DNA from: Natronococcus sp. CG52
GTDB lineage: Archaea; Halobacteriota; Halobacteria; Halobacteriales; Natrialbaceae
NCBI RefSeq assembly: GCF_023913515.1
Contig: NZ_CP099391.1
Location: forward strand, 310,001 to 374,000
Direction of reading: 5' to 3'
DNA length: 64,000 nt
In this document: piece after piece, positions 1 to 64,000 of the stretch
How the letters are laid out: each line of letters starts with the position of its first letter
Numbering within the stretch: the stretch's first letter is position 1
Made by a program: the position numbers and the translations under genes
The notes under the pieces: model-generated
The model's database searches: none
What the model saw: the letters and a program-made list of their open reading frames with translations, nothing else
Told to the model about the DNA's origin: nothing

Positions 1-129
1 GAGCCCCTGATCGATCGACTCGACGAGTGCGTGCTGACCGACGCGGAGTTCGAGGACGAGGACTGGTCGACCTTCGACGATCCGTTCGAACCGGAAGACC
101 GACGTGAACTCGCGCTCGCGAACGAGTAG
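1..129 (+). CDS. C-terminal end of a CobW/COG0523-family GTP-binding protein (partial)
   Basis: An open frame runs from the first base to a TAG at 127-129 and gives a 42-residue acidic tail. It matches the tail of the next gene: LIDRLDECVLTDAEFEDEDW here against LESRLDDCLLTDSEMDDDW there. The upstream gene is therefore most likely a paralogous CobW-type metal chaperone GTPase cut by the window edge. The next ATG follows the stop directly, so the two probably form one operon. Only the tail is visible, so no GTPase motifs can be checked. Confidence 0.75.
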   Translation, partial: EPLIDRLDECVLTDAEFEDEDWSTFDDPFEPEDRRELALANE

Positions 130-1449
130 ATGTCCGTTCCGGTAACCATCCTCTGTGGCGAACTCGGCGCCGGGAAGACGACGCTGCTCTCGGGCCTGCT
201 CGAGTCCGCAGACCGTGAGATCGCCGTCCTGGTCAACGACGTCGGCGAGGTCAACGTCGACGCGGACCTCGTGGAAGCGCGCACCGATCTCGAGACCGGC
301 GACGAGGTCGTCGCCCTCGAGAACGGCTGTATCTGCTGTAGCCTCGGCGGCGAACTGTCGCGAGCCGTGATCCAGCTCTGGAAGGAACACGAGTTCGACC
401 ACCTCGTGATCGAGGCGTCGGGCGTCGGCGAACCCGAGCCGATCGCCCAGCAGTTCGTTCGCGGCCCCGCGGGCGGACCGTACGATCTCGACGCCGTCGT
501 GACCGTCGTCGACGCTCGGCGGTTCTACGATCGATTCGCCGACGCCGACGGGACGCCGGTTCGTCAGGGTCCCGACGAAACCGGGACGCGACCCCTCGCG
601 GACCTGCTGCTCGAGCAGGTGGAGTTCTGCGATCTGCTCGTCGTCAACAAGTGCGACCTGGTCGACGAAATGGAACGCGAGCGAGTCGTAGCGCTGCTCG
701 AGGCGCTTCAACCCGACGCGGAGATCGTGACGACCGAGCACGGGGCCGTCGACCTCGAGCTCCTCCTCGGCGGCGACCACTTCGATTTCAGTGCCGCCCG
801 CGAGTCGGCGGGCTGGAAGCGGGCGATCGAGACCGACGCGGACGATCGCGACGAGGCTGACGAACACAGCCACGACGGGGAGCAAGGCCACGATCACCAC
901 CGTGAACGCGGCGACGATCACAGCCACGAACACGGTGACGACCACGATCACGAACCCGATCACGCACACCCACCCGAGCGGTACGGTATCGACGTCGAGA
1001 CGTATCACCGCCGCCGACCGTTTCATCCCGGCCGCTTCGCGTCGCTCTTGCGATCACTCCCCGACGGCCTCGTGCGCGCAAAGGGACTCGCGTGGATCGC
1101 CGGCCGCGAGAAGCAGGCCATCACGATGAGCTTCGCTGGGACGGAGACGACGCTCGAGGTCACCGGCCGTTGGATCGCCAGCTTCTCCGAGGAACGCCAG
1201 GAGACCTTCCGCCAGGGCCAGCCCGATCTCTCGTGGGGCGTGGAGTGGGGTGACCGCGAGAATCGACTGGCGCTCATCGGTCGCAACCTCGAGTGGGACG
1301 ATCTCGAATCCCGACTCGACGACTGTCTCCTGACCGATTCGGAGATGGACGACGACTGGGCCGGTTACGAGAACCCCGCGCCGACGAGTATGGGCGAGAC
1401 GGTGACGATCTCAGGGACCGAGCAGACGGAAGGAGCGTCCCGTGAATGA
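130..1449 (+). CDS. CobW/COG0523-family GTP-dependent metal chaperone with His-rich loop
   Basis: A 439-residue G3E-family GTPase. The Walker A motif is GELGAGKTT at residues 10-18, the metal-binding CICC motif is at 67-70, and the NKCD base-recognition motif is at 173-176. A strongly His/Asp-rich stretch covers about residues 240-283, typical of zinc- or nickel-handling members, followed by the CobW C-terminal domain. It starts directly after the stop of a paralogue, so two metallochaperones probably share a transcript. The family delivers or inserts metals using GTP; which metal is served here cannot be read from sequence. The many His codons argue for Zn, Ni or Co. Confidence 0.9.
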   Translation: MSVPVTILCGELGAGKTTLLSGLLESADREIAVLVNDVGEVNVDADLVEARTDLETGDEVVALENGCICCSLGGELSRAVIQLWKEHEFDHLVIEASGVGEPEPIAQQFVRGPAGGPYDLDAVVTVVDARRFYDRFADADGTPVRQGPDETGTRPLADLLLEQVEFCDLLVVNKCDLVDEMERERVVALLEALQPDAEIVTTEHGAVDLELLLGGDHFDFSAARESAGWKRAIETDADDRDEADEHSHDGEQGHDHHRERGDDHSHEHGDDHDHEPDHAHPPERYGIDVETYHRRRPFHPGRFASLLRSLPDGLVRAKGLAWIAGREKQAITMSFAGTETTLEVTGRWIASFSEERQETFRQGQPDLSWGVEWGDRENRLALIGRNLEWDDLESRLDDCLLTDSEMDDDWAGYENPAPTSMGETVTISGTEQTEGASRE

Positions 1450-1503
1450 TCGCGCTGCGCATCCGGGGAAGCGCTTATCGCCCCCCAGTATGGAGATACG
1501 CAC

Positions 1504-2085
1504 ATGACTGCTGATAGAGCGGATCGACGGAGCACGGACGACCACGGCCACGACGTTATCGACCCGCTGTACGTCGGGATCGTCACCGTCTCGAGTTCGC
1601 GCGCCGCGGAATCCAACCCGGACGATCCGGGCGGCGATACGATTCGGGACTGTTTCGAATCGGCGGGCCACGAGGTACAGGAGCGCGTACTGGTGCGCGA
1701 CGACTACTCTTCGATCCGGACGGCAGTTCGCGGACTCGTCGCCCGCCAGGACATCGACGTCGTCTGTACGACGGGCGGGACCGGTGTCACGGCCGACGAC
1801 GTCTCTCCCGAGGCAACCGCGTCACTGTTCGAGCGCGAACTGCCGGGCTTCGGCGAACTGTTCCGCTCGCTCTCGTGGGACGAGGTCGGCACCCGCGCGA
1901 TGGCCTCGAGGGCGACAGCCGGGATCGCGGTCGATACGCCGGTGTTCTGCCTCCCGGGGAGTACGAGCGCCTGCCGGACCGCCTGCGAGGAGCTGATCGT
2001 TCCCGAAACGCCCCACCTCGCGGGGCTATCAACGCGTCACCGCGCCGGAACGATCGATCAGACGCTCGGGGATTACGACGAGTAG
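1504..2085 (+). CDS. MoaB/MogA-family molybdopterin biosynthesis protein
   Basis: A 193-residue cytoplasmic protein with the MoCF-binding fold. The family signature TTGGTGVTADDVSPEAT lies at about residues 87-104, preceded by a conserved N-terminal strand (YVGIVTVSSSR). Members adenylylate molybdopterin or bind it before metal insertion. A consumer of molybdenum cofactor, a sulfite-oxidase-like protein, is present at 52.2-53.5 kb. The start ATG at 1504 is the only good one, with an AT-rich GTATGGAGATACG stretch upstream. Archaea usually carry a single MoaB-like protein, so MoaB is the likelier name. Confidence 0.85.
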   Translation: MTADRADRRSTDDHGHDVIDPLYVGIVTVSSSRAAESNPDDPGGDTIRDCFESAGHEVQERVLVRDDYSSIRTAVRGLVARQDIDVVCTTGGTGVTADDVSPEATASLFERELPGFGELFRSLSWDEVGTRAMASRATAGIAVDTPVFCLPGSTSACRTACEELIVPETPHLAGLSTRHRAGTIDQTLGDYDE

Positions 2086-2212
2086 AGTGTCGCGATTCAC
2101 CGCGGACATCGTCTCGGAATTCGTGTCGTTGTTATCTCGAGCTCGTCCGTTGTTAGCCGTCAGAACGCCTGAAACAGGATTTATCGACCTAGCTGACCTG
2201 GTTCTAAATGCT

Positions 2213-2341
2213 ATGTGTCACCACTTCGAACCCATCACCGAGCTCAGCGAGGAAGAGCGGACTGACGTGCTCGAGTCTCACTCCCGGGAGGAACTCGAGG
2301 AGGAACTGAGCGAAGACGAACTCGAGGCACTCGTCGCGTAG
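2213..2341 (+). CDS. small acidic haloarchaeal protein (42 aa)
   Basis: The frame could open upstream at a GTG (2087), but the leader looks noncoding. The ATG at 2213 gives MCHHFEPITELSEEERTDVL and an almost wholly Glu/Ser/Leu helical tail. A TTTATCGA stretch about 30 bp upstream would suit a leaderless transcript. Similar tiny proteins with an MCHH start are common in haloarchaea. The Cys-His-His start could bind metal, but no function is known. Confidence 0.6.
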   Translation: MCHHFEPITELSEEERTDVLESHSREELEEELSEDELEALVA

Positions 2342-2414
2342 GCTCACCGGCTATTTTCTTCGGGCAAAACAGACAGCAAGCGTTAACTATTGTGGACGGG
2401 TTCGTCAAACTCGA

Positions 2415-2489
2415 GGGCCCTTAGCTCAGTCTGGTTAGAGCGCTCGGCTCATAACCGAGTGGTCGATGGTTCGAATCCGTCAGGGCCCA
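2415..2489 (+). tRNA. tRNA with CAU anticodon, probably tRNA-Ile2 (could be annotated tRNA-Met)
   Basis: A complete cloverleaf: acceptor GGGCCCT pairs with AGGGCCC, the anticodon loop is CTCATAA (CAU), the T loop is TTCGAAT, and the discriminator is A. CCA is not encoded and there is no intron. The body closely resembles bacterial tRNA-Ile(CAU) and not an initiator. In archaea such a tRNA is converted to an AUA reader by agmatidine at C34. The 3' part (CCGTCAGGGCCC) is repeated at 10,585, so the gene is the attachment site of the accessory island. Confidence 0.9.
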
Positions 2490-2592
2490 TGACGCCCGTA
2501 AAACTGGCTCTGGGGCGTTGAATCGGCTAAATTTGGCATTTCACTCGTTTTCGGTTGAAGGGCTCATCCAGAATGTGAAGGGTTCTGAGCCA
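2477..2592 (+). repeat. Left copy of 116-bp direct repeat (attachment site, tRNA 3' end plus element end)
   Basis: The first 15 bases, CCGTCAGGGCCCATG, are identical to 10,585-10,599, and 12 of them are the 3' end of the tRNA. The following ~100 bp match 10,600-10,700 without a gap, at about 84% identity over the full 116 bp by eye. Both copies share GGCTAAATTTGGCATTTCAC and end at TTCTGAGCCA. A repeat longer than the tRNA core suggests two related elements inserted in tandem, each bringing the same end sequence. Confidence 0.8.
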
Positions 2593-2716
2593 GTGGAATT
2601 TGGCACTTTGTAGCCTCTCGACTCGAACTCTGCCCCTATCTAGCGCGGTGAACTCGATGCGTTCAACATGGGATGCACCGAAAGACACAGTATTCTGTGT
2701 ACCCATAGATTCCTGT

Positions 2717-2947
2717 ATGCCCAGTATCACGGTCAACGTGGACGACGACCTCAAAGCGCGAATGGAAAAGCACCCGGAGATCAACTGGAGCGAGGTCACG
2801 CGACAGGCCATCCAGGAGAAGATCGAGGCGCTCGAAATGATGGACGAACTCACCAGCGAGAGCGAACTCTCCGAGCGCGACGTTCAGGAAATCGCCGATA
2901 GAATCAACGAACGTGGACGCAAGCGCGTCGAAGAAGAATCGGCGTAG
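2717..2947 (+). CDS. Ribbon-helix-helix antitoxin, VapB-like
   Basis: A 76-residue protein beginning MPSITVNVDDDLKARMEKH, a typical RHH DNA-binding strand and helix, followed by a charged C-terminal tail that would wrap the toxin. An in-frame ATG at 2600 exists, but the extra residues are not RHH-like, so 2717 is chosen. It lies 9 bp before a PIN-domain gene, the usual antitoxin-toxin order, and just inside the left end of the integrated element. The pair may stabilise the island. The autoregulatory operator is not identified. Confidence 0.85.
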   Translation: MPSITVNVDDDLKARMEKHPEINWSEVTRQAIQEKIEALEMMDELTSESELSERDVQEIADRINERGRKRVEEESA

Positions 2948-2956
2948 ACTCGACGA

Positions 2957-3373
2957 ATGAAGCTGGTCATCGACGCCAACGTCGTCATCTCTGCACTCAT
3001 CGCTGATTCGAAGACGCGGGAACTCATCGTCACGCTCGAACCGGATCTTTTAACGCCCGCGTTTGTCCACGACGAAGTCGAGAACTACGAAGACCTGATC
3101 GTGGAGAAGTCCGGAATGGAGCCGGACCGAGTGGCACAGTTCATTGACCTCCTGTTTCAGTACATTGAGGTCGTTCCTGCCGACGACTTCTATCCGGCTA
3201 TCGAGAAGGCAGACGCAGCTATCGGAGACACCGACCCCGACGATGTGCTGTACCTCGCGTGTGCAATCGCCAGCAATGGGGCCATCTGGAGCGACGATTC
3301 TGACTTTGACAAACAGGACCTAGTCAATACGTACTCGACGAGTGACGTGATCAACTCGTTTGATACGCTTTAG
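2957..3373 (+). CDS. PIN-domain ribonuclease toxin, VapC-like
   Basis: A 138-residue PIN domain. Acidic residues expected to hold the catalytic metal are visible: D6 in VIDANVV, E40, D95/D96 in DTDPDDVLYL, and D113/D114/D116 near the end. Family members are Mg-dependent RNases that cleave tRNA or rRNA when the antitoxin is degraded. It follows the RHH gene by 9 bp and must share its transcript. Full length for the family. Confidence 0.85.
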   Translation: MKLVIDANVVISALIADSKTRELIVTLEPDLLTPAFVHDEVENYEDLIVEKSGMEPDRVAQFIDLLFQYIEVVPADDFYPAIEKADAAIGDTDPDDVLYLACAIASNGAIWSDDSDFDKQDLVNTYSTSDVINSFDTL

Positions 3374-3509
3374 CTCGGCGGATCAGACTCACAGTTCCAC
3401 GCACGCACTCGCAGAAATGACTCATCGCTGATCGCCACTATACAGCGCACCAAATCGGTCAGTACAGGTGAACGCGTTACCGGAGTAGCCATCCACCTGT
3501 CCGATAGTT

Positions 3510-3660
3510 GTTAAAAATTGATGATATTATTGATTGATGAGTTGCTCCGATCCTTGCCAAAGATATTATGGTATTGACTATCCACTCATATTCAGTTCAT
3601 TGGCCAGTTCGGCTCTGGTGAGTCCCATGACGGCATAGACTTCAACCGTAGAGCTTGTGA
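3510..3660 (-). pseudogene. Relic copy of a Bat-type HTH tail
   Basis: Read on the minus strand, this stretch gives TRAELANELNMSG, a stop, then fragments such as GSEQLINQ. These match the C-terminal tail of the adjacent oxidoreductase gene (QELANELDMSEESLSEYLHL, then GTEQLISQYL). Several stops interrupt it. It looks like a decayed duplicate of only the helix-turn-helix part, lying directly downstream of the intact gene on the same strand. The remainder of the 3,374-3,663 gap shows no gene. Confidence 0.6.
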
Positions 3661-3663
3661 GTC

Positions 3664-4455
3664 TTAACTAAAGGGGAATGACTTAAGATATTGACTGATG
3701 AGTTGTTCGGTTCCCAGATGAAGATATTCTGAGAGAGACTCTTCACTCATGTCTAATTCATTAGCAAGTTCTTGGATTGTGACTTCCTGCGAGGGGCTGT
3801 AATAGCCGTTTTCATATGCAGCCACAGTCGCTTTGAGTGCCGCTAACCGTGTCCGTGCCTCACTCGCGGTCAGTGAGCCAGTATAGATCGGCGAACCCGG
3901 TTCTATGTGACGGCCCCCCTCAGTAAGTAGACCTGTATCCACAGGAGTGAATCCAATATCTTCGATAAGACTCGAAACTACCCTTTTCGCCTCATCATCA
4001 TCCCCAGCGATAAATATCGCAAAACGATCATCCGGATCGGCCTCAAGCCGTTGTCCGTCTCGGAGATTTTCCCAATAAATAGAATTGAATGCCTTGACCA
4101 CTCTTGAGTCTTCGAGATGATCCGCAATGAGGTCCGTATGTGTCTTCCCTTCGTCGACTAGTCCATCACGCCCCGGATAATAATTTGAGGCACTGATAAC
4201 GATCTTATCACTGAGAGTGTCCGCAGGGAGGGATTTGTATGCATTGAACGGAATCGCCTCCACGACGACTTCGCCGAAATCGGCTGCTTCAGAGACGGTC
4301 CCCGCATGAGCGTTGCTTCCCAGATCGTCAACGAGATCGGTGAGTGTTTCTGGCCCCCGAGAATTGCTGATCATAACCTCGTGGCCTGCTTCAACGAAGT
4401 TCTGAGCGGCTGTACTCCCGACATTCCCTGCGCCAATCATTCCGATTTTCATCAA
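3664..4455 (-). CDS. NADP/F420-type oxidoreductase fused to a Bat-like helix-turn-helix
   Basis: A 263-residue protein in two parts. Residues 1 to about 205 form a Rossmann fold of the NADPH-dependent F420 reductase family (COG2085), with GAGNVG at 8-13 and a conserved middle (VVKAFNSIYWENL). From about residue 208 the sequence switches to an HTH_10/Bat pattern: AAYENGYYSPSQEVTIQELA, then NELDMSEESLSEYLHL. That tail is nearly the same motif as in the Bat-type regulator at 12.1 kb. The fusion suggests a cofactor- or redox-sensing transcription factor rather than a plain enzyme; this is inference. An HxlR-type regulator is divergent, 216 bp away. Start ATG at 4455; a second ATG follows directly. 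Confidence 0.8.
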   Translation of the reverse strand: MMKIGMIGAGNVGSTAAQNFVEAGHEVMISNSRGPETLTDLVDDLGSNAHAGTVSEAADFGEVVVEAIPFNAYKSLPADTLSDKIVISASNYYPGRDGLVDEGKTHTDLIADHLEDSRVVKAFNSIYWENLRDGQRLEADPDDRFAIFIAGDDDEAKRVVSSLIEDIGFTPVDTGLLTEGGRHIEPGSPIYTGSLTASEARTRLAALKATVAAYENGYYSPSQEVTIQELANELDMSEESLSEYLHLGTEQLISQYLKSFPFS

Positions 4456-4607
4456 TGGTCTCCCGTTCCAGCCTATGAGTGGGGGACGTGAAAAGCTACC
4501 AAGTTAGGAGTCTGGTTGCTACTACCGAGAGTGGAAGTGAGGGGATCAACTTATCAATCCATACCCGTCTCAATTGAAACCTGAAGTACGTGGCTCGCTC
4601 CTCCTGT

Positions 4608-4629
4608 AGTATCCTCAACTGAGGATACT
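4608..4629. promoter_or_regulatory. 22-bp perfect palindrome, candidate operator
   Basis: AGTATCCTCA and TGAGGATACT form a perfect 10-bp inverted repeat around AC. It sits 43 bp upstream of the HxlR-type gene and in the intergenic region shared with the divergent oxidoreductase. The position fits a regulator site next to or over the basal promoter of the HxlR gene. Probably the HxlR or the HTH-oxidoreductase binding site. Confidence 0.6.
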
Positions 4630-4649
4630 CCTCTTCGGAACATCTATTA

Positions 4650-4664
4650 CTACGAATTTCGTAG
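4650..4664. promoter_or_regulatory. Second inverted repeat, just before the HxlR start
   Basis: CTACGAA and TTCGTAG flank a single T, a perfect 7-bp inverted repeat ending 7 bp before the ATG at 4672. In a leaderless haloarchaeal transcript this would overlap the initiation region, a classic repressor position. It differs in sequence from the palindrome at 4,608. Confidence 0.55.
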
Positions 4665-4671
4665 TGGTGCT

Positions 4672-5031
4672 ATGAGCGAGGGCAAAGGAAGTCAAGGGTC
4701 AAAACGGGGTGAAGGGGTTGATGAGAGTACGCTCTTCTCACTTCTTGGGAAGGCACATACCTTAGCAATCCTCAATGAAATTGTCACTACAGACAAGCAG
4801 TCGATCCGTTTCGGCGAACTCCAAGATTCGCTCGAACTTTCGCCGAATACACTCTCTCGACGACTCGATGAACTTGTCGAAGTTGGATTTCTTGAACGTA
4901 CACAGTACGACGAAATTCCTCCACGAGTAGAATACGTAGAAACAGAAATGGTAAACGATCTCACGCCAGTTTTTCGAGGACTAGAGATATGGATGGAACG
5001 GCACGGATCAGATCAACTTGAGTGTTCCTGA
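4672..5031 (+). CDS. HxlR-family winged-helix transcription regulator
   Basis: A 119-residue single-domain regulator. The pattern LFSLLGKAHTLAILNEI, then RFGELQDSLELSPNTLSRRL and a wing region with RTQYDEIPPRVEYVET, is that of HxlR/MarR-like factors. The family's usual N-terminal cysteine redox sensor is not obvious; the only Cys is the penultimate residue. It is divergent from the oxidoreductase-HTH gene, and two palindromes lie in between, so it probably controls itself and that neighbour. Confidence 0.85.
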   Translation: MSEGKGSQGSKRGEGVDESTLFSLLGKAHTLAILNEIVTTDKQSIRFGELQDSLELSPNTLSRRLDELVEVGFLERTQYDEIPPRVEYVETEMVNDLTPVFRGLEIWMERHGSDQLECS

Positions 5032-5192
5032 GAATCAGTAGTTCATAAAGCCGTTAGCTGAAGCCTGTTCGGAACTCAATGTAATAGAGTGAGACGTTGT
5101 GGTCAATACAGGAGATAGAGGAATCGATCGGTATGAAGATTTCATCTACCGATTCGTACAATTACAACACAGATCGACTCTGACCCCCAGGA

Positions 5193-5933
5193 TTATACCT
5201 CGTCCGTATCGTGCGTGGCTCCACTAAATACCGTGTTCGTCAGCCACTCTTCCGCTCTGCGGAGCCGGTACCGAAGTGTCGATTTCGGAAGATCTAGTGC
5301 AGCAGCCACGTCACCCAGCGATGCCTCTCGCGGCGTTCCGTAGTACCCGCACTCAACAGCTACCTCGATGGCCTGGCGCTGGTCGTACGGGAGGTTCATC
5401 TGTGAGAGATCTTGCCTCGGCCAGGCCGACGGAGACCCGACCTGGCTCAGCGAGATATTAACGCCCTTCGGGAGCCCGTCCTGTAGCTGGTCGAAAATCT
5501 CACCGCCCTTCGTTTCACCCGGGAGTAGGACTCGCCATTCGTACACGTTCTCGCGCCGTCGTGCATCGAACAGCGCCCCGTTCCCGACGGTTTGGGTTGT
5601 GAAGAAGGGTATCGAGTGGCAGTATCTCCCGCCGGACGTATACGCGTAGATGAGCCGACTTCCATTTTCCTCTGCGACCACTTCGTACTCTCCCTCGATA
5701 GTGCAACCGGGGTGCTCACCGAGGCACTCGTTGCATACCGAGTGATCCGTCATCACCCGCTCTACTTCGTTGAGCGCGTCCTCCGGCCCGACGAACCGGT
5801 CAACGCGCCAGAGTCCCGCACTCGATCCGGCAATCCGGAGCGCACGGCCGACGAGCTCTGGATACGAGATGAACACGTCCATGAGCGAATCAGCGCCTCG
5901 TTCGTATCTGGCTGTGAAAACAAATTCGCGCAT
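5193..5933 (-). CDS. Bat-type (bacterioopsin-activator-like) HTH regulator
   Basis: A 246-residue protein from the ATG at 5933; the longer frame upstream lacks similarity. The N-terminal half is a sensory domain with Cys residues (HSVCNECLGEHPGCTIEG), possibly metal- or redox-binding. The C-terminal HTH_10 domain reads QRQAIEVAVECGYYGTPREA then LGDVAAALDLPKSTLRYRLR. It is divergent from a thioesterase/MFS operon 115 bp away, its likely target. The ligand is unknown. Confidence 0.85.
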   Translation of the reverse strand: MREFVFTARYERGADSLMDVFISYPELVGRALRIAGSSAGLWRVDRFVGPEDALNEVERVMTDHSVCNECLGEHPGCTIEGEYEVVAEENGSRLIYAYTSGGRYCHSIPFFTTQTVGNGALFDARRRENVYEWRVLLPGETKGGEIFDQLQDGLPKGVNISLSQVGSPSAWPRQDLSQMNLPYDQRQAIEVAVECGYYGTPREASLGDVAAALDLPKSTLRYRLRRAEEWLTNTVFSGATHDTDEV

Positions 5934-6048
5934 ATACAGTATCTGCCTCGGCTTTACAAATCTCTTCGGGGCCTTTGTGGAGGGTTTGGCCCGATAGTTA
6001 CGTATGCGCGAACATAGAATTACGTGTTTCTCCGCCCGACAGCGTAGC

Positions 6049-6633
6049 ATGAACGATCCGGCGACCCGAAACCTGGAAGTAGAACTACCCATTGACGTGG
6101 CCGAGCAGTTGGAAGATAACGACGAAACAGTCGCGGAAACGCTCGCGGCTCTCGCTAGGGATCATGTACAGATGCAAGAATCCATCAAAGCCTATACGGA
6201 CCGAAACGATGAGGGGGCAGGACCCGATTCGGACCCGCTGGAGACCAATCCACCGATCGCAGAGTTACTCGGATTTCAGTTAGAGGCGGCTGGAGACGGC
6301 GAAGCAGTCGTTACTCTCGAACCTGGACCGGAACACGCCAATCCGATGGGAACACTTCACGGTGGCGTTCTCTGTGACATCGGTGACTTGGCGATGGGGG
6401 CCGCCTACGCGAGTCGGCTCGACGACGATGAGTCGTTCACGACGCTCGAATTGGACGTCAAGTTCCGGCGGCCCGTCTGGGAGAAGCCGCTCACTGCGAC
6501 GGGGCAAGTCATGGATGCAGGACGAACCGTAGGGCTGGTCACGTGTGATGTCACCGGACCGGACGGGGAACTTGTCGCTCATCTCCAGAGTGTCTGTCTG
6601 ACGTTACGAGGCGAAGCCGCTGGGGGCCGATGA
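6049..6633 (+). CDS. PaaI-type hotdog-fold thioesterase
   Basis: A 194-residue protein from the ATG at 6049. A charged N-terminal leader of about 75 residues precedes a hotdog domain with the signature NPMGTLHGGVLCDIGDLAMG and the closing strand LDVKFRRPVWEKPL. These enzymes hydrolyse acyl-CoA thioesters, often of aromatic or hydroxylated acids. It overlaps the next gene (MFS) by 4 bp, so the two are co-translated. The N-terminal extension is longer than in ordinary PaaI and may bind a partner. Confidence 0.85.
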   Translation: MNDPATRNLEVELPIDVAEQLEDNDETVAETLAALARDHVQMQESIKAYTDRNDEGAGPDSDPLETNPPIAELLGFQLEAAGDGEAVVTLEPGPEHANPMGTLHGGVLCDIGDLAMGAAYASRLDDDESFTTLELDVKFRRPVWEKPLTATGQVMDAGRTVGLVTCDVTGPDGELVAHLQSVCLTLRGEAAGGR

Positions 6634-7952
6634 GCGAGGATTCAGATTCTGTCCATTCGGAGATACAAGCGACCCTCTCTGCGATGTGGACAGATCCATC
6701 CTACCGTCGGTGGTTGGGGTGGGCCGCCCTGTCTCTCGCGTTTCTCTCCGTTGGGCTCCACCGTACCTCGATGGGCGTGCTCGCGGAAGTCCTCGTAAGG
6801 ACGTTCAAGACGACCGGTACTGAGTTGGGGCTCCTGCACTCGTCGTTCTTCTATCTCTATGCTGCGCTCCAACTTCCTGCGGGAATTATCACTGATTACG
6901 CCGGGTCACGAAAGACGGCAGTGTATGGCACACTTGTTATGAGTGTCGGGGCAATGGTGTTCGCTGTCAGTCCCACTTATGCCGTTGCACTCGCTGCGAG
7001 GGCGCTCATCGGACTTGGTGCGAGCGTGCTGTATCTGGCAGTACTCCGATTCTGTGCGAACTGGTTTCGAGCGAACGAATTTGCGACGTTGTCCGGGCTG
7101 ACGCTCACCGTCGGTGCTCTGGGTGGAATACTCGCAACGACTCCGTTGGCGGTCGCCGTGAGTCAAATCGGATGGCGCGAATCAATATTTGGAATCGGAG
7201 TTACTGGGATTCTCACTGCGATACTTGTGTATACCGCGGTTCGTAATACCCCGATGGATGCCGGACTTTCCCAAATCGATGGCGTCCCGCCTGCCCCCAC
7301 CCAGAGTATTGCCGACATCAAATCGAATCTCTTTCACGTCCTCCAGACGCCCGTGACCTGGCTCCTCGGACTGTTTCTATTCTGTGGAATCGGCGTGGAT
7401 TTCACGATCTTCGGCCTCTGGGGAATCCCGTACCTCGTGCAGTCGTATGGTCTGACTGTTACCTCTGCATCATCATATGTTCTCGTTGCTGGGATCGGCT
7501 GGGTGTTCGGACCGATAGTCTTTGGAGTTGTCTCGGATCGGTTGGAAACGCGTATGCCGTTGGTTCTCGGTTCAGTCCTAGTCGTCACTCTCATTTGGGT
7601 GACGTTTGCTGTTTTCGGGACAGCAAACCTCCTCATAGTCGGGGCGCTGTTTTTGACCGTGCGGTTTATGGGCGGTAGTGGGGCGCTTACATTCACCGTT
7701 ATCAAAGAGCGGTTCGATCCGGCCGCCGCTGGGACCGCCATTGGAGCGATAAACTCGATGGGCTGGTTCGGTGCGGCAGTCTTTCCGGTACTGTTTGGGA
7801 CCATGCTCGATACATTCTGGACAGGGGAAACGATCAACGGAGCGCGTGTCTACACGGAGACTGGATACAGAATCGGATTTGCACTTGCGGCTGGTGCTGC
7901 AGTTCTCATGGTGGTGTGTGCATTCTGGGCCATACGGCGACTCGATAGCTAA
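6630..7952 (+). CDS. Major facilitator superfamily transporter
   Basis: A 440-residue membrane protein with about 12 hydrophobic segments. MFS marks include an acid/arginine loop after TM2 (DYAGSRKTAVYGT) and a glycine-rich TM4 (ARALIGLGASVLYL). Its ATG overlaps the stop of the thioesterase gene, so the two are translated together. This suggests exchange of an organic acid whose CoA ester is processed by the thioesterase. Substrate unknown. Confidence 0.85.
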   Translation: MSEDSDSVHSEIQATLSAMWTDPSYRRWLGWAALSLAFLSVGLHRTSMGVLAEVLVRTFKTTGTELGLLHSSFFYLYAALQLPAGIITDYAGSRKTAVYGTLVMSVGAMVFAVSPTYAVALAARALIGLGASVLYLAVLRFCANWFRANEFATLSGLTLTVGALGGILATTPLAVAVSQIGWRESIFGIGVTGILTAILVYTAVRNTPMDAGLSQIDGVPPAPTQSIADIKSNLFHVLQTPVTWLLGLFLFCGIGVDFTIFGLWGIPYLVQSYGLTVTSASSYVLVAGIGWVFGPIVFGVVSDRLETRMPLVLGSVLVVTLIWVTFAVFGTANLLIVGALFLTVRFMGGSGALTFTVIKERFDPAAAGTAIGAINSMGWFGAAVFPVLFGTMLDTFWTGETINGARVYTETGYRIGFALAAGAAVLMVVCAFWAIRRLDS

Positions 7953-8099
7953 TCGACAATCCTCACGATATCTTGACCCGAGTATCGAACAGTAGACGAG
8001 TCGGAGCGCCGCACAACAAAACGACATCGCCGACTCTACAGACGACCGCGGGATGCGGATAAACGAGGCGAGAGATTGGACCGCTGCTGAATTGGAGTG

Positions 8100-9101
8100 C
8101 TACTGGAACTGCGGGGCGATCTCGTCCCCGATCATCTCGTTCGTGCGACGCAGATTCTCAGTCCCGATGCCGGGATGATACGTGCGGAGAATCATGTGAA
8201 TATCATCACCCAAGACGTCCTCGTACTCATCAAGTTCTTCAGCGATTTCCTCGGGGGAGCCGACCATCGTATAGTCGCGGATTTCTTGTTTCCGCTCCTG
8301 TGAGAGACCATCGTTACCGAGACCGAACCACTCGTCGTATTTGCGCTGTACGTAGAATAGACTGTCCTGAATCGTTTCCCACGCCGCTTCCTCGGACTCG
8401 TCAACGTAGCAGTACCGTTGGATGTATACAGTGAAGTCGCCAGACTTCTTCTCCACGTCGCGGAGCCGCTCGATGTATCGCTTCCGTTTTGCGATATCGT
8501 CAAGCGAAGTCATCTCGGGGGCCGTCCAACCGTCGGCCATCTGCGCGGAACGGCGAACCGCATTTTTCGATAGACCTCCTATCGTGATCTCGGGGGCGAT
8601 ATCGGGCTTCGGTGTAATCATTGCATCCTCGGAGACATCTGCAAACAGCGGCTGGTAGTCAAGCGGACCATCGCTCCACGCGCGGCGCGCAATCTTGATA
8701 GCTTCCTCTGTCCGGTTCGCACGTTCCCGTTTTGGGATGCCGAAGTTTTTGAACTCAACGTCCCGATAGCCGTTTGCGACACCGAGCGTGAAGCGTCCGT
8801 TAGACAGCAGGCTAAGGGTCGCTGCATTCTCTGCCAATCGGACCGGATTGTGTAGTGGGGCGAGGATCATCGATGTACCGATTTGGATATCATCAGTGGC
8901 CGTTGCGAGGCCACCAAGCGTCGTGGACACCCCTGGTAGATAGGCGTCTTCTGCGAAGTGGTGCTCAGAAGCCCAAAGACTGTCCAGGCCGACTTCCTCA
9001 GCGTGTTTACCGAGCTCAATCATCTCATCGTAGATTTCGGTCATCGAACGATCATCGTCCGGTCGTCGTTGACCGCTAAACAATCCAGTTCCAATGCGCA
9101 T
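8100..9101 (-). CDS. Luciferase-like (LLM) flavin or F420-dependent monooxygenase
   Basis: A 333-residue TIM-barrel oxidoreductase beginning MRIGTGLFSGQ. Family segments are GLDSLWASEHHFAEDAYLPG and IQIGTSMILAPLHNPVRLAE, with ITIGGLSKNAVRRSAQMADG near the middle. Members use FMNH2 or F420H2. The nearby F420-reductase-family fold in the same element makes F420 attractive, but sequence does not decide. It is a single transcription unit between the MFS gene and the integrase module. Confidence 0.85.
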   Translation of the reverse strand: MRIGTGLFSGQRRPDDDRSMTEIYDEMIELGKHAEEVGLDSLWASEHHFAEDAYLPGVSTTLGGLATATDDIQIGTSMILAPLHNPVRLAENAATLSLLSNGRFTLGVANGYRDVEFKNFGIPKRERANRTEEAIKIARRAWSDGPLDYQPLFADVSEDAMITPKPDIAPEITIGGLSKNAVRRSAQMADGWTAPEMTSLDDIAKRKRYIERLRDVEKKSGDFTVYIQRYCYVDESEEAAWETIQDSLFYVQRKYDEWFGLGNDGLSQERKQEIRDYTMVGSPEEIAEELDEYEDVLGDDIHMILRTYHPGIGTENLRRTNEMIGDEIAPQFQ

Positions 9102-9266
9102 ACTCTACCATCATCTTCGGGAGCATTGATTCTGTTGAAGCCCTATTAGTCAATACTATCCTCGGTGAACCAGCCGTTAGGTAGTTCCTCTGTACTGACC
9201 GACCACTAACGCTCGCAGATCCTTCCTCAGTTTTGCATTCTAGCCCTGTGTCATTTTATTATTGTG

Positions 9267-9443
9267 CTAACTCGGAGCAGATATCTGCCCTAAATAAAAC
9301 GATACCAGTGATACAGCAGTGAGGATTAGCAGCATCAGCACCGTTTGTACCGAGAGGCTGTTAGTAATGCCAAGCACGCCGACTGCAAATAGCGCCATAC
9401 CAGTTAGCAGGATCACAAATTGGGAAAGTCGTAGGTTAGCCAT
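9267..9443 (-). CDS. Small integral membrane protein accompanying the integrase (58 aa)
   Basis: An ATG at 9443 opens a 58-residue frame beginning MANLRLSQFVILLTGMALFA. Two hydrophobic helices (about residues 9-26 and 33-50) are joined by GITNSLSVQ. It begins 21 bp after the integrase stop on the same strand. A homologue with about 80% identical residues lies at 21,382-21,555 beside the decayed second integrase. Conservation of the frame at both sites argues that it is a real gene. Function unknown; a role in element maintenance, immunity or lysis is speculation. Confidence 0.75.
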   Translation of the reverse strand: MANLRLSQFVILLTGMALFAVGVLGITNSLSVQTVLMLLILTAVSLVSFYLGQISAPS

Positions 9444-9464
9444 TAATCGAATCAGCTCATGGAC

Positions 9465-10478
9465 TTAATTTCCGGGAAGGTAGCGTCGTCTCTGCCGGAG
9501 TTTTTCGCGTTCTGATCGTTGGTCATAATGGCGATCCAGAACTGCCTCGCTACAATCCATTCGATCACTCACGACATTCTCGGGAACGTCAGATTTGAGA
9601 AGATGGGTGATCGCACCACGCCGGACTGGGTGAGGGCTCAATGAGGAAGGGCAGGCATGCGAGTGCTCGGTCGGTAACGCGTCACAATCATCCAAATCCC
9701 GTTCGTGAGGACAATTATCGGTGTAAACGCACGGGCGCGTATACTGGTAGACGATCGTCCGACCACGGGTTCGGCTTAGCCGATCGCGTTTTGTTGCAAA
9801 CAGCGGCTCACGGTCATACTGATCAACGATTCCTGGATGATTGACCGATAGCCAGTCATCCAAAACCTCGCAGACTCGGTCACTCAATGCAACGAATCGT
9901 TCGCTCTTTCGTCCGTTCTTGAGGGAAGTTCCGTCTTCGGGTCGGTGAACAAGCGTGAGGAATTGTTCGTCGCTGTTGTAATCCTCCCTGTCGAGCCCGA
10001 TCACAGCTCCAATACGAAGTCCCGTGTGCCATAGGATTTCTAGTAGAGCGTGTTCTAAGCGTGCGTAGTGATATTGGTCGAGGAATTCCAATACCTGCTG
10101 GGCACGGTCCGGATTCAACAATTCGGAGCGAGCATCATCCTCGGTTGTCGTCGAGAGGATAATCTTCTCATCGGTCCCTGGCTCTACTGCATCGATCGTA
10201 GAACAAAAGCGGAGGAACATTCTCAGGGTTGCCAACTGTCCCTTCATACTGGCGGTTGCCAGCCCATCCTCGTTTCGTCGTTTGACGCGAAAGCGGTGAA
10301 TGTCTCGCCCGCCGAACTCATTGAGATTGTCGATACCGTCTTGTTCACACCACTGCACAAACTGCTTGAGACGGTACCTATGAGACTGGATCGTCGCGTC
10401 CGCGAGTTCGTGACTCCGTTCGTCGAGGTACATCTGCATTGCCTCAGCTGGTGCGAGTGGTTCGAGGTTGTCTGTCAT
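9465..10478 (-). CDS. Tyrosine recombinase / integrase of element 1
   Basis: A 337-residue integrase from the ATG at 10478. There is an N-terminal SAM-like core-binding domain (MQMYLDERSHELADATIQSH) and a catalytic domain with R155 in HTGLRIGAV, H283 and R286 in SPHPVRRGAI, and nucleophile Y318 in RHYDQR. Four Cys residues around 250-276 may form a zinc site, as in many haloarchaeal integrases. It sits 107 bp inside the right copy of the attachment repeat, the expected place. The gene looks intact. Confidence 0.92.
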   Translation of the reverse strand: MTDNLEPLAPAEAMQMYLDERSHELADATIQSHRYRLKQFVQWCEQDGIDNLNEFGGRDIHRFRVKRRNEDGLATASMKGQLATLRMFLRFCSTIDAVEPGTDEKIILSTTTEDDARSELLNPDRAQQVLEFLDQYHYARLEHALLEILWHTGLRIGAVIGLDREDYNSDEQFLTLVHRPEDGTSLKNGRKSERFVALSDRVCEVLDDWLSVNHPGIVDQYDREPLFATKRDRLSRTRGRTIVYQYTRPCVYTDNCPHERDLDDCDALPTEHSHACPSSLSPHPVRRGAITHLLKSDVPENVVSDRMDCSEAVLDRHYDQRSEREKLRQRRRYLPGN

Positions 10479-10584
10479 GGTTCTCTCACTGAAGGCCGAT
10501 GACAAGCGAGTTCTAAACGCCATTCTAGGCGCTTCTCGCGTCTACTAACAGCTGGCTGAGACCCCAGAACATTCTGGACGTTCC

Positions 10585-10700
10585 CCGTCAGGGCCCATGG
10601 CACCCGTAAAATCGGCTTTGAGGCACTGAAGCGGCTAAATTTGGCATTTCACTCATTTTCGGGCGAGGGGATCATCCAAAATTTGCGGGGTTCTGAGCCA
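10585..10700 (+). repeat. Right copy of 116-bp direct repeat (attachment site between elements 1 and 2)
   Basis: It carries the same CCGTCAGGGCCCATG core as the tRNA 3' end at 2,477, with a constant offset of 8,108 bp and no gaps over 116 bp. It is the right boundary of element 1 and, since its downstream part matches the left end of element 1, also the left boundary of element 2. The rest of the 10,479-10,787 gap contains only the motif at 10,740. Confidence 0.8.
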
Positions 10701-10739
10701 TCAATATTCGAAGGAATGACGCGTCCAGAGGTTTGGTCT

Positions 10740-10749
10740 ACATGTTCAT
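10740..10749 (+). promoter_or_regulatory. ACATGTTCAT motif upstream of the monooxygenase gene
   Basis: ACATGTTCAT starts 48 bp before the ATG at 10788. It differs at one base from exact ACATGTTCAC copies at 12,053, 14,273, 16,878 and 18,721, all in element 2. The following bases TCTTGAATCTGGATTAAG resemble those after the 18,721 copy. In a leaderless gene this is just upstream of BRE/TATA, an activator position. Confidence 0.5.
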
Positions 10750-10787
10750 CTGAATCTTGAATCTGGATTAAGTGCTATTACCTATTG

Positions 10788-12023
10788 ATGAACCGACAAA
10801 ATAACCGTAGCGCTAAACAAACGGCTAGCAATCAATCAGAGGTCTCAGATCAAAAAGCACTACTCATCGGGTGTGGGGTCGCAGGACCAGTCCTTGCGAT
10901 GTTTCTCCAACGGATTGGAGTCAAACCGGTTATTTTCGAAGGGAAACCCGAACCGCGAGACGATGCGGGTTTCTTCCTCAATCTGGCGGCGAACGGGACC
11001 GACGTACTCGAAACGCTTGGAATCGAAGAGCAGGTTCTTGAACATGGCCACCGATCGGAGAAACTGGTTTTTCAGAATCACGTAAACAAACGACTTGGTG
11101 AAAATCAGCAGGAAACCGTACTCATCAAGCGCGGGCACCTTACGAAGGCGCTCCGAGAAGAAGCGCTCGAACGTGGAATCACCATCGAGTTCGGAAAGCG
11201 ACTCACTGACGTCGAGATCCCGCACGAAGACATGGCCATCGCATACTTTGACGATGGAACAGAAGCCCACGGGAATTTCCTCGTCGGTTGCGACGGCATC
11301 CACTCCCAGACCCGGAAGTCACTCTTCCCAGGCGCACCTGAACCGGAGTACACCGGTATCATCGATTCCGGTGCATTCACGCGAAACGAGTCGGTCCCTC
11401 CATCCGACGGAATCATGCGAATGACCTTCGGCGTGAACGGGTTTTTCGGCTACCAGAAAGTCCCGACGGGGGAAATCTATTGGTTCGAGAATCACGAACG
11501 GTCGCAGGCACCGAGGCGTAGGGAGCTGGACGAAATCTCTCGGAGCCAGTGGAAAGACAAGCTGCTCGGGCTACACGAGCGAGATCACGAGCCAATTACC
11601 GAGATCATTCGTTCGACTGATGGGGACATCCGCAAGTGGCCAGTATACGACCTTCCATCGCTTTCGACGTGGCACCAAGACACGGTCTGTCTGATCGGTG
11701 ACGCTGCTCACGCGACGTCTCCACACGTGGGCCAAGGAGCGTCACTGGCGATGGAAGATGCAATTGTACTGGTAAAGTGTCTCCGAGACGTTGAGGGAGT
11801 GTCTGATGCCTTCACAGCGTTCGAAGAACTTCGGAGAGAACGAGTGGAAGCGATCGTCGAGATGTCTCGGGAGACGAGAAATCAGAAGGCACCATCGAAC
11901 ATGATAACTCGAAAATTTCGTGATCTCGTCCTTCCGTTTTTCCTCAAACAGGGAGTCGAACGCTTCGAGCAGATCTACTCATATCGAGTTGGGTGGGACG
12001 AACCGATTGAAGTAGTGGAATAA
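10788..12023 (+). CDS. FAD-dependent aromatic-type monooxygenase (PHBH/TetX family)
   Basis: A 411-residue class A flavoprotein. The ADP-binding GCGVAGPVLAMFLQRIG motif is near residue 28, and the second FAD motif CLIGDAAHATSPHVGQGASL is near residue 300. A ~20-residue polar leader precedes the fold. The start is ATG 10788 rather than the in-frame TTG before it. Such enzymes hydroxylate small, often aromatic compounds with NAD(P)H and O2. It lies at the left end of element 2 and shares an upstream motif with other genes there. Confidence 0.87.
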   Translation: MNRQNNRSAKQTASNQSEVSDQKALLIGCGVAGPVLAMFLQRIGVKPVIFEGKPEPRDDAGFFLNLAANGTDVLETLGIEEQVLEHGHRSEKLVFQNHVNKRLGENQQETVLIKRGHLTKALREEALERGITIEFGKRLTDVEIPHEDMAIAYFDDGTEAHGNFLVGCDGIHSQTRKSLFPGAPEPEYTGIIDSGAFTRNESVPPSDGIMRMTFGVNGFFGYQKVPTGEIYWFENHERSQAPRRRELDEISRSQWKDKLLGLHERDHEPITEIIRSTDGDIRKWPVYDLPSLSTWHQDTVCLIGDAAHATSPHVGQGASLAMEDAIVLVKCLRDVEGVSDAFTAFEELRRERVEAIVEMSRETRNQKAPSNMITRKFRDLVLPFFLKQGVERFEQIYSYRVGWDEPIEVVE

Positions 12024-12052
12024 GGTTGAAACGTTCCGCCGCGAGGACGCCA

Positions 12053-12062
12053 ACATGTTCAC
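12053..12062 (+). promoter_or_regulatory. ACATGTTCAC motif upstream of the Bat-type regulator
   Basis: An exact ACATGTTCAC 46 bp before the regulator's ATG at 12099. The same spacing before several element 2 genes suggests the regulator binds it and also controls itself. Confidence 0.5.
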
Positions 12063-12098
12063 CCGCGCCCCCAATAGGTCACACCTCCAAAGGTGCGT

Positions 12099-12743
12099 AT
12101 GCCACGAGTCCGTCTGAAAGTTGGACCAATGCCGGATATGATGACATTGGCCGAGGAGTTTCCAGACATTTCTCTCCGATTTTTAGCGAACTATCCGAAA
12201 AATGAGGACGTTTGTAGCGTACTGGAAGTTCGAACGGATGAAACAAAACGGTTCAAAGAAACGATGGAGTACTGGGACACGGAGACTGTAGAGATATTGC
12301 ACAGTGACGACGAGACGGTGGTCGTCATGCTAGAAGGGGAACCACCCGAGGGGTATTTCGTTTCTGAAGACATCGGATATCATCCGACGTCTCCCGTCGT
12401 CGCTCGTGACGGCTACCTGTTCATCGAGTTCGTTATGCCAGAATCGAAGATGGGTGACTTGTGGCAGTCTCTGGATGAGCGAGACGTCAATTATGACGTA
12501 TTGTCTATCACAGAAGGATACGATGTTGTTGATTCGCTCACAGCCCGCCAGCGCGAAATATTGACCGTTGCTATCGAACGAGGGTATTACGATAACCCGC
12601 GCAAATGTTCACTCACTGATCTTGCCAACGAACTCGACGTCAATAAATCGGTCATCAGCGGTGTCCTCCATCGGGCAGAAGGAGAGATCATCAAAGATGC
12701 TATCGGAGATCCACGAGATTCCGAGACAATAGCCCAACCATGA
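12099..12743 (+). CDS. Bat-type HTH transcription regulator of element 2
   Basis: A 214-residue regulator. The N-terminal ~150 residues form a beta-rich sensor similar to those paired with Bat HTH domains. The C-terminal HTH_10 domain reads LTARQREILTVAIERGYYDN then LTDLANELDVNKSVISGVLH. A GTG at 12093 is an alternative start. It has the repeated ACATGTTCAC motif upstream and is the only regulator within element 2, so it is the best candidate to read that motif. Confidence 0.85.
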   Translation: MPRVRLKVGPMPDMMTLAEEFPDISLRFLANYPKNEDVCSVLEVRTDETKRFKETMEYWDTETVEILHSDDETVVVMLEGEPPEGYFVSEDIGYHPTSPVVARDGYLFIEFVMPESKMGDLWQSLDERDVNYDVLSITEGYDVVDSLTARQREILTVAIERGYYDNPRKCSLTDLANELDVNKSVISGVLHRAEGEIIKDAIGDPRDSETIAQP

Positions 12744-12809
12744 AACTCGGATTTTCGGTAGTTATTCTCAGGAAGTAGTCCGCGTTCCAGATTTAGCCGA
12801 AGTGATGAA

Positions 12810-13718
12810 ATGAACAACTCTACGGATACAGCAATAGCCGCTACTGATCGGACACAATTACTGAAAGAATGGCATCTGACTCGTCGCGTAGCCGGTCACT
12901 GGCTACTGGTATCGACGGGAAGTTTCTTCGTCGTTATGATTGCGTTCGGTTGGATCTTTCACTATCTCACCGGACATCCTCCGGACGTAACCTTCTCTAT
13001 CGAAAGTGGGCGAGATGGGCTACTAACATTCGGGACGTTCGCTGCATTATTGCTCGCGGCAGTCGTTCCTCACGAATTGATTCACGGTGCAGCAATGTCC
13101 AGGTATGGTGGCAGACCTCGATACGGGGCGGGTGTCGCCTATTTCGTCCTCCCGTACGCGTATGCGACGAGCGACGAAGCGTACACACGCAATCAACTGT
13201 TGGTTATTCTCCTCGCTCCACTCGTTCTCATCTCACTTGTGGGTCTGGTGATAATGGTGGTCGTTCCATCGAGTTGGTTGCTCGTCCCGCTCGCTGCAAA
13301 CGCGGCTGGTTCCGTCGGTGACGTCTGGATGGCGATCTTGCTACTTGATTACTCGTCGAACGTTCGTATCGAGGAGACGGCCGACGGAGTCGGAATCGAA
13401 ATCTACGGCTCCGAAACCGATCGGCGGACGTATTCGTACGCGTCGCTCATCTGGAATACGGCTATAGGCTCGGCCGTCGTGTTCGGAACACTTGCTGGTG
13501 CTAGTATCTTCGCGGTCTTCGGTGCGCTCATATTCGGGGTTGAGTCGCTTACAGTCGGTGACCCCGAGACGTGGTGGTACGTACTCGATTACCACCGCGA
13601 CCCCAACGGAAGCGGTGCTAGCTTCGGAGTCGGGGTTCGATTAATCGGCGTTCTTAGCGTAGTTGGCGGCGGAAGCTATGCACTGCTAACCGTCGTTCGT
13701 GAACGCTATCCGAAATGA
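12810..13718 (+). CDS. DUF3267-type membrane zinc metalloprotease
   Basis: A 302-residue integral membrane protein with about six hydrophobic segments. The motif HELIH (residues 88-92) in a VVPHELIHGAAM context is a zincin-type metal site inside a membrane helix, as in DUF3267/YxxB-like putative peptidases. A second cluster (GSVGDVWMAILLL) could give the third ligand. Its target is unknown; in this context a regulator or a peptide made by the element is possible. Confidence 0.75.
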   Translation: MNNSTDTAIAATDRTQLLKEWHLTRRVAGHWLLVSTGSFFVVMIAFGWIFHYLTGHPPDVTFSIESGRDGLLTFGTFAALLLAAVVPHELIHGAAMSRYGGRPRYGAGVAYFVLPYAYATSDEAYTRNQLLVILLAPLVLISLVGLVIMVVVPSSWLLVPLAANAAGSVGDVWMAILLLDYSSNVRIEETADGVGIEIYGSETDRRTYSYASLIWNTAIGSAVVFGTLAGASIFAVFGALIFGVESLTVGDPETWWYVLDYHRDPNGSGASFGVGVRLIGVLSVVGGGSYALLTVVRERYPK

Positions 13719-13819
13719 ACCAGTTACCCAGTACCGGTCGAAAATCGCATCGTTACACGCCGCGTGACTGGGCGCTGCTAGTTCCTATTTAAGAGCACAC
13801 TCCCGCTCTACGCATGCTT

Positions 13820-14233
13820 CTAATTGTCAAAAACCACCGGTTCTAGTTTCGCACCGAGAATCCCGGCGATGATAGTGAGCAGGAACCGAACTCCCATCGT
13901 CAGATCGAGTGCGCCGAAGGCGAGCCCGATTGCGGCGACGAGGAATCCGACGGCGAATCCGTGCGTAGTGGCGGCCTTCGAATCAACTTTGCTGGCGACC
14001 CACGCCGCAGCCGGTATCGTGAGCAGAATTGTCACCAGGGGGAATAGCTGTGTCCCGACTACCGCGTTGAATTGGTCCAACGATCCCTGGTCGGGTTCGC
14101 CACCAGTCCCGAACGCGAGGAGGAACGTATAGGCGATGATCGCCACGATCAACAGGCCTAGTGAGAGAACGTGGGGTACGGTGCCGCCGATTACGATCCG
14201 TCTCCACTGCATGTCTGATAATTCCGTCATCAC
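13820..14233 (-). CDS. Hypothetical four-helix membrane protein
   Basis: 137 residues with about four predicted transmembrane segments (VLSLGLLIVAIIAYTFLLAF, LFPLVTILLTIPAAAWVA, a Gly/Ala-rich third and a fourth near the end) and a short cytoplasmic start. No recognised domain. A reverse-oriented copy of the element 2 motif lies about 40 bp upstream of its ATG (14,273-14,282), suggesting co-regulation with the other cargo genes. Confidence 0.7.
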   Translation of the reverse strand: MMTELSDMQWRRIVIGGTVPHVLSLGLLIVAIIAYTFLLAFGTGGEPDQGSLDQFNAVVGTQLFPLVTILLTIPAAAWVASKVDSKAATTHGFAVGFLVAAIGLAFGALDLTMGVRFLLTIIAGILGAKLEPVVFDN

Positions 14234-14272
14234 CTAGAAGACGGTCGCGCTGACGGTTGAGAATTGACGACC

Positions 14273-14282
14273 ACATGTTCAC
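14273..14282 (-). promoter_or_regulatory. ACATGTTCAC motif upstream of the membrane protein gene
   Basis: An exact ACATGTTCAC on the plus strand (GTGAACATGT relative to the gene), about 40 bp before the start at 14,233. The ACATGT core is itself palindromic, so the orientation need not matter. Otherwise the 14,234-14,504 gap has only a TATA-like GTTTATCTGG at about 14,471 before the next gene. Confidence 0.45.
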
Positions 14283-14504
14283 TTCGGGGCTGTGGGTCGT
14301 TACCGGACGCGGGATAGAGCTCCTCTAGGTAAACTGCTCCTCCGTACTCGCTCACTGTCGCTTACTTCTTGGGACTAGGACACCATCTCGACTGGTGCTG
14401 AATATAGCGGTTGTGCGCGTCGCAGCGATTCGGACGGTGCAAAATTGTACAACTGGCACACGGAGAGTACGTTTATCTGGAGAGGCAGCGACTGAAGAGC
14501 TAGA

Positions 14505-14951
14505 ATGCTGTTAGAAGAGACGACGGGTATGAAGGCGTCGCCGAGAGAGGTCTACCACTTTTTTGAAAAGATGGAGGAGAATTACGAGCGGTGGCATCCC
14601 GATCACATTACGTTCCGATGGGTCAATGGAGGTGCTTTAGAGGAGGGTGGAAAAGCCTATTTTGAGGAAGAGATCGCGGGAAAGATGCAGAAGAAAACGG
14701 TTCGATTCACGCGGATCGAACCGGATCGACACATCGAATTCGAACCGACGTCACGTGTGATCAAGCTTCTCATGCCAACCATCAGCTTCACTATCTCGCC
14801 TCACTCTGACGGCTGTGAACTTACGCAACACATCAAGGTACGAACAGGGCCGATCGGCGCTCGAATCAATCGACGGGAGTTCGAAGCCGTTCGAAAGCAT
14901 ATGAAAGAGGAAGGCGAAAATCTAAAACGCATCTTAGAAAGTGACGAGTAA
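14505..14951 (+). CDS. SRPBCC/START-like ligand-binding protein
   Basis: 148 residues with the helix-grip pattern of polyketide cyclase/SRPBCC proteins: a start MLLEETTGMKASPREVYHFF, WHPDHITFRW, and a long C-terminal amphipathic helix. Members bind or cyclise hydrophobic ligands. Next to a flavin monooxygenase and an exporter in the same element, it may act on a small hydrophobic product. A TATA-like element lies about 34 bp upstream. Confidence 0.75.
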   Translation: MLLEETTGMKASPREVYHFFEKMEENYERWHPDHITFRWVNGGALEEGGKAYFEEEIAGKMQKKTVRFTRIEPDRHIEFEPTSRVIKLLMPTISFTISPHSDGCELTQHIKVRTGPIGARINRREFEAVRKHMKEEGENLKRILESDE

Positions 14952-15173
14952 CCACTACCCGAGAGAATCGTTACGTCGCAAGTAGACCATCCGTAGCAGA
15001 GCGTCTCGTTCAGCCTCCTGTTCCGGTTCTGCCGACTACGCGGTGTGTGTCTTGCGGAGATTCGCATACCAAGGCAGAAGTATGAGCACGCGGATACGAG
15101 AGACGCTCCTTCCACCAATTATTCAGCCGACTATCTCTCACCGTTGACTCTTGATCCAGAGATTCGAAGATGT

Positions 15174-15938
15174 CTACGTGAGAATCCCCGATGCCAGTAA
15201 CGTGGCAATCATAATGGCACCGTTCACGACGTTGTGGGCGACGATCGGTGCGACCAGACTCTCCGTCTCGTAGTATGCGATCGCGTAGTAGATTCCGAGG
15301 ACGAACGCGAGCGCGAGCTGTGGGATCTGAAGGTGATAAATTCCCAGTGGAAACACCGTGAACCCGACGTGGGCGACGGTGAAAATCACCGCCGCAATGA
15401 GTCCTGATAGTGGGAGCACGTGGCCGAATACGGTGAACGTTCGATCGAAATACTGGGTCAGATACGTTTGAATGAATCCCCGGAACAGGATTTCCTCGGA
15501 GAGGCCCGAAACGATCCCCATGAAGACCAGGATCCCGATCACGTTCACGACAGTGACTTCGTACCCGAATTCCGGCGGTGTATCAGTCAGCAAAGGGACG
15601 AGCAACTCACCGAAAAACAGGAATAGGACTAGAACCGGAAAGAATCCCCGAGTGAGCAGCCGCTTCGACTCGCCCAGATTCTTCGTGTTCAGGCCCCACG
15701 AACGCCAGTCACCGCCGCTGAGATACCAGATACAGCCGAGTGCGAAACACAGCTGTACGAAGTGGTGGTCGATTGCGACGACCCACTGGACCGTCCGCAG
15801 ATCGCTATTGAGCGGCAGGAGCCCCCGGAATCGGACCACATCTGTGAGCCACTGGCTGATATAGTAGAGGGAAAGTATGACGGCGACGGCAAGCAGTTGT
15901 GGGCCCCACAGCCGGAGGCGTGGACGGGTCGTGGACAT
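15174..15938 (-). CDS. CPBP-family intramembrane metalloprotease (Abi/Rce1-like)
   Basis: 254 residues with about 7-8 hydrophobic segments and the CPBP motifs: EE at 148-149 with R153 (SEEILFRG), H190 in TVAHVGF, and H235/N239 in AHNVVNG. These are the glutamate/His/Asn catalytic set of Rce1-type proteases. In bacteria the family is often a bacteriocin maturation or self-immunity factor. It starts one base after the SdpI-like gene ends, so they form one transcript. Confidence 0.88.
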   Translation of the reverse strand: MSTTRPRLRLWGPQLLAVAVILSLYYISQWLTDVVRFRGLLPLNSDLRTVQWVVAIDHHFVQLCFALGCIWYLSGGDWRSWGLNTKNLGESKRLLTRGFFPVLVLFLFFGELLVPLLTDTPPEFGYEVTVVNVIGILVFMGIVSGLSEEILFRGFIQTYLTQYFDRTFTVFGHVLPLSGLIAAVIFTVAHVGFTVFPLGIYHLQIPQLALAFVLGIYYAIAYYETESLVAPIVAHNVVNGAIMIATLLASGILT

Positions 15939-16601
15939 TCAGGTACCTTCGGTATCGACTTCCCGTTCGATCCGTTCGTAGAGGTAATAAGAGTACACAA
16001 CTGTCACGACCGCGGTCAGGAACGCCGGAACGAGCAAGAAGTAGATCGCCCACTCACCGAACAAGAGCCCGACAAGCGCCAGGATCGCCGTAAATTTGAA
16101 CAGCCGGCCGCCGAGTTCGTGTGTTCGATACCACACCTCGTCGCTACTGAGCGTCCACGGAGTTCGAATCCCGACGAACCAATTCCGTTTGGCTTTCGTC
16201 AGGACGACCCCAATGTAGTAGAATAGGAGCGCTACTCCCGCGAGCAGCAGGTGCACGAAGGGAAACTCGTACCCGAGGTTGAACGCGAGAATTCCGGCGT
16301 GAACAAGAAAGAGAAAGGCAGTGAGGACGACGACGAACCAGTCGTAATACCGGCGAAAGACAGCAATGTTCTCCTGGAGTGGATCGATCCGCGGAAGCAC
16401 GGCGAATAGTCCGATGAGGACAGCCATGAGCGCAGGCGGAAGCCACAGCGCCTGTTCTTTCGGCATGGTACCGCTCGGCTCGCCGGCGGCGTCCCAGTTC
16501 GTAACGAGTTGTTCGGGTACCGAGTCCCCGACGAGATAACTCAAGAGTGCTGCGAGTACTGCAATTCCACCTGCTATTGCGAGCCTGTGCGCTGTCTTCA
16601 T
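15939..16601 (-). CDS. SdpI/DUF1648-family membrane protein
   Basis: 220 residues, 5-6 membrane segments. It has the DUF1648 N-terminal pattern (VTNWDAAGEPSGTMPKEQAL) and the SdpI C-terminal signature NWFVGIRTPWTLSSDEVWYR. In Bacillus, SdpI gives immunity to the SdpC toxin and takes part in signalling. It is directly followed by a CPBP protease gene. The pair suggests immunity or signalling in this element; no SdpC-like toxin was found. Confidence 0.82.
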   Translation of the reverse strand: MKTAHRLAIAGGIAVLAALLSYLVGDSVPEQLVTNWDAAGEPSGTMPKEQALWLPPALMAVLIGLFAVLPRIDPLQENIAVFRRYYDWFVVVLTAFLFLVHAGILAFNLGYEFPFVHLLLAGVALLFYYIGVVLTKAKRNWFVGIRTPWTLSSDEVWYRTHELGGRLFKFTAILALVGLLFGEWAIYFLLVPAFLTAVVTVVYSYYLYERIEREVDTEGT

Positions 16602-16877
16602 ACGCCAGCGTTCTCACTACAGCGTATCAATGTTCACCACTTCTCGATTCACACGAGCCGGAGGACCACACTCCCAATGACGGTGATGTGACCAAAGACA
16701 CGGAAGAATCTGCGAACGGTCCTTGGAGTCAGTCACCCGGATCCGCGCAGATGATCGTCTTTCCTATAGTAACAATTGAAACGATTCACATGCTGATCGC
16801 CGATTCATCTGGTGATCAGGTGTGCAATGACGTGCAGTGGCTACTATATTTGATCTTCAGAGCTGAGTTCTATGGCT

Positions 16878-16887
16878 ACATGTTCAC
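16878..16887 (+). promoter_or_regulatory. ACATGTTCAC motif at the ABC permease start
   Basis: An exact ACATGTTCAC overlapping a possible ATG of the permease. It lies about 45 bp before a GTG at 16925 in the same frame, matching the motif-to-start distance seen at other genes, which would favour that GTG. A TATA-like CTATATTTGA at about 16,846 instead favours starts at 16,880 or 16,892. A one-off variant (ATGTTCACC preceded by CA) lies at about 16,630, upstream of the SdpI gene. Confidence 0.4.
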
Positions 16888-16891
16888 CACA

Positions 16892-17743
16892 ATGGTGAGA
16901 CTCATTGGTGAGCGACCTTCTCTTGTGTATCCCAATCCAACCACTGTACGATGGACGCACCAAGTCGGTGCATTCACGCAACGGTACCTTCGGAGTCTTT
17001 CCCGAAGCAAACTCATACTCGCTCTCGCAATCGCCTGGCCAGTAGCGTGGTACCTGCTAACGATGGAATTTTTCATTCCATCGGAAGAACAGGTCGGAGC
17101 TATCAAAGCAAACAACGCGATTTCGTTCGGTCTCTTTGGCGCGTTTACCGTCACCGTTGCGGTTTTTGCAGGAGCGTTCGCGGGAGATCTCGAATCCGGT
17201 CGCTTCCGCATGTTGCGATCGCTGCCGATCTCGCCAACAGCGGATCTGACGGGTCGATTTCTCGCCGGGCTGGCGATCGCGGTCCCGTCGTTTCTCGTGA
17301 CGATCGGCGCGGGATACGTCCACGGCGCAACCTACAGCCCTCGCGGGCTCCTTTCGATTCCGGTCGCGTTTCTGACGCTCTTCGTGTTCTGTCTCATTGC
17401 GATGGCACTTTCGATGGGACTCGCAGTGCTCATCACGAAACCGGAGTATATCACGACGCTCGCGGTCGTCATCGTCATCATGTCGTTTTTCCTCACGGGG
17501 TTCAACGGCGTCCAGCCGGCGATGCTGGCCGAAAATCAAGCGCTCGTCAACTATGTCCCGAACGCACTCGCAGCCCGCGTTCAAATTTTCTATCTGACCG
17601 ATGCTGATTTCGCTCACTGGGGGTTGACGCCGCCGGCGATGCCTGATGGAATCGAACATTTGGGACTGCTCGTCGGATACGGCCTCGTACTGCTCGTCGC
17701 GTCCGTCGTCGTTATGCAGCGGGTTGCCTATCGGAGGGAGTGA
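16892..17743 (+). CDS. ABC-2-type membrane permease
   Basis: About 283 residues with six hydrophobic segments and the ABC-2 pattern (long loop after TM1, GRFRMLRSLPISPTADLTGR coupling region, paired helices at the end). The open frame continues upstream to 16,547, but that part is not protein-like. ATG 16892 is used, with 16880 and GTG 16925 as alternatives. The next gene, an ATPase, begins at the stop, so they form one exporter. Substrate unknown; likely a peptide, lipid or drug-like molecule. Confidence 0.8.
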   Translation: MVRLIGERPSLVYPNPTTVRWTHQVGAFTQRYLRSLSRSKLILALAIAWPVAWYLLTMEFFIPSEEQVGAIKANNAISFGLFGAFTVTVAVFAGAFAGDLESGRFRMLRSLPISPTADLTGRFLAGLAIAVPSFLVTIGAGYVHGATYSPRGLLSIPVAFLTLFVFCLIAMALSMGLAVLITKPEYITTLAVVIVIMSFFLTGFNGVQPAMLAENQALVNYVPNALAARVQIFYLTDADFAHWGLTPPAMPDGIEHLGLLVGYGLVLLVASVVVMQRVAYRRE

Positions 17744-17745
17744 AA

Positions 17746-18651
17746 ATGACAATACTCGAAGCCACAAACGTACACAAGCGATTCGGTGATGAACAAGTTC
17801 TTCGGGGCATCGATATGCTCGTCGAAGATGGCGAGATCGTCCTCTTGATGGGACCGAACGGCGTCGGAAAATCGGTCCTTATGTCCTGTCTCGCAGGGAG
17901 TTCTCGGATAACGGATGGAAGTATCACACTGTTCGACTCGTACGATCCCGTCGAAGCGCAGTCGATGATGAGCGTAATGAAACAAGGGGAGATGACCGAC
18001 CCGGACCTCACCGGTCGAGAGAACGTCGAGTTCTACCGTCGCCTCCATCCGCGTGGGGCCGGTGACGTCGGACGAATACTCGAACGACTCGAAATGGAAG
18101 ACGACGCCGATCGTCTCGTTCGGACGTACTCCGGCGGGATGAAACGAAAAATCGAAGTCGCAATCGCGCTCTCGGTGGACGTTCCGTTGTATCTCCTTGA
18201 CGAACCCGTCGCGGAACTCGATCTATCGATGATTCGGGTGTTGCATGACATGATCCTCGAACGTCGGGAGGCCGGAGCTGCGTTCCTCATCACCAGCCAC
18301 ACGCCACTCGATGCGCAGATCGCCGATCGTATCGCTTTCGTTCAGAACGGACGCATCGTCAAAAGTAGCGCACCAGACGCGCTACTCGAAACACTTCCAT
18401 CCGTCCTTCGGGTTCGCGGCGGCGTGCCACCCGAAGAGTTACTCGTTGGTGGACGTGCGTTCCATCGCGGCGATGAAGTTCGTGGGTTCCTCCCCGAGGG
18501 AACCTCGCTCGATGACGCGAAGAGTGCACTGGACGCGAGTTACGAGTACGCACTCGTTGAAATCGATCGACCATCCTATACAGATATGTTCAACTATTAC
18601 ACCTACCTCGAACCGTCGGCAGCAGAGGGCATTCCTCCCATCGTAAAGTAA
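17746..18651 (+). CDS. ABC exporter ATP-binding protein
   Basis: 301 residues. Walker A GPNGVGKS at 36-43, Q-loop Q80, signature SGGMK at 129-133, Walker B/E LLDEP at 150-154, and a switch His in ITSHTPLDA. A ~75-residue C-terminal extension follows, as in ABC-2 exporter ATPases. GGAGGGA lies about 9 bp before ATG 17746, an unusually good ribosome-binding site for a haloarchaeon, fitting translation inside an operon with the permease. It is the motor of that exporter. Confidence 0.9.
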   Translation: MTILEATNVHKRFGDEQVLRGIDMLVEDGEIVLLMGPNGVGKSVLMSCLAGSSRITDGSITLFDSYDPVEAQSMMSVMKQGEMTDPDLTGRENVEFYRRLHPRGAGDVGRILERLEMEDDADRLVRTYSGGMKRKIEVAIALSVDVPLYLLDEPVAELDLSMIRVLHDMILERREAGAAFLITSHTPLDAQIADRIAFVQNGRIVKSSAPDALLETLPSVLRVRGGVPPEELLVGGRAFHRGDEVRGFLPEGTSLDDAKSALDASYEYALVEIDRPSYTDMFNYYTYLEPSAAEGIPPIVK

Positions 18652-18720
18652 TAGTTGACTGCCACTCGCAGAGCCAAACTCCGCGAACCCACACCGGGTT
18701 CTGCTTTCTGGTCAAGAGCA

Positions 18721-18730
18721 ACATGTTCAC
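18721..18730 (+). promoter_or_regulatory. ACATGTTCAC motif upstream of the multicopper oxidase
   Basis: An exact ACATGTTCAC 51 bp before ATG 18772. The following bases (CAGCATCTTGAACGGAATCT) resemble those downstream of the 10,740 copy, so the two promoters may share more than the core motif. Confidence 0.5.
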
Positions 18731-18771
18731 CAGCATCTTGAACGGAATCTGAATCCAGATCCGAGTATCGC

Positions 18772-20322
18772 ATGGAATTCACCCGTAGACGGTTGACGAA
18801 GCTCGGATTGACGGCTGGGGCAGGAGTAGTATTCCCAGTCGGTGCACTCTCGCGTCCCGTTGCGCGCCTTCTTGAAGCGAGTCGAGTTGCAAGTCCTGAA
18901 ATCGAACGATTCGAGGTATCACTTCCCGTGCCACCGACGGCGGAACCGGTCCGTACCGATGAAACGACCGACTATTATGAACTCACACAGCGGGAGGAAA
19001 CGGTCGAAATTCTCCCCGGATACGAAACGACGATCTGGGGGTACGACGGGCTCTTTCCCGGTCCAACGATCGAAGCACAAAGCGGACGGGAGGTCGTGAT
19101 CGAACAGCAAAACGAGTTACCCGTTCCGGTCGCCGTACATCTCCACGGCGGCGTCACACCTCCGAAGAGCGATGGATACCCGACAGACCTCCTCTTTCCC
19201 AAAGACCTCGATCAAGATGCGATCCCCAGTCATCACACTGCTGGCACCGTTGATGGGATTTCCCACGGATCCAAAGAGTACACGTATCCAAACGAACAGC
19301 GGGCGGCGACGCTCTGGTACCACGATCATCGGATGGATTTCACCGGACCACAGGTGTACAAGGGCTTGGCAGGCTTCTACATCATCCGCGACGAAATCGA
19401 AGCGGACCTTCCTCTCCCATCGGGCGAGAAAGAGATTCCACTCTTGATCTGTGACCGTACCTTCCGAGAGAACGGGGAACTGTATTACCCGTCACTCGAC
19501 CCGTCGCTCCTCGGCGAACACGGGGTCCTGCCGGTTGCGAGCGACGGGTGGTACGGCGATACGATACTCGTCAATGGGGCACCGTGGCCGAAATTAGAAG
19601 TTTCGAACACGAAGTACCGTTTCCGAATGCTCAACGGATCGAACGCGCGGGTGTACGATCTCGAACTCGATCCGGAACCATCCGCTGGCAGTGCGTTCGT
19701 ACAGATCGGAAGTGATGGTGGACTGCTCGAAACACCGCTCTCACACGAACGGCTTCGTATTTCACCGGCGGAGCGATTCGACGTCATCATTGATTTCTCG
19801 AACTATTCGACCGAGACAGAAGTGACTCTCACGAACCGGCGCGGATCGGGAAAAACAGCCGACGTCATGCAGTTCGTGGTGACGCACGAGGAATCCGATG
19901 AAAGTGAAATCCCCTCGACGCTCGCACCCCCATTGGAGTTCCCCGATCCAGACAACGCTGTTGAAACTCGCCGGTTCAACTTCCTCGCGGGAATGGAAGG
20001 GGGAATGTCTACGATCAACCTCCAATCGTTCGACCCGGAGCGAATCGACGCCAAGCCGAAACTCGATACGACCGAAATCTGGGAGCTCGATAGTGACCCC
20101 GCCCATCCTGCTCATCTCCATCTGGTTCATTTCAAAGTCCTCTCTCGAAATGGCGATCCACCCGGACCGTACGATAGAGGATGGAAAGACACGGTATTTT
20201 TAGATGGAGACACTGTCGAAGTCGTCGCTCGATTTGGACCGTACCGTGGGAAGTACGTCTTCCATTGTCACAACCTTGAGCACGAAGACATGATGATGAT
20301 GGCAAATTTCGAGGTGGTCTGA
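18772..20322 (+). CDS. Tat-exported multicopper oxidase (CotA/laccase-like)
   Basis: 516 residues. A twin-arginine signal (TRRRLTKLGL) followed by a hydrophobic stretch suggests export to the cell surface. Copper motifs are HLHG at 123-126, HDH at 184-186, HPAHLH at 445-450, and HCHNLEHEDMMM from 498, i.e. type 1 and trinuclear sites as in CotA/bilirubin oxidase. It oxidises phenolics, metals or tetrapyrroles with O2. The next gene begins one base after its stop. Confidence 0.9.
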   Translation: MEFTRRRLTKLGLTAGAGVVFPVGALSRPVARLLEASRVASPEIERFEVSLPVPPTAEPVRTDETTDYYELTQREETVEILPGYETTIWGYDGLFPGPTIEAQSGREVVIEQQNELPVPVAVHLHGGVTPPKSDGYPTDLLFPKDLDQDAIPSHHTAGTVDGISHGSKEYTYPNEQRAATLWYHDHRMDFTGPQVYKGLAGFYIIRDEIEADLPLPSGEKEIPLLICDRTFRENGELYYPSLDPSLLGEHGVLPVASDGWYGDTILVNGAPWPKLEVSNTKYRFRMLNGSNARVYDLELDPEPSAGSAFVQIGSDGGLLETPLSHERLRISPAERFDVIIDFSNYSTETEVTLTNRRGSGKTADVMQFVVTHEESDESEIPSTLAPPLEFPDPDNAVETRRFNFLAGMEGGMSTINLQSFDPERIDAKPKLDTTEIWELDSDPAHPAHLHLVHFKVLSRNGDPPGPYDRGWKDTVFLDGDTVEVVARFGPYRGKYVFHCHNLEHEDMMMMANFEVV

Positions 20323-20323
20323 C

Positions 20324-20752
20324 GTGAGTTTGGATCCCCAGCCGGACTCGGAGAGAACACTGGTCGGCGCTCTCACCAGTGAGTCGGTTACTCGCCTGCA
20401 ATATTTCACAGCTGGTCTTGCGTTCGTTGTGGAACTGCTCTATCTCTGGGTAGCGGCGGAGGCGCTGTTATTCTGGCCAGTACACGGGGCGTTTTTTGCA
20501 GCGCTTGCTATTGGACAGGGCCTACTGGCTGTCAACTTGTTATTCGATCCCGGTCGGTGGACGTTCAGACTGGGAGTTCTATTCAACGCTGGTCTTCTCG
20601 TGTTCTGGGTTCTCGTTCGTGCCATTGAGACTACGTTCCCAGTATGGATTATTTCTGTCCGAACCCCTGTTGATGGCGTTGAATACATCGTGATGGCACT
20701 AGTACTCTCACTACTACTGTCCTTAATATGGATGTGGAATAATTCGAACTAA
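20324..20752 (+). CDS. Hypothetical membrane protein downstream of the multicopper oxidase
   Basis: 142 residues, four hydrophobic segments (FTAGLAFVVELLYLWVAAEA and others) after a polar start. The initiation codon is GTG 20324, one base after the oxidase stop, so the two are translationally linked. No recognised family; a membrane partner of the oxidase is possible. Confidence 0.7.
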   Translation: MSLDPQPDSERTLVGALTSESVTRLQYFTAGLAFVVELLYLWVAAEALLFWPVHGAFFAALAIGQGLLAVNLLFDPGRWTFRLGVLFNAGLLVFWVLVRAIETTFPVWIISVRTPVDGVEYIVMALVLSLLLSLIWMWNNSN

Positions 20753-20841
20753 CCGCAGTAAAGCCACGCCGAGAGGATACCGCGTTACGTACAGGTGACG
20801 CACGCATCGTTCTGGACGGAGGATCAATATGGGATATATTC

Positions 20842-21279
20842 TTACTGCGAATCGACTTCTTCGTAGTACTCGATAATCTCCTTCAAACACCACTGGTTGA
20901 GTCCTTGTGATGCGAGCGTGAAAACCAACGTTGAGACAGGCTTGCGTTTGTACGCCGCGTAGAGACCATAGAGCCCGATTGGGATACTCACGGTGTTTAG
21001 GATCTGTGGGTAGCCGAGACCGATGAGGCGGTGCCCGTCATTAGTCCAGCGTTCTTCATCACGTACGACCTTGTACATCCAGTCATCCAACTCTTCACTT
21101 GGTTCGCGGAATAGCACCGGATTGATGATTAAGAATAGGAGAATGAGCCCCAACAACTTCCATTGCCGATGGTAGAGTGCGCCCACGGCCACGAACCCTG
21201 CTGCCATTCGACTCCACCCGCTCTTCGGATTGGAGTGTCTGGCCCACATATTCTCTATCTCCGTCAACTCTTTGAGCAT
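20842..21279 (-). CDS. DUF6653-like membrane protein
   Basis: About 145 residues from ATG 21279; a GTG at 21315 would add 12. Features are HSNPKSGWSRM near the start, two or three hydrophobic stretches (LLGLILLFLIINPVLF, ILNTVSIPIGLYGLYAAYK) and QWCLKEIIEYYEE at the end. The 'HSNPKSGWSR' block suggests DUF6653, a haloarchaeal family of unknown function. It lies just before the decayed integrase module of element 2. Confidence 0.6.
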   Translation of the reverse strand: MLKELTEIENMWARHSNPKSGWSRMAAGFVAVGALYHRQWKLLGLILLFLIINPVLFREPSEELDDWMYKVVRDEERWTNDGHRLIGLGYPQILNTVSIPIGLYGLYAAYKRKPVSTLVFTLASQGLNQWCLKEIIEYYEEVDSQ

Positions 21280-21381
21280 ATCAACTATCTCGAAAGTGAG
21301 ACGTTCCACTGTCACATTAACATTCCGCCACAGCGTTGAGTAGGCATTTGAACATACGGATAGTTCTGATCACTTGCAGTA

Positions 21382-21555
21382 TTAGGATGTAGAAATTTGA
21401 CCCAAATAAAACGACACCAATGACACGGTAGTGAGGATCAGCAGCATCAATACCGTCTGTATCGAGAGGTTGCTGGTAAGGCCAAGCACGCCAACTGCAA
21501 ATAGCGCCATCCCGATCAGCAAGGTCGCAAATTGGTGAAGTCGGAGAGTAGGCAT
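21382..21555 (-). CDS. Small integral membrane protein, second copy (57 aa)
   Basis: ATG at 21555, 57 residues, beginning MPTLRLHQFATLLIGMALFA and ending SFYLGQISTS. It matches the 58-residue protein at 9,267-9,443 along its whole length with one small gap. It starts 23 bp after the stop of the second integrase, the same arrangement as in element 1. The integrase beside it has decayed, but this frame is intact. Confidence 0.75.
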   Translation of the reverse strand: MPTLRLHQFATLLIGMALFAVGVLGLTSNLSIQTVLMLLILTTVSLVSFYLGQISTS

Positions 21556-21577
21556 TGAATCGACTCAGTCCATAGAC

Positions 21578-21745
21578 TCAATTTCCGGGAAGGTAGCGTC
21601 GTCGCTGCCGAAGTTTTTCGCGTTCTGATCGCTGGTCATAGTGGCGGTCAAGAACCGCCTCGCTGGCATCCATCCGATCGCTGACTACGTTTTCAGGGAT
21701 ATCAGCTTTCAGAAATGAGTGATCGGTGACGACTCACGGGGTGGA
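21578..21745 (-). pseudogene. Decayed tyrosine recombinase of element 2 (C-terminal remnant)
   Basis: The frame VLDRHYDQRSEREKLRQRRR to the stop is nearly the same as the end of the element 1 integrase. Upstream, a 2-bp deletion breaks the frame inside the region corresponding to THLLKSDVP, and only a degenerate HPV trace remains. Everything N-terminal of about the second catalytic box is missing. It marks the old right end of element 2, which can no longer be excised by its own enzyme. Confidence 0.85.
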
Positions 21746-21906
21746 ACGGATGATACACGGAACGCTATATCCTCCATCGAACAGCCTGTAAACGAGAGAG
21801 ACAATTCGGACAGATTTGCGGTATAATTGGCTGATACTACTGTCCAACGGAGAATCGCTCAGCGAAGACAAAAGAACCATAATCGGGAACTGATTCTGTC
21901 CGAATA

Positions 21907-23019
21907 ATGTCCGGACGCATTTACAGTATAGATTCTATGCGAATAATTGCGATGGTGTTCGTTGTCACAATCCATACAGACCTATTCAGGGGAGTCGGCG
22001 CGTATGGAAACGCGATCAATTTTGTGATAGACTCTTCGGCGCGGTTTGCGGTCCCGTTCTTTTTCATGACCGCAGGTTATTTTTTCGCCCTCAAAACCGC
22101 TCGTCGTGATCCGATCGCTTATTTCACCAGCCGAGCGGCCACTATCTCTTCGATCTACGTGTTCGGACTCTTGCTCACTACTCCCGTGTTCCTCGCAGGA
22201 GCCGCTGTACGCGAAGGTACTGGAGAGCGAGACGTTAGGAGTGTCATCATTCAGAGACTGTTCGAATTCGGTTCTCCGCTCGAACTAATTTACTATGGGA
22301 GCTCGGTATCGGAGATACTGTGGTTTCTTCCAGCACTACTTTTCTCACTTGCTCTCATTTGTCTCTTCGCCAGAACAAATATGGCAGCGTGGATGTTGCC
22401 CGTCTCGCTCGCATTCCACATTATTGGTCTCTTGGGGACGAGCTACACGATGTTCGTGGATATTCCGTTCGAGGTCAGAGACACGCTGTTCTTCGGGTTC
22501 TTTTACACTAGTCTCGGCTACTGGATCTACTCGCAGGAATGGCAGCCAAATGCCGATCGAAGCACGCTCTACCTCGGTGCAACCGTACTGTTCGGAGCGT
22601 TCCATATCGCCGAACGATACGTACTGGGATACGTTTTAACAGGGGAGTCAGTTACTCAGAGCGTCTATACGTCGAGCTACACGATCGCAACTGCCCTGGT
22701 CGCTGTCTCGTTGTTCCTCTTCCTCCTTTCACGGCCGAATCTCGGAAAGGCTACTCCGTTGCCGTCGTGGGGGAAATACGCCGTCGGTGTTTATGTCGCA
22801 CACCCCTCAGTTCTGTTCATTCTGGAGCGGATGGGCGAGGTCCTGAGTGCGATGGGACACGAGATGAGGCACACGCTTCTGTGGCATCTCGCTCTGACTC
22901 CTACGACCTTCTTCGGTGCGTTACTCGTCTATCTCTCGGCTCACAGAGTAGGAGCCATTGAAATAGGTGGGACCCACCTGCCAAAATTAAGATCGATTCG
23001 AAATCACAATCAGAAGTGA
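21907..23019 (+). CDS. Membrane acyltransferase (acyltransferase 3 / OafA-like family)
   Basis: 370 residues with about 10 membrane segments. The family start SMRIIAMVFVVTIHTDLFRG, with an active-site His in the first helix, and RFAVPFFFMTAGYFF are typical of acyltransferase 3. These enzymes O-acetylate surface polysaccharides or other extracytoplasmic acceptors. AT-richer than the flanking chromosome. It lies between two integrase remnants, so it is probably cargo of a third, older element. Confidence 0.85.
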   Translation: MSGRIYSIDSMRIIAMVFVVTIHTDLFRGVGAYGNAINFVIDSSARFAVPFFFMTAGYFFALKTARRDPIAYFTSRAATISSIYVFGLLLTTPVFLAGAAVREGTGERDVRSVIIQRLFEFGSPLELIYYGSSVSEILWFLPALLFSLALICLFARTNMAAWMLPVSLAFHIIGLLGTSYTMFVDIPFEVRDTLFFGFFYTSLGYWIYSQEWQPNADRSTLYLGATVLFGAFHIAERYVLGYVLTGESVTQSVYTSSYTIATALVAVSLFLFLLSRPNLGKATPLPSWGKYAVGVYVAHPSVLFILERMGEVLSAMGHEMRHTLLWHLALTPTTFFGALLVYLSAHRVGAIEIGGTHLPKLRSIRNHNQK

Positions 23020-23159
23020 ATTGTCTGTCACGCCCGCCTAGATTCTTTCACCCGCTCTGGGCATCGACGTCGCGTTTTTGAGGAAATCCATCCGTGATTT
23101 CGTGGGTTTCCAGCTCGTCTCGGGTCAGCCCGGTCAGTCGGATACGCCTGGACGAGAAT

Positions 23160-23600
23160 GACGAGCGGTGGAACGGTATCAGCGGTCCCGTCGCCGGAGT
23201 CCTCCGGGACTGCACCGACGGACCGCGAGAGAACGTGACCGACGATCACCACCGGTCGCTATTGCTGCCGACGAGATCGGGCCGACCCTCCGTCTCGACG
23301 ATTCGAGATACGATGGAAGGGATTACCCGTCCGTGCTGGCGCGGCGCCGAGTGTCCGCGCGATCGCGGCCCCGCCGAGCGCGATGCCACTACCTACACGC
23401 GGGCGAGCAAGTGCCCGTCATCGAGATCACCCCACGACGTTCGGAGCGGTCGGGTGACGGCCTGCCGCCGCGAGGACGTCCCGCGTCGAGTCGTCGGTGA
23501 TCGGCTCGATGCGAGCGATGACGTCTTCGACCGCCACTACGACCGACGAAACGTCCGCGAAAAGGCAGAACAGCGACGCGATTACCTTTCGGACCTATAA
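23160..23600 (+). pseudogene. Third tyrosine recombinase remnant, opposite orientation
   Basis: The frame to 23,600 resembles the C-terminal half of haloarchaeal integrases: LLLPTRSGRPSVSTIRDTM, CPRDR, SSRSPHDVRSG (His-x-x-Arg box), and FDRHYDRRNVREKAEQRRDY with the nucleophile Tyr. The N-terminal domain and first catalytic Arg are absent and the start is not clear. It is GC-rich, unlike the two AT-richer copies, and on the opposite strand, so it belongs to a different, older insertion. Confidence 0.7.
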
Positions 23601-23992
23601 CTATGAGTCACGACAATTCGAAGACTGCAACGAGCCGAACTCCATTCCCCTCAGAGCCGTCCAGAAACCTTCCGAACCGTCTCCGAATCGTCCGTGTTCC
23701 GATGGCGATCGCACGAACGCTACGCTCCGAACCAGAGCAGCCTATAGAAGCAAACGAACCGTACGGATGCGCTATCCGATCAGACTCCACGGTATTCGGG
23801 TGGCGAATACGGTCTCATTGCCGTTAATTCGAGTTAACTCGGCTTTAGCGAGGGAACAGCCATACCTATCGCCCGGCTGATACGGCCGATGACGAATAGT
23901 ACGAGTGATCGGAACGAGCCGCTATCCGTTGCGCCCGGACGCTCCGTTGCGAAGCTGGCGGATCGGGACGTCTCCGTTGCTCCCACCACTGC

Positions 23993-24116
23993 ACTACGGT
24001 ACCAACTGAAACGGGTTACACGCCGATCGCACGACGGGAGCGCGGTTCGGAGCGAGCGAAGCAAGCGAGAACCGCGGACAGTGCGATCGGCTGCGCACTG
24101 ACTTTCAGTGCCTACT
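23993..24116 (-). repeat. Dispersed MITE-like repeat, copy A, interrupted by a hairpin repeat
   Basis: Relative to the copy at 57,981 it is inverted: ACCAACTGAAACGGGTTACA, CGCCGATCGCACGAC, a 45-bp insert, then GTGCGATCGGCTGCGCACTG and ACTTTCAGTGCCTACTG. The insert (24,036-24,080) carries a hairpin repeat and sits exactly in the loop of the CGATCGCAC...GTGCGATCG palindrome. Confidence 0.7.
24042..24075. repeat. Short hairpin repeat, copy 1 (nested)
   Basis: GCGGTTC ... GAACCGC ends enclose CGGAGCGAGCGAAGCAAGC. The same 34-bp pattern occurs at 28,052 and 49,163. Here it lies inside the larger dispersed repeat. Confidence 0.65.
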
Positions 24117-24412
24117 GGAGTCGATCGATCCGGACGCACTCGAGCGACTCTTCGAATCGACGGCGGCCGACCCTCGCGCCTGAACGGTCGAATTTCGATA
24201 CGCCGGCTATCTCGTGGGGATTAGCCGTTCTACCGACTTCGCGATTCCCGTCGAGGGCGTACCCGACGGACCAGAACGGGACGCCTTCGTCGGAGTAATT
24301 CAGCGAGGAGGGACGAACGTGCTCGCGGATGGCGGTCCGCGTACTCGTAACCTCCACCGCGTACGCTCGCGATGGGATCGACCAATCCAGTGGTTCCCCG
24401 TTCGGAGGTCCG

Positions 24413-24979
24413 TTACTCGGAAGCCGTCGCGAATTCCTCGACGAGCGTCTCGCAGAACGCCTCGAGGTCGTCCGGATTGCGGCTGGTGATCAGGCCGTCG
24501 TCGACGACGACTTCCTCGTCGACCCACTCGCCACCGGCGTTGCGGATGTCTGTCTCGAGGCTGTGGTAGGAGGTCAGCGCTCGCCCGTCGACGACGTCCG
24601 CCTCGACCAGGACCCAGGGGCCGTGACAGATCACGCCGATCGGCTTGCCGTCCGACAGGTGCGTTCGAATCAGGTCGATGGCGGCCTCGTTCGCCCGGAG
24701 GGTGTCCGCACCTACGGTGCCGCCGGGGACGATCAGTGCATCGTACTCGTCCGCGGAGACCTCGTCGAACGTTCGTTCGATCTCGTACGAGTCGCTGGGC
24801 TCGAGGTCGTTGTTGACGGTTTCGCCCGCACCGGTGTCGCTGCCGAGAACGTCGACGGTGGCCCCGGCATCCGTAACGACCTCCTTCGGTTCGGTGAACT
24901 CGACCTCTTCGGTGCCCTCCTGTGCGAGGAGTATCCCGACTGTCGTTCCCTCGAGCGGTTGCTGGTCGGTTTCGCTCAT
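24413..24979 (-). CDS. DJ-1/PfpI-family protein
   Basis: 188 residues from ATG 24979 (upstream frame not homologous). PfpI marks are VGILLAQEGTEEVEFTEP, the conserved Glu, and PIGVICHGPWVLVEADVVDG with the nucleophile-elbow Cys followed by His, plus ALTSYHSLETDIRNAGGEWV. Members act as glyoxalases/deglycases or proteases, usually in stress response. Full length for the family. It is monocistronic. Confidence 0.9.
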   Translation of the reverse strand: MSETDQQPLEGTTVGILLAQEGTEEVEFTEPKEVVTDAGATVDVLGSDTGAGETVNNDLEPSDSYEIERTFDEVSADEYDALIVPGGTVGADTLRANEAAIDLIRTHLSDGKPIGVICHGPWVLVEADVVDGRALTSYHSLETDIRNAGGEWVDEEVVVDDGLITSRNPDDLEAFCETLVEEFATASE

Positions 24980-25261
24980 TGACGGGGATGACGACCGGTG
25001 GACGGACAAGGGTTGGACTTGCCGTTGCAACCGTCCACGTCGTCGCTCGTGGAACTCGTCACGGTACACCCGCCGCGCGCTCGAGAGATCCTGGAATCGG
25101 CCGAAACCGGCTTCGAGAGCCTGTCAGAACCCCCTCGAGAGCGCGTGTCTGCAGGATCGACGAACGATCGCCGACGCTGTCGCGCGGCTATGGGATAATC
25201 CTGTACTCCACACTCCGTCAGGAGTTGTTGGACCGCGGTGAGGTGGTTCCGAGCCGCCCGA

Positions 25262-25537
25262 TCAGCCGTCGATGTACTGGGATTCCCAGTCTCGACGGTT
25301 CGCGATCGCGTCGTGGCCCGTGTCACTGATCGCGTAGTAGTTCGTCCGCCGGTCGAGTTCCCCCTTCTCGACTAGCTCTTTGTTGACGAGGGTGTCGAGA
25401 TTAGGATACAACCGTCCGTGGTTGATGTCGCTGCTGTAGTACGTCTCGATCTCCTCTTTGATGTCCTGGCCAGATGGCTGGTCTGCTCCTGCGATGACGT
25501 ACAGGAGGTCTCGCTGAAAGCCGGTCAAATCGTCCAT
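25262..25537 (-). CDS. PadR-family transcription regulator
   Basis: 91 residues, a single winged helix: LTGFQRDLLYVIAGADQPSG, then the PadR-type DINHGRLYPNLDTLVNKELV and the wing ELDRRTNYYAISDTGH. Small PadR proteins are common in haloarchaea. Target not visible; the nearest genes are PfpI and the transporter. Confidence 0.88.
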   Translation of the reverse strand: MDDLTGFQRDLLYVIAGADQPSGQDIKEEIETYYSSDINHGRLYPNLDTLVNKELVEKGELDRRTNYYAISDTGHDAIANRRDWESQYIDG

Positions 25538-25980
25538 ACTTTACCTATCAGTAGCCACCAGTGCCACTCTATTTGTTATCAATCACGTATTACGTCTGTT
25601 GCAGCGGTTGTGAACGAGCTAGGCTGCTTGCAGTCGACGTGATCGTTCCTATACGTTCCGTAACTGACTGGTACGATGAGTCTCGTCGAATCGAACGTAT
25701 ACATCTCCCTGCACCGGTCTCAGCCCCCGAAACGGGCGAACACGGCTATCTGATCGTCGAAACAATCGTTTAGCGGCTTTCTATCGCAGTTTCAGACGGT
25801 TCGTTATTTGAGACTGTTCACAGTTGGTGAACGCTACCGCACATATTCGGTCCCGGCGTCGATGCCGACCGGAGGACGGGCGCCGACCCGCGATCGTGAT
25901 CCACGCTCGCCTGCCGCGCGGACACGCGAACGCGGTTCGGATAGTATCGTTTAGGTATCCGCGCTCGAGACGCGGCCTGC
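25538..25980. other. 443-bp intergenic region, nothing recognised
   Basis: Short frames occur on both strands without starts, codon bias or similarity that would support a gene. It should contain the promoters of the PadR gene (minus) and the transporter (plus). Confidence 0.4.
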
Positions 25981-26700
25981 ATGGACCAGCATCGCGCCGC
26001 GCCGTCGATCGCGCAGGTTTCACTGATCGGCCTGTTCGTGGCAGCGCTCGTTACCGCACAGTTGACCGCCTCGAAGGTTCTCGCGTTCGATCTCCCCGCC
26101 TCGCTCCCGATCACGGGCGCGGAACTCGTCCTCCCCGGGGCGGCGCTGGCATACGCGTTGACCTTCCTCGCGAGCGACTGCTACACCGAACTGTACGGCC
26201 GGCGGGCGGCCCAGATCGTCGTCAACGTTACGTTCGCGCTGAACTTCGTCGTCCTCGCGCTCGTCTGGTCGACGATCGCCGCTCCCGCGGCGGAGGCGAG
26301 CGTCGATCCCGACGCGTTCTCGACGGCGCTCGGCGCCTCGACCAACGTCGTCCTCGGCAGCCTCCTCGCGTACCTCGTGAGCCAGAACTGGGACGTCTGG
26401 ATCTTCCACCGGATTCGCGACTGGACCGGTCGCGAGAAGCTCTGGCTGCGCAACATCGTCTCGACCGGCACCAGCCAGGTGATCGACACCGTCATCTTCG
26501 TCTCGGTCGCGTTCGCCATCGCGCCCACCGTCCTCGGCGTCGGCGTGGCCCTCCCGCTCGAGGCGCTCCTCGCCCTGATCGTCGGTCAGTACCTGCTCAA
26601 ACTCGTGATCGCCGTCCTCGACACGCCGATCGTCTACGCTATCGTCGCGCTCGTCCGGTCCCGGGAGTCGTCCGACTCGGAAGACGCATACACCGCCTGA
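25981..26700 (+). CDS. VUT/YhhQ-family transporter (queuosine-precursor type)
   Basis: 239 residues with 6 hydrophobic segments: GLFVAALVTAQLTASKVLAF, FLASDCYTELYGRRAAQIVV (the Vut_1 family signature region), then a long repeat of Ala/Val-rich helices. YhhQ proteins take up queuine or preQ0. In archaea preQ0 feeds archaeosine in tRNA, which fits but is inference. Confidence 0.85.
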   Translation: MDQHRAAPSIAQVSLIGLFVAALVTAQLTASKVLAFDLPASLPITGAELVLPGAALAYALTFLASDCYTELYGRRAAQIVVNVTFALNFVVLALVWSTIAAPAAEASVDPDAFSTALGASTNVVLGSLLAYLVSQNWDVWIFHRIRDWTGREKLWLRNIVSTGTSQVIDTVIFVSVAFAIAPTVLGVGVALPLEALLALIVGQYLLKLVIAVLDTPIVYAIVALVRSRESSDSEDAYTA

Positions 26701-26728
26701 TTCGGTACCGCTCTGAACGGCGAGGATT

Positions 26729-26811
26729 CAGTAGCCGCTGGAAGTCGCTGCACACCCGATCACACAGCCGTCGTGCGATCGGTGCGGAGATCGTTTCAGT
26801 TGGTACTATAG
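26729..26811. repeat. Dispersed MITE-like repeat, copy B
   Basis: CAGTAGCCGCTGGAAGTCGC, CACACCCGAT, CGTGCGATCGGTGCG, GATCGTTTCAGTTGGTACTA, then TAG. It matches the plus-strand copy at 57,981, including the CGATC palindrome and TACTATAG end. It ends just before the aminopeptidase gene. Confidence 0.75.
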
Positions 26812-26834
26812 TAGCCGGCGCGCGAGCCACGGGT

Positions 26835-27932
26835 ATGGACGAACGCATCCGCGAACACGCCGAGGTACTGGTCGACTGGAGCGCTCGAGTCGAGGCCGGT
26901 GACGACGTCGTCCTCTCGGTCGGCCTCGACGCCCACGAACTGGCCGTCGCCGTCGCCGAGAAACTGGGCGAACGCGGCGCGAACCTTCTCGCGACGTACA
27001 GTTCCGGCGAGGTGAGCCGGGCGTACCTCCGGGCTCACGACGGCGACTTCGACGAGAGTCCGGATCACGAACGCGCGCTGCTCGAGGCGACCGACGTCTA
27101 CCTCTCGATCGGCGGCGGGCGGAACACGAGCGCGACCGCGGACGTGCCGGGTGAGACGCGACAGGCACACCGCAGCGCCCGGACCGAGATCCGCGAGGCG
27201 CGCTACGAGACGCGCTGGGTGTCGACGGTCCACCCGACCAGATCGCTCGCCCAGCAGGCGAACATGGCCTACGAGGAGTACCAGGAGTTCGCGTACGACG
27301 CTATTCTCCGGGACTGGGACGCTCTCGCCGACGAGATGGCGAAACTCAAGGCGCTGCTCGACGAGGGCGCCGAGGTCCGACTGGTTTCACAGGGAACCGA
27401 TCTCACGATGCGAATCGACGATCGCACCGCCGTCAACAGCGCGGCGTCGGTCGCTTACGACTCCCATAACCTCCCCAGCGGCGAGGTCTTTACCGCGCCC
27501 TACGGAACTGACGGCGAGGTCGTTTTCGACGTTCCGATGACGCTTCGCGGCGAACCGGTCCGGAACGTCCGCCTCGAGTTCGACGACGGCGAGGTCGTCG
27601 ACTACGACGCGGAGCAGGGCGGGACGGTGATCGGCGAGATCCTCGACACCGACGAGGGCGCCCGTCGACTCGGCGAACTCGGGATCGGGATGAACCGCGG
27701 TATCGACCGCTACACGGACAGTATCCTCTTCGACGAGAAGATGGGCGAGACGGTCCATCTCGCGGTCGGTCGAGCCTACGACGCCTGTCTCCCGGAGGGG
27801 GAATCGGGCAACGAGTCGGCCGTCCACGTCGACATGATCACCGACGTCAGCGAGGAGTCCCGACTCGAGATCGACGGCGAGGTGATTCAGCGCAACGGGC
27901 AGTTCCGCTGGGAAGACGAATTCGGGAATTAG
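26835..27932 (+). CDS. M29-family (thermophilic-type) aminopeptidase
   Basis: 365 residues from ATG 26835, although the frame continues far upstream. Family segments are VVLSVGLDAHELAVAVAEKL at the start, ARYETRWVSTVHPTRSLAQQ in the middle, and the C-terminal metal region with GEVFTAPYGTD and VHLAVGRAYD. M29 enzymes are dimeric, Co/Zn-dependent aminopeptidases. Starts 23 bp after the MITE-like repeat, so its promoter region overlaps that repeat. Confidence 0.88.
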   Translation: MDERIREHAEVLVDWSARVEAGDDVVLSVGLDAHELAVAVAEKLGERGANLLATYSSGEVSRAYLRAHDGDFDESPDHERALLEATDVYLSIGGGRNTSATADVPGETRQAHRSARTEIREARYETRWVSTVHPTRSLAQQANMAYEEYQEFAYDAILRDWDALADEMAKLKALLDEGAEVRLVSQGTDLTMRIDDRTAVNSAASVAYDSHNLPSGEVFTAPYGTDGEVVFDVPMTLRGEPVRNVRLEFDDGEVVDYDAEQGGTVIGEILDTDEGARRLGELGIGMNRGIDRYTDSILFDEKMGETVHLAVGRAYDACLPEGESGNESAVHVDMITDVSEESRLEIDGEVIQRNGQFRWEDEFGN

Positions 27933-28437
27933 CTGTTTTTCGTCGACGTTTTGCGCGAACGATTTCCGGAGGCGACGTGAGCGGAAACAGTTGGTGTAGG
28001 TCGTGCAGCGAAACGGACGGATCCGCCGAGAGGACGAGTTCGAGGAGTAGTGCGGTTCGGAACGAACGAAGTGAGTGAGAATCGCGGATCGGAACGGCGG
28101 GAAGCACGAGCCGCGAGGAGTCGGTCCGCGAACGAAGGCGCTCGAGCCGGTCGAGATCCGTCTTCTCACCGGTACCAGGCCCCTCTTTCCCGTCGTTAGG
28201 GTCCTATTAGTACTGTTAACGGTCTCCAGACAGCCGGAGAAGCAACTGCATAATAATGGTACTGACCGGTATTTGTACCGAGTACCGCCATGACCGGTGG
28301 CGGAAGTAACCGGTCGGGGCGATCGCTGCACGTCCCCGATTTCCGCTTGTCGGCAGTTGTCTGCCCGCCCCGTCGGAGGCGGAACATATCCGGCGCTCAC
28401 CGCTTTCCGTGACGTTCACACCCCTGGAGTGCCAACG
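27933..28437. other. 505-bp intergenic region with one hairpin repeat
   Basis: The only structured element is the hairpin repeat at 28,052-28,085. The remainder has no gene signature, although a frame upstream of 28,438 is open. Confidence 0.4.
28052..28085. repeat. Short hairpin repeat, copy 2
   Basis: GCGGTTCGGAACGAACGAAG then TGAGTGAGAATCGC: ends pair as a stem with one mismatch. It is the same unit as at 24,042 and (reverse complement) 49,163. Confidence 0.65.
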
Positions 28438-29058
28438 ATGGATATGTACAACCGGCTCCTGGCCGGCGTCGCGATCTACAACGATGGCCACTACCACGCC
28501 GCCCACGACGCCTGGGAGGACCACTGGCTCGAACTCGAGTCCGGCACCGACGACGAGCGGCTGCTTCACGGACTCATCCAGTTCACCGCCGCCGTCTACC
28601 ACGCCCGCGAGCGGAACTGGGTGGGTGCGATCGGGCTGGCCGAGAGTGCCCAAGAGTATCTCGCCGGGCTTCCGACCGACTACCGGGGTCTTCGGCTCGA
28701 GCCGGTGAGGGCAGTGCTCGAGGAACTCGCGACCGATCCCGAAGTCGTCGAGCGCCGTTCCCCACCCCGGATCGAACACGGGGGAACCGCGCCGACGCTC
28801 GCGGATCTCGATGTCGAAACGACGGCGATCGCGGCGGCCGTTCTCGCGCCGGAGTTCGGATTCGACGCGGAACCGGTCGAGCGCGCGTGGACGTACGCGA
28901 GGCGGGATCTCGAGGCCGGCGAGGACGACAGTCGGTTCATCGCGCTGCTGTTCGACTTCGTTCGCGAGGAGCAACACCGAGGAATCATCTACCGCCGGCT
29001 GACCGGTCACGTCGACAGGCGACGGGCTCGAGAGGAGGACGTCGAGGGGCTGTTCTGA
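28438..29058 (+). CDS. DUF309-family protein
   Basis: 206 residues starting MDMYNRLLAGVAIYNDGHYH. The DUF309 core AAHDAWEDHWLELESGTDDE and the LIQFTAAVYHARERNWVGA repeat are present, giving a helical bundle with conserved His/Glu/Trp. An extra C-terminal domain of about 80 residues is not assigned. Function unknown; DUF309 members are often stand-alone in haloarchaea. Confidence 0.85.
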   Translation: MDMYNRLLAGVAIYNDGHYHAAHDAWEDHWLELESGTDDERLLHGLIQFTAAVYHARERNWVGAIGLAESAQEYLAGLPTDYRGLRLEPVRAVLEELATDPEVVERRSPPRIEHGGTAPTLADLDVETTAIAAAVLAPEFGFDAEPVERAWTYARRDLEAGEDDSRFIALLFDFVREEQHRGIIYRRLTGHVDRRRAREEDVEGLF

Positions 29059-29070
29059 CCGAGTCGGGAG

Positions 29071-29832
29071 CTACTCCTGCTCCGATTCGTCGGCGTGGTC
29101 CGCGGAGTTGTCCCGGGGTTCGTAGCCCAGGACCTCGCGAGCGCGATCGATCGAGTAGTACTTGCGGTCGTTGTCGGAGATGCCGTAAACGATCTCGTAA
29201 CCGTAGTCGGCGCGGATACAGCGGTCGAACAGGTGCGCACAGTCCCGGTAGGAGAGCCACATCGCCTGGCCGCGCTCGTAGTCGATCGGCGGGTGGCCCT
29301 CGGTGAGGTTACCGATGCGAACGCAGACGACCGAGAGGCCGTACTCGTCGTGGTAGTACCGGCCGAGAGACTCGCCGGCGGCCTTCGAGACGCCGTAGAG
29401 GTTGCTCGGGCGGGGAAGTTCGGTCCCGTCGAGGAGATAGTCGTCGTGGCTCCGGTACATGTCCGGCGTCCGATCGTCGGTCTCGTAGGCGCCGACGGCG
29501 TGGTTCGAGGACGCGAAGACGACCTTCTCGACGTCCGCGGCGGCGGCAGCCTCGAAGACGGTCTGGGCGCCGTCGATGTTGTTCGTCAGGACGCTGTCCC
29601 ACGGCGCTTCCGGACGCGGATCGCCCGCGAGGTGGATCACGACCTCGATCCCCTCCATCGCCTCGCGGACGGTCTCGTCGTTAATGATGTCGCCGACGAC
29701 GAACTCGCCCGGCTGGTCGTCCGTCGGCGGATCGCGATCCATCAGACGCCACTCGTGCTCGTCGGCGAGGTCGCCGAGGATGGCCTGTCCGACTCGCCCC
29801 GCAGCCCCCGTCAGCAGGACTGACTGTGCCAT
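29071..29832 (-). CDS. azf: NAD-dependent epimerase/dehydratase-family dehydrogenase, Azf-like glucose-6-phosphate dehydrogenase
   Basis: 253 residues, extended SDR fold: nucleotide motif LLTGAAGRVGQAIL at 6-19, and a YGVSK catalytic Tyr/Lys in LYGVSKAAGESLGRYYHDEY. The length and the DNDRKYYSIDRAREVLGYEP end resemble the haloarchaeal zwischenferment (Azf, NAD-dependent glucose-6-phosphate dehydrogenase), which feeds the oxidative pentose phosphate pathway. Uronate dehydrogenases are close relatives, so the exact substrate is a probability statement. Confidence 0.78.
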   Translation of the reverse strand: MAQSVLLTGAAGRVGQAILGDLADEHEWRLMDRDPPTDDQPGEFVVGDIINDETVREAMEGIEVVIHLAGDPRPEAPWDSVLTNNIDGAQTVFEAAAAADVEKVVFASSNHAVGAYETDDRTPDMYRSHDDYLLDGTELPRPSNLYGVSKAAGESLGRYYHDEYGLSVVCVRIGNLTEGHPPIDYERGQAMWLSYRDCAHLFDRCIRADYGYEIVYGISDNDRKYYSIDRAREVLGYEPRDNSADHADESEQE

Positions 29833-29974
29833 TCATTCGGTTTGTGGGAAAGCGTCGATAAGTAACGTGCGGTTCGACGCCGACCTGATCGTCAGTATCA
29901 CACTCGCACGGCGGGATTCGGCTGCGGGTAGACAGCATCGGAATTTCCTTGCCGACCGCGCTCGAGCATCACGT

Positions 29975-30337
29975 ATGTCCGATTCGACGCCGACCGACGC
30001 GGAGGCCGCCTGCTTCGAGGCCGGCATCAAGTTCGGGTCGCTGTACCACCAGTTTGCCGGCACGCCGCTCTCACCCGAGAGCGCAGCCAGCCTAGAGACG
30101 GCTATCGAAGACGCGATCGAGAACCAGCCCCACTGTGCGGAGGTAACCGTCGAGATCCGACGAGACGAGCTCGAGGCCGAACTCGCCGAGTCGACGGCCG
30201 ACTACACCGAACTGACGGGCCGCTTTCTCGAGGTCGAGATCGTCGTCGACTACGAGGGCTGTGAGGTCGTCACGCGCATGGCGATGGAGGATGGGTACCC
30301 GCTGATGCGCCTCGAGTCGGTCCGCGACGCCGCCTGA
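29975..30337 (+). CDS. mptD: Archaeal dihydroneopterin aldolase, MptD-type (DUF381)
   Basis: 120 residues from ATG 29975; the longer frame is not homologous. The core CFEAGIKFGSLYHQFAGTPL and the C-terminal GYPLMRLES match the archaeal MptD family, which cleaves 7,8-dihydroneopterin to 6-hydroxymethyldihydropterin in tetrahydromethanopterin/folate-type synthesis. In haloarchaea this serves folate-type cofactors. The match is by eye on short motifs. Confidence 0.78.
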   Translation: MSDSTPTDAEAACFEAGIKFGSLYHQFAGTPLSPESAASLETAIEDAIENQPHCAEVTVEIRRDELEAELAESTADYTELTGRFLEVEIVVDYEGCEVVTRMAMEDGYPLMRLESVRDAA

Positions 30338-30465
30338 ACGCCGCCGCTCCCACGACCTTCCTTTCGAAATCTCCCTGCCGTTTCGTCAATATCGGCCTAT
30401 CAGGGGCCGTTTTCACTTTCACTTTCGGGCTATCTTTTAAACGAGGTGGCCGTGAAGGAGATGAC

Positions 30466-30975
30466 ATGAGTCAAGCGACGCTCGGCGACGACGAGGAACT
30501 GTTCGGCGAAGCGGCCAACGAGATGCGCGAGGACGTCGAATCCTCGCTCGAGAACGCCTGGGAGGCACTTCCGGAAGCCGGCGACGTCTGGGAAACCGAC
30601 GCTGACAACGTGCTCGGCGTGCTCAACGCCCTCAAGTCCGCTCTGGATGCCGGCGACGCCGAGGAACACCTCCGCGACGCCAAGAAGTGGTACACGATGG
30701 GCCAGCGCGCGGACGCCTTCGAGGACGCCGACGACCTCGAGGCGGAGATCGAATCCCTCGAGGGGGCCATCAACGACATCTCCGAAGCGGGCGAGCAGGT
30801 CGGCGACCTCACCGCGACGATTCCGTCGCTTCGCGGGACGCTCGAGGACGCGGGTCCCGCAGCCGACGAGGACGAGAACGAAGACGCGGACGCTGCGGCA
30901 GACGAGGCCGACGAAGACGCCGAGACCGACGAGGCGGAGTCGGACGACGAGGAAGCGGCCGAAGCCGAGGAGTGA
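30466..30975 (+). CDS. DUF5790-like acidic haloarchaeal protein
   Basis: 169 residues. A helical domain (LFGEAANEMREDVESSLENA, WYTMGQRADAFEDADDLEAE) and an extremely acidic, low-complexity Asp/Glu/Ala tail from about residue 135. A TATCTTTTAAAC box about 32 bp upstream fits a leaderless promoter. Function unknown; the tail may be a salt-adapted interaction surface. Confidence 0.75.
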   Translation: MSQATLGDDEELFGEAANEMREDVESSLENAWEALPEAGDVWETDADNVLGVLNALKSALDAGDAEEHLRDAKKWYTMGQRADAFEDADDLEAEIESLEGAINDISEAGEQVGDLTATIPSLRGTLEDAGPAADEDENEDADAAADEADEDAETDEAESDDEEAAEAEE

Positions 30976-31069
30976 GCCGCGACACGCGTTCGTTATCCGA
31001 ATCCGGCAGTAGTCACTACAGTCGAATCGAAGTGCTGCCGTCGTCGCTCCGCCGCACGTTCGTCTTCCC

Positions 31070-31807
31070 CTACCGTCGTTCGGGTCGCGAGACGTCCCGT
31101 TCGGCGACGGCCTCGAGGAGCCGACCCAGCGCGCCCGCCGCTAGCTCGAGTAACTCTTCTCCCCGCCGTTCGTCGCCGTCGGTCGGATCGCCGACGACCC
31201 CGTTGTCGGTGAACTCCGCCGAATCGTACGCCAGGTTCGCGTAGCTCACCCACTCGCCCCAGCCGTCCGCGGCGCCCTCTCTGGCGTCCTCGAGTCGGTC
31301 CTCGCGAACGAGGTCGGGAGCGACGTGTCGAACCAGCGCCGTCTCGAGGGGACCGCCGTGGCCCATATCGCTCGAGTGGTCGCCCACGGCCTGGAACCAG
31401 GTGAACGGGACGGCGTAGACCTCGCCGCTTCGCGTCAGCCGACCGCCGGCTTCCCGCAGCGCGTCGACGTTGCCGCCGTGACCGTTGACGAGCACCACGC
31501 GGTCGAAGCCGTGGTGGGCGAGACTCTCGACCGATTCCCGGACGTAGCTGCGGAACGTGTCCTCCGAGACCCACATCGTCCCCGGAAATTGTCGGTGCTC
31601 CTCGGCGATACCGACCGGAATCGCGGGCGCTCTGAGGACCTCGCGATCGAATGCCTCGAGCGCCGCGTCGGTCACCGCCTCGGCTGTCAGGACGTCCGTG
31701 CCGAGCGGAGCGTGGGGGCCGTGCTGTTCGGTGCTACCGACGGGGACGACCGCGAGGTCCGTCTCGAGGTCCCGTACCTCCGTCCACGTCGCCTCCGAGA
31801 GATTCAT
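31070..31807 (-). CDS. Creatininase-family hydrolase (candidate ArfB)
   Basis: 245 residues from ATG 31807. Metal-binding motifs are PVGSTEQHGPHAPLGTD, EEHRQFPGTM, and VNGHGGN, with a late Glu in GGPLETALV. In archaea a creatininase homologue, ArfB, deformylates an intermediate of riboflavin/F420 synthesis, so this is an option, but several paralogues exist in haloarchaea and sequence alone does not choose. Confidence 0.8.
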   Translation of the reverse strand: MNLSEATWTEVRDLETDLAVVPVGSTEQHGPHAPLGTDVLTAEAVTDAALEAFDREVLRAPAIPVGIAEEHRQFPGTMWVSEDTFRSYVRESVESLAHHGFDRVVLVNGHGGNVDALREAGGRLTRSGEVYAVPFTWFQAVGDHSSDMGHGGPLETALVRHVAPDLVREDRLEDAREGAADGWGEWVSYANLAYDSAEFTDNGVVGDPTDGDERRGEELLELAAGALGRLLEAVAERDVSRPERR

Positions 31808-31961
31808 GAGGGAGTGAACCGACCCCGCGAGCATGAAACTCCCGGTGCGCCGCTCCGGTCAGCGATCGTCGGAACGCTGGCCCTGCGTACGTTTACCCGC
31901 CTCTCACGCCGTGGCGTACGCAGGGTTAACTTGTTTGCAGCCCGTAGCACACTATTCGACT

Positions 31962-32305
31962 ATGAGCGATGATAACCGCGAACTCGGCGTCGAACTCGGC
32001 AACCTCGAGGAGGACCTCGAGAGCCTCGAGTATCCGGTCAGTCAGGACGAACTCCTCGAAGAACACGGCGACGAAGAGATCGGAATGGGCGGCGAGGAGT
32101 CGGCGACGCTCGAAGAACTCCTCGAACCGCTCAACGAGGACGAGTACGGGTCGTACGACGAGGTCGAGCAGGCGATCATGAATATGGTCAGCGACGACGC
32201 GATCGGACGGAAGAACTACAGCGACCGGACGCCGCCCGCGACGGGCGAGGACCGTCAGGAGGAGGGCGGTCCGGATCAGGAAGGGCAGAGCGAGCAGGAG
32301 TCGTT

Positions 32306-32309
<4 letters not shown>
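31962..32309 (+). CDS. DUF5789-like small acidic protein
   Basis: 115 residues: GVELGNLEEDLESLEYPVSQ, a region (EELLEPLNEDEYGSYDEVEQ) typical of DUF5789, and a Glu/Gln-rich tail. Its last bases overlap the end of the convergent ABC transporter gene by four bases. Function unknown. Confidence 0.7.
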
Positions 32310-34225
<1,916 letters not shown>

Positions 34226-34316
34226 TGCCTTCGTCTCAGTGACCGCTGGTCATAAGAGTTCCCTACGAATCGAAACAGTCTCTACGAATCCGTGACGCGG
34301 TTTCGTCGCTGTCGCC

Positions 34317-34817
34317 TCACCCGTCGTTTTCGAGCCCGATCTCGACCTCGTCGCCGGGCTCGATGCCGGTTTCGTTCGCGTAGCCGAGGGGAACCTCGAG
34401 TACCCACTTCGCCTCTCCCCTGTACTCCTGTTCGCTGCCGTCCTCGTCGGGACCGGGTTCGGGCGCGTGGCGGATCGTCGCGATCTCGCGGTCGGCGTCG
34501 ACGAAGATGATGTCGATGCCGAAGTCCATGTCCCGCATGACGTACGTCCGCTCGTCCTCGCTGGCGTGGACGAACAGCATCCCCTCGCCCGACTCGAGCG
34601 AGTCGTGATCGCTCAATCCGGTGTACTGCTCGCCGCGAGTGTCCGCGACCTCAGCGTCGACGACGGCTTTCGGTTCGCCACCGTCGTCGAGGATTCGGAC
34701 GTCGGCTCGGTCCTCGCTCCAGGGCGCTGCCACGACGCCCAGTTGAACGAGGAACGCTCCGACGACGGCGACCGCAGCGACGACGAGGAGCCCTTTCCAG
34801 ACCCGCTCGAGGACCAT
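34317..34817 (-). CDS. DUF192-family membrane-anchored protein
   Basis: 166 residues. A single N-terminal hydrophobic helix (VWKGLLVVAAVAVVGAFLVQ) followed by an extracellular DUF192 domain with DAEVADTRGEQYTGLSDHDS and EGMLFVHASEDERTYVMRDM. Function unknown; the fold is common in haloarchaeal surface proteins. Confidence 0.82.
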   Translation of the reverse strand: MVLERVWKGLLVVAAVAVVGAFLVQLGVVAAPWSEDRADVRILDDGGEPKAVVDAEVADTRGEQYTGLSDHDSLESGEGMLFVHASEDERTYVMRDMDFGIDIIFVDADREIATIRHAPEPGPDEDGSEQEYRGEAKWVLEVPLGYANETGIEPGDEVEIGLENDG

Positions 34818-34877
34818 GCTACAGCTCCGACTCGAGAAAGTAAAGGTTATTCGGACGGGGTGATTTGTTCTCGGTAC

Positions 34878-34951
34878 GGGCTCGTGGTCTAGCTGGTTAT
34901 GACGCGGCCCTTACAAGGCCGAGGTCGGTGGTTCGAACCCGCCCGAGCCCA
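34878..34951 (+). tRNA. tRNA-Val (UAC)
   Basis: Acceptor GGGCTCG pairs with CGAGCCC, anticodon loop CTTACAA (UAC), T loop TTCGAAC, discriminator A. No intron and no encoded CCA. Followed by a hairpin and by a degenerate copy of its own 3' end at 35,034. Confidence 0.95.
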
Positions 34952-35095
34952 CTATTGCTGTCGCGAACAATTCGTGAGCGGCAGTACCGTGATGTGAGGG
35001 CGGTTCGAATCAGGGAGCAGCTTCGCTGCGACCGTGGTTCGAACCCGCTCGAGCCAACTGATGCCGTTTCGACGACTCGCGAGCAGCAGTATCGC
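34951..35095 (+). repeat. tRNA-Val 3'-end echo with hairpins
   Basis: After the tRNA come a hairpin with core TCGCGAACAATTCGTGAGCG (34,961-34,980), a half T-arm (CGGTTCGAATCAGGGAG at about 35,001), a small hairpin, and then GTGGTTCGAACCCGCTCGAG ending CCA at 35,034-35,056, a slightly altered copy of the last 24 bases of the tRNA. A second hairpin follows to 35,095. No body of a tRNA precedes this copy. Confidence 0.75.
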
Positions 35096-35207
35096 GACGA
35101 GCCCACCGCCGCGATTCGCGTTCAGATTCGTCGTACGGGCGGGATTTCTTCTCACTACGGACGATTCCAAAGCGGCGAGAATCAAGAGACGACGGTTCGT
35201 CGATCGA

Positions 35208-35630
35208 CTATCGTTCAGACACCGTCCCGAGTTGTTCGAGGAAGCCCAGCACGTGATCGACGACCCACCGCTCGGCGATCCGTCCGTCCTCGACGCGGGC
35301 GAAGATCGTTCCGACCAGTTCGATCTCGTTTCCCGTCGGTTCGACGCCCATGAACTCGCCCTGGTGGGTTGCGTGCATGGTGAACCGATTCGCGACCGTG
35401 TCACCCTCGGCGATGACGTCGTCTACCGTTCCGTGCAGGTCGGGAAACGCGGCGTGGAAGTCTCTGATTTGCTGTTTGAACTCGTCTCGGCCGTGTAACT
35501 CCGACGGTTCCCACGGAGAGTGCTGGATAAAGTCTTCGGCGAGGAGGTCGTCGATCGCGTCCACGTCTCCCTCGTTCCAAACGTCTTCCTGCATGCGGCG
35601 GGCGAGCACTTTGTTGTCTTCGATGCTCAT
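35208..35630 (-). CDS. SnoaL-like / ester-cyclase family protein
   Basis: 140 residues from ATG 35630. The cone-shaped alpha+beta fold of SnoaL/NTF2-like proteins is indicated by NEGDVDAIDDLLAEDFIQHS, the FHAAFPDLHGTVDDVIAEGD core and the closing strand GTIFARVEDGRIAERWVV. Such proteins bind or cyclise small molecules. Full length, single gene. Confidence 0.87.
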   Translation of the reverse strand: MSIEDNKVLARRMQEDVWNEGDVDAIDDLLAEDFIQHSPWEPSELHGRDEFKQQIRDFHAAFPDLHGTVDDVIAEGDTVANRFTMHATHQGEFMGVEPTGNEIELVGTIFARVEDGRIAERWVVDHVLGFLEQLGTVSER

Positions 35631-35766
35631 GAGCGTTATTCTGTGAGAGTAGTCGTAGGTCGGCCGTGGGAATAACGGTTGTCTCCGCGCACCCGTCCGG
35701 TTCGAAAATCGGGCCGTTACCGCCGTCCTCGAGGCCGCCTCGGCGCTCCGCAACCGGTTCTAACGG

Positions 35767-36039
35767 TCACTCGCCGCGGTCGTCTCGTTCCTCGTCGCGT
35801 CGATCCTTCCCCCGCTGCTCGTCTCCGAACGTGATCGTAAGTCCGGGCGGGAGCTCGACTTTCCGGAGTTCGACGCCGAAGGCGACGAGCAGCAGGACGA
35901 GAGCGCCGAAGAAGACGGCCGTCGGCTGGCCGTCCATCCAGACGACGAACGCCGCGAGGGCGACGGTCAGGATCGCGAAGAACGTGCGCTTGAACGCGGT
36001 CCAGCGGACACTCGAGGCGGGGGACGTGTTCGAATTCAT
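35767..36039 (-). CDS. Small hypothetical membrane protein
   Basis: 90 residues from ATG 36039. Two adjacent hydrophobic helices (FFAILTVALAAFVVWMDG and AVFFGALVLLLVAFGVELR) between a polar start and a highly charged tail (RGKDRRDEERDDRGE). No family recognised. Confidence 0.6.
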   Translation of the reverse strand: MNSNTSPASSVRWTAFKRTFFAILTVALAAFVVWMDGQPTAVFFGALVLLLVAFGVELRKVELPPGLTITFGDEQRGKDRRDEERDDRGE

Positions 36040-36472
36040 AGTATCATCTCGGGAGCGGGCGCTGTCGGGGCCGGTACCGTGGCTGGCTCGGAAGCCCGGT
36101 CTAGCACGTGGGCGCGATGTAGCGGCTCGGTGAACCCGTGGTGCCCGTTTGTTTCTACTCGGCAGTACTATATTACTCTCCTCACCCGCGTTCCGAAAAT
36201 TCCGATACCGGCTGTTTCCGCGTCTCGGACGGTACACGGCCGGCGATCGAACCCGCTCGCCGTTTCCGTTCCGTAGCCGATACGGGTTCGAGAACGTCTT
36301 GAGAGGACCACCTTCGATCGGCGGACTCCGAAGCGCCCGCTGTTCACAGTCGGTGGCTCGGTAGGAAGCAGTTCCGCGTGATTCAGCGACTCGACCCGAA
36401 TCGAGACGGGACGTCAGGTGCTCGCGCGTAGCGCGGCATTGCGCGGAGTAGAACGGCCATAGGAGCGGGTAG
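36040..36472. other. 433-bp region between a small membrane protein and an HTH gene
   Basis: Only short frames with no support. It lies between two minus-strand genes and holds the promoter of the small membrane protein; nothing else is seen. Confidence 0.4.
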
Positions 36473-36919
36473 TCAGTGCTTGAGCCGGGCGACGTTCTCC
36501 CGAATCTGTCCGATGAGCCCGCCTTCGGATTCCGCCTCGAGAGCGGCGTGGAGCGTCGAGTTCTCCGGTTCGTCCTTGACGACGATCCGGAGGTAGGGAG
36601 CGAGCTGTCCGAAGTTGTCCGACAGGATGACGGTGTGATTCTCCTCGTCGTGGTCGACGACGCCCGCGTCGGCCAGTTTCGGGACGTGACACTGCACCGA
36701 CGAGACGTAGACGCTCTTGTACTCGTTTTTGGCGACCTCGTCCGGCGGCACGTCGTGCTCCCAGCCGGCGACTTGTTCGGCGATCCTCGAGAGCTCGACC
36801 GGCCCCTCCTGGCCTCGAAGCGCGTAGAGGAGATACCGTCGTCGACGGTTCGCCAGCAGCTCGAGAATCGTGTCTGCCGACAGTTCCTGGTCCTCCCGGT
36901 CCGAGCTAAGTGCTACCAT
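36473..36919 (-). CDS. DUF7344-type winged-helix regulator
   Basis: 148 residues. The N-terminal winged-helix pattern ILELLANRRRRYLLYALRGQ, followed by the dimer helix and SVQCHVPKLADAGVVDHDEE, is the haloarchaeal DUF7344 HTH family. A C-terminal region with NFGQLAPYLRIVVKDEPENS ends the protein. Target unknown; lies next to an AT-rich intergenic region and tRNA-Phe. Confidence 0.82.
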   Translation of the reverse strand: MVALSSDREDQELSADTILELLANRRRRYLLYALRGQEGPVELSRIAEQVAGWEHDVPPDEVAKNEYKSVYVSSVQCHVPKLADAGVVDHDEENHTVILSDNFGQLAPYLRIVVKDEPENSTLHAALEAESEGGLIGQIRENVARLKH

Positions 36920-37111
36920 AACATAGTGTTACCCGTCAGAGCGGAAAAGGGTGTCTTGAATATCCGCAAATCCAACACACGGTGGTAAATCGATGGTATA
37001 CTTCGTATTATTCTCACCGTTATTGTTCGTTCATTTTCGTTTTTTCGAGTAGACTGAATGTATACCCGTATCGTTTGACCTGTTCGAACGTTGGCTCGGA
37101 TTCGAAATCCT

Positions 37112-37125
37112 TTTTTATACCCTGA
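37112..37125 (+). promoter_or_regulatory. TATA-like promoter of tRNA-Phe
   Basis: CCTTTTTTATACCC, centred about 25 bp upstream of the mature tRNA 5' end, is a good archaeal TATA box in an AT-rich region (36,920-37,141) with no other genes. Confidence 0.6.
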
Positions 37126-37141
37126 ACGGAGGTGGGAGTAG

Positions 37142-37215
37142 GCCGCCTTAGCTCAGACTGGGAGAGCACTCGACTGAAGATCGAGCTGTCCCCGGTTCAA
37201 ATCCGGGAGGCGGCA
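37142..37215 (+). tRNA. tRNA-Phe (GAA)
   Basis: Acceptor GCCGCCT pairs with AGGCGGC, anticodon loop CTGAAGA (GAA), T loop TTCAAAT, discriminator A. No intron, no encoded CCA. It is followed by three degenerate partial copies of itself. Confidence 0.95.
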
Positions 37216-37616
37216 CTTTTGGTGCGAACAAGACGACGAGCGCAGCGAGTCGTCCGTGAGCACCAACAGTGAAATCGACCGGTTTGAACTAGACTGAGGT
37301 TCTGCGAGCAACGCGAGCAGGTTCTCAGGCGTAGTTCACAATCCGGGAGGCGGCATCCCGATTTTACGAGATTCTCACTCGAGAAGTTACTGGGCTCGAC
37401 TGAAGATCGAGCTGTCCCCGTTCCCGCGAGCGCAGCGAGCGGGAAGTCGAAAGACGAGCGCAAGCGAGTCTTCCTTCGGTACAAATCCGGGAGGCGGCAG
37501 TTCTGCTGCGAGCAAATCCGCGAGCAGCACCAACCCGCAAAAATTGCAGGTGAGAGGGGCCTCCCGGGGCGGTTGAAAGCCCAAAACGGTTAGACCCCGC
37601 CGTTCTCCACGAAACT
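37216..37616 (+). repeat. tRNA-Phe 3'-end echo array with hairpins
   Basis: In order: hairpin GGTGCGAACA...TGAGCACC (37,219-37,266) with a nested GACGAC...GTCGTC stem; half T-arm CCGGTTTGAA (37,279); a hairpin flanked by CTGAG/CTCAG (37,294-37,328); tRNA 3' end GTTCACAATCCGGGAGGCGG CA (37,334-37,355); then a larger partial copy 37,389-37,420 (ACTGGGCTCGACTGAAGATC and on) broken by a 57-bp hairpin insert; the 3' end GGTACAAATCCGGGAGGCGG CA (37,478-37,499); hairpin TGCTGCGAGCAAATCCGCGA ending GCAGCA (37,504-37,529). No gene lies in this stretch. Confidence 0.75.
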
Positions 37617-38006
37617 ATGTCCGACGATCGTCCCTCCGAAACGAACGAAGCACACATCGACAGTGCCGTGCTCGAGCGGACTACCGACCGGTCCGAGGTC
37701 GACGCAGAAACGATTACGGACGCGCTCGTCGTCCTCCACTCGGCGTTGATCGGCCGCCACGCCGAGTTCGAACGGGAGCACGACTACGCAACCGTCGGCG
37801 GCACTCGAGCGTATCGCGTTCCCGAAACCGTGTGGGACGACCTGGTCGACGAGTTCGAATTCGAGGACGAGGTCGCCACCGCGGTCAAATTCGCCCACAC
37901 TGAGCAAGCGCAACTCGCGTTCACCGACGCTGTCAGCGTCGACGACCGCTTCGACGAAGGAGAGTTCGGCGTTGTCGTTGGTATCGATACCGCCGAGGAG
38001 TTCTAG
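37617..38006 (+). CDS. Conserved haloarchaeal hypothetical protein
   Basis: 129 residues, acidic: DAETITDALVVLHSALIGRH, RVPETVWDDLVDEFEFEDEV, VKFAHTEQAQLAFTDAVSVD. No family assigned; the composition is halophile-like and the frame is uninterrupted. It is bracketed by tRNA-Phe 3'-end fragments (ending 37,499 and 38,004-38,058), so the block may have moved with them. Confidence 0.65.
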   Translation: MSDDRPSETNEAHIDSAVLERTTDRSEVDAETITDALVVLHSALIGRHAEFEREHDYATVGGTRAYRVPETVWDDLVDEFEFEDEVATAVKFAHTEQAQLAFTDAVSVDDRFDEGEFGVVVGIDTAEEF

Positions 38007-38058
38007 CTCGTCCCGGGAGAGCAGCGGTTTCGGCGCGGTTCGAGTTCGGGAGGCAGCA
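38004..38058 (+). repeat. Fourth tRNA-Phe remnant (D arm and T arm)
   Basis: TAGCTCGTCCCGGGAGAGCA followed by GCGGTTTCGGC and CGGTTCGAGTTCGGGAGGCA GCA. It resembles the D-arm and the T-arm/acceptor of tRNA-Phe with the anticodon arm deleted and several changes. Its first three bases are the stop codon of the preceding gene. Confidence 0.55.
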
Positions 38059-38238
38059 TCTCATTTCGATCGCCGGGGGTGAACGTACTCTTGCCAAATT
38101 CCGAACCCTCCCGGACGCGCAGCGGAGCGAACACGTCCGAGTCTGGCCCAAATCGTGGAAACGACGCGGGAACGAAAACGGAGGTTGCGTAATTTAAGAG
38201 TAGCCGATACATACCCCGTAACGGTGTCCCGTAATCGT

Positions 38239-38679
38239 TCAGTCTCCCGCCCGGACGACGGCGGTGCCACCAGCCACGTCTCCGACGCGCTGATGGGCGC
38301 CAGTCGCGTACGCGGCGACGATTCCGACGAGGTAGGGTACCGGAAGACCGCCCACCGGTCGGAGTAGACTTCGGACGACGGCGACTCGCCACGCGATCGG
38401 CGAGCCGTCGGCCTTTCCGACGACTATTCCGCGCGGGTGCTTGCCGACCGTCATACCGTAGTATCCTTCGAACGCCGACTGAGAGAGGAGTGCCGGTAAT
38501 GCCGCGAACTGGAACGCGATGATCGAACCGATCCAGCCGCTGATTGCCCCGTCTACGAACGCCACCGGGGTGGGGATTTCTCCACGGGAAAACGGATGTG
38601 CCGTGCGGGCGGAGGCCGCCGAGCACTGAAAACCATCGGTACTGCAGGAGTGGTTCAGCGACGGACTTCGAAGCCCCAC
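38239..38679 (-). CDS. RDD-family membrane protein, possibly degenerate
   Basis: The reading frame contains two membrane segments and the RDD motif region YYGMTVGKHPRGIVVGKADG, then RPVGGLPVPYLVGIVAAYAT. The N-terminal 40 residues overlap the next gene and do not look like an RDD start, and the usual helix between TM1 and the GK region seems short. Either the start is wrong or the gene is truncated. Function: RDD proteins are often Na+/H+-related or of unknown role. Confidence 0.5.
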   Translation of the reverse strand: MGLRSPSLNHSCSTDGFQCSAASARTAHPFSRGEIPTPVAFVDGAISGWIGSIIAFQFAALPALLSQSAFEGYYGMTVGKHPRGIVVGKADGSPIAWRVAVVRSLLRPVGGLPVPYLVGIVAAYATGAHQRVGDVAGGTAVVRAGD

Positions 38680-40202
38680 TGCAACCGGGCATCGTTCGCT
38701 GGCGGATCCGCGAAGGCGACGACGACCGTTTCGCTATCGGCTCGAGCGACGTGAAAACCGGTCGCGGAGCCGCTTTCCGCCCAGACGTTCCGGACGGAGG
38801 GAGTGACGTCGAGCCCGTGCGAGAGGACGAACTCGGTCGTCTCGCCGTCGCCCACGGCTTCCGCCGTTCTCACGGACTCCGTTCGGAAGCCCGCGTTGTC
38901 TCGAACGATAGCCGGTAACTCCTCGGCCTCGAGGGGCGTACAGTCGTGAAACTGGTTTCCGATGATCGTCGCGGAATCGTGGTCGGCCGCGAACGTGATC
39001 CCGGGTCCCCGGGAATCCGCCGCGCCGGAGATGTGACAGCCGGAAACCGTCACGCCGACCGTCCTGCCGCCGAAGCGGATCCCCGGTGTATCACCGTCAC
39101 GGCCGTTGTCGGAGACGTCGCAGTCGGCCAGCCGGAGATCCGACCCGCCGTCAGCGAAGTCGACTCCCGGACCGCCGTTGTCGAAGACGCGACAGTCGGC
39201 CACGGCGACGTCGGCGATCCGCTCTCCCGTCGCGATGCGGACGCCCGCGCCGTCGTTAGCGGAAATCTGGGAGGTCGAGACGTCGATCGACGCGTTCTCG
39301 TCGGCCTCCGCCACGTGAACGCCGTGCCCGCCGTTCTCGGTCACGTGGCAGCCGTCGATCCGGTGTTCGCGGGCCGAAAACGGCGGTGGCCCCACCCCGA
39401 TCCCCATCTCGCCTTTCTCGTCGATCACGATTCCATCCTCTTCGTTCGCGTGCGCCGAGCAGTTCGCGAACCGGGTCCTGCGATCCGCGGAGGTTCGGAA
39501 CCCGACGCGGTTGCCGATCGCCGTACATCCGTGGACGAAGAAGTGGCCGGCGTGGCGCTCGCTCTCCTGCACCCCTGTCGCCTGGTTCTCGAACATGATC
39601 CCGTTGTTGCCATTCCCGCGAGCGTGGCAGTCGGCGACGACGACCGGTTCGGCGTCGGCCGCGAGTCCCGTTCCGATACCGATCCCGTTCGAGCCAATGT
39701 TGATCCCGTCTCGAGCGGCGTCGAAGTTTCGGCCGCAGTCCTCCGCGACGCAGCCGTGGACGAGGCTGTCGACCATCATGTCCGTCCCGATCCCGGTCGC
39801 GGCCGAGCCGGAGGCGTGAACGCCGACGATCCGACAGCGGCGGACGTGCTGGTAGTAGATGCACTTCTCGCCCGGATCGTACGACTCGCCGCCCGGGACG
39901 CCCGAGGCGTCGATCGTCATCCGTTCTACGGCGAGATCGGTCAGCGGCTCGTCCGATTTGCCGAATCCCTCGAGGGCGGCGAACCCGGATCCCTCGGCTC
40001 GGATCGTCGTCGCTCCCGTCCCGTCGCCGATCAGGCGGACGCGGGAGCGATGGGTGATCGGGCCGCCGATCCGGTACTCTCCGGCCGGGAAGTAGACACG
40101 GTCGCCACCCGCGTCGTGGGCGTCGTCCACGGCCGCCTGAATCACCTCGCGATCGTCGTCGGTACCGTCGCCGCTCGCACCGTACTCGGTCACTGATCGC
40201 AT
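38655..40202 (-). CDS. Right-handed beta-helix protein (pectate-lyase-like fold)
   Basis: 515 residues. The start MRSVTEYGASGDGTDDDREV is the classical pectate lyase/glycosidase entry motif; the rest is a run of about 14-18 parallel beta-helix turns rich in Asn/Gly/Asp (NNGIMFENQATG, GGHGVHVAEAD). Such proteins bind or cleave polysaccharides. No signal peptide is seen, so it is probably cytoplasmic or non-classically exported. Substrate unknown. Its 3' end overlaps the RDD-like frame by 25 bp. Confidence 0.85.
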   Translation of the reverse strand: MRSVTEYGASGDGTDDDREVIQAAVDDAHDAGGDRVYFPAGEYRIGGPITHRSRVRLIGDGTGATTIRAEGSGFAALEGFGKSDEPLTDLAVERMTIDASGVPGGESYDPGEKCIYYQHVRRCRIVGVHASGSAATGIGTDMMVDSLVHGCVAEDCGRNFDAARDGINIGSNGIGIGTGLAADAEPVVVADCHARGNGNNGIMFENQATGVQESERHAGHFFVHGCTAIGNRVGFRTSADRRTRFANCSAHANEEDGIVIDEKGEMGIGVGPPPFSAREHRIDGCHVTENGGHGVHVAEADENASIDVSTSQISANDGAGVRIATGERIADVAVADCRVFDNGGPGVDFADGGSDLRLADCDVSDNGRDGDTPGIRFGGRTVGVTVSGCHISGAADSRGPGITFAADHDSATIIGNQFHDCTPLEAEELPAIVRDNAGFRTESVRTAEAVGDGETTEFVLSHGLDVTPSVRNVWAESGSATGFHVARADSETVVVAFADPPANDARLQWGFEVRR

Positions 40203-40519
40203 CGGGAGTAGCGTCGTCGGAACGGAAAATAACGGTTGTCGTCAGTTCGAGTGATGAACGTCGACTGTCGGTGAGAGCAGTTCTGACGGCTCATTCCGTA
40301 CTCGAAAGCTACTGAGTTCACTCGAGACCGAGCCGCTTCCGTTCCTCTGAGCGCCGCTGGTACCGATCGAAGACAGCTTCGAAGCGTCGGCGTCGTTTCG
40401 ACTCGAGATCGACGAAACAGGAGCGGCAGCTCCGACCCGTTTCTCCCCGTGCGGTTCGTATCAACAAATCTGGCGGTGCAACCGGGATTAATGGGCGAAT
40501 ACGACGTATCTCGTATTGT
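40203..40519. other. 317-bp region upstream of the sugar ABC operon
   Basis: No gene. Just before the start codon, ATACGA CGTATC TCGTAT (40,499-40,516) forms a 6-bp inverted repeat, a candidate operator for the sugar transporter genes. Confidence 0.45.
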
Positions 40520-41653
40520 ATGACATCGATCTCCATGGAAAACGTTAGCAAATACTTCGATTCGGGAGACACTGTCGCGAACTACCGAATCAACCTCGAG
40601 GCCGAAGACGGCGAGTTTCTCGCGTTTCTCGGGCCGTCGGGTTGCGGAAAGACGACGGCACTGCGGATGATCGCGGGGCTCGAGCAGCCGTCGGAGGGCG
40701 CGATCTACTTCGACGACGAGCGGGTCGACGGGCGTTCACCCAGTGACCGGAACGTGGCGATGGTCTTCCAAAACTACGCGCTGTACCCGCACATGACGGT
40801 CGCACAAAACATCGGCTACCCGTTGAAAGTCCGCGGGATACCGCCCGATGAGCGGGACCGAAGGGTAGCGGAGGTCACGAAGCTGCTGCACATCGAAGAT
40901 CAGGTCCAGAAGAAACCGGCGGCGCTGAGCGGTGGACAGCGCCAGCGAGTGGCGCTCGCGCGCGCCATCATCAGGGAGCCGTCGGTGTTTCTCCTCGACG
41001 AGCCGCTGTCGAATCTCGACGCCAAGCTCCGCCAGGAGATGCGTATTGAGTTGAAGCGCCTCCAGAACGAGCTCGAGATCACGACGATCTACGTGACCCA
41101 CAACCAGGAGGAAGCGATGAGCATGGCAGATAAGGTCGCGGTCATGAATCGGGGAACGATCCAGCAAGTCGCACCGCCACAGGAGCTGTACGATCGACCC
41201 CGAACGGCGTGGGTTGCCCGGTTTATCGGGTCGCCGCCGATGAACCTGTTCCAGGGGACCCGCCGTAACGGATCGATCGACCTCGGCGAGGCGGGGACCG
41301 TCGAGCTGGAGGGCGTGATGGACGTCGAAGCCGCCGTGGAAGCGGGAGGACGGGACGACGCGGGTGCGGCCAGTGTGCTGGCGAACAGCGCACACAGCGA
41401 CGTCGCACTCGGTGTTCGGCCGGAGGACCTGACCGTTTCCACCACGCGGCCATCGTCGGGAAACGTGATCGAAGGAACCGTGGATACCGTCGAGCCGCTG
41501 GGCGAGTACGACCTCGTCAACGTTTCCGTCAACGACCAGATCGTGAACGCAAAAGTGTCGGAGGCGACCGTCGCGCGGGACGACAGCGTCTACCTGACGT
41601 TCGACGACGACGCCGCCTACCTGTACGACGACAACGGCGAGTTAGTCGTCTGA
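40520..41653 (+). CDS. Sugar ABC importer ATP-binding protein (MalK/UgpC-like)
   Basis: 377 residues. Walker A GPSGCGKTT at 38-46, signature LSGGQRQRVALARA near 136, Walker B/E FLLDEPLSNLDAK near 158, and a C-terminal TOBE domain as in MalK/UgpC ATPases. Two permeases follow and a solute-binding gene lies on the opposite strand nearby. The ATP-driven uptake of a sugar or glycoside is likely; the exact substrate is not. Confidence 0.93.
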   Translation: MTSISMENVSKYFDSGDTVANYRINLEAEDGEFLAFLGPSGCGKTTALRMIAGLEQPSEGAIYFDDERVDGRSPSDRNVAMVFQNYALYPHMTVAQNIGYPLKVRGIPPDERDRRVAEVTKLLHIEDQVQKKPAALSGGQRQRVALARAIIREPSVFLLDEPLSNLDAKLRQEMRIELKRLQNELEITTIYVTHNQEEAMSMADKVAVMNRGTIQQVAPPQELYDRPRTAWVARFIGSPPMNLFQGTRRNGSIDLGEAGTVELEGVMDVEAAVEAGGRDDAGAASVLANSAHSDVALGVRPEDLTVSTTRPSSGNVIEGTVDTVEPLGEYDLVNVSVNDQIVNAKVSEATVARDDSVYLTFDDDAAYLYDDNGELVV

Positions 41654-41681
41654 TCGTCGAGACCGAGAGCTACGTGATTCC

Positions 41682-42641
41682 ATGAGCTTACAAGATCACA
41701 TCGACGGCCTCGCTACCGATCGCGACCTGGGCGAAGACCTGAATCTGGATCGCGAGAAGGTGGTCGCCCTGGCGGTGTTCCTGATTCCGGGCTTGACTCT
41801 CTTCGTTATTTTCTCCGTCGGGCCGATCGTCTACTCGGCGATCGGGAGTTTCTACTCGTGGGATACCTTTACGATGGAGAATTTCGTCGGCCTGGACAAC
41901 TGGAGGCGTTCACTCACCGACCCCCTCATCGTTCACTGGTCGAACATGCGGGAGTTTCGGTATCCGATGGGCGCGCTCACCCACAACCTCCTCTGGGTCG
42001 TTATCCACGTACCCGCGAGCACGTTCCTGGGCCTCGCACTGGCGTTGCTGTTCGCCGATTTGAACGGTCGCCGCATCCTTCGCTCGATGGTCTTTGCGGG
42101 CTTTACCGTCCCGCCGATCGTCATCGGGTTGGTCCTGATGTTCGTCTACGATCCCCAGGCCGGGGTCTTCAACGAACTGCTCCGGGTGCTCGGTCAGGAG
42201 CAGTGGGTCCGCAACTGGACGCAGTCGCCGCAGGTGGCGATCTACGCCCTCATCGCGGGCGGAATCTGGGTCCACACCGGGTTCAGTATGCTGCTGTACA
42301 GTTCGGCGCTGTCAGCGATCGATCCGTCGCTGATCGAGTCGGCCAAGGTCGACGGCGCCGGCCCGTGGCGACGGTTCCGGGACATCATCTGGCCGCTGGT
42401 CAAGCCGGTGACCGCCGTGGTCGTCATCATGGGGATCATCTGGGTGATGCGGATGTTCGACATCGTCTACGCCGCCGGGGGCGCTGCAGGCGGACCGAAC
42501 CACGCGTACTCGGTGCTGGGTATCGAGGTGTACCGGGCCGCGTTCCGGCCGGCGATCGACTACGGAATGGCGATGGTGGTGGCGCTGATTCAACTGTTCA
42601 TCGTCGCCCCGCTCGCGCTATACATCGCTCGCATGAGGTGA
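41682..42641 (+). CDS. Sugar ABC importer permease (MalF-like)
   Basis: 319 residues, six hydrophobic segments, and the EAA coupling loop ESAKVDGAGPWRRFRDIIWP. It lies 28 bp after the ATPase gene and 6 bp before the second permease, so it is part of the same operon. Confidence 0.9.
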   Translation: MSLQDHIDGLATDRDLGEDLNLDREKVVALAVFLIPGLTLFVIFSVGPIVYSAIGSFYSWDTFTMENFVGLDNWRRSLTDPLIVHWSNMREFRYPMGALTHNLLWVVIHVPASTFLGLALALLFADLNGRRILRSMVFAGFTVPPIVIGLVLMFVYDPQAGVFNELLRVLGQEQWVRNWTQSPQVAIYALIAGGIWVHTGFSMLLYSSALSAIDPSLIESAKVDGAGPWRRFRDIIWPLVKPVTAVVVIMGIIWVMRMFDIVYAAGGAAGGPNHAYSVLGIEVYRAAFRPAIDYGMAMVVALIQLFIVAPLALYIARMR

Positions 42642-42647
42642 TTCGAC

Positions 42648-43622
42648 GTGACTGAAGACGACCCACTCAAACCGACCGGCGCCGACGCGGGATCCGAGGC
42701 AGCGGCTGAAGACGACCGATACCTGCAGGTCGAGGAGGTGCCCGAGTCTGCGCCGGCGTCCGACTTCACCTGGCGGATGCGGATTGCTGACGCCGTTCCC
42801 TCGAAGCGACGGGCCCTCAAGTACGTCGTCGCGATCACCGTCGCCGTACTCTGGATCGTCCCCTTCATCGGCCTGTTCATGGCGTCGTTCCGGCCCCTTT
42901 CGGAGATCATCGGCGGCTGGTGGCACCTCGAGGGAATGACGATAACGTTCGAGAACTACTCCCAGGCGTGGAACTACAGCACCGCCCCGATGAGTCGGGC
43001 GCTGCTCAACACGTTCATCGTCACGATCCCGGCGGTGCTGGTCGTGATGCTCCTCGGGGTGATGACGGCGTACCCGTTCGCCCGGTTCGAGTTTCCGCTG
43101 AAGACGACGCTGTTCTTCCTGATACTGCTGGTTATGGCCGCGCCCCCGGAACTCGTTGCGATGGGCAACTACAACGCCCTCCAGGATATCGGGCTGTTCG
43201 ACACGTACATGGGGCTGATACTGATCCACATCGGCTGGGGGCTCGGTTGGGTCGTGTTATTCCTGCGAAACTACTTGCTCGGCATCCCGGAGGAACTCGA
43301 GGAGGCTGCGCGCATCGACGGAGCCTCGCGGTATCAGATCTTCAGGACGATCATCCTCCCGCTATCGACGCCCGCACTCGTTTCGGTGGCGGTCATCCAG
43401 TTCACCTGGGTCTGGAACGCGTTCTTCTTCCCGCTGGTGTTCATGCGCTCACCCGAACTCTACCTCGCACCGCAGGTCCTCCCGCTGATGCGCGGGCGCG
43501 TTCAGGTCGAGTGGGGAATGATCGCCGCTGGATCGATCATGACGATGGCCGCGCCGGTGATCCTGTTCCTGTTGCTGGAACGGTACTACAAGCGGGGAAT
43601 GGTCGCTGCCGTCGCGGATTGA
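42648..43622 (+). CDS. Sugar ABC importer permease (MalG-like)
   Basis: 324 residues from a GTG start, six hydrophobic segments and the EAA loop EEAARIDGASRYQIFRTIIL. The N-terminal ~50 residues are polar, cytoplasmic. It forms the second half of the importer. Confidence 0.9.
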   Translation: MTEDDPLKPTGADAGSEAAAEDDRYLQVEEVPESAPASDFTWRMRIADAVPSKRRALKYVVAITVAVLWIVPFIGLFMASFRPLSEIIGGWWHLEGMTITFENYSQAWNYSTAPMSRALLNTFIVTIPAVLVVMLLGVMTAYPFARFEFPLKTTLFFLILLVMAAPPELVAMGNYNALQDIGLFDTYMGLILIHIGWGLGWVVLFLRNYLLGIPEELEEAARIDGASRYQIFRTIILPLSTPALVSVAVIQFTWVWNAFFFPLVFMRSPELYLAPQVLPLMRGRVQVEWGMIAAGSIMTMAAPVILFLLLERYYKRGMVAAVAD

Positions 43623-43675
43623 ACGTCGTTTCCGTTCGATCGTCCCTGCACCTCGTCGAATCGGTGAGCCGCCGA

Positions 43676-43975
43676 TCACAGCGGCACCATCCCAGCTCGC
43701 GTCGCGCCCACGGTTACGACGATCACGACGACGTTCGTCAGGAAGAAGAGCCGTGAAGACATCCAGGCGAACGAGAGCAGGACCGCGATCGGAAGGGCGG
43801 CGATGAGCGCCGGCCAGAAGCCGCGAACCGCAAGCGTGGCGAAAAACGCCGTCGTGAATACGTACAGAAAGTCGACGGCGACGGCGTTGGCACTACTCCG
43901 CCGGACCTCCTGGCCGACGACGACGAGAGACTCGAGGACGCCGTCACCACCGCCGTCGTCGCCGACTCCGGACAC
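43676..43975 (-). CDS. Small membrane protein linked to the binding protein
   Basis: 99 residues. A charged start (SGVGDDGGGDGVLESLVVVG) then about three hydrophobic segments (FLYVFTTAFFATLAVRGFWP, IAALPIAVLLSFAW, VVVIVVTVGATRAG). It starts one base after the stop of the solute-binding gene, so it is co-transcribed. Unknown family. Confidence 0.7.
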   Translation of the reverse strand: MSGVGDDGGGDGVLESLVVVGQEVRRSSANAVAVDFLYVFTTAFFATLAVRGFWPALIAALPIAVLLSFAWMSSRLFFLTNVVVIVVTVGATRAGMVPL

Positions 43976-43976
43976 G

Positions 43977-45227
43977 TTACTCCCCGACGGTCTCCCGTAA
44001 CACGCCGTCGAGTGCCTCGACGATCGGTTCCACGTCCTGATCCGGCTCCGCCCAGAGCCCGAGCAGTTGCGACCAGAACTCCGCCTGGAACGGGTCTCCC
44101 AGCGCGTCGTCGAGGTCGGGCACGAGTTCGACCTCGTCCGCCTGTTCGGTTAGCTCGCGCATGACCTCGACCTCGAAGGCCTCTTCCGGGACGTTGAGGG
44201 ACGAGGGGACGAAGCCCCCGCGTTCGGTCCAGACCTGTTGGCCGTCGGGCGAAATGATGCTCTCGACGGCGGTTCTTGCCTCGTCGGTCGCTTCCGTGTA
44301 CGCGGGGACGGTAAACCAGTTGATGCTCGTCACCATCGCCTCGGTCCCGGGAAGCATGAAGTAATCCAGGTCCTCAGGGTCCTCGATCCCAGCGAACGCC
44401 GGCGTCCACGACCCCATAAAGTAAAGCGGCGTCTCGTTCTCCCAGAAGAATTCGTACTGGATCCCGAAGTCCCGGGCCTCGCTGAAGTACCCGGCCTGGA
44501 GGAGCTCCTGTAGCTCTTCGAAGGCGGTAACGACGCGCTCGTCGGTGAACTCGGCATCGCCTTCGATGAGGTCTTGCTGGAGTTCGTGGCCGTCCTCCTG
44601 TCGGAGAATGAACGCTTCCGTTACGTCGCTAAGCGGCCAGCCGACGCCGTTTCCGGAGGCCAGCGGCGCCTCGACGCCCTCGATGCCGTCGATCTCCTCG
44701 AGCAACTCGAGGAACGCGTCGTAGTTGCCGGGTTCCTCGAGCCCGTGCTCGTCGAAAAACGACGGACGATACCAGAACCCGGGCTTGAGATCCATCCCGA
44801 ACGGGGCGGCGTATACCTCGTCGTCGACCGCCACCACCGCGTGCTCGGTGGAGTACTCGTCTTCGTTCCACAGATCACCCAGCGGCTCCAGGTGGCCCGC
44901 TGCCCCGTCGCTCCGTACTCGTCCCTCCGTGGGCAACACGACGATGTCTGCCGTTGCGACCCCCGCTTCGTAGTCCATCAGAGTCGACGTCAGGAGGGTT
45001 TCGGTATCCCGTGGCTCGTACGAGATCTCGAGACCGGTTTCCCCCTCGACGTAGTCGACCACCGCGAGGAAGTCTTCCTCCTCGTCCTCGGTCCAGACGG
45101 CGGTTACCGAAATCGCTTCCTGTGCGCTCACTCCTCCAGCGCTTCCCAGTCCAGCCAGTACGACGGCTCCTCCGCCCATACCTCGGAGTACGCTGCGCCG
45201 ACCGGTGTGCGTATTGTTCTCGCCCAT
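43977..45227 (-). CDS. Extracellular sugar-binding protein of the ABC importer
   Basis: 416 residues. Tat signal: RRSVLRGMGGGAVVLAGLGS near the start, then a type 1 periplasmic-binding-like fold (VTAVWTEDEEEDFLAVVDYV, GLEISYEPRDTETLLTSTLM, PTEGRVRSDG, GSWTPAFAG). The family captures sugars outside the cell. It is convergent with the permease operon rather than in it. No lipobox Cys is seen after the Tat segment, although haloarchaeal binding proteins are often lipidated; anchoring is uncertain. Confidence 0.9.
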   Translation of the reverse strand: MGENNTHTGRRSVLRGMGGGAVVLAGLGSAGGVSAQEAISVTAVWTEDEEEDFLAVVDYVEGETGLEISYEPRDTETLLTSTLMDYEAGVATADIVVLPTEGRVRSDGAAGHLEPLGDLWNEDEYSTEHAVVAVDDEVYAAPFGMDLKPGFWYRPSFFDEHGLEEPGNYDAFLELLEEIDGIEGVEAPLASGNGVGWPLSDVTEAFILRQEDGHELQQDLIEGDAEFTDERVVTAFEELQELLQAGYFSEARDFGIQYEFFWENETPLYFMGSWTPAFAGIEDPEDLDYFMLPGTEAMVTSINWFTVPAYTEATDEARTAVESIISPDGQQVWTERGGFVPSSLNVPEEAFEVEVMRELTEQADEVELVPDLDDALGDPFQAEFWSQLLGLWAEPDQDVEPIVEALDGVLRETVGE

Positions 45228-45592
45228 ACAGAATCGTATGACCGATCGGATTCTTAATGGTTTTCCACATGTCTGTGTAATTACCGGTAGGCGTACAGTC
45301 GAATTTCGATATAGGTCGTCGCGAACGAGTGTTACACCGAACTCGCTCCGTCGGCGGCGCCGCCGGCGCAGTGCGATCGATTCTGCCCCGACCGTTCCCT
45401 CGAGTCGGACTCCGCCGCTGTCGAAGGAAGCGAGACGGTCGTCCGATCGGGTGCGCGGTTCGCCGCGGTCGACTACCGACCGGGCGAAGCGGGGAAAGCG
45501 GGCTCCCAGGGACTCGGATAGTTCCTGCCGTTCCGGTCGAAGCCGGCGGATGAACGGCCAACGGTTATCCGCCGCTCTCGAGTACCCCGCTC
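45228..45592. other. 365-bp divergent intergenic region
   Basis: No gene. It holds the promoters of the binding-protein gene (minus) and the aldo/keto reductase (plus). Confidence 0.4.
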
Positions 45593-46447
45593 GTGAGCAA
45601 CACTACGAACGAGAGCGATACCTTCGACATCGGCGAGACGACCGTCCGCCGGCTGGGATTCGGTGCGATGCGCCTCTGTGGCGACGAGATTATCGGCCCG
45701 CCGGACGACGAGGAGCGCGCACGCGAGGTTCTCCAGCGGGCGGTCGAGCTAGGCGTCGACTTTATCGACACGGCCGACTCCTACGGTCCGGGGGTGAGCG
45801 AACGGCTCGTCGGCGAAGCGATCGGCAACTCCGACGACGTTCTGGTTGCGACGAAGGCGGGACTGCTTCGCAACCGCGACGGCGAGTGGCTCGCCCACGG
45901 CGAACCGGACTACATTCGCAACCAGGTGCTCGCGTCGCTCGACCGGTTACGAACCGACACCATCGACCTCTACCAGTTCCATCGCCCCGATCCGGATACG
46001 CCGTTCGAGGACTCGGTACAGACGTTCGCCGAACTTCAGGACGAGGGTCTCGTCCGGAACGTCGGGGTCAGCAACGTCTCCGTCGAGCAACTCGAAACGG
46101 CCCGCGAGTACGTCGACGTCGCGACGGTCCAGAACCGGTACAACGTGGACGATCGGTCGGACGCGGACGTCCTCGAGGTTTGCGAGGAGAACGACATCGG
46201 GTTCATCCCGTGGGCGCCCATCGACAGCGACGACCTCGACGAACACGGCGAGACGCTCGACGAAATCGCGGACGACCACGACGCGACGCGGCGCCAGGTC
46301 GCGCTGGCGTGGCTTCTCGAGCGGTCGGACGTCGTCCTCCCGATTCCGGGAACATCGAATCCGGAGCACCTCGAGGCGAACGTCGCGGCCTCACAGCTGT
46401 CGCTGGACGACGAGGAAGTACAGCGACTGACCGAGGCCGGGACCTGA
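45593..46447 (+). CDS. Aldo/keto reductase
   Basis: 284 residues from a GTG start. TIM-barrel with the AKR motifs LGFGAMRLCGDEI near 20, catalytic Asp/Tyr in FIDTADSYGPGVSERLVGEA, Lys in VLVATKAGLLR, His in DLYQFHRPDPDTP, and the NADP-binding end PIPGTSNPEHLEANV. NADPH-dependent reduction of aldehydes/ketones is expected. Single gene, full length. Confidence 0.92.
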   Translation: MSNTTNESDTFDIGETTVRRLGFGAMRLCGDEIIGPPDDEERAREVLQRAVELGVDFIDTADSYGPGVSERLVGEAIGNSDDVLVATKAGLLRNRDGEWLAHGEPDYIRNQVLASLDRLRTDTIDLYQFHRPDPDTPFEDSVQTFAELQDEGLVRNVGVSNVSVEQLETAREYVDVATVQNRYNVDDRSDADVLEVCEENDIGFIPWAPIDSDDLDEHGETLDEIADDHDATRRQVALAWLLERSDVVLPIPGTSNPEHLEANVAASQLSLDDEEVQRLTEAGT

Positions 46448-46523
46448 TCCCGCCGGAGAGCGCGAGCGTCGTCGATCTCCCCCGGACCGACACACCGGGA
46501 ACCCGAGCGAGAGACGGCTCGTC

Positions 46524-47801
46524 TCACCCGTCGAATCGGCTCGCGATACGCCGGGAGAGGTCGGTGAGGTAAAAGGAACCCCAGACCGCGGCGACGACGG
46601 CGCCGACGAGGTCGAACAGGAGGTCGACGATCGTATCGTCGATACCGTGCTGGGCGACGACCGCCTGGACCCCGAGTCGCTGTGCGCTCTCGTCGATGGC
46701 GAACTCCATGAGTTCCCAGACGACGCCGAACGCCAGGACGAACACGAGGATGAACGCGAACAGCATCGTCGGGGGAAAGTAGACCTCGTCGGTGTGAAGA
46801 TCGATGGCCCGGACGACCGCGTACCCCGCCGCGGCGACGATCGACGCGGAGATCGTGTGTGTCAGACTGTCCCACGAACCGATAAACCCGTAGAACCCGG
46901 CCGAACCGAGCACGTGGAGGAAGACGGCTGCCGTGAGCCAGAACGCGAGTCCCGGCTCGATCGGCAGCCGGTAGTCCCGCTCGAGGAGCGCCGGCAGGAA
47001 CGTAATCGCGAGCGCGATCGCGGCGTTCGCGATCGTCGTCAGGTCGCGACGGAGGAGGCCGTACAGCAGGAGGACGGCGAGTGCCACCTGCAGGACGCGA
47101 GCGAGTCGCCGGACGGTCCGGTCGGGAACGTCCAGCCGATCGCGGAGCAACGACGGCACCGCGACGGGTTCGCCGTCGGGTGCCGATTTCAGTCGAGTCG
47201 ACTGCCGCTCGGCGACGCCCTCCGTGTGTCCCCGAAAGTACCGATCGAAGACGACGCCGGCGAGGAGCCCGGCAACCGCTGCGTAGGCGAAGTCGATCAT
47301 CATCGCGCGGTTGGCCGCGTCCTGTGAGCGCCCGTCGAGAACGTACGCGGTTCCGAGCGCCGCGTCCGACAGCCACTGGGCGACGTTCCAGGCCCCGGCG
47401 ACGGCGAGCGTCGTGAGCACGACCAGGACGACCGCGAACGTGTGGTTCATCCGGACCGGCGTGAACCGGTGGATCTCGACGGCGACGACGAGCGCAATCG
47501 CGGCGACGGCGATGTAGACGGCGACGGTCGTTAGGGGTGACTCGCCGAGTATCGTCGCGTCGGCGACGGGAACCAGGACGAAAACCAGCAGTTCCCAGGG
47601 TGGCATCACGAGCGGGTCTCGAAACGCGACCGCCGGGGCGAGCACGATAAGGACCGCAAATCCCGTAAATACGAACCAGCGATAGGAGCCGTCGAGTCCG
47701 TGAGTGACTGCCAGCACGGCGAGAACGGCTACGAGCATCCAGCCGAGGGCCGCGTTCCGTTGTGGCGCGTCGAGCACGTCGCCGAGTCGGGCGTCCGCCA
47801 T
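46524..47801 (-). CDS. Polytopic membrane protein, YjdF/DUF2238-like with internal duplication
   Basis: 425 residues with about 11 hydrophobic segments. Near the end, SWDSLTHTISASIVAAAGYA, VWELMEFAIDESAQRLGV and DDTIVDLLFDLVGAVVAAVW resemble DUF2238. A long polar loop (about residues 190-225) separates two halves. Function unknown. Confidence 0.7.
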   Translation of the reverse strand: MADARLGDVLDAPQRNAALGWMLVAVLAVLAVTHGLDGSYRWFVFTGFAVLIVLAPAVAFRDPLVMPPWELLVFVLVPVADATILGESPLTTVAVYIAVAAIALVVAVEIHRFTPVRMNHTFAVVLVVLTTLAVAGAWNVAQWLSDAALGTAYVLDGRSQDAANRAMMIDFAYAAVAGLLAGVVFDRYFRGHTEGVAERQSTRLKSAPDGEPVAVPSLLRDRLDVPDRTVRRLARVLQVALAVLLLYGLLRRDLTTIANAAIALAITFLPALLERDYRLPIEPGLAFWLTAAVFLHVLGSAGFYGFIGSWDSLTHTISASIVAAAGYAVVRAIDLHTDEVYFPPTMLFAFILVFVLAFGVVWELMEFAIDESAQRLGVQAVVAQHGIDDTIVDLLFDLVGAVVAAVWGSFYLTDLSRRIASRFDG

Positions 47802-47847
47802 ACGCGTAGTACGGGCTGGAGTCCCTAAACGCGAGAGCCTGCGGCCG

Positions 47848-48007
47848 TCATTCTCCGACGAACACCGTCTTCAGGCGCGTTTCACAGTCCGGACAACAGA
47901 ACGTCTGCCACGCCGTCGGATCGAGACCGCCCATCGTCTTCGTCCGGGTCGCGGTCGACGACGGTAGCACAGGTGGGACACTCGAGGCTGTCTTCGGAAC
48001 CGGGCAT
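47848..48007 (-). pseudogene. Frameshifted small zinc-ribbon protein
   Basis: From ATG 48007 the frame gives MPGSEDSLECPTCATVVDRD, then runs out of frame. A different frame continues MGGLDPTAWQTFCCPDCETR to the stop at 47848. Together they would make a two-CxxC zinc ribbon of about 52 residues. The 160-bp span is not a multiple of three, so one base has been lost or gained (or a sequencing error) around 47,930. Confidence 0.55.
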
Positions 48008-48092
48008 CGACACCGACTACGTCCCCCTCGACGGTAGGTGTTGTTCGCGTCGAGGAGTGCCTTTAGGAGGGTGACTCGTGTGATGCTCGCGT

Positions 48093-48431
48093 ATGGGCTA
48101 CGATACTGCGTCGAAAGCGGACGTCGAGTCGGTCGTTCCGGACGAGTTCGGCGGAACGTGGTTCCTGAAGGACGCACTCGAGACGGACCACCTCGGACTG
48201 ACGGTGCTCGAACTCGAACCCGGCGGCAAGGGAAAGCAACACGACGAAGCGGAGACCGGTTAGGAGGAGGTCTACTACGTCGTCGCAGGGAGCGTCGACG
48301 TCGAACTGGAGAACGAGACGGCGGCTCTCGAGTCGGGTGACGCGATTCGTCTCGATCCCGAGAAGCCCCGCCAGATCCACAACACCGGTGACGAGCGGGC
48401 GACGCTCGTGCTGGCCGGTGCACCGTTATAA
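48093..48431 (+). pseudogene. Cupin-domain gene with an in-frame amber codon
   Basis: The frame from ATG 48093 to TAA 48431 reads as one small cupin (VLELEPGGKGKQHDEAETG then EEVYYVVAGSVDVELENE and the second box DAIRLDPEKPRQIHNTG) except that codon 48,261-48,263 is TAG. A Gln in that position would need only one base change. Both halves keep the cupin motifs, so this is probably a recent nonsense mutation or a recoding site; haloarchaea are not known to decode TAG. Confidence 0.7.
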
Positions 48432-48910
48432 GGCCACTCCCTTTTCGGACGCGTTTCTCGAGACGGATCTATTGCAGTGGCGTGTGCTGAGCCCCAGCGA
48501 GCCGACGGCGAACTGCGGCTCGAAATCGCGCGAGGGACGAGTGAGCGAACGGCGTGAGCGAGCGAATCGGCTGGGGAGGACGTGGTATCCGCAGCGTTCG
48601 CGCGAGCAGGACGCTCGTTTGTGCCGTTATCACCTCGTGTTGCCGCGCGTGTACGTACGAGAATCTGTGAAACCGGACGGAAGCCCGCTGCCGCCCGGGT
48701 GCGAGAATCGAACCACGGTCGTTCCGCTCGCGTTGCTCGCTTCACTCCCTGATTCGATTCTCTGACGACTCCTACGGCTCACGGATTTGTTCGCCGCAGG
48801 AAGTCCGGGTGCGAGAATCGAACCCGACTGCGAGACTCGCTCCGCTCGTCTCGCGTGATTCGATCTCGCCTTCCGGCATTTTCACTCCCCCTTTCAGTCG
48901 TCGTGAAAAA
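48432..48910. repeat. tRNA-His 3'-end echo array (two copies)
   Basis: On the minus strand (the direction of the tRNA) after tRNA-His: hairpin 48,825-48,865, tRNA 3' end copy at 48,803-48,825 (plus strand GTCCGGGTGCGAGAATCGAA CCC), hairpin 48,770-48,801 whose minus-strand core is GCGAACAAATCCGTGAGC, another hairpin with GTTGCTCGC, then a second copy at 48,693-48,714 (GCCCGGGTGCGAGAATCGAA CC). No gene is seen in the stretch from 48,432. Confidence 0.75.
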
Positions 48911-48983
48911 GTCCGGGTGCGAGAATCGAACCCGCGTCTCAGCCTCCACAAGGCTGAAGGATAACCACTACCCCAACCCGGAC
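48911..48983 (-). tRNA. tRNA-His (GUG)
   Basis: On the minus strand the acceptor GTCCGGGT pairs with ACCCGGAC over 8 bp, giving the G-1:C73 pair expected of tRNA-His. Anticodon loop CTTGTGG (GUG), T loop TTCGATT. No intron, no encoded CCA. The gene is followed downstream, at lower coordinates, by two copies of its own 3' end. Confidence 0.93.
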
Positions 48984-49274
48984 ACGCTTACACTTACTTC
49001 TACATGCGGTTGGCCTAAAATACGTTACGACTCGAGGACGGGGATGTGCGACTCCGTACCGCACGTTTTCGATCGTCACGCTTCCGCTCACGGCTTTGCC
49101 GTTCGCGTTCCGCGGTTCCAACTCCGTGCTCACGGGTCGCGTTCGCTCCCCGTTCGCGTTCCGCGGTTCTCACTCACTTCGTTCGTTCCGAACCGCGCAC
49201 GTTCCGAACCGCGCACGTTCCGAACCGCGCAACCGGGACGCTTTTTGGCCGGACGGCCGTAGGACCGTCAACGC
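48984..49274. repeat. Region with hairpin repeat copy 3 and 16-bp tandem repeats
   Basis: At 49,163-49,196 lies the reverse complement of the short hairpin repeat (GCGGTTCTCACTCACTTCGT, TCGTTCCGAACCGC). Then GTTCCGAACCGCGCAC occurs three times in a row from 49,185. GTTCGCGTTCCGCGGTTC occurs twice in the 80 bp before. No gene. Confidence 0.7.
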
Positions 49275-49730
49275 GTGGCTATCACCGACAAGATCTACGT
49301 CAAGAATCACCGCCAGCTCAGCTCCCAGCTCGAGACGAACATCCCGAAGGGGGCGTTCAAGGGAGCGACGCTTGACGTGCTCTTCCAGGGCGAGGGCCTC
49401 GAGAAGTTAGACGAGGCGACCCGCGAGCGGGTGCTCGACTTCTCGGGTGACTTCCTCGACTGCGCCTGCGATAACAACCCCTACTGCGGCTGTCCGGAGC
49501 GGAAGTTCGTCCGGTACCTGCTCGAACTCCGCGCGCAGGGGCTCGGACCGAACGCCATCGTCGACGTGATGACCGACGACTACATGGTCTACGCCTACTC
49601 CGGCGACGTCCTGTCGTTTCTCGACAACGGCGTCCGCACGCTCGAGGCGGCCGAAGGGCTCGCGCGAGTCGAAGGCACGGAGGAAACGCTCGACGAGATC
49701 CGGCGGACGAAACGGGACCTCGCGAAGTAA
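49275..49730 (+). CDS. DUF5814-like protein with a cysteine cluster
   Basis: 151 residues from a GTG start. CACDNNPYCGCPERKFVRYL near residue 57 holds four Cys and may bind a metal or Fe-S cluster. The remaining helical part (LELRAQGLGPNAIVDVMTDD) is conserved in haloarchaea and found as a domain in DEAD/DEAH-type helicases. Possibly nucleic-acid-linked; this is weak. Confidence 0.75.
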   Translation: MAITDKIYVKNHRQLSSQLETNIPKGAFKGATLDVLFQGEGLEKLDEATRERVLDFSGDFLDCACDNNPYCGCPERKFVRYLLELRAQGLGPNAIVDVMTDDYMVYAYSGDVLSFLDNGVRTLEAAEGLARVEGTEETLDEIRRTKRDLAK

Positions 49731-49733
49731 CGC

Positions 49734-50141
49734 TCAACGGAGCTGTGAGGGGCCGTCGGCGTCGTCGAGATCGTCGAGCAGGAGTACCTCGTCTTCCTCG
49801 TCCTCGAGTCGGTCCTGGAGTTCGTTGACGTAGGCCTTGTACTCGTCGAGCTGTTCGCGCAGGTGATCGGCCTCGAGTTCCAGGCGCTCGTGTTCGCGGA
49901 TGAAGCTCTTGGGAACCTCGATCGTCGGGGGAAAGGAGAGGTCTTCGTCCGCGTCCGCCTCGCTCGCCTCGAGATCGGCCTCCGGAACCACGGCGACCTG
50001 GCCGTCGTGTTCGACGAGCAGGTCGACGTAGTCTCGGAAGACCGCGGACAACGAGATGTCGCGCTCCTCGGCGATGTCCTGTAACGCCTCGAAGGCGTCC
50101 TCGTTTACGCGAAACGAGATCGTCTTGTTCTTGTTCCCCAT
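49734..50141 (-). CDS. Ribbon-helix-helix protein with C-terminal coiled coil
   Basis: 135 residues. The RHH start (KTISFRVNEDAFEALQDIAE, followed by LSAVFRDYVDLLVEHDG) is a DNA-binding fold; the second half is a long Glu/Leu-rich helix that could dimerise. A candidate regulator; convergent with the DUF5814 gene (4 bp apart). Confidence 0.72.
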   Translation of the reverse strand: MGNKNKTISFRVNEDAFEALQDIAEERDISLSAVFRDYVDLLVEHDGQVAVVPEADLEASEADADEDLSFPPTIEVPKSFIREHERLELEADHLREQLDEYKAYVNELQDRLEDEEDEVLLLDDLDDADGPSQLR

Positions 50142-50285
50142 CGCGATAACGTTCGTCGGCCACGATACTTAACGATTCGTCAGACACGCAACCCGTGCGC
50201 TCCTACCGGGGCCAACCCCGGTTCACCTCGGCTCCGGGTTCGGCCGGCCGGACAGGCTACCCGCCTCGGCCCCACCCGTCCACCC

Positions 50286-50459
50286 ATGCTCACCGACGTC
50301 CCCGGGATCAACCTCGAGCGCGTCACCGAACCCGCGCGGACGTTCGACCGGGCCGGCGGCGACGTCATCGAGCGACGCTGCGCCGACGTCGGCCACGAGG
50401 TAGCTGACGACGAGTTCGACGCGATTCGAACGATGATCGAGGCTGTTCGGTCGGAGTGA
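50286..50459 (+). CDS. Small hypothetical protein (57 aa)
   Basis: A 58-codon frame, MLTDVPGINLERVTEPARTF, ending DDEFDAIRTMIEAVRSE. Halophile-like composition but no family recognised, and no obvious RBS. Listed because the 150-bp surroundings are otherwise empty. Confidence 0.35.
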   Translation: MLTDVPGINLERVTEPARTFDRAGGDVIERRCADVGHEVADDEFDAIRTMIEAVRSE

Positions 50460-50496
50460 TCGAAAAATCGGAAGCGCCGTCGGATCCGTGCTCAGT

Positions 50497-51132
50497 TCAG
50501 GCCGTCGCTTCGGCGTCCTCGATCTCCTCGAGGCTCTCGAGCGCCTGGATCACGTCGTTCCGGTAGTTGACGACCGGCGAATCGTACTGCTCGCGGGCCA
50601 TCTGCGCGTACTCGTTCGTCGGTGCCGTCGAGCCGCTCTCGGGGGCTTCCTGCTCCGCTTCCCACTCCTCGAAGGCCTCGATGCGATCGAGGGTTCGCTC
50701 GGCGGTTTCGACGACCCAGCGGCTGCGGGTGTCCTCGTCGACGACCGCGATGGACTCGGGACGGACGGAGACGTTGACGCTTCCGTCGTCGGTCTCGTAT
50801 GTACGAGGTTTGCCGACGATCGAGACGTAGGCCGGCGGCTCCGTGTCGCGGAGGACGGAGGCCGCCTCGGGCTGGTACTGGCCGGCGTAGACGAAGAACG
50901 TCCCCGTCGGGTCGACGACGCGGCCGCGCCAGTACTCGCTGTCCTCGCCGACGTCTTCGGTCTCGGTGAGCGTCCCGACGATGAACACGCGGTTCGCGCG
51001 GTCTCCCGTCGGAAGCAGCGCGTAGTTGGGTGCGCGTTCGTCGTCGCTTTCCTTGAACGTGTACGTCGAGTCGTTAAATTCGGAGGCGAAGGCGCGACGC
51101 GCGACTTCGCGGGTGAGTTCTGTCTGGGACAT
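50497..51132 (-). CDS. rpap3: RPA-associated protein (Rpap3-like)
   Basis: 211 residues. An OB-type fold (FIVGTLTETEDVGEDSEYWR, VYAGQYQPEA, YVSIVGKPRTYETDDGSV) and a Glu-rich C-terminal region. It directly follows the RPA gene with the same direction and a 1-bp gap; this gene pair is the archaeal rpa3-rpap3 layout. It probably helps RPA in single-stranded DNA protection and repair. Confidence 0.85.
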   Translation of the reverse strand: MSQTELTREVARRAFASEFNDSTYTFKESDDERAPNYALLPTGDRANRVFIVGTLTETEDVGEDSEYWRGRVVDPTGTFFVYAGQYQPEAASVLRDTEPPAYVSIVGKPRTYETDDGSVNVSVRPESIAVVDEDTRSRWVVETAERTLDRIEAFEEWEAEQEAPESGSTAPTNEYAQMAREQYDSPVVNYRNDVIQALESLEEIEDAEATA

Positions 51133-51133
51133 G

Positions 51134-52063
51134 TTACATCGACCTCGCTTTGATCAGCAGCTGTTCGGCGTCGACCGGCCCGTCGAACTCCTCGACGTCG
51201 TCGGCCAGCACGTAGCGGCCGAACGTCGGGCCCTCGATGCGGTAGTAGGTGCCGACGATCTGGTCTCGGATCTCGTCGGCGACGACGGTCGTGTCGAGCG
51301 CGTCCATCGCCATATCTTTGGCCTCCTCGAGGCTGATCCCGGTCAGCCCTTCGGTGGCGTCCTTGTCGAAGATGACCTCGTGGGCGTCGAGTCCGTCGTC
51401 GACGACGGCCTTGATGCGGAGGTCGAACTCGCCTTCGACCTCGCCGTGTTCGTTACAGCGGCCGTTCTGGAGTACTCGAGTGCAGTCGTCCTTCGGACAG
51501 CGCTTGATGAGACCGCTGCCGCTTTGCATGTCCACGAGAGCGCCCTCGATTTCGCTCGTGTCGTTGCCGACCTCTATCTCCTCGTCGAGTTCCTCGACGA
51601 TGGTCGTGCTGTTGAGTTTGACCGAGTACCGGCCCTGGTACTCGTCGGTGACGACGTTGCGCAGTTCGTAGACGCCGCCCTCGTCGAGTGCGGGCAGATC
51701 GGATTTTGCCCACTTGGTGAACTTGATCGTCCCCGTCGGGTCGCCCAGCAGGCCGACCTGTGCGACGGAGTCGCTCCGGGGCTCCCACAGCTCGATGACC
51801 TTCGCGGTGAGGTCGATCCACTGTTCGGGTTCGTCGACGTCCTCGACCTGTGCGGCCTCGCTCGAGCCGCTCGAGAGGTCCTCGCGCTCGAGGCCGGCCT
51901 CCTCGAGGTAGTGGTTGGTGACGCTCCGGCGTGCCTCGTCGATCGGCACCTTGTACTCGTCGACGAGCGTCGTCAGTCGATCCTCGACGTCGTCGACGCT
52001 GACGTCGATGTGGTCCGAAAACTGGTCGTGTATGTCGTCCGCGTGCTGTCGTACGTCGCTCAT
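51134..52063 (-). CDS. rpa3: Replication protein A, Rpa3-like single-stranded DNA-binding protein
   Basis: 309 residues from ATG 52063. It has OB-fold strands (WIDLTAKVIELWEPRSDSVA, TIKFTKWAKSDL) and a zinc finger (C-x4-C at KRCPKDDCTRVLQNGRCNEH). The domain content and length match Rpa3 rather than the longer Rpa1/Rpa2. Binds single-stranded DNA in replication and repair, in an operon with rpap3. Confidence 0.85.
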   Translation of the reverse strand: MSDVRQHADDIHDQFSDHIDVSVDDVEDRLTTLVDEYKVPIDEARRSVTNHYLEEAGLEREDLSSGSSEAAQVEDVDEPEQWIDLTAKVIELWEPRSDSVAQVGLLGDPTGTIKFTKWAKSDLPALDEGGVYELRNVVTDEYQGRYSVKLNSTTIVEELDEEIEVGNDTSEIEGALVDMQSGSGLIKRCPKDDCTRVLQNGRCNEHGEVEGEFDLRIKAVVDDGLDAHEVIFDKDATEGLTGISLEEAKDMAMDALDTTVVADEIRDQIVGTYYRIEGPTFGRYVLADDVEEFDGPVDAEQLLIKARSM

Positions 52064-52214
52064 TGTGTCACGCCTCCTCCTTGGTTTCATCGGGAGGCAT
52101 ACCACGTTTCGCTCCCGATCGTATTTAAACTGCCGGGACCGGGGTGAAAGTGAACCTCGAGCGCTCGCGGACGGTTCCGCTGATCGGCGATTAGCGCCGG
52201 ATTACCCCGATCAG

Positions 52215-53462
52215 CTACGGTGGTACGACGTCGACCTCGACGGCGTTTGGCAGGACGGCGTTCGCCGCGTAACCACCCTCGTTCCAGGGGAACTCCTCGG
52301 CCTCGAGCGCGTCTCGCCAGGCGTCGGGATTCGAAATTCGCATGGGCTGCTGCCGTCCCCGCTCGTCGGTCGCGCGCGAAACGAGCACGTGTTCCCCCGG
52401 AACCGCGTCCCAGTCGTACCGGAACAGGCGCCACGCGCCCGCGTAGTCGGGGCCGAACAGCTCCGCAGTGTTCCACGCGTCGCCGCCGTCGATCGAAACC
52501 TCGACCCGATCGACGTCGTCGTCGCCGGCCCACGCTACGCCCGTGATCTCGATCGTCCCGTCTTCGGGAAGGGTGACGGCGGATTCGCCGTCCGGCGCCC
52601 CGATGATCGACATCACGGTCTGGTCGAACGTGTACGGATGCGTCGGCTCGCCCGTCTCGAGTTGTTCCCACGTATCGCCCGTCTCGACGGTCTCGTTCGA
52701 TTCCGGTTCGACGCCGGCGGGGTGGATCCGGTAGGCCTCCTGCTGCCAGTAGGCGTGCTCGCCGGGCCGATCCAGGGAGTTCTCGACGACCATCGTGTCC
52801 ATGAGCCGGAGCTCTTCGACCCACTTGACGCTGTTCACGCCGTACCAGCCGGGAACGATCACCCGAACCGGAAACCCGTGTTCGCGGGGCAGCGGTTCGC
52901 CGTTCATCTCGTAGGCGAGGATGCAGTCGTCGAGCGCCTTCGAGAGCGGGATCGACCGCGCGAAGACGTCCTCGCCGTCCGACGGATCGCCGCCGATAGC
53001 CGTGAGCCACGTCCCGCCGGCCGCGTTCTCCGGCTGGCCGCGCAGCACGGAACTGATCGGCGTTCCGGTCCAGACGGCCGTCCCGGCGGCCTCGCACCCC
53101 CACTGGACGCTTCCCGTCTCCGGTCGGTGCTGTCCGCGACCGTTTCCGGCACACTCCATCGTGTGCGCGACCGCGACGGTCGGGAACTCGTCTCTGAGTT
53201 CGGACAGCGAGTACCCTCCTTCGAGGTGGCCTGTCAGCGACACGCTCCAGGAACCCGCGTCGGCGTCGGGCATGTCGTTCCGGTGGCAGACGAAGTGCTC
53301 CTCGACGGGCGTCAACCAGTTCGCGTACGTTTCTCTGCTGGCCGCGCCGACGACCGTGTACTTGTCGGCCTCGTCGCGCGTCTCCCGCACGCCGCCTTCC
53401 TTTCGCTCGAGGATCGCGTCGATCTCGTCGTGACGGCTCTCCCGGGACTGTTCAGTGGCCAT
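52215..53462 (-). CDS. Sulfite-oxidase-like molybdopterin protein
   Basis: 415 residues from ATG 53462. The Mo-binding domain carries the cysteine in VAHTMECAGNGRGQHRPETG and WGCEAAGTAVWTGTPISSVL, then a C-terminal Ig-like dimerisation domain (ITGVAWAGDDDVDRVEVSID). Probably oxidises sulfite or a related substrate; no clear Tat signal is present, although many such proteins are exported. The MoaB gene at the left end supplies part of its cofactor. Confidence 0.87.
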   Translation of the reverse strand: MATEQSRESRHDEIDAILERKEGGVRETRDEADKYTVVGAASRETYANWLTPVEEHFVCHRNDMPDADAGSWSVSLTGHLEGGYSLSELRDEFPTVAVAHTMECAGNGRGQHRPETGSVQWGCEAAGTAVWTGTPISSVLRGQPENAAGGTWLTAIGGDPSDGEDVFARSIPLSKALDDCILAYEMNGEPLPREHGFPVRVIVPGWYGVNSVKWVEELRLMDTMVVENSLDRPGEHAYWQQEAYRIHPAGVEPESNETVETGDTWEQLETGEPTHPYTFDQTVMSIIGAPDGESAVTLPEDGTIEITGVAWAGDDDVDRVEVSIDGGDAWNTAELFGPDYAGAWRLFRYDWDAVPGEHVLVSRATDERGRQQPMRISNPDAWRDALEAEEFPWNEGGYAANAVLPNAVEVDVVPP

Positions 53463-53588
53463 AGGTAGCGTGCAACACGAAGCGAAAAAACCCTTCTCCA
53501 TGGTCGCCCGTCCGAGTGCCGTCGGCGCGAAGAGGGTTCGAGGGCGCCGGCGACGGGACTATGTGGCCCGCTCCCCAACGAGACGACG

Positions 53589-53900
53589 ATGGCGGATCGT
53601 CGCCGGCTCGAGCGATTCATTCGAACGAAGCTCCGGGAGGCGGGCGAACAGTACGAGGCGTTCCGAAAATCGGGCGACGGACAGCTCGACGAGGCCCGGA
53701 GCGCCTACCAGTCCGCGAGGAACGCCCGCGGACTGCCCACAGACGAGCAAAACCGGGCCAAGATCGTCTGTCGCCGCCACGCCGAACGGCGAGCGGCGCT
53801 ACTCGACGAGCAGTACCGGCCGGCCTGTTACGACGCGGGTCATCCGGACTGTGAGGGCTGCGTCGAAGACGTTCGCGAGGGTCGGATCGAAACCTGGTGA
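53589..53900 (+). CDS. DUF7091-like small protein
   Basis: 103 residues: ADRRRLERFIRTKLREAGEQ, KIVCRRHAERRAALLDEQYR, CYDAGHPDCEGCVEDVREGR. Five Cys/His near the end could bind zinc. Haloarchaea-only family, unknown role. Confidence 0.72.
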   Translation: MADRRRLERFIRTKLREAGEQYEAFRKSGDGQLDEARSAYQSARNARGLPTDEQNRAKIVCRRHAERRAALLDEQYRPACYDAGHPDCEGCVEDVREGRIETW

Positions 53901-53906
53901 CCGCCG

Positions 53907-54320
53907 ATGGATCGCCCCGTCGTCGCCTGCATCCTCGCCGGCGGCACCGGAAACCGGCTCTACCCGGCGAGTCGACCCGGGCGGCCGAAACAGTTTCTCA
54001 CGCTGGGTGGCGACCGGTCGCTGCTCTCCCGGACGCTCGAGCGTCCAGTTTACCGACGAACGGTGCGTCCTGACCACCGAGGGGCACGTCGATGCGGCCC
54101 ACGATTACGCACCGGGTGCGGGGGTGCTGGTCGAACCCGAGAGCATGGACACCGGACCCGCCCTGGTGTACGCCGCCTGGCGGCTGCGAGATCGGTTCGA
54201 GCCGAACCCGCGTTACTCGCGCTCCCGAGCGAGCGCCACGAAACCCTGGTCGCCGAAGACGGTGTGATCGCCGAGCTCCTGGGGCATCACAAACTCGGTG
54301 CCGAATAGCGTCCCGGTCGC
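53907..54320 (+). pseudogene. Mannose-1-phosphate guanylyltransferase remnant
   Basis: Frame one has the nucleotidyltransferase signature GGTGNRLYPASRPGRPKQFL followed by the RSLLSRTLER region, then breaks; further frames hold GCGVLVEPESMDTGPALVYA-type and ALLALPSERH-type fragments. At least two frameshifts and loss of most of the 350-residue protein show that it is dead. It looks like part of a decayed polysaccharide or glycan gene. Confidence 0.75.
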
Positions 54321-54357
54321 CGAGCGGACGCTGGCGAGAAACGCCACCAGCAAATCG

Positions 54358-54437
54358 ATAGCTCCACGATTTAGAACGCCGAGAATCCATCTTCTGATTG
54401 ATATCTCCACGATTCAGAACGCCGAGACCCCGTCTTA
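54358..54437 (+). repeat. Two tandem imperfect ~43-bp repeats
   Basis: ATAGCTCCACGATTTAGAAC GCCGAGAATCC... and ATATCTCCACGATTCAGAAC GCCGAGACCCC... follow each other. They lie after the mannosyltransferase remnant and just before the Tat-exported protein, in its promoter region. Confidence 0.55.
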
Positions 54438-54480
54438 TCAGACTCATAGATATACCCTCTATCCGTAACGGGTGAAGCGT

Positions 54481-55158
54481 ATGACAGACTCAGCGGGACG
54501 CGACAACGAGGACCTGACCGTGAGCGATCGATTCGACCGACGGTTCTTCCTGAAGGGGATAGGCGGCGTCTCGCTGGCCGGCGGGGCGCTGGCGTCGAGC
54601 ACCGCGGCCGGTGCGGAATCGGACGATGACGAAGAGGCGGAGCCCGAGGGACCAGCGGAATTCAAGAATCTCGGAGTGCAACACGGCTGTCCCCGCCATT
54701 TAGACGGGGGACGGATCATCGTCTTGAACGATAACGAGGCGGTGGTGAACGTCACAGCGACCGGGCCCGACGGATACGAGGAGACGATCGAGATCCAGAT
54801 GCACGACGTCGGCCAGTTCGAACCCCTCGACGACGGTGAGTATCACCTCGAGACTGATCGCGACGATTTCGTTTTCGAGCGGACGGCAGTCGAGATCGAC
54901 TGTCCAACCGAGGCGGAGTTCGTGGACCTCCGCGTGGACCTGGAGTGTGTCGACGGGAGAGGCCTGATAACGGTATCGAACGACAACGACGAGACGGTGA
55001 ACGTCACGGTGACCGGACCCGACGGATACGACGAGACGAAGGAGGTGCCGGCCGGTGGCTCGACCGAGTTCGCAGGCCTAGAGAACGGTACGTACGAACT
55101 CGAGACCAGCCACGAAGACATCGGCCTCAATCGGACGAGCGTCGATATCGACTATTGA
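54481..55158 (+). CDS. Tat-exported protein with two internal repeats
   Basis: 225 residues from ATG 54481. Twin-arginine signal DRRFFLKGIGGVSLAGGALA at about residue 16. After a Glu-rich linker come two homologous ~80-residue domains, each with GRIIVLNDNEAVVNVTATGP-type and LITVSNDNDETVNVTVTGPD-type strands, FEPLDDGEYHLET/FAGLENGTYELET and an N-linked-type motif, likely beta-sandwiches. Function unknown; probably on the cell surface. Confidence 0.8.
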   Translation: MTDSAGRDNEDLTVSDRFDRRFFLKGIGGVSLAGGALASSTAAGAESDDDEEAEPEGPAEFKNLGVQHGCPRHLDGGRIIVLNDNEAVVNVTATGPDGYEETIEIQMHDVGQFEPLDDGEYHLETDRDDFVFERTAVEIDCPTEAEFVDLRVDLECVDGRGLITVSNDNDETVNVTVTGPDGYDETKEVPAGGSTEFAGLENGTYELETSHEDIGLNRTSVDIDY

Positions 55159-55643
55159 CGAGTTCCGTGTAATCGTTAGCCAATACGGGCTGTCTTCCGA
55201 ACCGGATTGGCAAGTGGAGATTTCTGTCAGTCACTGTCGCTGGAGGTGGCAGGATAGACGAGTACTGTCGACTTCGTTCCAAGCTCGTCATACTGTCGGA
55301 CGAAACTATTTGAAGATCGGTCGCTCGAACTCAGCCGTCTCCGAAGGTGACGGGCGACCATTCGCGACCGACTTCTCACTGACTTCTGTCCGACAGTATC
55401 AGTAGGGGATCGCTGCAAACTCCAGAAACCGTGTGGCGTCGTTATTCCCCGCTGTAATGGGGGGTGACTCTAGGCTTTCTTCTGGCGGATAACGCATTTT
55501 CTGACGACTAAGACCCGATCAATTTCTCCTCATCCGACCGTCGACGACGGACTCCTCGTCGCGGACCGAGACCGGGCCGATCGGGTTCGAGAGGTCGTCG
55601 CTCGTCGCCGAAACGAAACGCAGGGGTGACCGCTCGACCGGCG
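55159..55643. other. 485-bp region with an isolated terminal inverted repeat pair
   Basis: No convincing gene. ATACTGTCGGAC (55,290-55,301) and its reverse complement GTCCGACAGTAT (55,388-55,399) bound 110 bp that cannot encode a transposase; it may be a MITE or an IS remnant. Confidence 0.5.
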
Positions 55644-55898
55644 TTACTCGTCGTCTCGTCCGTCTCCGTCGTCTTCCGTCACGACTCGCTCGACGACCGA
55701 CCGGTCGCCATCGTCGTCGTCGTAGACGTACACCGTCCCCTCGTCCTCGTCGAGCGTCTCCCGGTGGCTCCCGTCGCAGAACGGGAACGAGTCCGAGAGC
55801 CCGCACCGACAGACCGCGACGTCGCCCTTTTCGCCGTCGATGTCCGACGGATCGAGTTTCCGCGGCCCGGTTTCCTCGAGTTCGACCAGTCGTGTCAT
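55644..55898 (-). CDS. CDGSH-type iron-sulfur protein
   Basis: 84 residues with the CDGSH signature CRCGLSDSFPFCDGSHRETL, giving the Cys3-His ligand set of a [2Fe-2S] cluster. The family includes mitoNEET-like redox or cluster-transfer proteins. A short acidic tail follows. Confidence 0.9.
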   Translation of the reverse strand: MTRLVELEETGPRKLDPSDIDGEKGDVAVCRCGLSDSFPFCDGSHRETLDEDEGTVYVYDDDDGDRSVVERVVTEDDGDGRDDE

Positions 55899-56040
55899 CG
55901 GTGGGCCTCAGGGCCGGAGCGACGAAAACGTTCGCCTCGGCGATCGACGGCGGACGACGTTCGTTCCACGCCGTTCGCGCAGTGGATCCCTGCAGTTTCC
56001 TGCGGAGGTTATACAATTTCACGTACTGATGAGTATGCGT

Positions 56041-56280
56041 ATGTGTGCAACCTTTACCGGCGACGACGAGGGAAAGCGCGTCGTTAACGACAACGGCGAC
56101 GATATCGGGATCGTCAGCGAGGTCGACGACGGGACGGCCTACGTCGATCCGGATCCGGGGATCACGGACAGGTTCAAGTCCCAGCTCGGCTGGGGCGATG
56201 CCGACGAGGAGACGTACTCGCTCGACCAGCGTAACGTCGAAGCGATCACCGACGACGAAATTCGACTGAAACGTCTCTGA
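56041..56280 (+). CDS. Small PRC-barrel-like protein
   Basis: About 79 residues starting MCATFTGDDEGKRVVNDNGD, with IGIVSEVDDGTAYVDPDPGI in the centre and SLDQRNVEAITDDEIRLKRL at the end. A TTATACAA box about 30 bp upstream favours the third in-frame ATG (56041) over 56029 and 56035. PRC-barrel modules mediate protein interactions; role unknown. Confidence 0.72.
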   Translation: MCATFTGDDEGKRVVNDNGDDIGIVSEVDDGTAYVDPDPGITDRFKSQLGWGDADEETYSLDQRNVEAITDDEIRLKRL

Positions 56281-56457
56281 GCTACCGCCCGATCCGACGT
56301 GACCCGTCTCGGATGCCCTCGAGCGGTAACGTCGCCCGGGCATCCCTACCCGTTCTCTCCGCTCGTCGACCTCCGGAAGCGACGGGACCGCGACCGGTAC
56401 CCGTTGCTTGCTAGTGCCACCGCCGTTCACTTCATCCGGACGAACGATTGGCCGTGT

Positions 56458-57957
56458 ATGCCTATGCGGCCACCGACGAAGGCAGCCCTCGACGAACTCG
56501 GGGAGGAACTGTATCTGGATCTCACCGACGAGGAACTCGAATTCTTCGCCGAGATGGCCGAACGACGGATGGAATCGTACGAGACTGTTCTCTCCTACGA
56601 TCCGGAACCGCGCCTCGGGGGTGCCGAGCGTCGCGAACGGAGTTCGGGGCGACGAGTCTCGAGCGACGAGGATCCGCACAACGCGTGGGTGACGCAGTGT
56701 TTCGTCGCCGGCGACGACGGCGGCGATCTCGACGGATGGGAGATCGGGATCAAGGACAACGTTTGCGTCGCCGGCGTCGAGATGACCTGCGGATCGCAGG
56801 TCGTCGAGGGGTACGTGCCGAACCGCGACGCGACCGTCGTCACGCGCCTTCTGGAAGCGGGTGCGGACGTCGTCGGGAAGACGAACATGGACGACATGGC
56901 GATGACGTCGACCGGTCACAGCGCCTTCGGCCCGGTCCTGAACCCCCACGACGACGACTACCTCGCGGGTGGCTCGAGCGGCGGCAGCGCGGTCGCCGTC
57001 GCCAGGAGCGAGGTCGACGCGGCGATCGGTTCCGACCAGGGCGGCAGCGTCCGCGTCCCCGCGGCGTTCTGCGGCATTGTCGGCCACAAGCCGACATACG
57101 GTCTCGTTCCGTACACGGGCTGTATCGGTATCGAGCACGCGATCGATCATCCGGGTCCGATGACCTCCGACGCCGAGAGCGCCGCTCGCATCCTTTCGGA
57201 AATCGCGGGCAGCAACGAACGAGACCTTCGAGAGCCCGGCGCGGTACCCGTCGAACGGTACGAGGAGGCGCTCGACGGCGACGTCTCCGATCTCTCGATC
57301 GGCGTTCTGGAGGAAGGGTTCGATCGATCGGGTGCGAACGACGACGTCCTCGCGACCTCGAGGGGGGCGATCGATCGGCTCGCGGAGCAGGGCGCGTCGA
57401 TCGACGACGTCTCCGTGCCGATGCACGCCGACGCGCAGGACATCCACGACGTCTGTACCTCCGAGGGGCTGCTCGACGCGATGATCGGCGAGGGACTCGG
57501 CCACGGCTGGAAGGCGTGGTACAACCGGTCCTGGGTCGAGTCGTTCGGCAAGTACCGGCGGGCACAGAGCGACGACTTCCCCGCTCGGCTCAAACTGCTG
57601 TTGCTCATGGGCGCGTACACGAACCGCGAGTACCACTCGCGGTACTACGCGCGCGGTATGAACCTCGTCGTCGAACTCACGGAGCGCTACGACGAGGTGT
57701 TCGCCGGTTACGACCTGCTCGCGATGCCGACGGCGGTGACGAAACCACCCGAACACCAACCCGACCGAGATCAGTACGATCGCCTTCGAGAGACCGATAT
57801 CGTCCACAACGCGACGCCGTTCAACAGAACCGGCCACCCCGCGGTGAGCGTTCCGGCGGGCGAGGTCGACGGGCTTCCCGTCGGTCTCATGCTCGTCGGC
57901 CCCCGCTTCGACGATGCGACGGTACTGAACGCCGCGTACAGTCTCGAGTCGACGTGA
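56458..57957 (+). CDS. Amidase (amidase-signature family)
   Basis: 499 residues from ATG 56458; the upstream frame has no family similarity. The catalytic Ser-cisSer-Lys motif is seen in AGGSSGGSAVAVARSEVDAA (GSSGGS) with the upstream Lys in WEIGIKDN, and IGSDQGGSVRVPAAFCGIVG contains the nucleophile Ser. Hydrolyses amides or, in GatA, glutamine; the lack of GatA-like neighbours points to a stand-alone amidase. Confidence 0.88.
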   Translation: MPMRPPTKAALDELGEELYLDLTDEELEFFAEMAERRMESYETVLSYDPEPRLGGAERRERSSGRRVSSDEDPHNAWVTQCFVAGDDGGDLDGWEIGIKDNVCVAGVEMTCGSQVVEGYVPNRDATVVTRLLEAGADVVGKTNMDDMAMTSTGHSAFGPVLNPHDDDYLAGGSSGGSAVAVARSEVDAAIGSDQGGSVRVPAAFCGIVGHKPTYGLVPYTGCIGIEHAIDHPGPMTSDAESAARILSEIAGSNERDLREPGAVPVERYEEALDGDVSDLSIGVLEEGFDRSGANDDVLATSRGAIDRLAEQGASIDDVSVPMHADAQDIHDVCTSEGLLDAMIGEGLGHGWKAWYNRSWVESFGKYRRAQSDDFPARLKLLLLMGAYTNREYHSRYYARGMNLVVELTERYDEVFAGYDLLAMPTAVTKPPEHQPDRDQYDRLRETDIVHNATPFNRTGHPAVSVPAGEVDGLPVGLMLVGPRFDDATVLNAAYSLEST

Positions 57958-57980
57958 CGCGAGGCGGGAGTTACTCGAGA

Positions 57981-58067
57981 ACTATAGTAGCCACTGAAAG
58001 TCAGTGCACACCCGATCGCACGACGGCTGTGCGATCGGTGTGTAAATCGTTTCAGTTGTTACTATAG
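57981..58067. repeat. Dispersed MITE-like repeat, copy C (uninterrupted)
   Basis: CTATAGTA (57,982-57,989) and TACTATAG (58,060-58,067) are perfect inverted ends. Between them lie CCACTGAAAGTCAGTGCACA, CCCGATCGCAC, GACGGCTG, TGCGATCGGTGTGTAAATCG and TTTCAGTTG, with a central CGATCGCAC/GTGCGATCG palindrome. About 87 bp and clearly related to 26,729 and 23,993. Confidence 0.8.
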
Positions 58068-58202
58068 CGCTGACGGTTCGTCGGCGTGAGGAGAACTATC
58101 GTTAAAGTCGAACCGGCCGATATGTAGCTTAACTGTCGGCGGTAGGCGGATTGCATCGTGGGCCAGGTCCACGGAACTCGACCGCCGTACTCGACCAGTT
58201 AC

Positions 58203-58862
58203 TCAGCGATTGGTTCGGTTCGATGTCGTTCGGAACGTTCGGACGGTGTTCCGCTTGCCGGGTTCCGAAGCAACCTCGTCGAAGCCCCGTTCGGTGAAGA
58301 TCCCGTTCCAGTTGCGGTAGTAGAGGGGGAACTCGTCGTCGACGTAGTTCACGTCGGGCTCGGTCGACCGCGTTCGATCGGTTTCGCCCTCGTTCTCCGC
58401 TACGACGAGCAGATCGTCCGTAATCCGGGACAGTTCCTCGAAGACCCACTCGGCGTCCGGATGGAGGTGCTGGAGCGTCTCCACGGAGTAGATCGCGCCG
58501 AACTGGTCGTCAGCAAAGTCGCCGACGACGTCTTCGATCGCGTCCAGATAGAACTCCCCGTCGGTAGCGACACCGGGATAGGCGTCCTCCATCACGTCGA
58601 TCGCCTCCTCGTTGAGTTCGATCCCTGCCAGACTCTCGAAGCCGTGCTCGCGGAGATGCGAGAGGTGGCGCCCCGAACTGCAGCCGAGTTCCAGAATCGG
58701 CGCGCTCCGGTCGGCGAACCGCTCGAGCGTACGACGAATCACGTCACTCGTTTCGTTCGGGCCGTAGTGGGCGTAGTACTCCGGTGAGTACGCTCCGGAC
58801 CGTTCCTCCCACTGGCGCCGAACATCGTTAGAATCCACACCTACCAACCGCGGGGGCGACAT
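58203..58862 (-). CDS. SAM-dependent methyltransferase
   Basis: 219 residues from ATG 58862 (upstream frame not homologous). SAM-binding motif ILELGCSSGRHLSHLREHGF, then LAGIELNEEAIDVM, VGDFADDQFGAIYSVETLQH (motif II). Class I Rossmann-like fold; substrate unknown. Its start is in a region after the cold-shock gene. Confidence 0.88.
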   Translation of the reverse strand: MSPPRLVGVDSNDVRRQWEERSGAYSPEYYAHYGPNETSDVIRRTLERFADRSAPILELGCSSGRHLSHLREHGFESLAGIELNEEAIDVMEDAYPGVATDGEFYLDAIEDVVGDFADDQFGAIYSVETLQHLHPDAEWVFEELSRITDDLLVVAENEGETDRTRSTEPDVNYVDDEFPLYYRNWNGIFTERGFDEVASEPGKRNTVRTFRTTSNRTNR

Positions 58863-59113
58863 AAAAACCCCGTCGGAGTCCGTCTTCCGACGCCGCGAGC
58901 GAGCACGCGGTCGGTTGCCAACTGCTGCAAGTGTGGATACTACAGAACCACCGCACCGTTGCGACGAATCGGACGGCACTGCCCGAATAAGTTCTGACAG
59001 GTGGCCGAACGTCGATTAGAAACGACCATAAGTGGGTGCTCGGACTCTGTCGGGAGGGATTTGCGGACAGATACGGAACCCTTAACCGTACACTCGATAT
59101 TTATTTGGTCGTA

Positions 59114-59308
59114 ATGGCAAACGGTAAGGTTGACTTCTTCAACGACACAGGCGGCTACGGATTCATCGAGACTGAGGATGCTGACGACGACGTGTTTTTC
59201 CACATGGAAGACGTTGGCGGCGAGGATCTGACTGAAGGTACCGAGATCGAATTCGACATCGAACAGGCCCCGAAGGGCCCGCGCGCGACGAACGTCGAGC
59301 GCCTATAA
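59114..59308 (+). CDS. cspA: Cold-shock protein (CspA family)
   Basis: 64 residues. RNP motifs GYGFIE and VFFHMEDV, in an all-beta OB-fold. Leaderless-type promoter with ATATTTATTTGG about 20-30 bp before the ATG. Binds single-stranded nucleic acids and is often the most strongly expressed small haloarchaeal protein. Confidence 0.93.
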   Translation: MANGKVDFFNDTGGYGFIETEDADDDVFFHMEDVGGEDLTEGTEIEFDIEQAPKGPRATNVERL

Positions 59309-59516
59309 TCTGACTCCTGTCGCCTCGAGGCGACATCACGGTGTAATCGATTTTTTGAGGCTTCGAGTTAGGTAGCAACTGCTCGGTTCGAGCTACCGTA
59401 CCGGCTGAAACGGGTTTCGAAGCGAGAACTCTCCGCTACTTCACCGACCGGAAAGCCGTCTCTCGCGTCTCGCCCACCCGATCAGCTCATCTCCCGATAC
59501 CCCCTCTCTAGAGGGG

Positions 59517-59957
59517 ATGACAACCGATATCGAACCCCTCGTCACGTCCTGGCCGGGAATCGAGGCCGCTCCGCACCGACTCAGCGGTAGGGAGTTCACC
59601 CTCGACGGCCGCGAACTCGGTCACGTTCACGGTCGGCAACAAGTCGACATCCCGCTTCCGAAGCGCGTGCGCGACATCGTCGTCGCGAGCGGACTCGCGT
59701 CGAAACACCACCTGTTCCCCGAATCCGGCTGGGTTACGAAGTACCTCGAGTCGGATGCCGACGTCGACGAAGCCGTCCGGCTGCTTCGAATCGCCTATCT
59801 CTACCAGGTTGCTGCCCTCCAGCGTCGGGAGACGGTGGACGAGGCGATCGCCGAAGTAGACGTCGCGACCGAACTCGACGGCACGACGCTTCCGGACGGG
59901 CTGCGGGAGGTGTTCCCGCCCCTATCCTCGCTGTCACAGACACCGACGAACGAGTGA
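59517..59957 (+). CDS. Luciferase-domain protein (DUF5519-like)
   Basis: 146 residues. GIEAAPHRLSGREFTLDGRE, LGHVHGRQQVDIPLPKRVRD and HHLFPESGWVTKYLESDADV are the conserved blocks of DUF5519. GAGGGG before the ATG gives a plausible ribosome-binding site. The name 'luciferase' is from the family label; no enzyme activity is known. Confidence 0.78.
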   Translation: MTTDIEPLVTSWPGIEAAPHRLSGREFTLDGRELGHVHGRQQVDIPLPKRVRDIVVASGLASKHHLFPESGWVTKYLESDADVDEAVRLLRIAYLYQVAALQRRETVDEAIAEVDVATELDGTTLPDGLREVFPPLSSLSQTPTNE

Positions 59958-60434
59958 ACCGCCTCGTTCGGGTCGATCAGTACGCCAGCGGGGCTATCGG
60001 TGTGTCGTTCCGACGAAACGGGAGAGCACTACTCTCCCGGATCCGGCGCACGGAGAACTGGTAACGAACGTCCGAGATCGACAAGAACTCCAGCGTCCCA
60101 TCGCCCCGTACTATCGCCGAGTCCGGTGTCGCCGATCTACCTGCTCTGATATCAGCGCGCCCTCGGCGTTCACCGAGTCGAATATCTACAGAGGAGTGTC
60201 GCATCGGCGTGCGTGAGTGCTGGCGACGGGCGCAAGTGAAGAGACGATCCGAAGAGCGGAGGCACTCATGAAAGGGGAGTGACACATTGCATCGTCTGCA
60301 CAGAAGTCAGCGGCTGCCGGCATGCCACTAGATAGCTATCTCCCCCTCGCAGTGGTAGCTAGCGTGGCTCACGTCACGCGCGTGGCTGGGAGCCGACAAC
60401 TGTTCTCCAGAAGGGGAACGGGAGAGAAGAAACC
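59958..60434. other. 477-bp region with no recognised gene
   Basis: A minus-strand frame (59,977-60,285) has no start context or similarity that would support it. It contains the promoter of the oxidase operon. Confidence 0.4.
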
Positions 60435-61820
60435 ATGGCAACAGCAACGAAAGACGACGCGGAGATTGAGCGATTATCGGGAACCCTCCGAGGCGAGCTG
60501 ATCCAACCCGACGATCCGGAGTTCGACGACGCGCGCGCAATCTACAACGCGATGATCGACAAGCACCCGCGACTGATCGCCCGGTGTGCCAACGTCGCAG
60601 ACGTCCTCGCAGCCGTGACGTTCGGGCGCGAACACGACCTCGAAACGGCGATCCGCAGCGGCGGTCACAACGGTGCCGGTCTGGGCACGGTCGACGACGG
60701 GCTAGTAATCGACCTTTCGAACATGACCGGCATCCGCGTCGACCCCGAAGCGAAGACCGTCCACGTCGAACCCGGGTGCACCTGGGGCGACGTGGATCAC
60801 GCCACCCACGCCTTCGGACTGGCGACGGTCAGCGGGGTCATCTCCACGACCGGCGTCGGCGGACTGACCCTCGGTGGCGGTCACGGCTATCTGAGCCGCA
60901 AGTACGGCTTGACCATCGACAATCTGGTGAGTGCAGACGTCGTGCTGGCCGACGGTCGACTGGTTCACGCGACCGAGGACGAACACCCGGACCTCTTCTG
61001 GGCACTGCGCGGCGGTGGCGGTAACTTCGGCGTCGTCACCTCGTTCGAGTTCCAGCTGTATCCGGTCGAGACGGTCGTCGCTGGGCCGATGTTCTGGCCG
61101 ATCGAAGAGCTCGAGGACACCATGCGCTGGTATCGGGAGTGGCTGCCGGAGGCACCGGAGGACGTCTATGCGGTCTATCTCACCGCCGAGGTGCCGGGTG
61201 ATCCCTTCCCGGAAGAGATCCACGGCGAGAAGGTCTGCGGGCTCGTGTGGTGCTATCTGGGGCCGGAGAGTCGGGTGGAAGACGTGATTCAACCGGCCCG
61301 GGACGTCGCCGAGCCGCTGTTCGAACACGTCGGGGAGATGCCGTATCCGGCGCTCCAGAGCATGTTCGACGATCTCTACCCGCCAGGCGACCAGTGGTAC
61401 TGGAAGGGTGACTTCGTGAACGAACTGACCGACGACGCTATCGCCGAACATCAGCGCTTTGCCGAAGTGCCGACGCCACAGTCGGGGATGCACCTCTATC
61501 CCATCGACGGGGCCGTCCATCGCGTGGACGGGAACGAAACCGCCTGGGATCATCGTGATGTCACCTGGTCGATGGTCATCTTCGGCGTCGATCGGGATCC
61601 GGACAAGAGCGACCTGATCACCGAGTGGGCCCGCGACTACTGGGAGGCGTTCCACCCGCATTCGGCCGGTGCATCGTACGTCAACTTCATGATGGAGGAG
61701 GGACGGGATCGGATTCGAGCCACCTACGGCGACAACTACGATCGGTTGGAAGAAATCAAGGCGAGGTACGATCCTGAGAACTTCTTCCACGTGAACCAGA
61801 ACATCGAGCCAGCAACATGA
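60435..61820 (+). CDS. FAD-linked oxidase with BBE domain
   Basis: 461 residues. FAD-binding PCMH-type domain: ETAIRSGGHNGAGLGTVDDG (His for bicovalent FAD in SGGHN), VHVEPGCTWGDVDHATHAFG (possible Cys for the second FAD bond), TTGVGGLTLGGGHGYLSRKY. The BBE (berberine-bridge) end is EEIKARYDPENFFHVNQNIE. Members oxidise sugars or alkaloid-like compounds. Its stop overlaps the ATG of the next gene (ATGA), so it shares a transcript with a flavin-synthesis gene. Confidence 0.9.
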   Translation: MATATKDDAEIERLSGTLRGELIQPDDPEFDDARAIYNAMIDKHPRLIARCANVADVLAAVTFGREHDLETAIRSGGHNGAGLGTVDDGLVIDLSNMTGIRVDPEAKTVHVEPGCTWGDVDHATHAFGLATVSGVISTTGVGGLTLGGGHGYLSRKYGLTIDNLVSADVVLADGRLVHATEDEHPDLFWALRGGGGNFGVVTSFEFQLYPVETVVAGPMFWPIEELEDTMRWYREWLPEAPEDVYAVYLTAEVPGDPFPEEIHGEKVCGLVWCYLGPESRVEDVIQPARDVAEPLFEHVGEMPYPALQSMFDDLYPPGDQWYWKGDFVNELTDDAIAEHQRFAEVPTPQSGMHLYPIDGAVHRVDGNETAWDHRDVTWSMVIFGVDRDPDKSDLITEWARDYWEAFHPHSAGASYVNFMMEEGRDRIRATYGDNYDRLEEIKARYDPENFFHVNQNIEPAT

Positions 61821-62548
61821 GTCGTTTCGAGCGGAAGACGGAACTGCCGCCCTCGGAGAGAGCGGGAAGACGACCATCTCTCTCCGTGAGCAGTCGCCAG
61901 TCGCCGACCGACGTTGACGATGCGGTCGCCGCGTTCCGGGCTGGTGACCCGGTGTTGATTCACGATGCCACGGACCGGGAAGGTGAGACCGACCTCGTCT
62001 ATCCGGCGCACGCCGTCACGCCGGGTGCCGTTACGCGGCTGCGCAACGACGCCGGTGGGCTCGTCTGTGTCGCGTTGGCCGACCGGGTGGCCCGCCAGTG
62101 GGGCCTGCCGTTCCTTCAGGAGACACTAGACCATCCCGCGACAGCGAACCACGACCTCGAGTACGACGAGCGTTCGTCGTTCTCGATCGCGGTGAACCAC
62201 CGCGACACCCGCACGGGCATCACCGACGAAGACCGCGCGTACACCGTCTCTACCATCGGGGCGGGTGCTGCAGCCCCCGAGACGCTTGATTTCCCTGCCG
62301 AATTCCGCACGCCCGGCCACGTTCACCTGTTGCGGGCGGCGCCGGACCTGGTGGCCGACCGGGAGGGACACACGGAACTCAGCCTTCTGCTAGCGGAGGC
62401 GGCGAACCTGCCACCGGCCGCGGTCGTCTGCGAGATGCTCAACGACGAGACGGGGCGGGAACGTTCGCCAGTCTCCGCGAACTCGTCCGCGGATCGTAAC
62501 GGCTTCCACTTCGTGGAAGGTGAACGCCTCATCGAGAAATTCAGTTAA
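61817..62548 (+). CDS. ribB: 3,4-dihydroxy-2-butanone 4-phosphate synthase
   Basis: 243 residues; a ~30-residue polar leader then the RibB core (GDPVLIHDATDREGETDLVY, with acidic metal ligands), NDAGGLVCVALADRVARQWG, SFSIAVNHRDTRTGITDEDR, PGHVHLLRAAPDLVADREGH, and the C-terminal CEMLNDETG. Makes the four-carbon unit of riboflavin. Translated together with an FAD-linked oxidase. Confidence 0.9.
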   Translation: MSRFERKTELPPSERAGRRPSLSVSSRQSPTDVDDAVAAFRAGDPVLIHDATDREGETDLVYPAHAVTPGAVTRLRNDAGGLVCVALADRVARQWGLPFLQETLDHPATANHDLEYDERSSFSIAVNHRDTRTGITDEDRAYTVSTIGAGAAAPETLDFPAEFRTPGHVHLLRAAPDLVADREGHTELSLLLAEAANLPPAAVVCEMLNDETGRERSPVSANSSADRNGFHFVEGERLIEKFS

Positions 62549-62918
62549 CAAATCCACCTTATTTCAAAACGGTCGGAGGATCCACGATTAGGCTCTGTAA
62601 GCGCCACTCAGCGTGTCCGCAACAGAAAATCGTGTAGAGAGGTACAACAAAACGAGAAGTGCCTGGACCGGGGTTCCCAGTCGAATTCGTGAGAAGAGTA
62701 CCATAATAACTGAGTGTCCAGGTAGATAGAAATACCACTTGTGAATAGAACGGGAACACTCCACTCGTTCTCCGTTGTTCACCCATGGTCTCTGGTGGGA
62801 CGACTTCTATCCGGGGTCTAAACAAGGCCCGACTACGTAAGGAGTCGGGAACGAGTAACTACTCCCTCCGAATAGTATTCGAAGATCACTCATCCCGTCA
62901 AGGAACATTTCAATGATG
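62549..62918. other. 370-bp region, no supported gene
   Basis: A minus-strand frame (62,588-62,782) is hydrophobic in its second half but has no family or start that convinces. It should contain the RibB terminator. Confidence 0.35.
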
Positions 62919-63458
62919 TCACGCTCTTTCTGGTCGGTCACGCGTCGCGATCGCGGGCGGCGTTTCGTTGCCGAGAGCCTCTTCAGTGCGTCGCACTACG
63001 ATCACTGAAATGGGTGACCGACGAACAACGCTTTCGGAAACGCTTCCATACAACAGGTGAGCAAGTCCATGACGGCCGTGGCTTCCGATAACGATCTGGT
63101 CGAATCTGCCACCGACGGCCTGTTCGACGATCGTCTGAGCCGGTTTTCCCGATACCATCATCGTCCTGATTTCAAGCCCCTTTTCGGATGCTTTCTCTTG
63201 AGCTACTTCTAACAGCGTCTTTGCGTCACTTACCAACGACTCGTACCGGGGGAATTGCTCTTCAGATTTTACGAACGCTGCCCAGTACCCCTCGGGAAGC
63301 CGAAGGACGTGCAGCACCGTAATCTCTGTCTCAGGAAACGTTTCAAGTGCAAATTCGAATGCCTCATCGGCCTCCGATGAACCGTCTATTGGAATCAAAG
63401 TCTTTCCGACCTCGTGGTCGGTCTGTACGCCAGTTGATTCGATGCTGTGGTTGTTCAT
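62919..63458 (-). CDS. Universal stress protein (UspA family)
   Basis: 179 residues with a 15-residue leader before the Usp fold. ATP-binding motif GSHGRHGLAHLLYGSVSESV (G-x2-G-x9-G-S), LIPIDGSSEADEAFEFALET at the start and VRRSPISVIVVR at the end. A single-domain Usp; stress-related, role unspecific. Confidence 0.92.
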   Translation of the reverse strand: MNNHSIESTGVQTDHEVGKTLIPIDGSSEADEAFEFALETFPETEITVLHVLRLPEGYWAAFVKSEEQFPRYESLVSDAKTLLEVAQEKASEKGLEIRTMMVSGKPAQTIVEQAVGGRFDQIVIGSHGRHGLAHLLYGSVSESVVRRSPISVIVVRRTEEALGNETPPAIATRDRPERA

Positions 63459-63494
63459 ATTACTCTCTTTTATTCTACCTTTTCAGCAGCGTGG

Positions 63495-63807
63495 CTACGT
63501 TGCCGGATACACATCGAAGTGTCTGACCGTCGGTTCGAACTCCAGCAGGAAGTCTTCGTTCGGGATAGTATTTCGCTATCTCGATGTCAGGGCCAACGAA
63601 CGCCTCTATCGCCGTTTCTGACTCCCAGAACGTGAGCGTGAAGAAATGCGCCTCGTCGCCTTCGATCCGACGGAGGAGATACGCGGCACGGTTCCCCTCG
63701 ACCGACTCGTGGTCCGGAATCGCTCGTTGTTCGGTAAATTCGAGATACTCGCCTGCTTTCGATGCAGGCGTTTCTCCGTGCCAGATGCGCGCAATCATCG
63801 TTATCAC
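63495..63807 (-). pseudogene. ABM-domain protein with a frameshift near its end
   Basis: From ATG 63807 the frame reads ITMIARIWHGETPASKAGEY, LEFTEQRAIPDHESVEGNRA and FFTLTFWESETAIEAFVGPD, the antibiotic-biosynthesis-monooxygenase-like domain, then changes character. In another frame the same bases read EDFLLEFEPTVRHFDVYPAT and stop at 63495, which looks like the real end. One base seems to be added or two lost around 63,552-63,564. Confidence 0.65.
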
Positions 63808-63989
63808 GACCTTCGGCTGTGGTTCTCCTCATCCGATGAACGGCGTCCCTGAGCGGTGCTGATGAGTACCACTTCACACCGCTGACACTGATAGAAGGCG
63901 GTGGCACTCTGGTTGCCGAGGTACGTGCGGTGACCGGTAGGGTGCGTGCACTCGTTCACGTCTCCAATGACGAATTCCCGCCGTACCAT
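63804..63989 (-). CDS. Small zinc-ribbon-like protein (61 aa)
   Basis: 61 residues: REFVIGDVNECTHPTGHRTY, FYQCQRCEVVLISTAQGRRS. Its Cys-x2-Cys and Cys/His residues suggest a single zinc site. Its end overlaps the ABM-domain gene by 4 bp, so they are one transcript. Unknown family. Confidence 0.6.
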   Translation of the reverse strand: MVRREFVIGDVNECTHPTGHRTYLGNQSATAFYQCQRCEVVLISTAQGRRSSDEENHSRRS

Positions 63990-64000
63990 CCGTCTCTGCC

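Follow-up and report, generated by a model that had tools for sequence, protein, structure and literature searches.

A small gene for a predicted membrane hairpin in the integrase module of haloarchaeal islands at tRNA-Met

Introduction

Directly behind a tyrosine integrase gene in the window (the whole 64,000-nucleotide stretch of Natronococcus sp. CG52 DNA analyzed here) lies a short reading frame, which raises the question of whether the frame is a gene and, if so, what its product does for the element that carries it. A sequence-only reading of this DNA had described a 58-codon, two-helix membrane gene kept under selection of its own, and had suggested competitor exclusion or lysis among its possible roles.

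Results

The frame begins with an ATG at 9443 on the minus strand, 21 bp past the stop of the intact 352-aa integrase and in the same orientation, and encodes a protein of 58 residues (MANLRLSQFVILLTGMALFAVGVLGITNSLSVQTVLMLLILTAVSLVSFYLGQISAPS). The plus strand of 9267-9443 is full of stops and holds no open frame. AlphaFold2, run on 14 homologues, placed helices at residues 2-26 and 32-55 with a mean pLDDT of 84, and the hydropathy of the protein agrees with this two-helix hairpin; the predicted product is a small membrane hairpin. The description of a two-helix membrane gene directly after an intact integrase was thus borne out, with the strand fixed as minus. GC content near the gene is 47%, compared with 60% for the whole window. 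No family was retrieved for the protein from Pfam, NCBIfam, PHROGs, PADLOC (which has no model for it), or the PDB, and in Natrinema pellirubrum pNATPE02 the frame has been left unannotated. With the codon evidence given below, this is a real, constrained gene without a match in any family library.

Nucleotide conservation extends about 25-30 bp beyond the 57-codon stop of the small gene. A separate DNA signal past this stop was considered and is unneeded, since some copies read on to a 61st codon. An attachment site inside the ORF was also considered as the cause of its conservation and was ruled out because att lies on the opposite side of the integrase.

Table 1. Features of the islands at tRNA-Met, in window coordinates.
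Feature	Position	Strand	Evidence
tRNA-Met (CAT), integration target; 3' end is attL	2415..2489	+	ARAGORN; conserved in congeners
attL core CCGTCAGGGCCCATG	2477..2491	+	Exact 15-bp direct repeat with 10585-10599
VapB-like antitoxin (putative)	2717..2947	+	Place before the PIN-domain gene; no Pfam match
PIN-domain (VapC-like) toxin	2957..3373	+	Pfam PIN_2, E 2.3e-33; conserved beside integrase modules
Island A cargo: F420-oxidoreductase/HTH_10 (-), HTH_10 regulator (-), thioesterase (+), MFS transporter (+), luciferase-like monooxygenase (-)	3664..9101	.	Pfam; absent from DNA alignments of other islands
Small gene, two-helix membrane protein (predicted), 58 aa	9267..9443	-	ORF, homologues, codon model, AlphaFold2
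SNJ2-type tyrosine integrase, intact, 352 aa	9465..10523	-	Pfam PF00589 and PF02899; 45% identity to SNJ2 integrase
attR of island A, also attL of island B	10585..10599	+	Repeat; 61 bp from integrase start
Cargo of tandem island B: FAD monooxygenase, HTH_10 regulator, multicopper oxidase, others	10600..21380	.	Pfam; missing in congeners
Second small-gene copy, frame open	21388..21555	-	79% identity to the 9267-9443 copy
3' fragment of island B integrase, ~45 C-terminal residues	21581..21715	-	91% identity

The features of the region are collected in Table 1. Because the 3' end of tRNA-Met recurs exactly at 10585-10599, the limits of island A can be set at 2490-10599 (8.1 kb), with the PIN-toxin pair at its left end, variable cargo in the middle, and the small gene and integrase at its right. 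Island B starts at 10600 with a left end resembling that of island A, and bears the second small gene and a truncated integrase. From each 15-bp repeat, 116 bp (2477-2592 and 10585-10700) are 84% alike, and the roughly 100 bp past the att core common to both left ends might contain arm sites for the integrase or serve some other function of the island end. In three congeners (G092, G087, and G089), DNA that matches window 24422-25486 lies no more than 0.9-1.3 kb past tRNA-Met, and by comparison with these near-empty sites roughly 21-22 kb is inserted at tRNA-Met in this genome. Together, the direct repeat and the near-empty sites imply past integration activity of the integrase. A third, divergent integrase remnant (23163-23588, plus strand; 41% identity over the C-terminal 140 residues) lies close to the right-hand end of the insertion, on the strand opposite to the other two integrases, and is perhaps the relic of a third island.

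The intact integrase matches PF00589 (catalytic, E 7.5e-13) and PF02899 (Phage_int_SAM, N-terminal, E 1.9e-07), and shares 44.9% identity with the SNJ2 integrase across 95% of the query. Membership of the SNJ2-type family requires an identity of 30% or more to its members across 60% of the protein (PMC8371274); by both domains and identity with coverage, it belongs to this family. The small gene belongs to the right-end module of tRNA-Met-integrated islands with such SNJ2-type integrases. The att core precedes the integrase elsewhere as well: it is unchanged in G090, G040, and G037 and carries a single mismatch in G058 and G094. Related islands lie in tandem at the tRNA-Met site in this genome and, at loci L056 and L060, in G094 and G040; both copies carry the small gene here and in G040, and in G094 one integrase copy has it and one does not. 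We found no literature on tandem integration.

Cargo varies between islands. Copies of the VapB-like gene, 92-96% identical, stand beside the integrase module in three other genomes; the VapBC-like pair adjoins attL here and in G094, and its neighbor in G040 and G047 is the small gene. In island A we identified no virion or replication genes; its six Pfam-matched genes are metabolic, regulatory, or toxin genes, and the gene block of a pleolipovirus provirus (spike, VP3-like membrane protein, NTPase) is not found among these six. The same island left end also occurs just after tRNA-Met in another congener, G093 (L098), 92% identical over 978 bp and including the VapBC-like pair; G093 has no small-gene homologue, and the best integrase match there reaches only 51% identity.

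A search with tblastn using the 58-mer recovered the second window copy at E 8e-24, and ten further loci with 45-82% identity to the small protein were found in other genomes among the 125 genomes of the family searched (G040, two; G090; G047; G058; G065; G094, two; G037; G098). Counting both window copies, this makes 12 loci in 9 Natrialbaceae genomes, and all 12 lie directly behind an integrase of the same clade or its remnant, as would be expected of the proposed association with integrases. The frame is open at nine of the 12 loci and broken at three, by a nonsense codon in Natrinema hispanicum (G058), where the integrase is intact, by a frameshift in G094 contig 2, and by truncation in G098. 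In the G037 copy, both helices contain acidic residues and hydropathy is lower. In the integrase tree, all small-gene copies fall within one clade (bootstrap 100), inside which support is low. Five close integrases of that clade have no small gene behind them (G034, G022, G044, G083, and one G094 copy), and the distribution fits one gain at the base of the clade followed by several losses. Given these five integrases and the three broken copies, the gene is dispensable, an optional accessory. Viral contigs scanned with the integrase yielded nothing, and phage records contained no homologue of the small gene.

Codon maximum likelihood over the nine open frames gave an omega of 0.416 (kappa 5.55, lnL -748.80), compared with a lnL of -759.36 for an omega of 1 at the best grid kappa, a 2dlnL of 21. 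Since omega is significantly below 1, the small gene is under constraint at the protein level. For the pair of window copies NG86 gives a dN/dS of 0.16, but this method ignores transition bias, and the likelihood value (0.42) is therefore the one to trust; neither is near 1, the value that would have spoken against selection. By the codon comparisons and the distribution, the small-gene frame is under selection and travels with one integrase clade.

The sequence-only reading had argued for selection differently, from an open homologue surviving behind a dead, decaying second integrase. That homologue is indeed open, but the integrase beside it is truncated rather than gradually decayed. Compared with G040, the nearest relative, the 44 codons of the island B fragment have a pN/pS of 0.07, lower than the 0.20 of the small gene there; the integrase was killed by a single truncating event, and its leftover codons are intact and strongly constrained. 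There was thus no long decay of the recombinase for the small frame to outlive. The reverse is seen in G058, where the integrase is intact and the small gene broken. A 340-codon gene is also about six times likelier to take a hit than a 58-codon gene. As the contrast between survival and decay carries little weight, the argument for selection rests on omega.

For a wider search we used a profile with three distant members (G362, G185, and G410), which added likely distant homologues in G022, G201, G143 (two), and G375, with G282 borderline. The better distant matches reach single-genome E-values of 1e-7 to 1e-9, which call for caution: the profiles are short and hydrophobic, and a family unrelated to the small protein also scores with this query, up to about E 0.002. 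Matches at E of about 0.002-0.01 (L014-L019, also L003 and L004) were rejected as due to composition; they lie in ordinary chromosomal settings and come from another small membrane family with MLELALLFFVIA, which we take to be DUF1328-like. None of the distant homologues lies directly behind an integrase, and several lie within islands. The G022 homologue is 270 bp from tRNA-Pro, beside a gene with weak matches in the PADLOC defense library, and the G282 homologue is near a similar gene; the G362 homologue adjoins tRNA-Arg, and that of G185 is on a Halorhabdus plasmid. A PF00589 integrase lies within about 20 kb of five of the nine distant homologues, against an expectation of about 10%, but integrases cluster and this proximity is only suggestive. 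Such homologues, alone in islands, point to an island role independent of recombination. Two distant homologues (L086 8537-10768 and L091 2835-5099) are near the same HATPase-like gene, possibly a defense gene.

Discussion

We tentatively propose that the small protein is an island-borne membrane effector, acting most likely against unrelated competing elements or viruses. With the gene 21-25 bp behind the integrase in the same orientation, there is little room for a promoter, and it would accordingly share a transcript with the integrase and be translated from it. The protein would then insert into the host membrane and, in what is the least certain step, help the island to persist without taking part in recombination. 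Most plausibly, it would do so by interfering at the membrane with competitors unrelated to the island, whether elements or viruses; examples would be pleolipoviruses such as SNJ2, whose integration site is the same tRNA-Met. Pleolipoviruses enter by membrane fusion. In favor of an effector are the place of all 12 copies behind one integrase clade, the value of omega, the predicted hairpin, the island limits with the SNJ2 att core, and the distant homologues in islands; counting against it are the close integrases without the gene, the three broken copies, the tandem islands here and in G040 that both carry it, the caution due to the distant matches, and the absence of the protein from the PADLOC models. 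A wider claim, that the family as a whole is an island-borne membrane defense or exclusion protein, found in SNJ2-type modules and alone in tRNA-associated islands and blocking competing viruses such as pleolipoviruses, strikes us as improbable.

A somewhat less likely alternative is that the gene is a near-neutral hitchhiker, an old gene that became trapped between integrase and cargo and, being only weakly constrained, is gradually being lost. This would account for the five close integrases without the gene, for the nonsense, frameshifted, and truncated copies of G058, G094 contig 2, and G098, and for the acidic residues and lower hydropathy of the G037 copy; however, an omega of 0.42 over the open copies (2dlnL 21 against an omega of 1) and nine open frames of 12 speak against it.

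A hydrophobic protein of this size might also stabilize the island through post-segregational killing, like type I toxins, which are toxic small membrane peptides paired with an antisense RNA, and the islands do bear another addiction-type module in the PIN/VapBC-like pair. Nevertheless, no antitoxin partner gene recurs beside the small gene, and broken or missing copies are tolerated, and we regard a membrane toxin or addiction factor as unlikely. There is likewise little probability, in our view, of a recombination cofactor that tethers or regulates the integrase. The strict place behind one integrase clade would suit such a cofactor, and Orf2 and Orf3, in the operon of the SNJ2 integrase, do stimulate recombination (PMC8371274), but these differ from the small protein in size (111 and 140 aa), domains, and upstream position. 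A membrane hairpin would also be an unusual cofactor, there are close integrases without the gene, and distant homologues occur away from integrases.

Self-exclusion, by which an island would bar a further copy of itself, is one form of the suggested exclusion role and would be in keeping with a membrane location and a shared target site. It is very unlikely, given that related islands stand in tandem at the same site in three genomes (this one, G040, and G094) and that in two of these both islands carry the gene. The suggested lysis or holin-like function is hardly credible despite the two helices and small size, as the 8.1-kb island has no identified virion or replication genes and the protein no PHROG match.

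Whichever role applies, the integration module of a widespread family of haloarchaeal integrases gains a conserved gene that had been overlooked. The analysis also delimits a compact kind of island, in the order att, PIN-toxin pair, variable cargo, small membrane gene, integrase, and att, which shares its tRNA-Met site with a known virus. If the gene is only a hitchhiker, it remains a useful annotation.

Comparison with known systems

Two-helix holins and small hydrophobic toxins are small proteins that form two-helix hairpins, and the small protein resembles them in size and hairpin. It differs in having no sequence match to them and no virion or antitoxin context; holins belong to phage lysis cassettes, and neither a PHROG match nor virion genes were identified here. 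The plasmid pHK2 and the virus Halfgib1 carry integrases of the same family (38-45% identity) and have no small-gene homologue; in Halfgib1, unlike the island, the integrase is the last gene before att.

The closest comparison is with the betapleolipovirus SNJ2 (int, orf2, orf3), which shares with the island an integrase 45% identical and is reported to have the same tRNA-Met target (PMC5867852). In the SNJ2 genome, a 13-bp core, CCGTCAGGGCCCA (the first 13 bases of CCGTCAGGGCCCATG), lies 48 bp after the integrase stop and, judging from its position, is expected to be the attP. The 3' end of the SNJ2 integrase faces this core, whereas the island integrase faces att, 61 bp away, with its 5' end, so that the small gene points into the island. 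The island genes checked are not pleolipoviral, and the SNJ2 genome contains no match to the small protein better than E 0.8. Its accessory genes are unrelated and lie upstream of the integrase, whose operon they share (PMC8371274); Orf2 and Orf3 are soluble-type proteins (coiled-coil and MarR-like), while the small protein has 58 aa, is a predicted membrane hairpin, and is encoded downstream. Immunity of the lambda type has not been reported from mobile elements of archaea (PMC8371274), which makes a membrane protein encoded beside an integrase a testable candidate for a part in conflict between elements.
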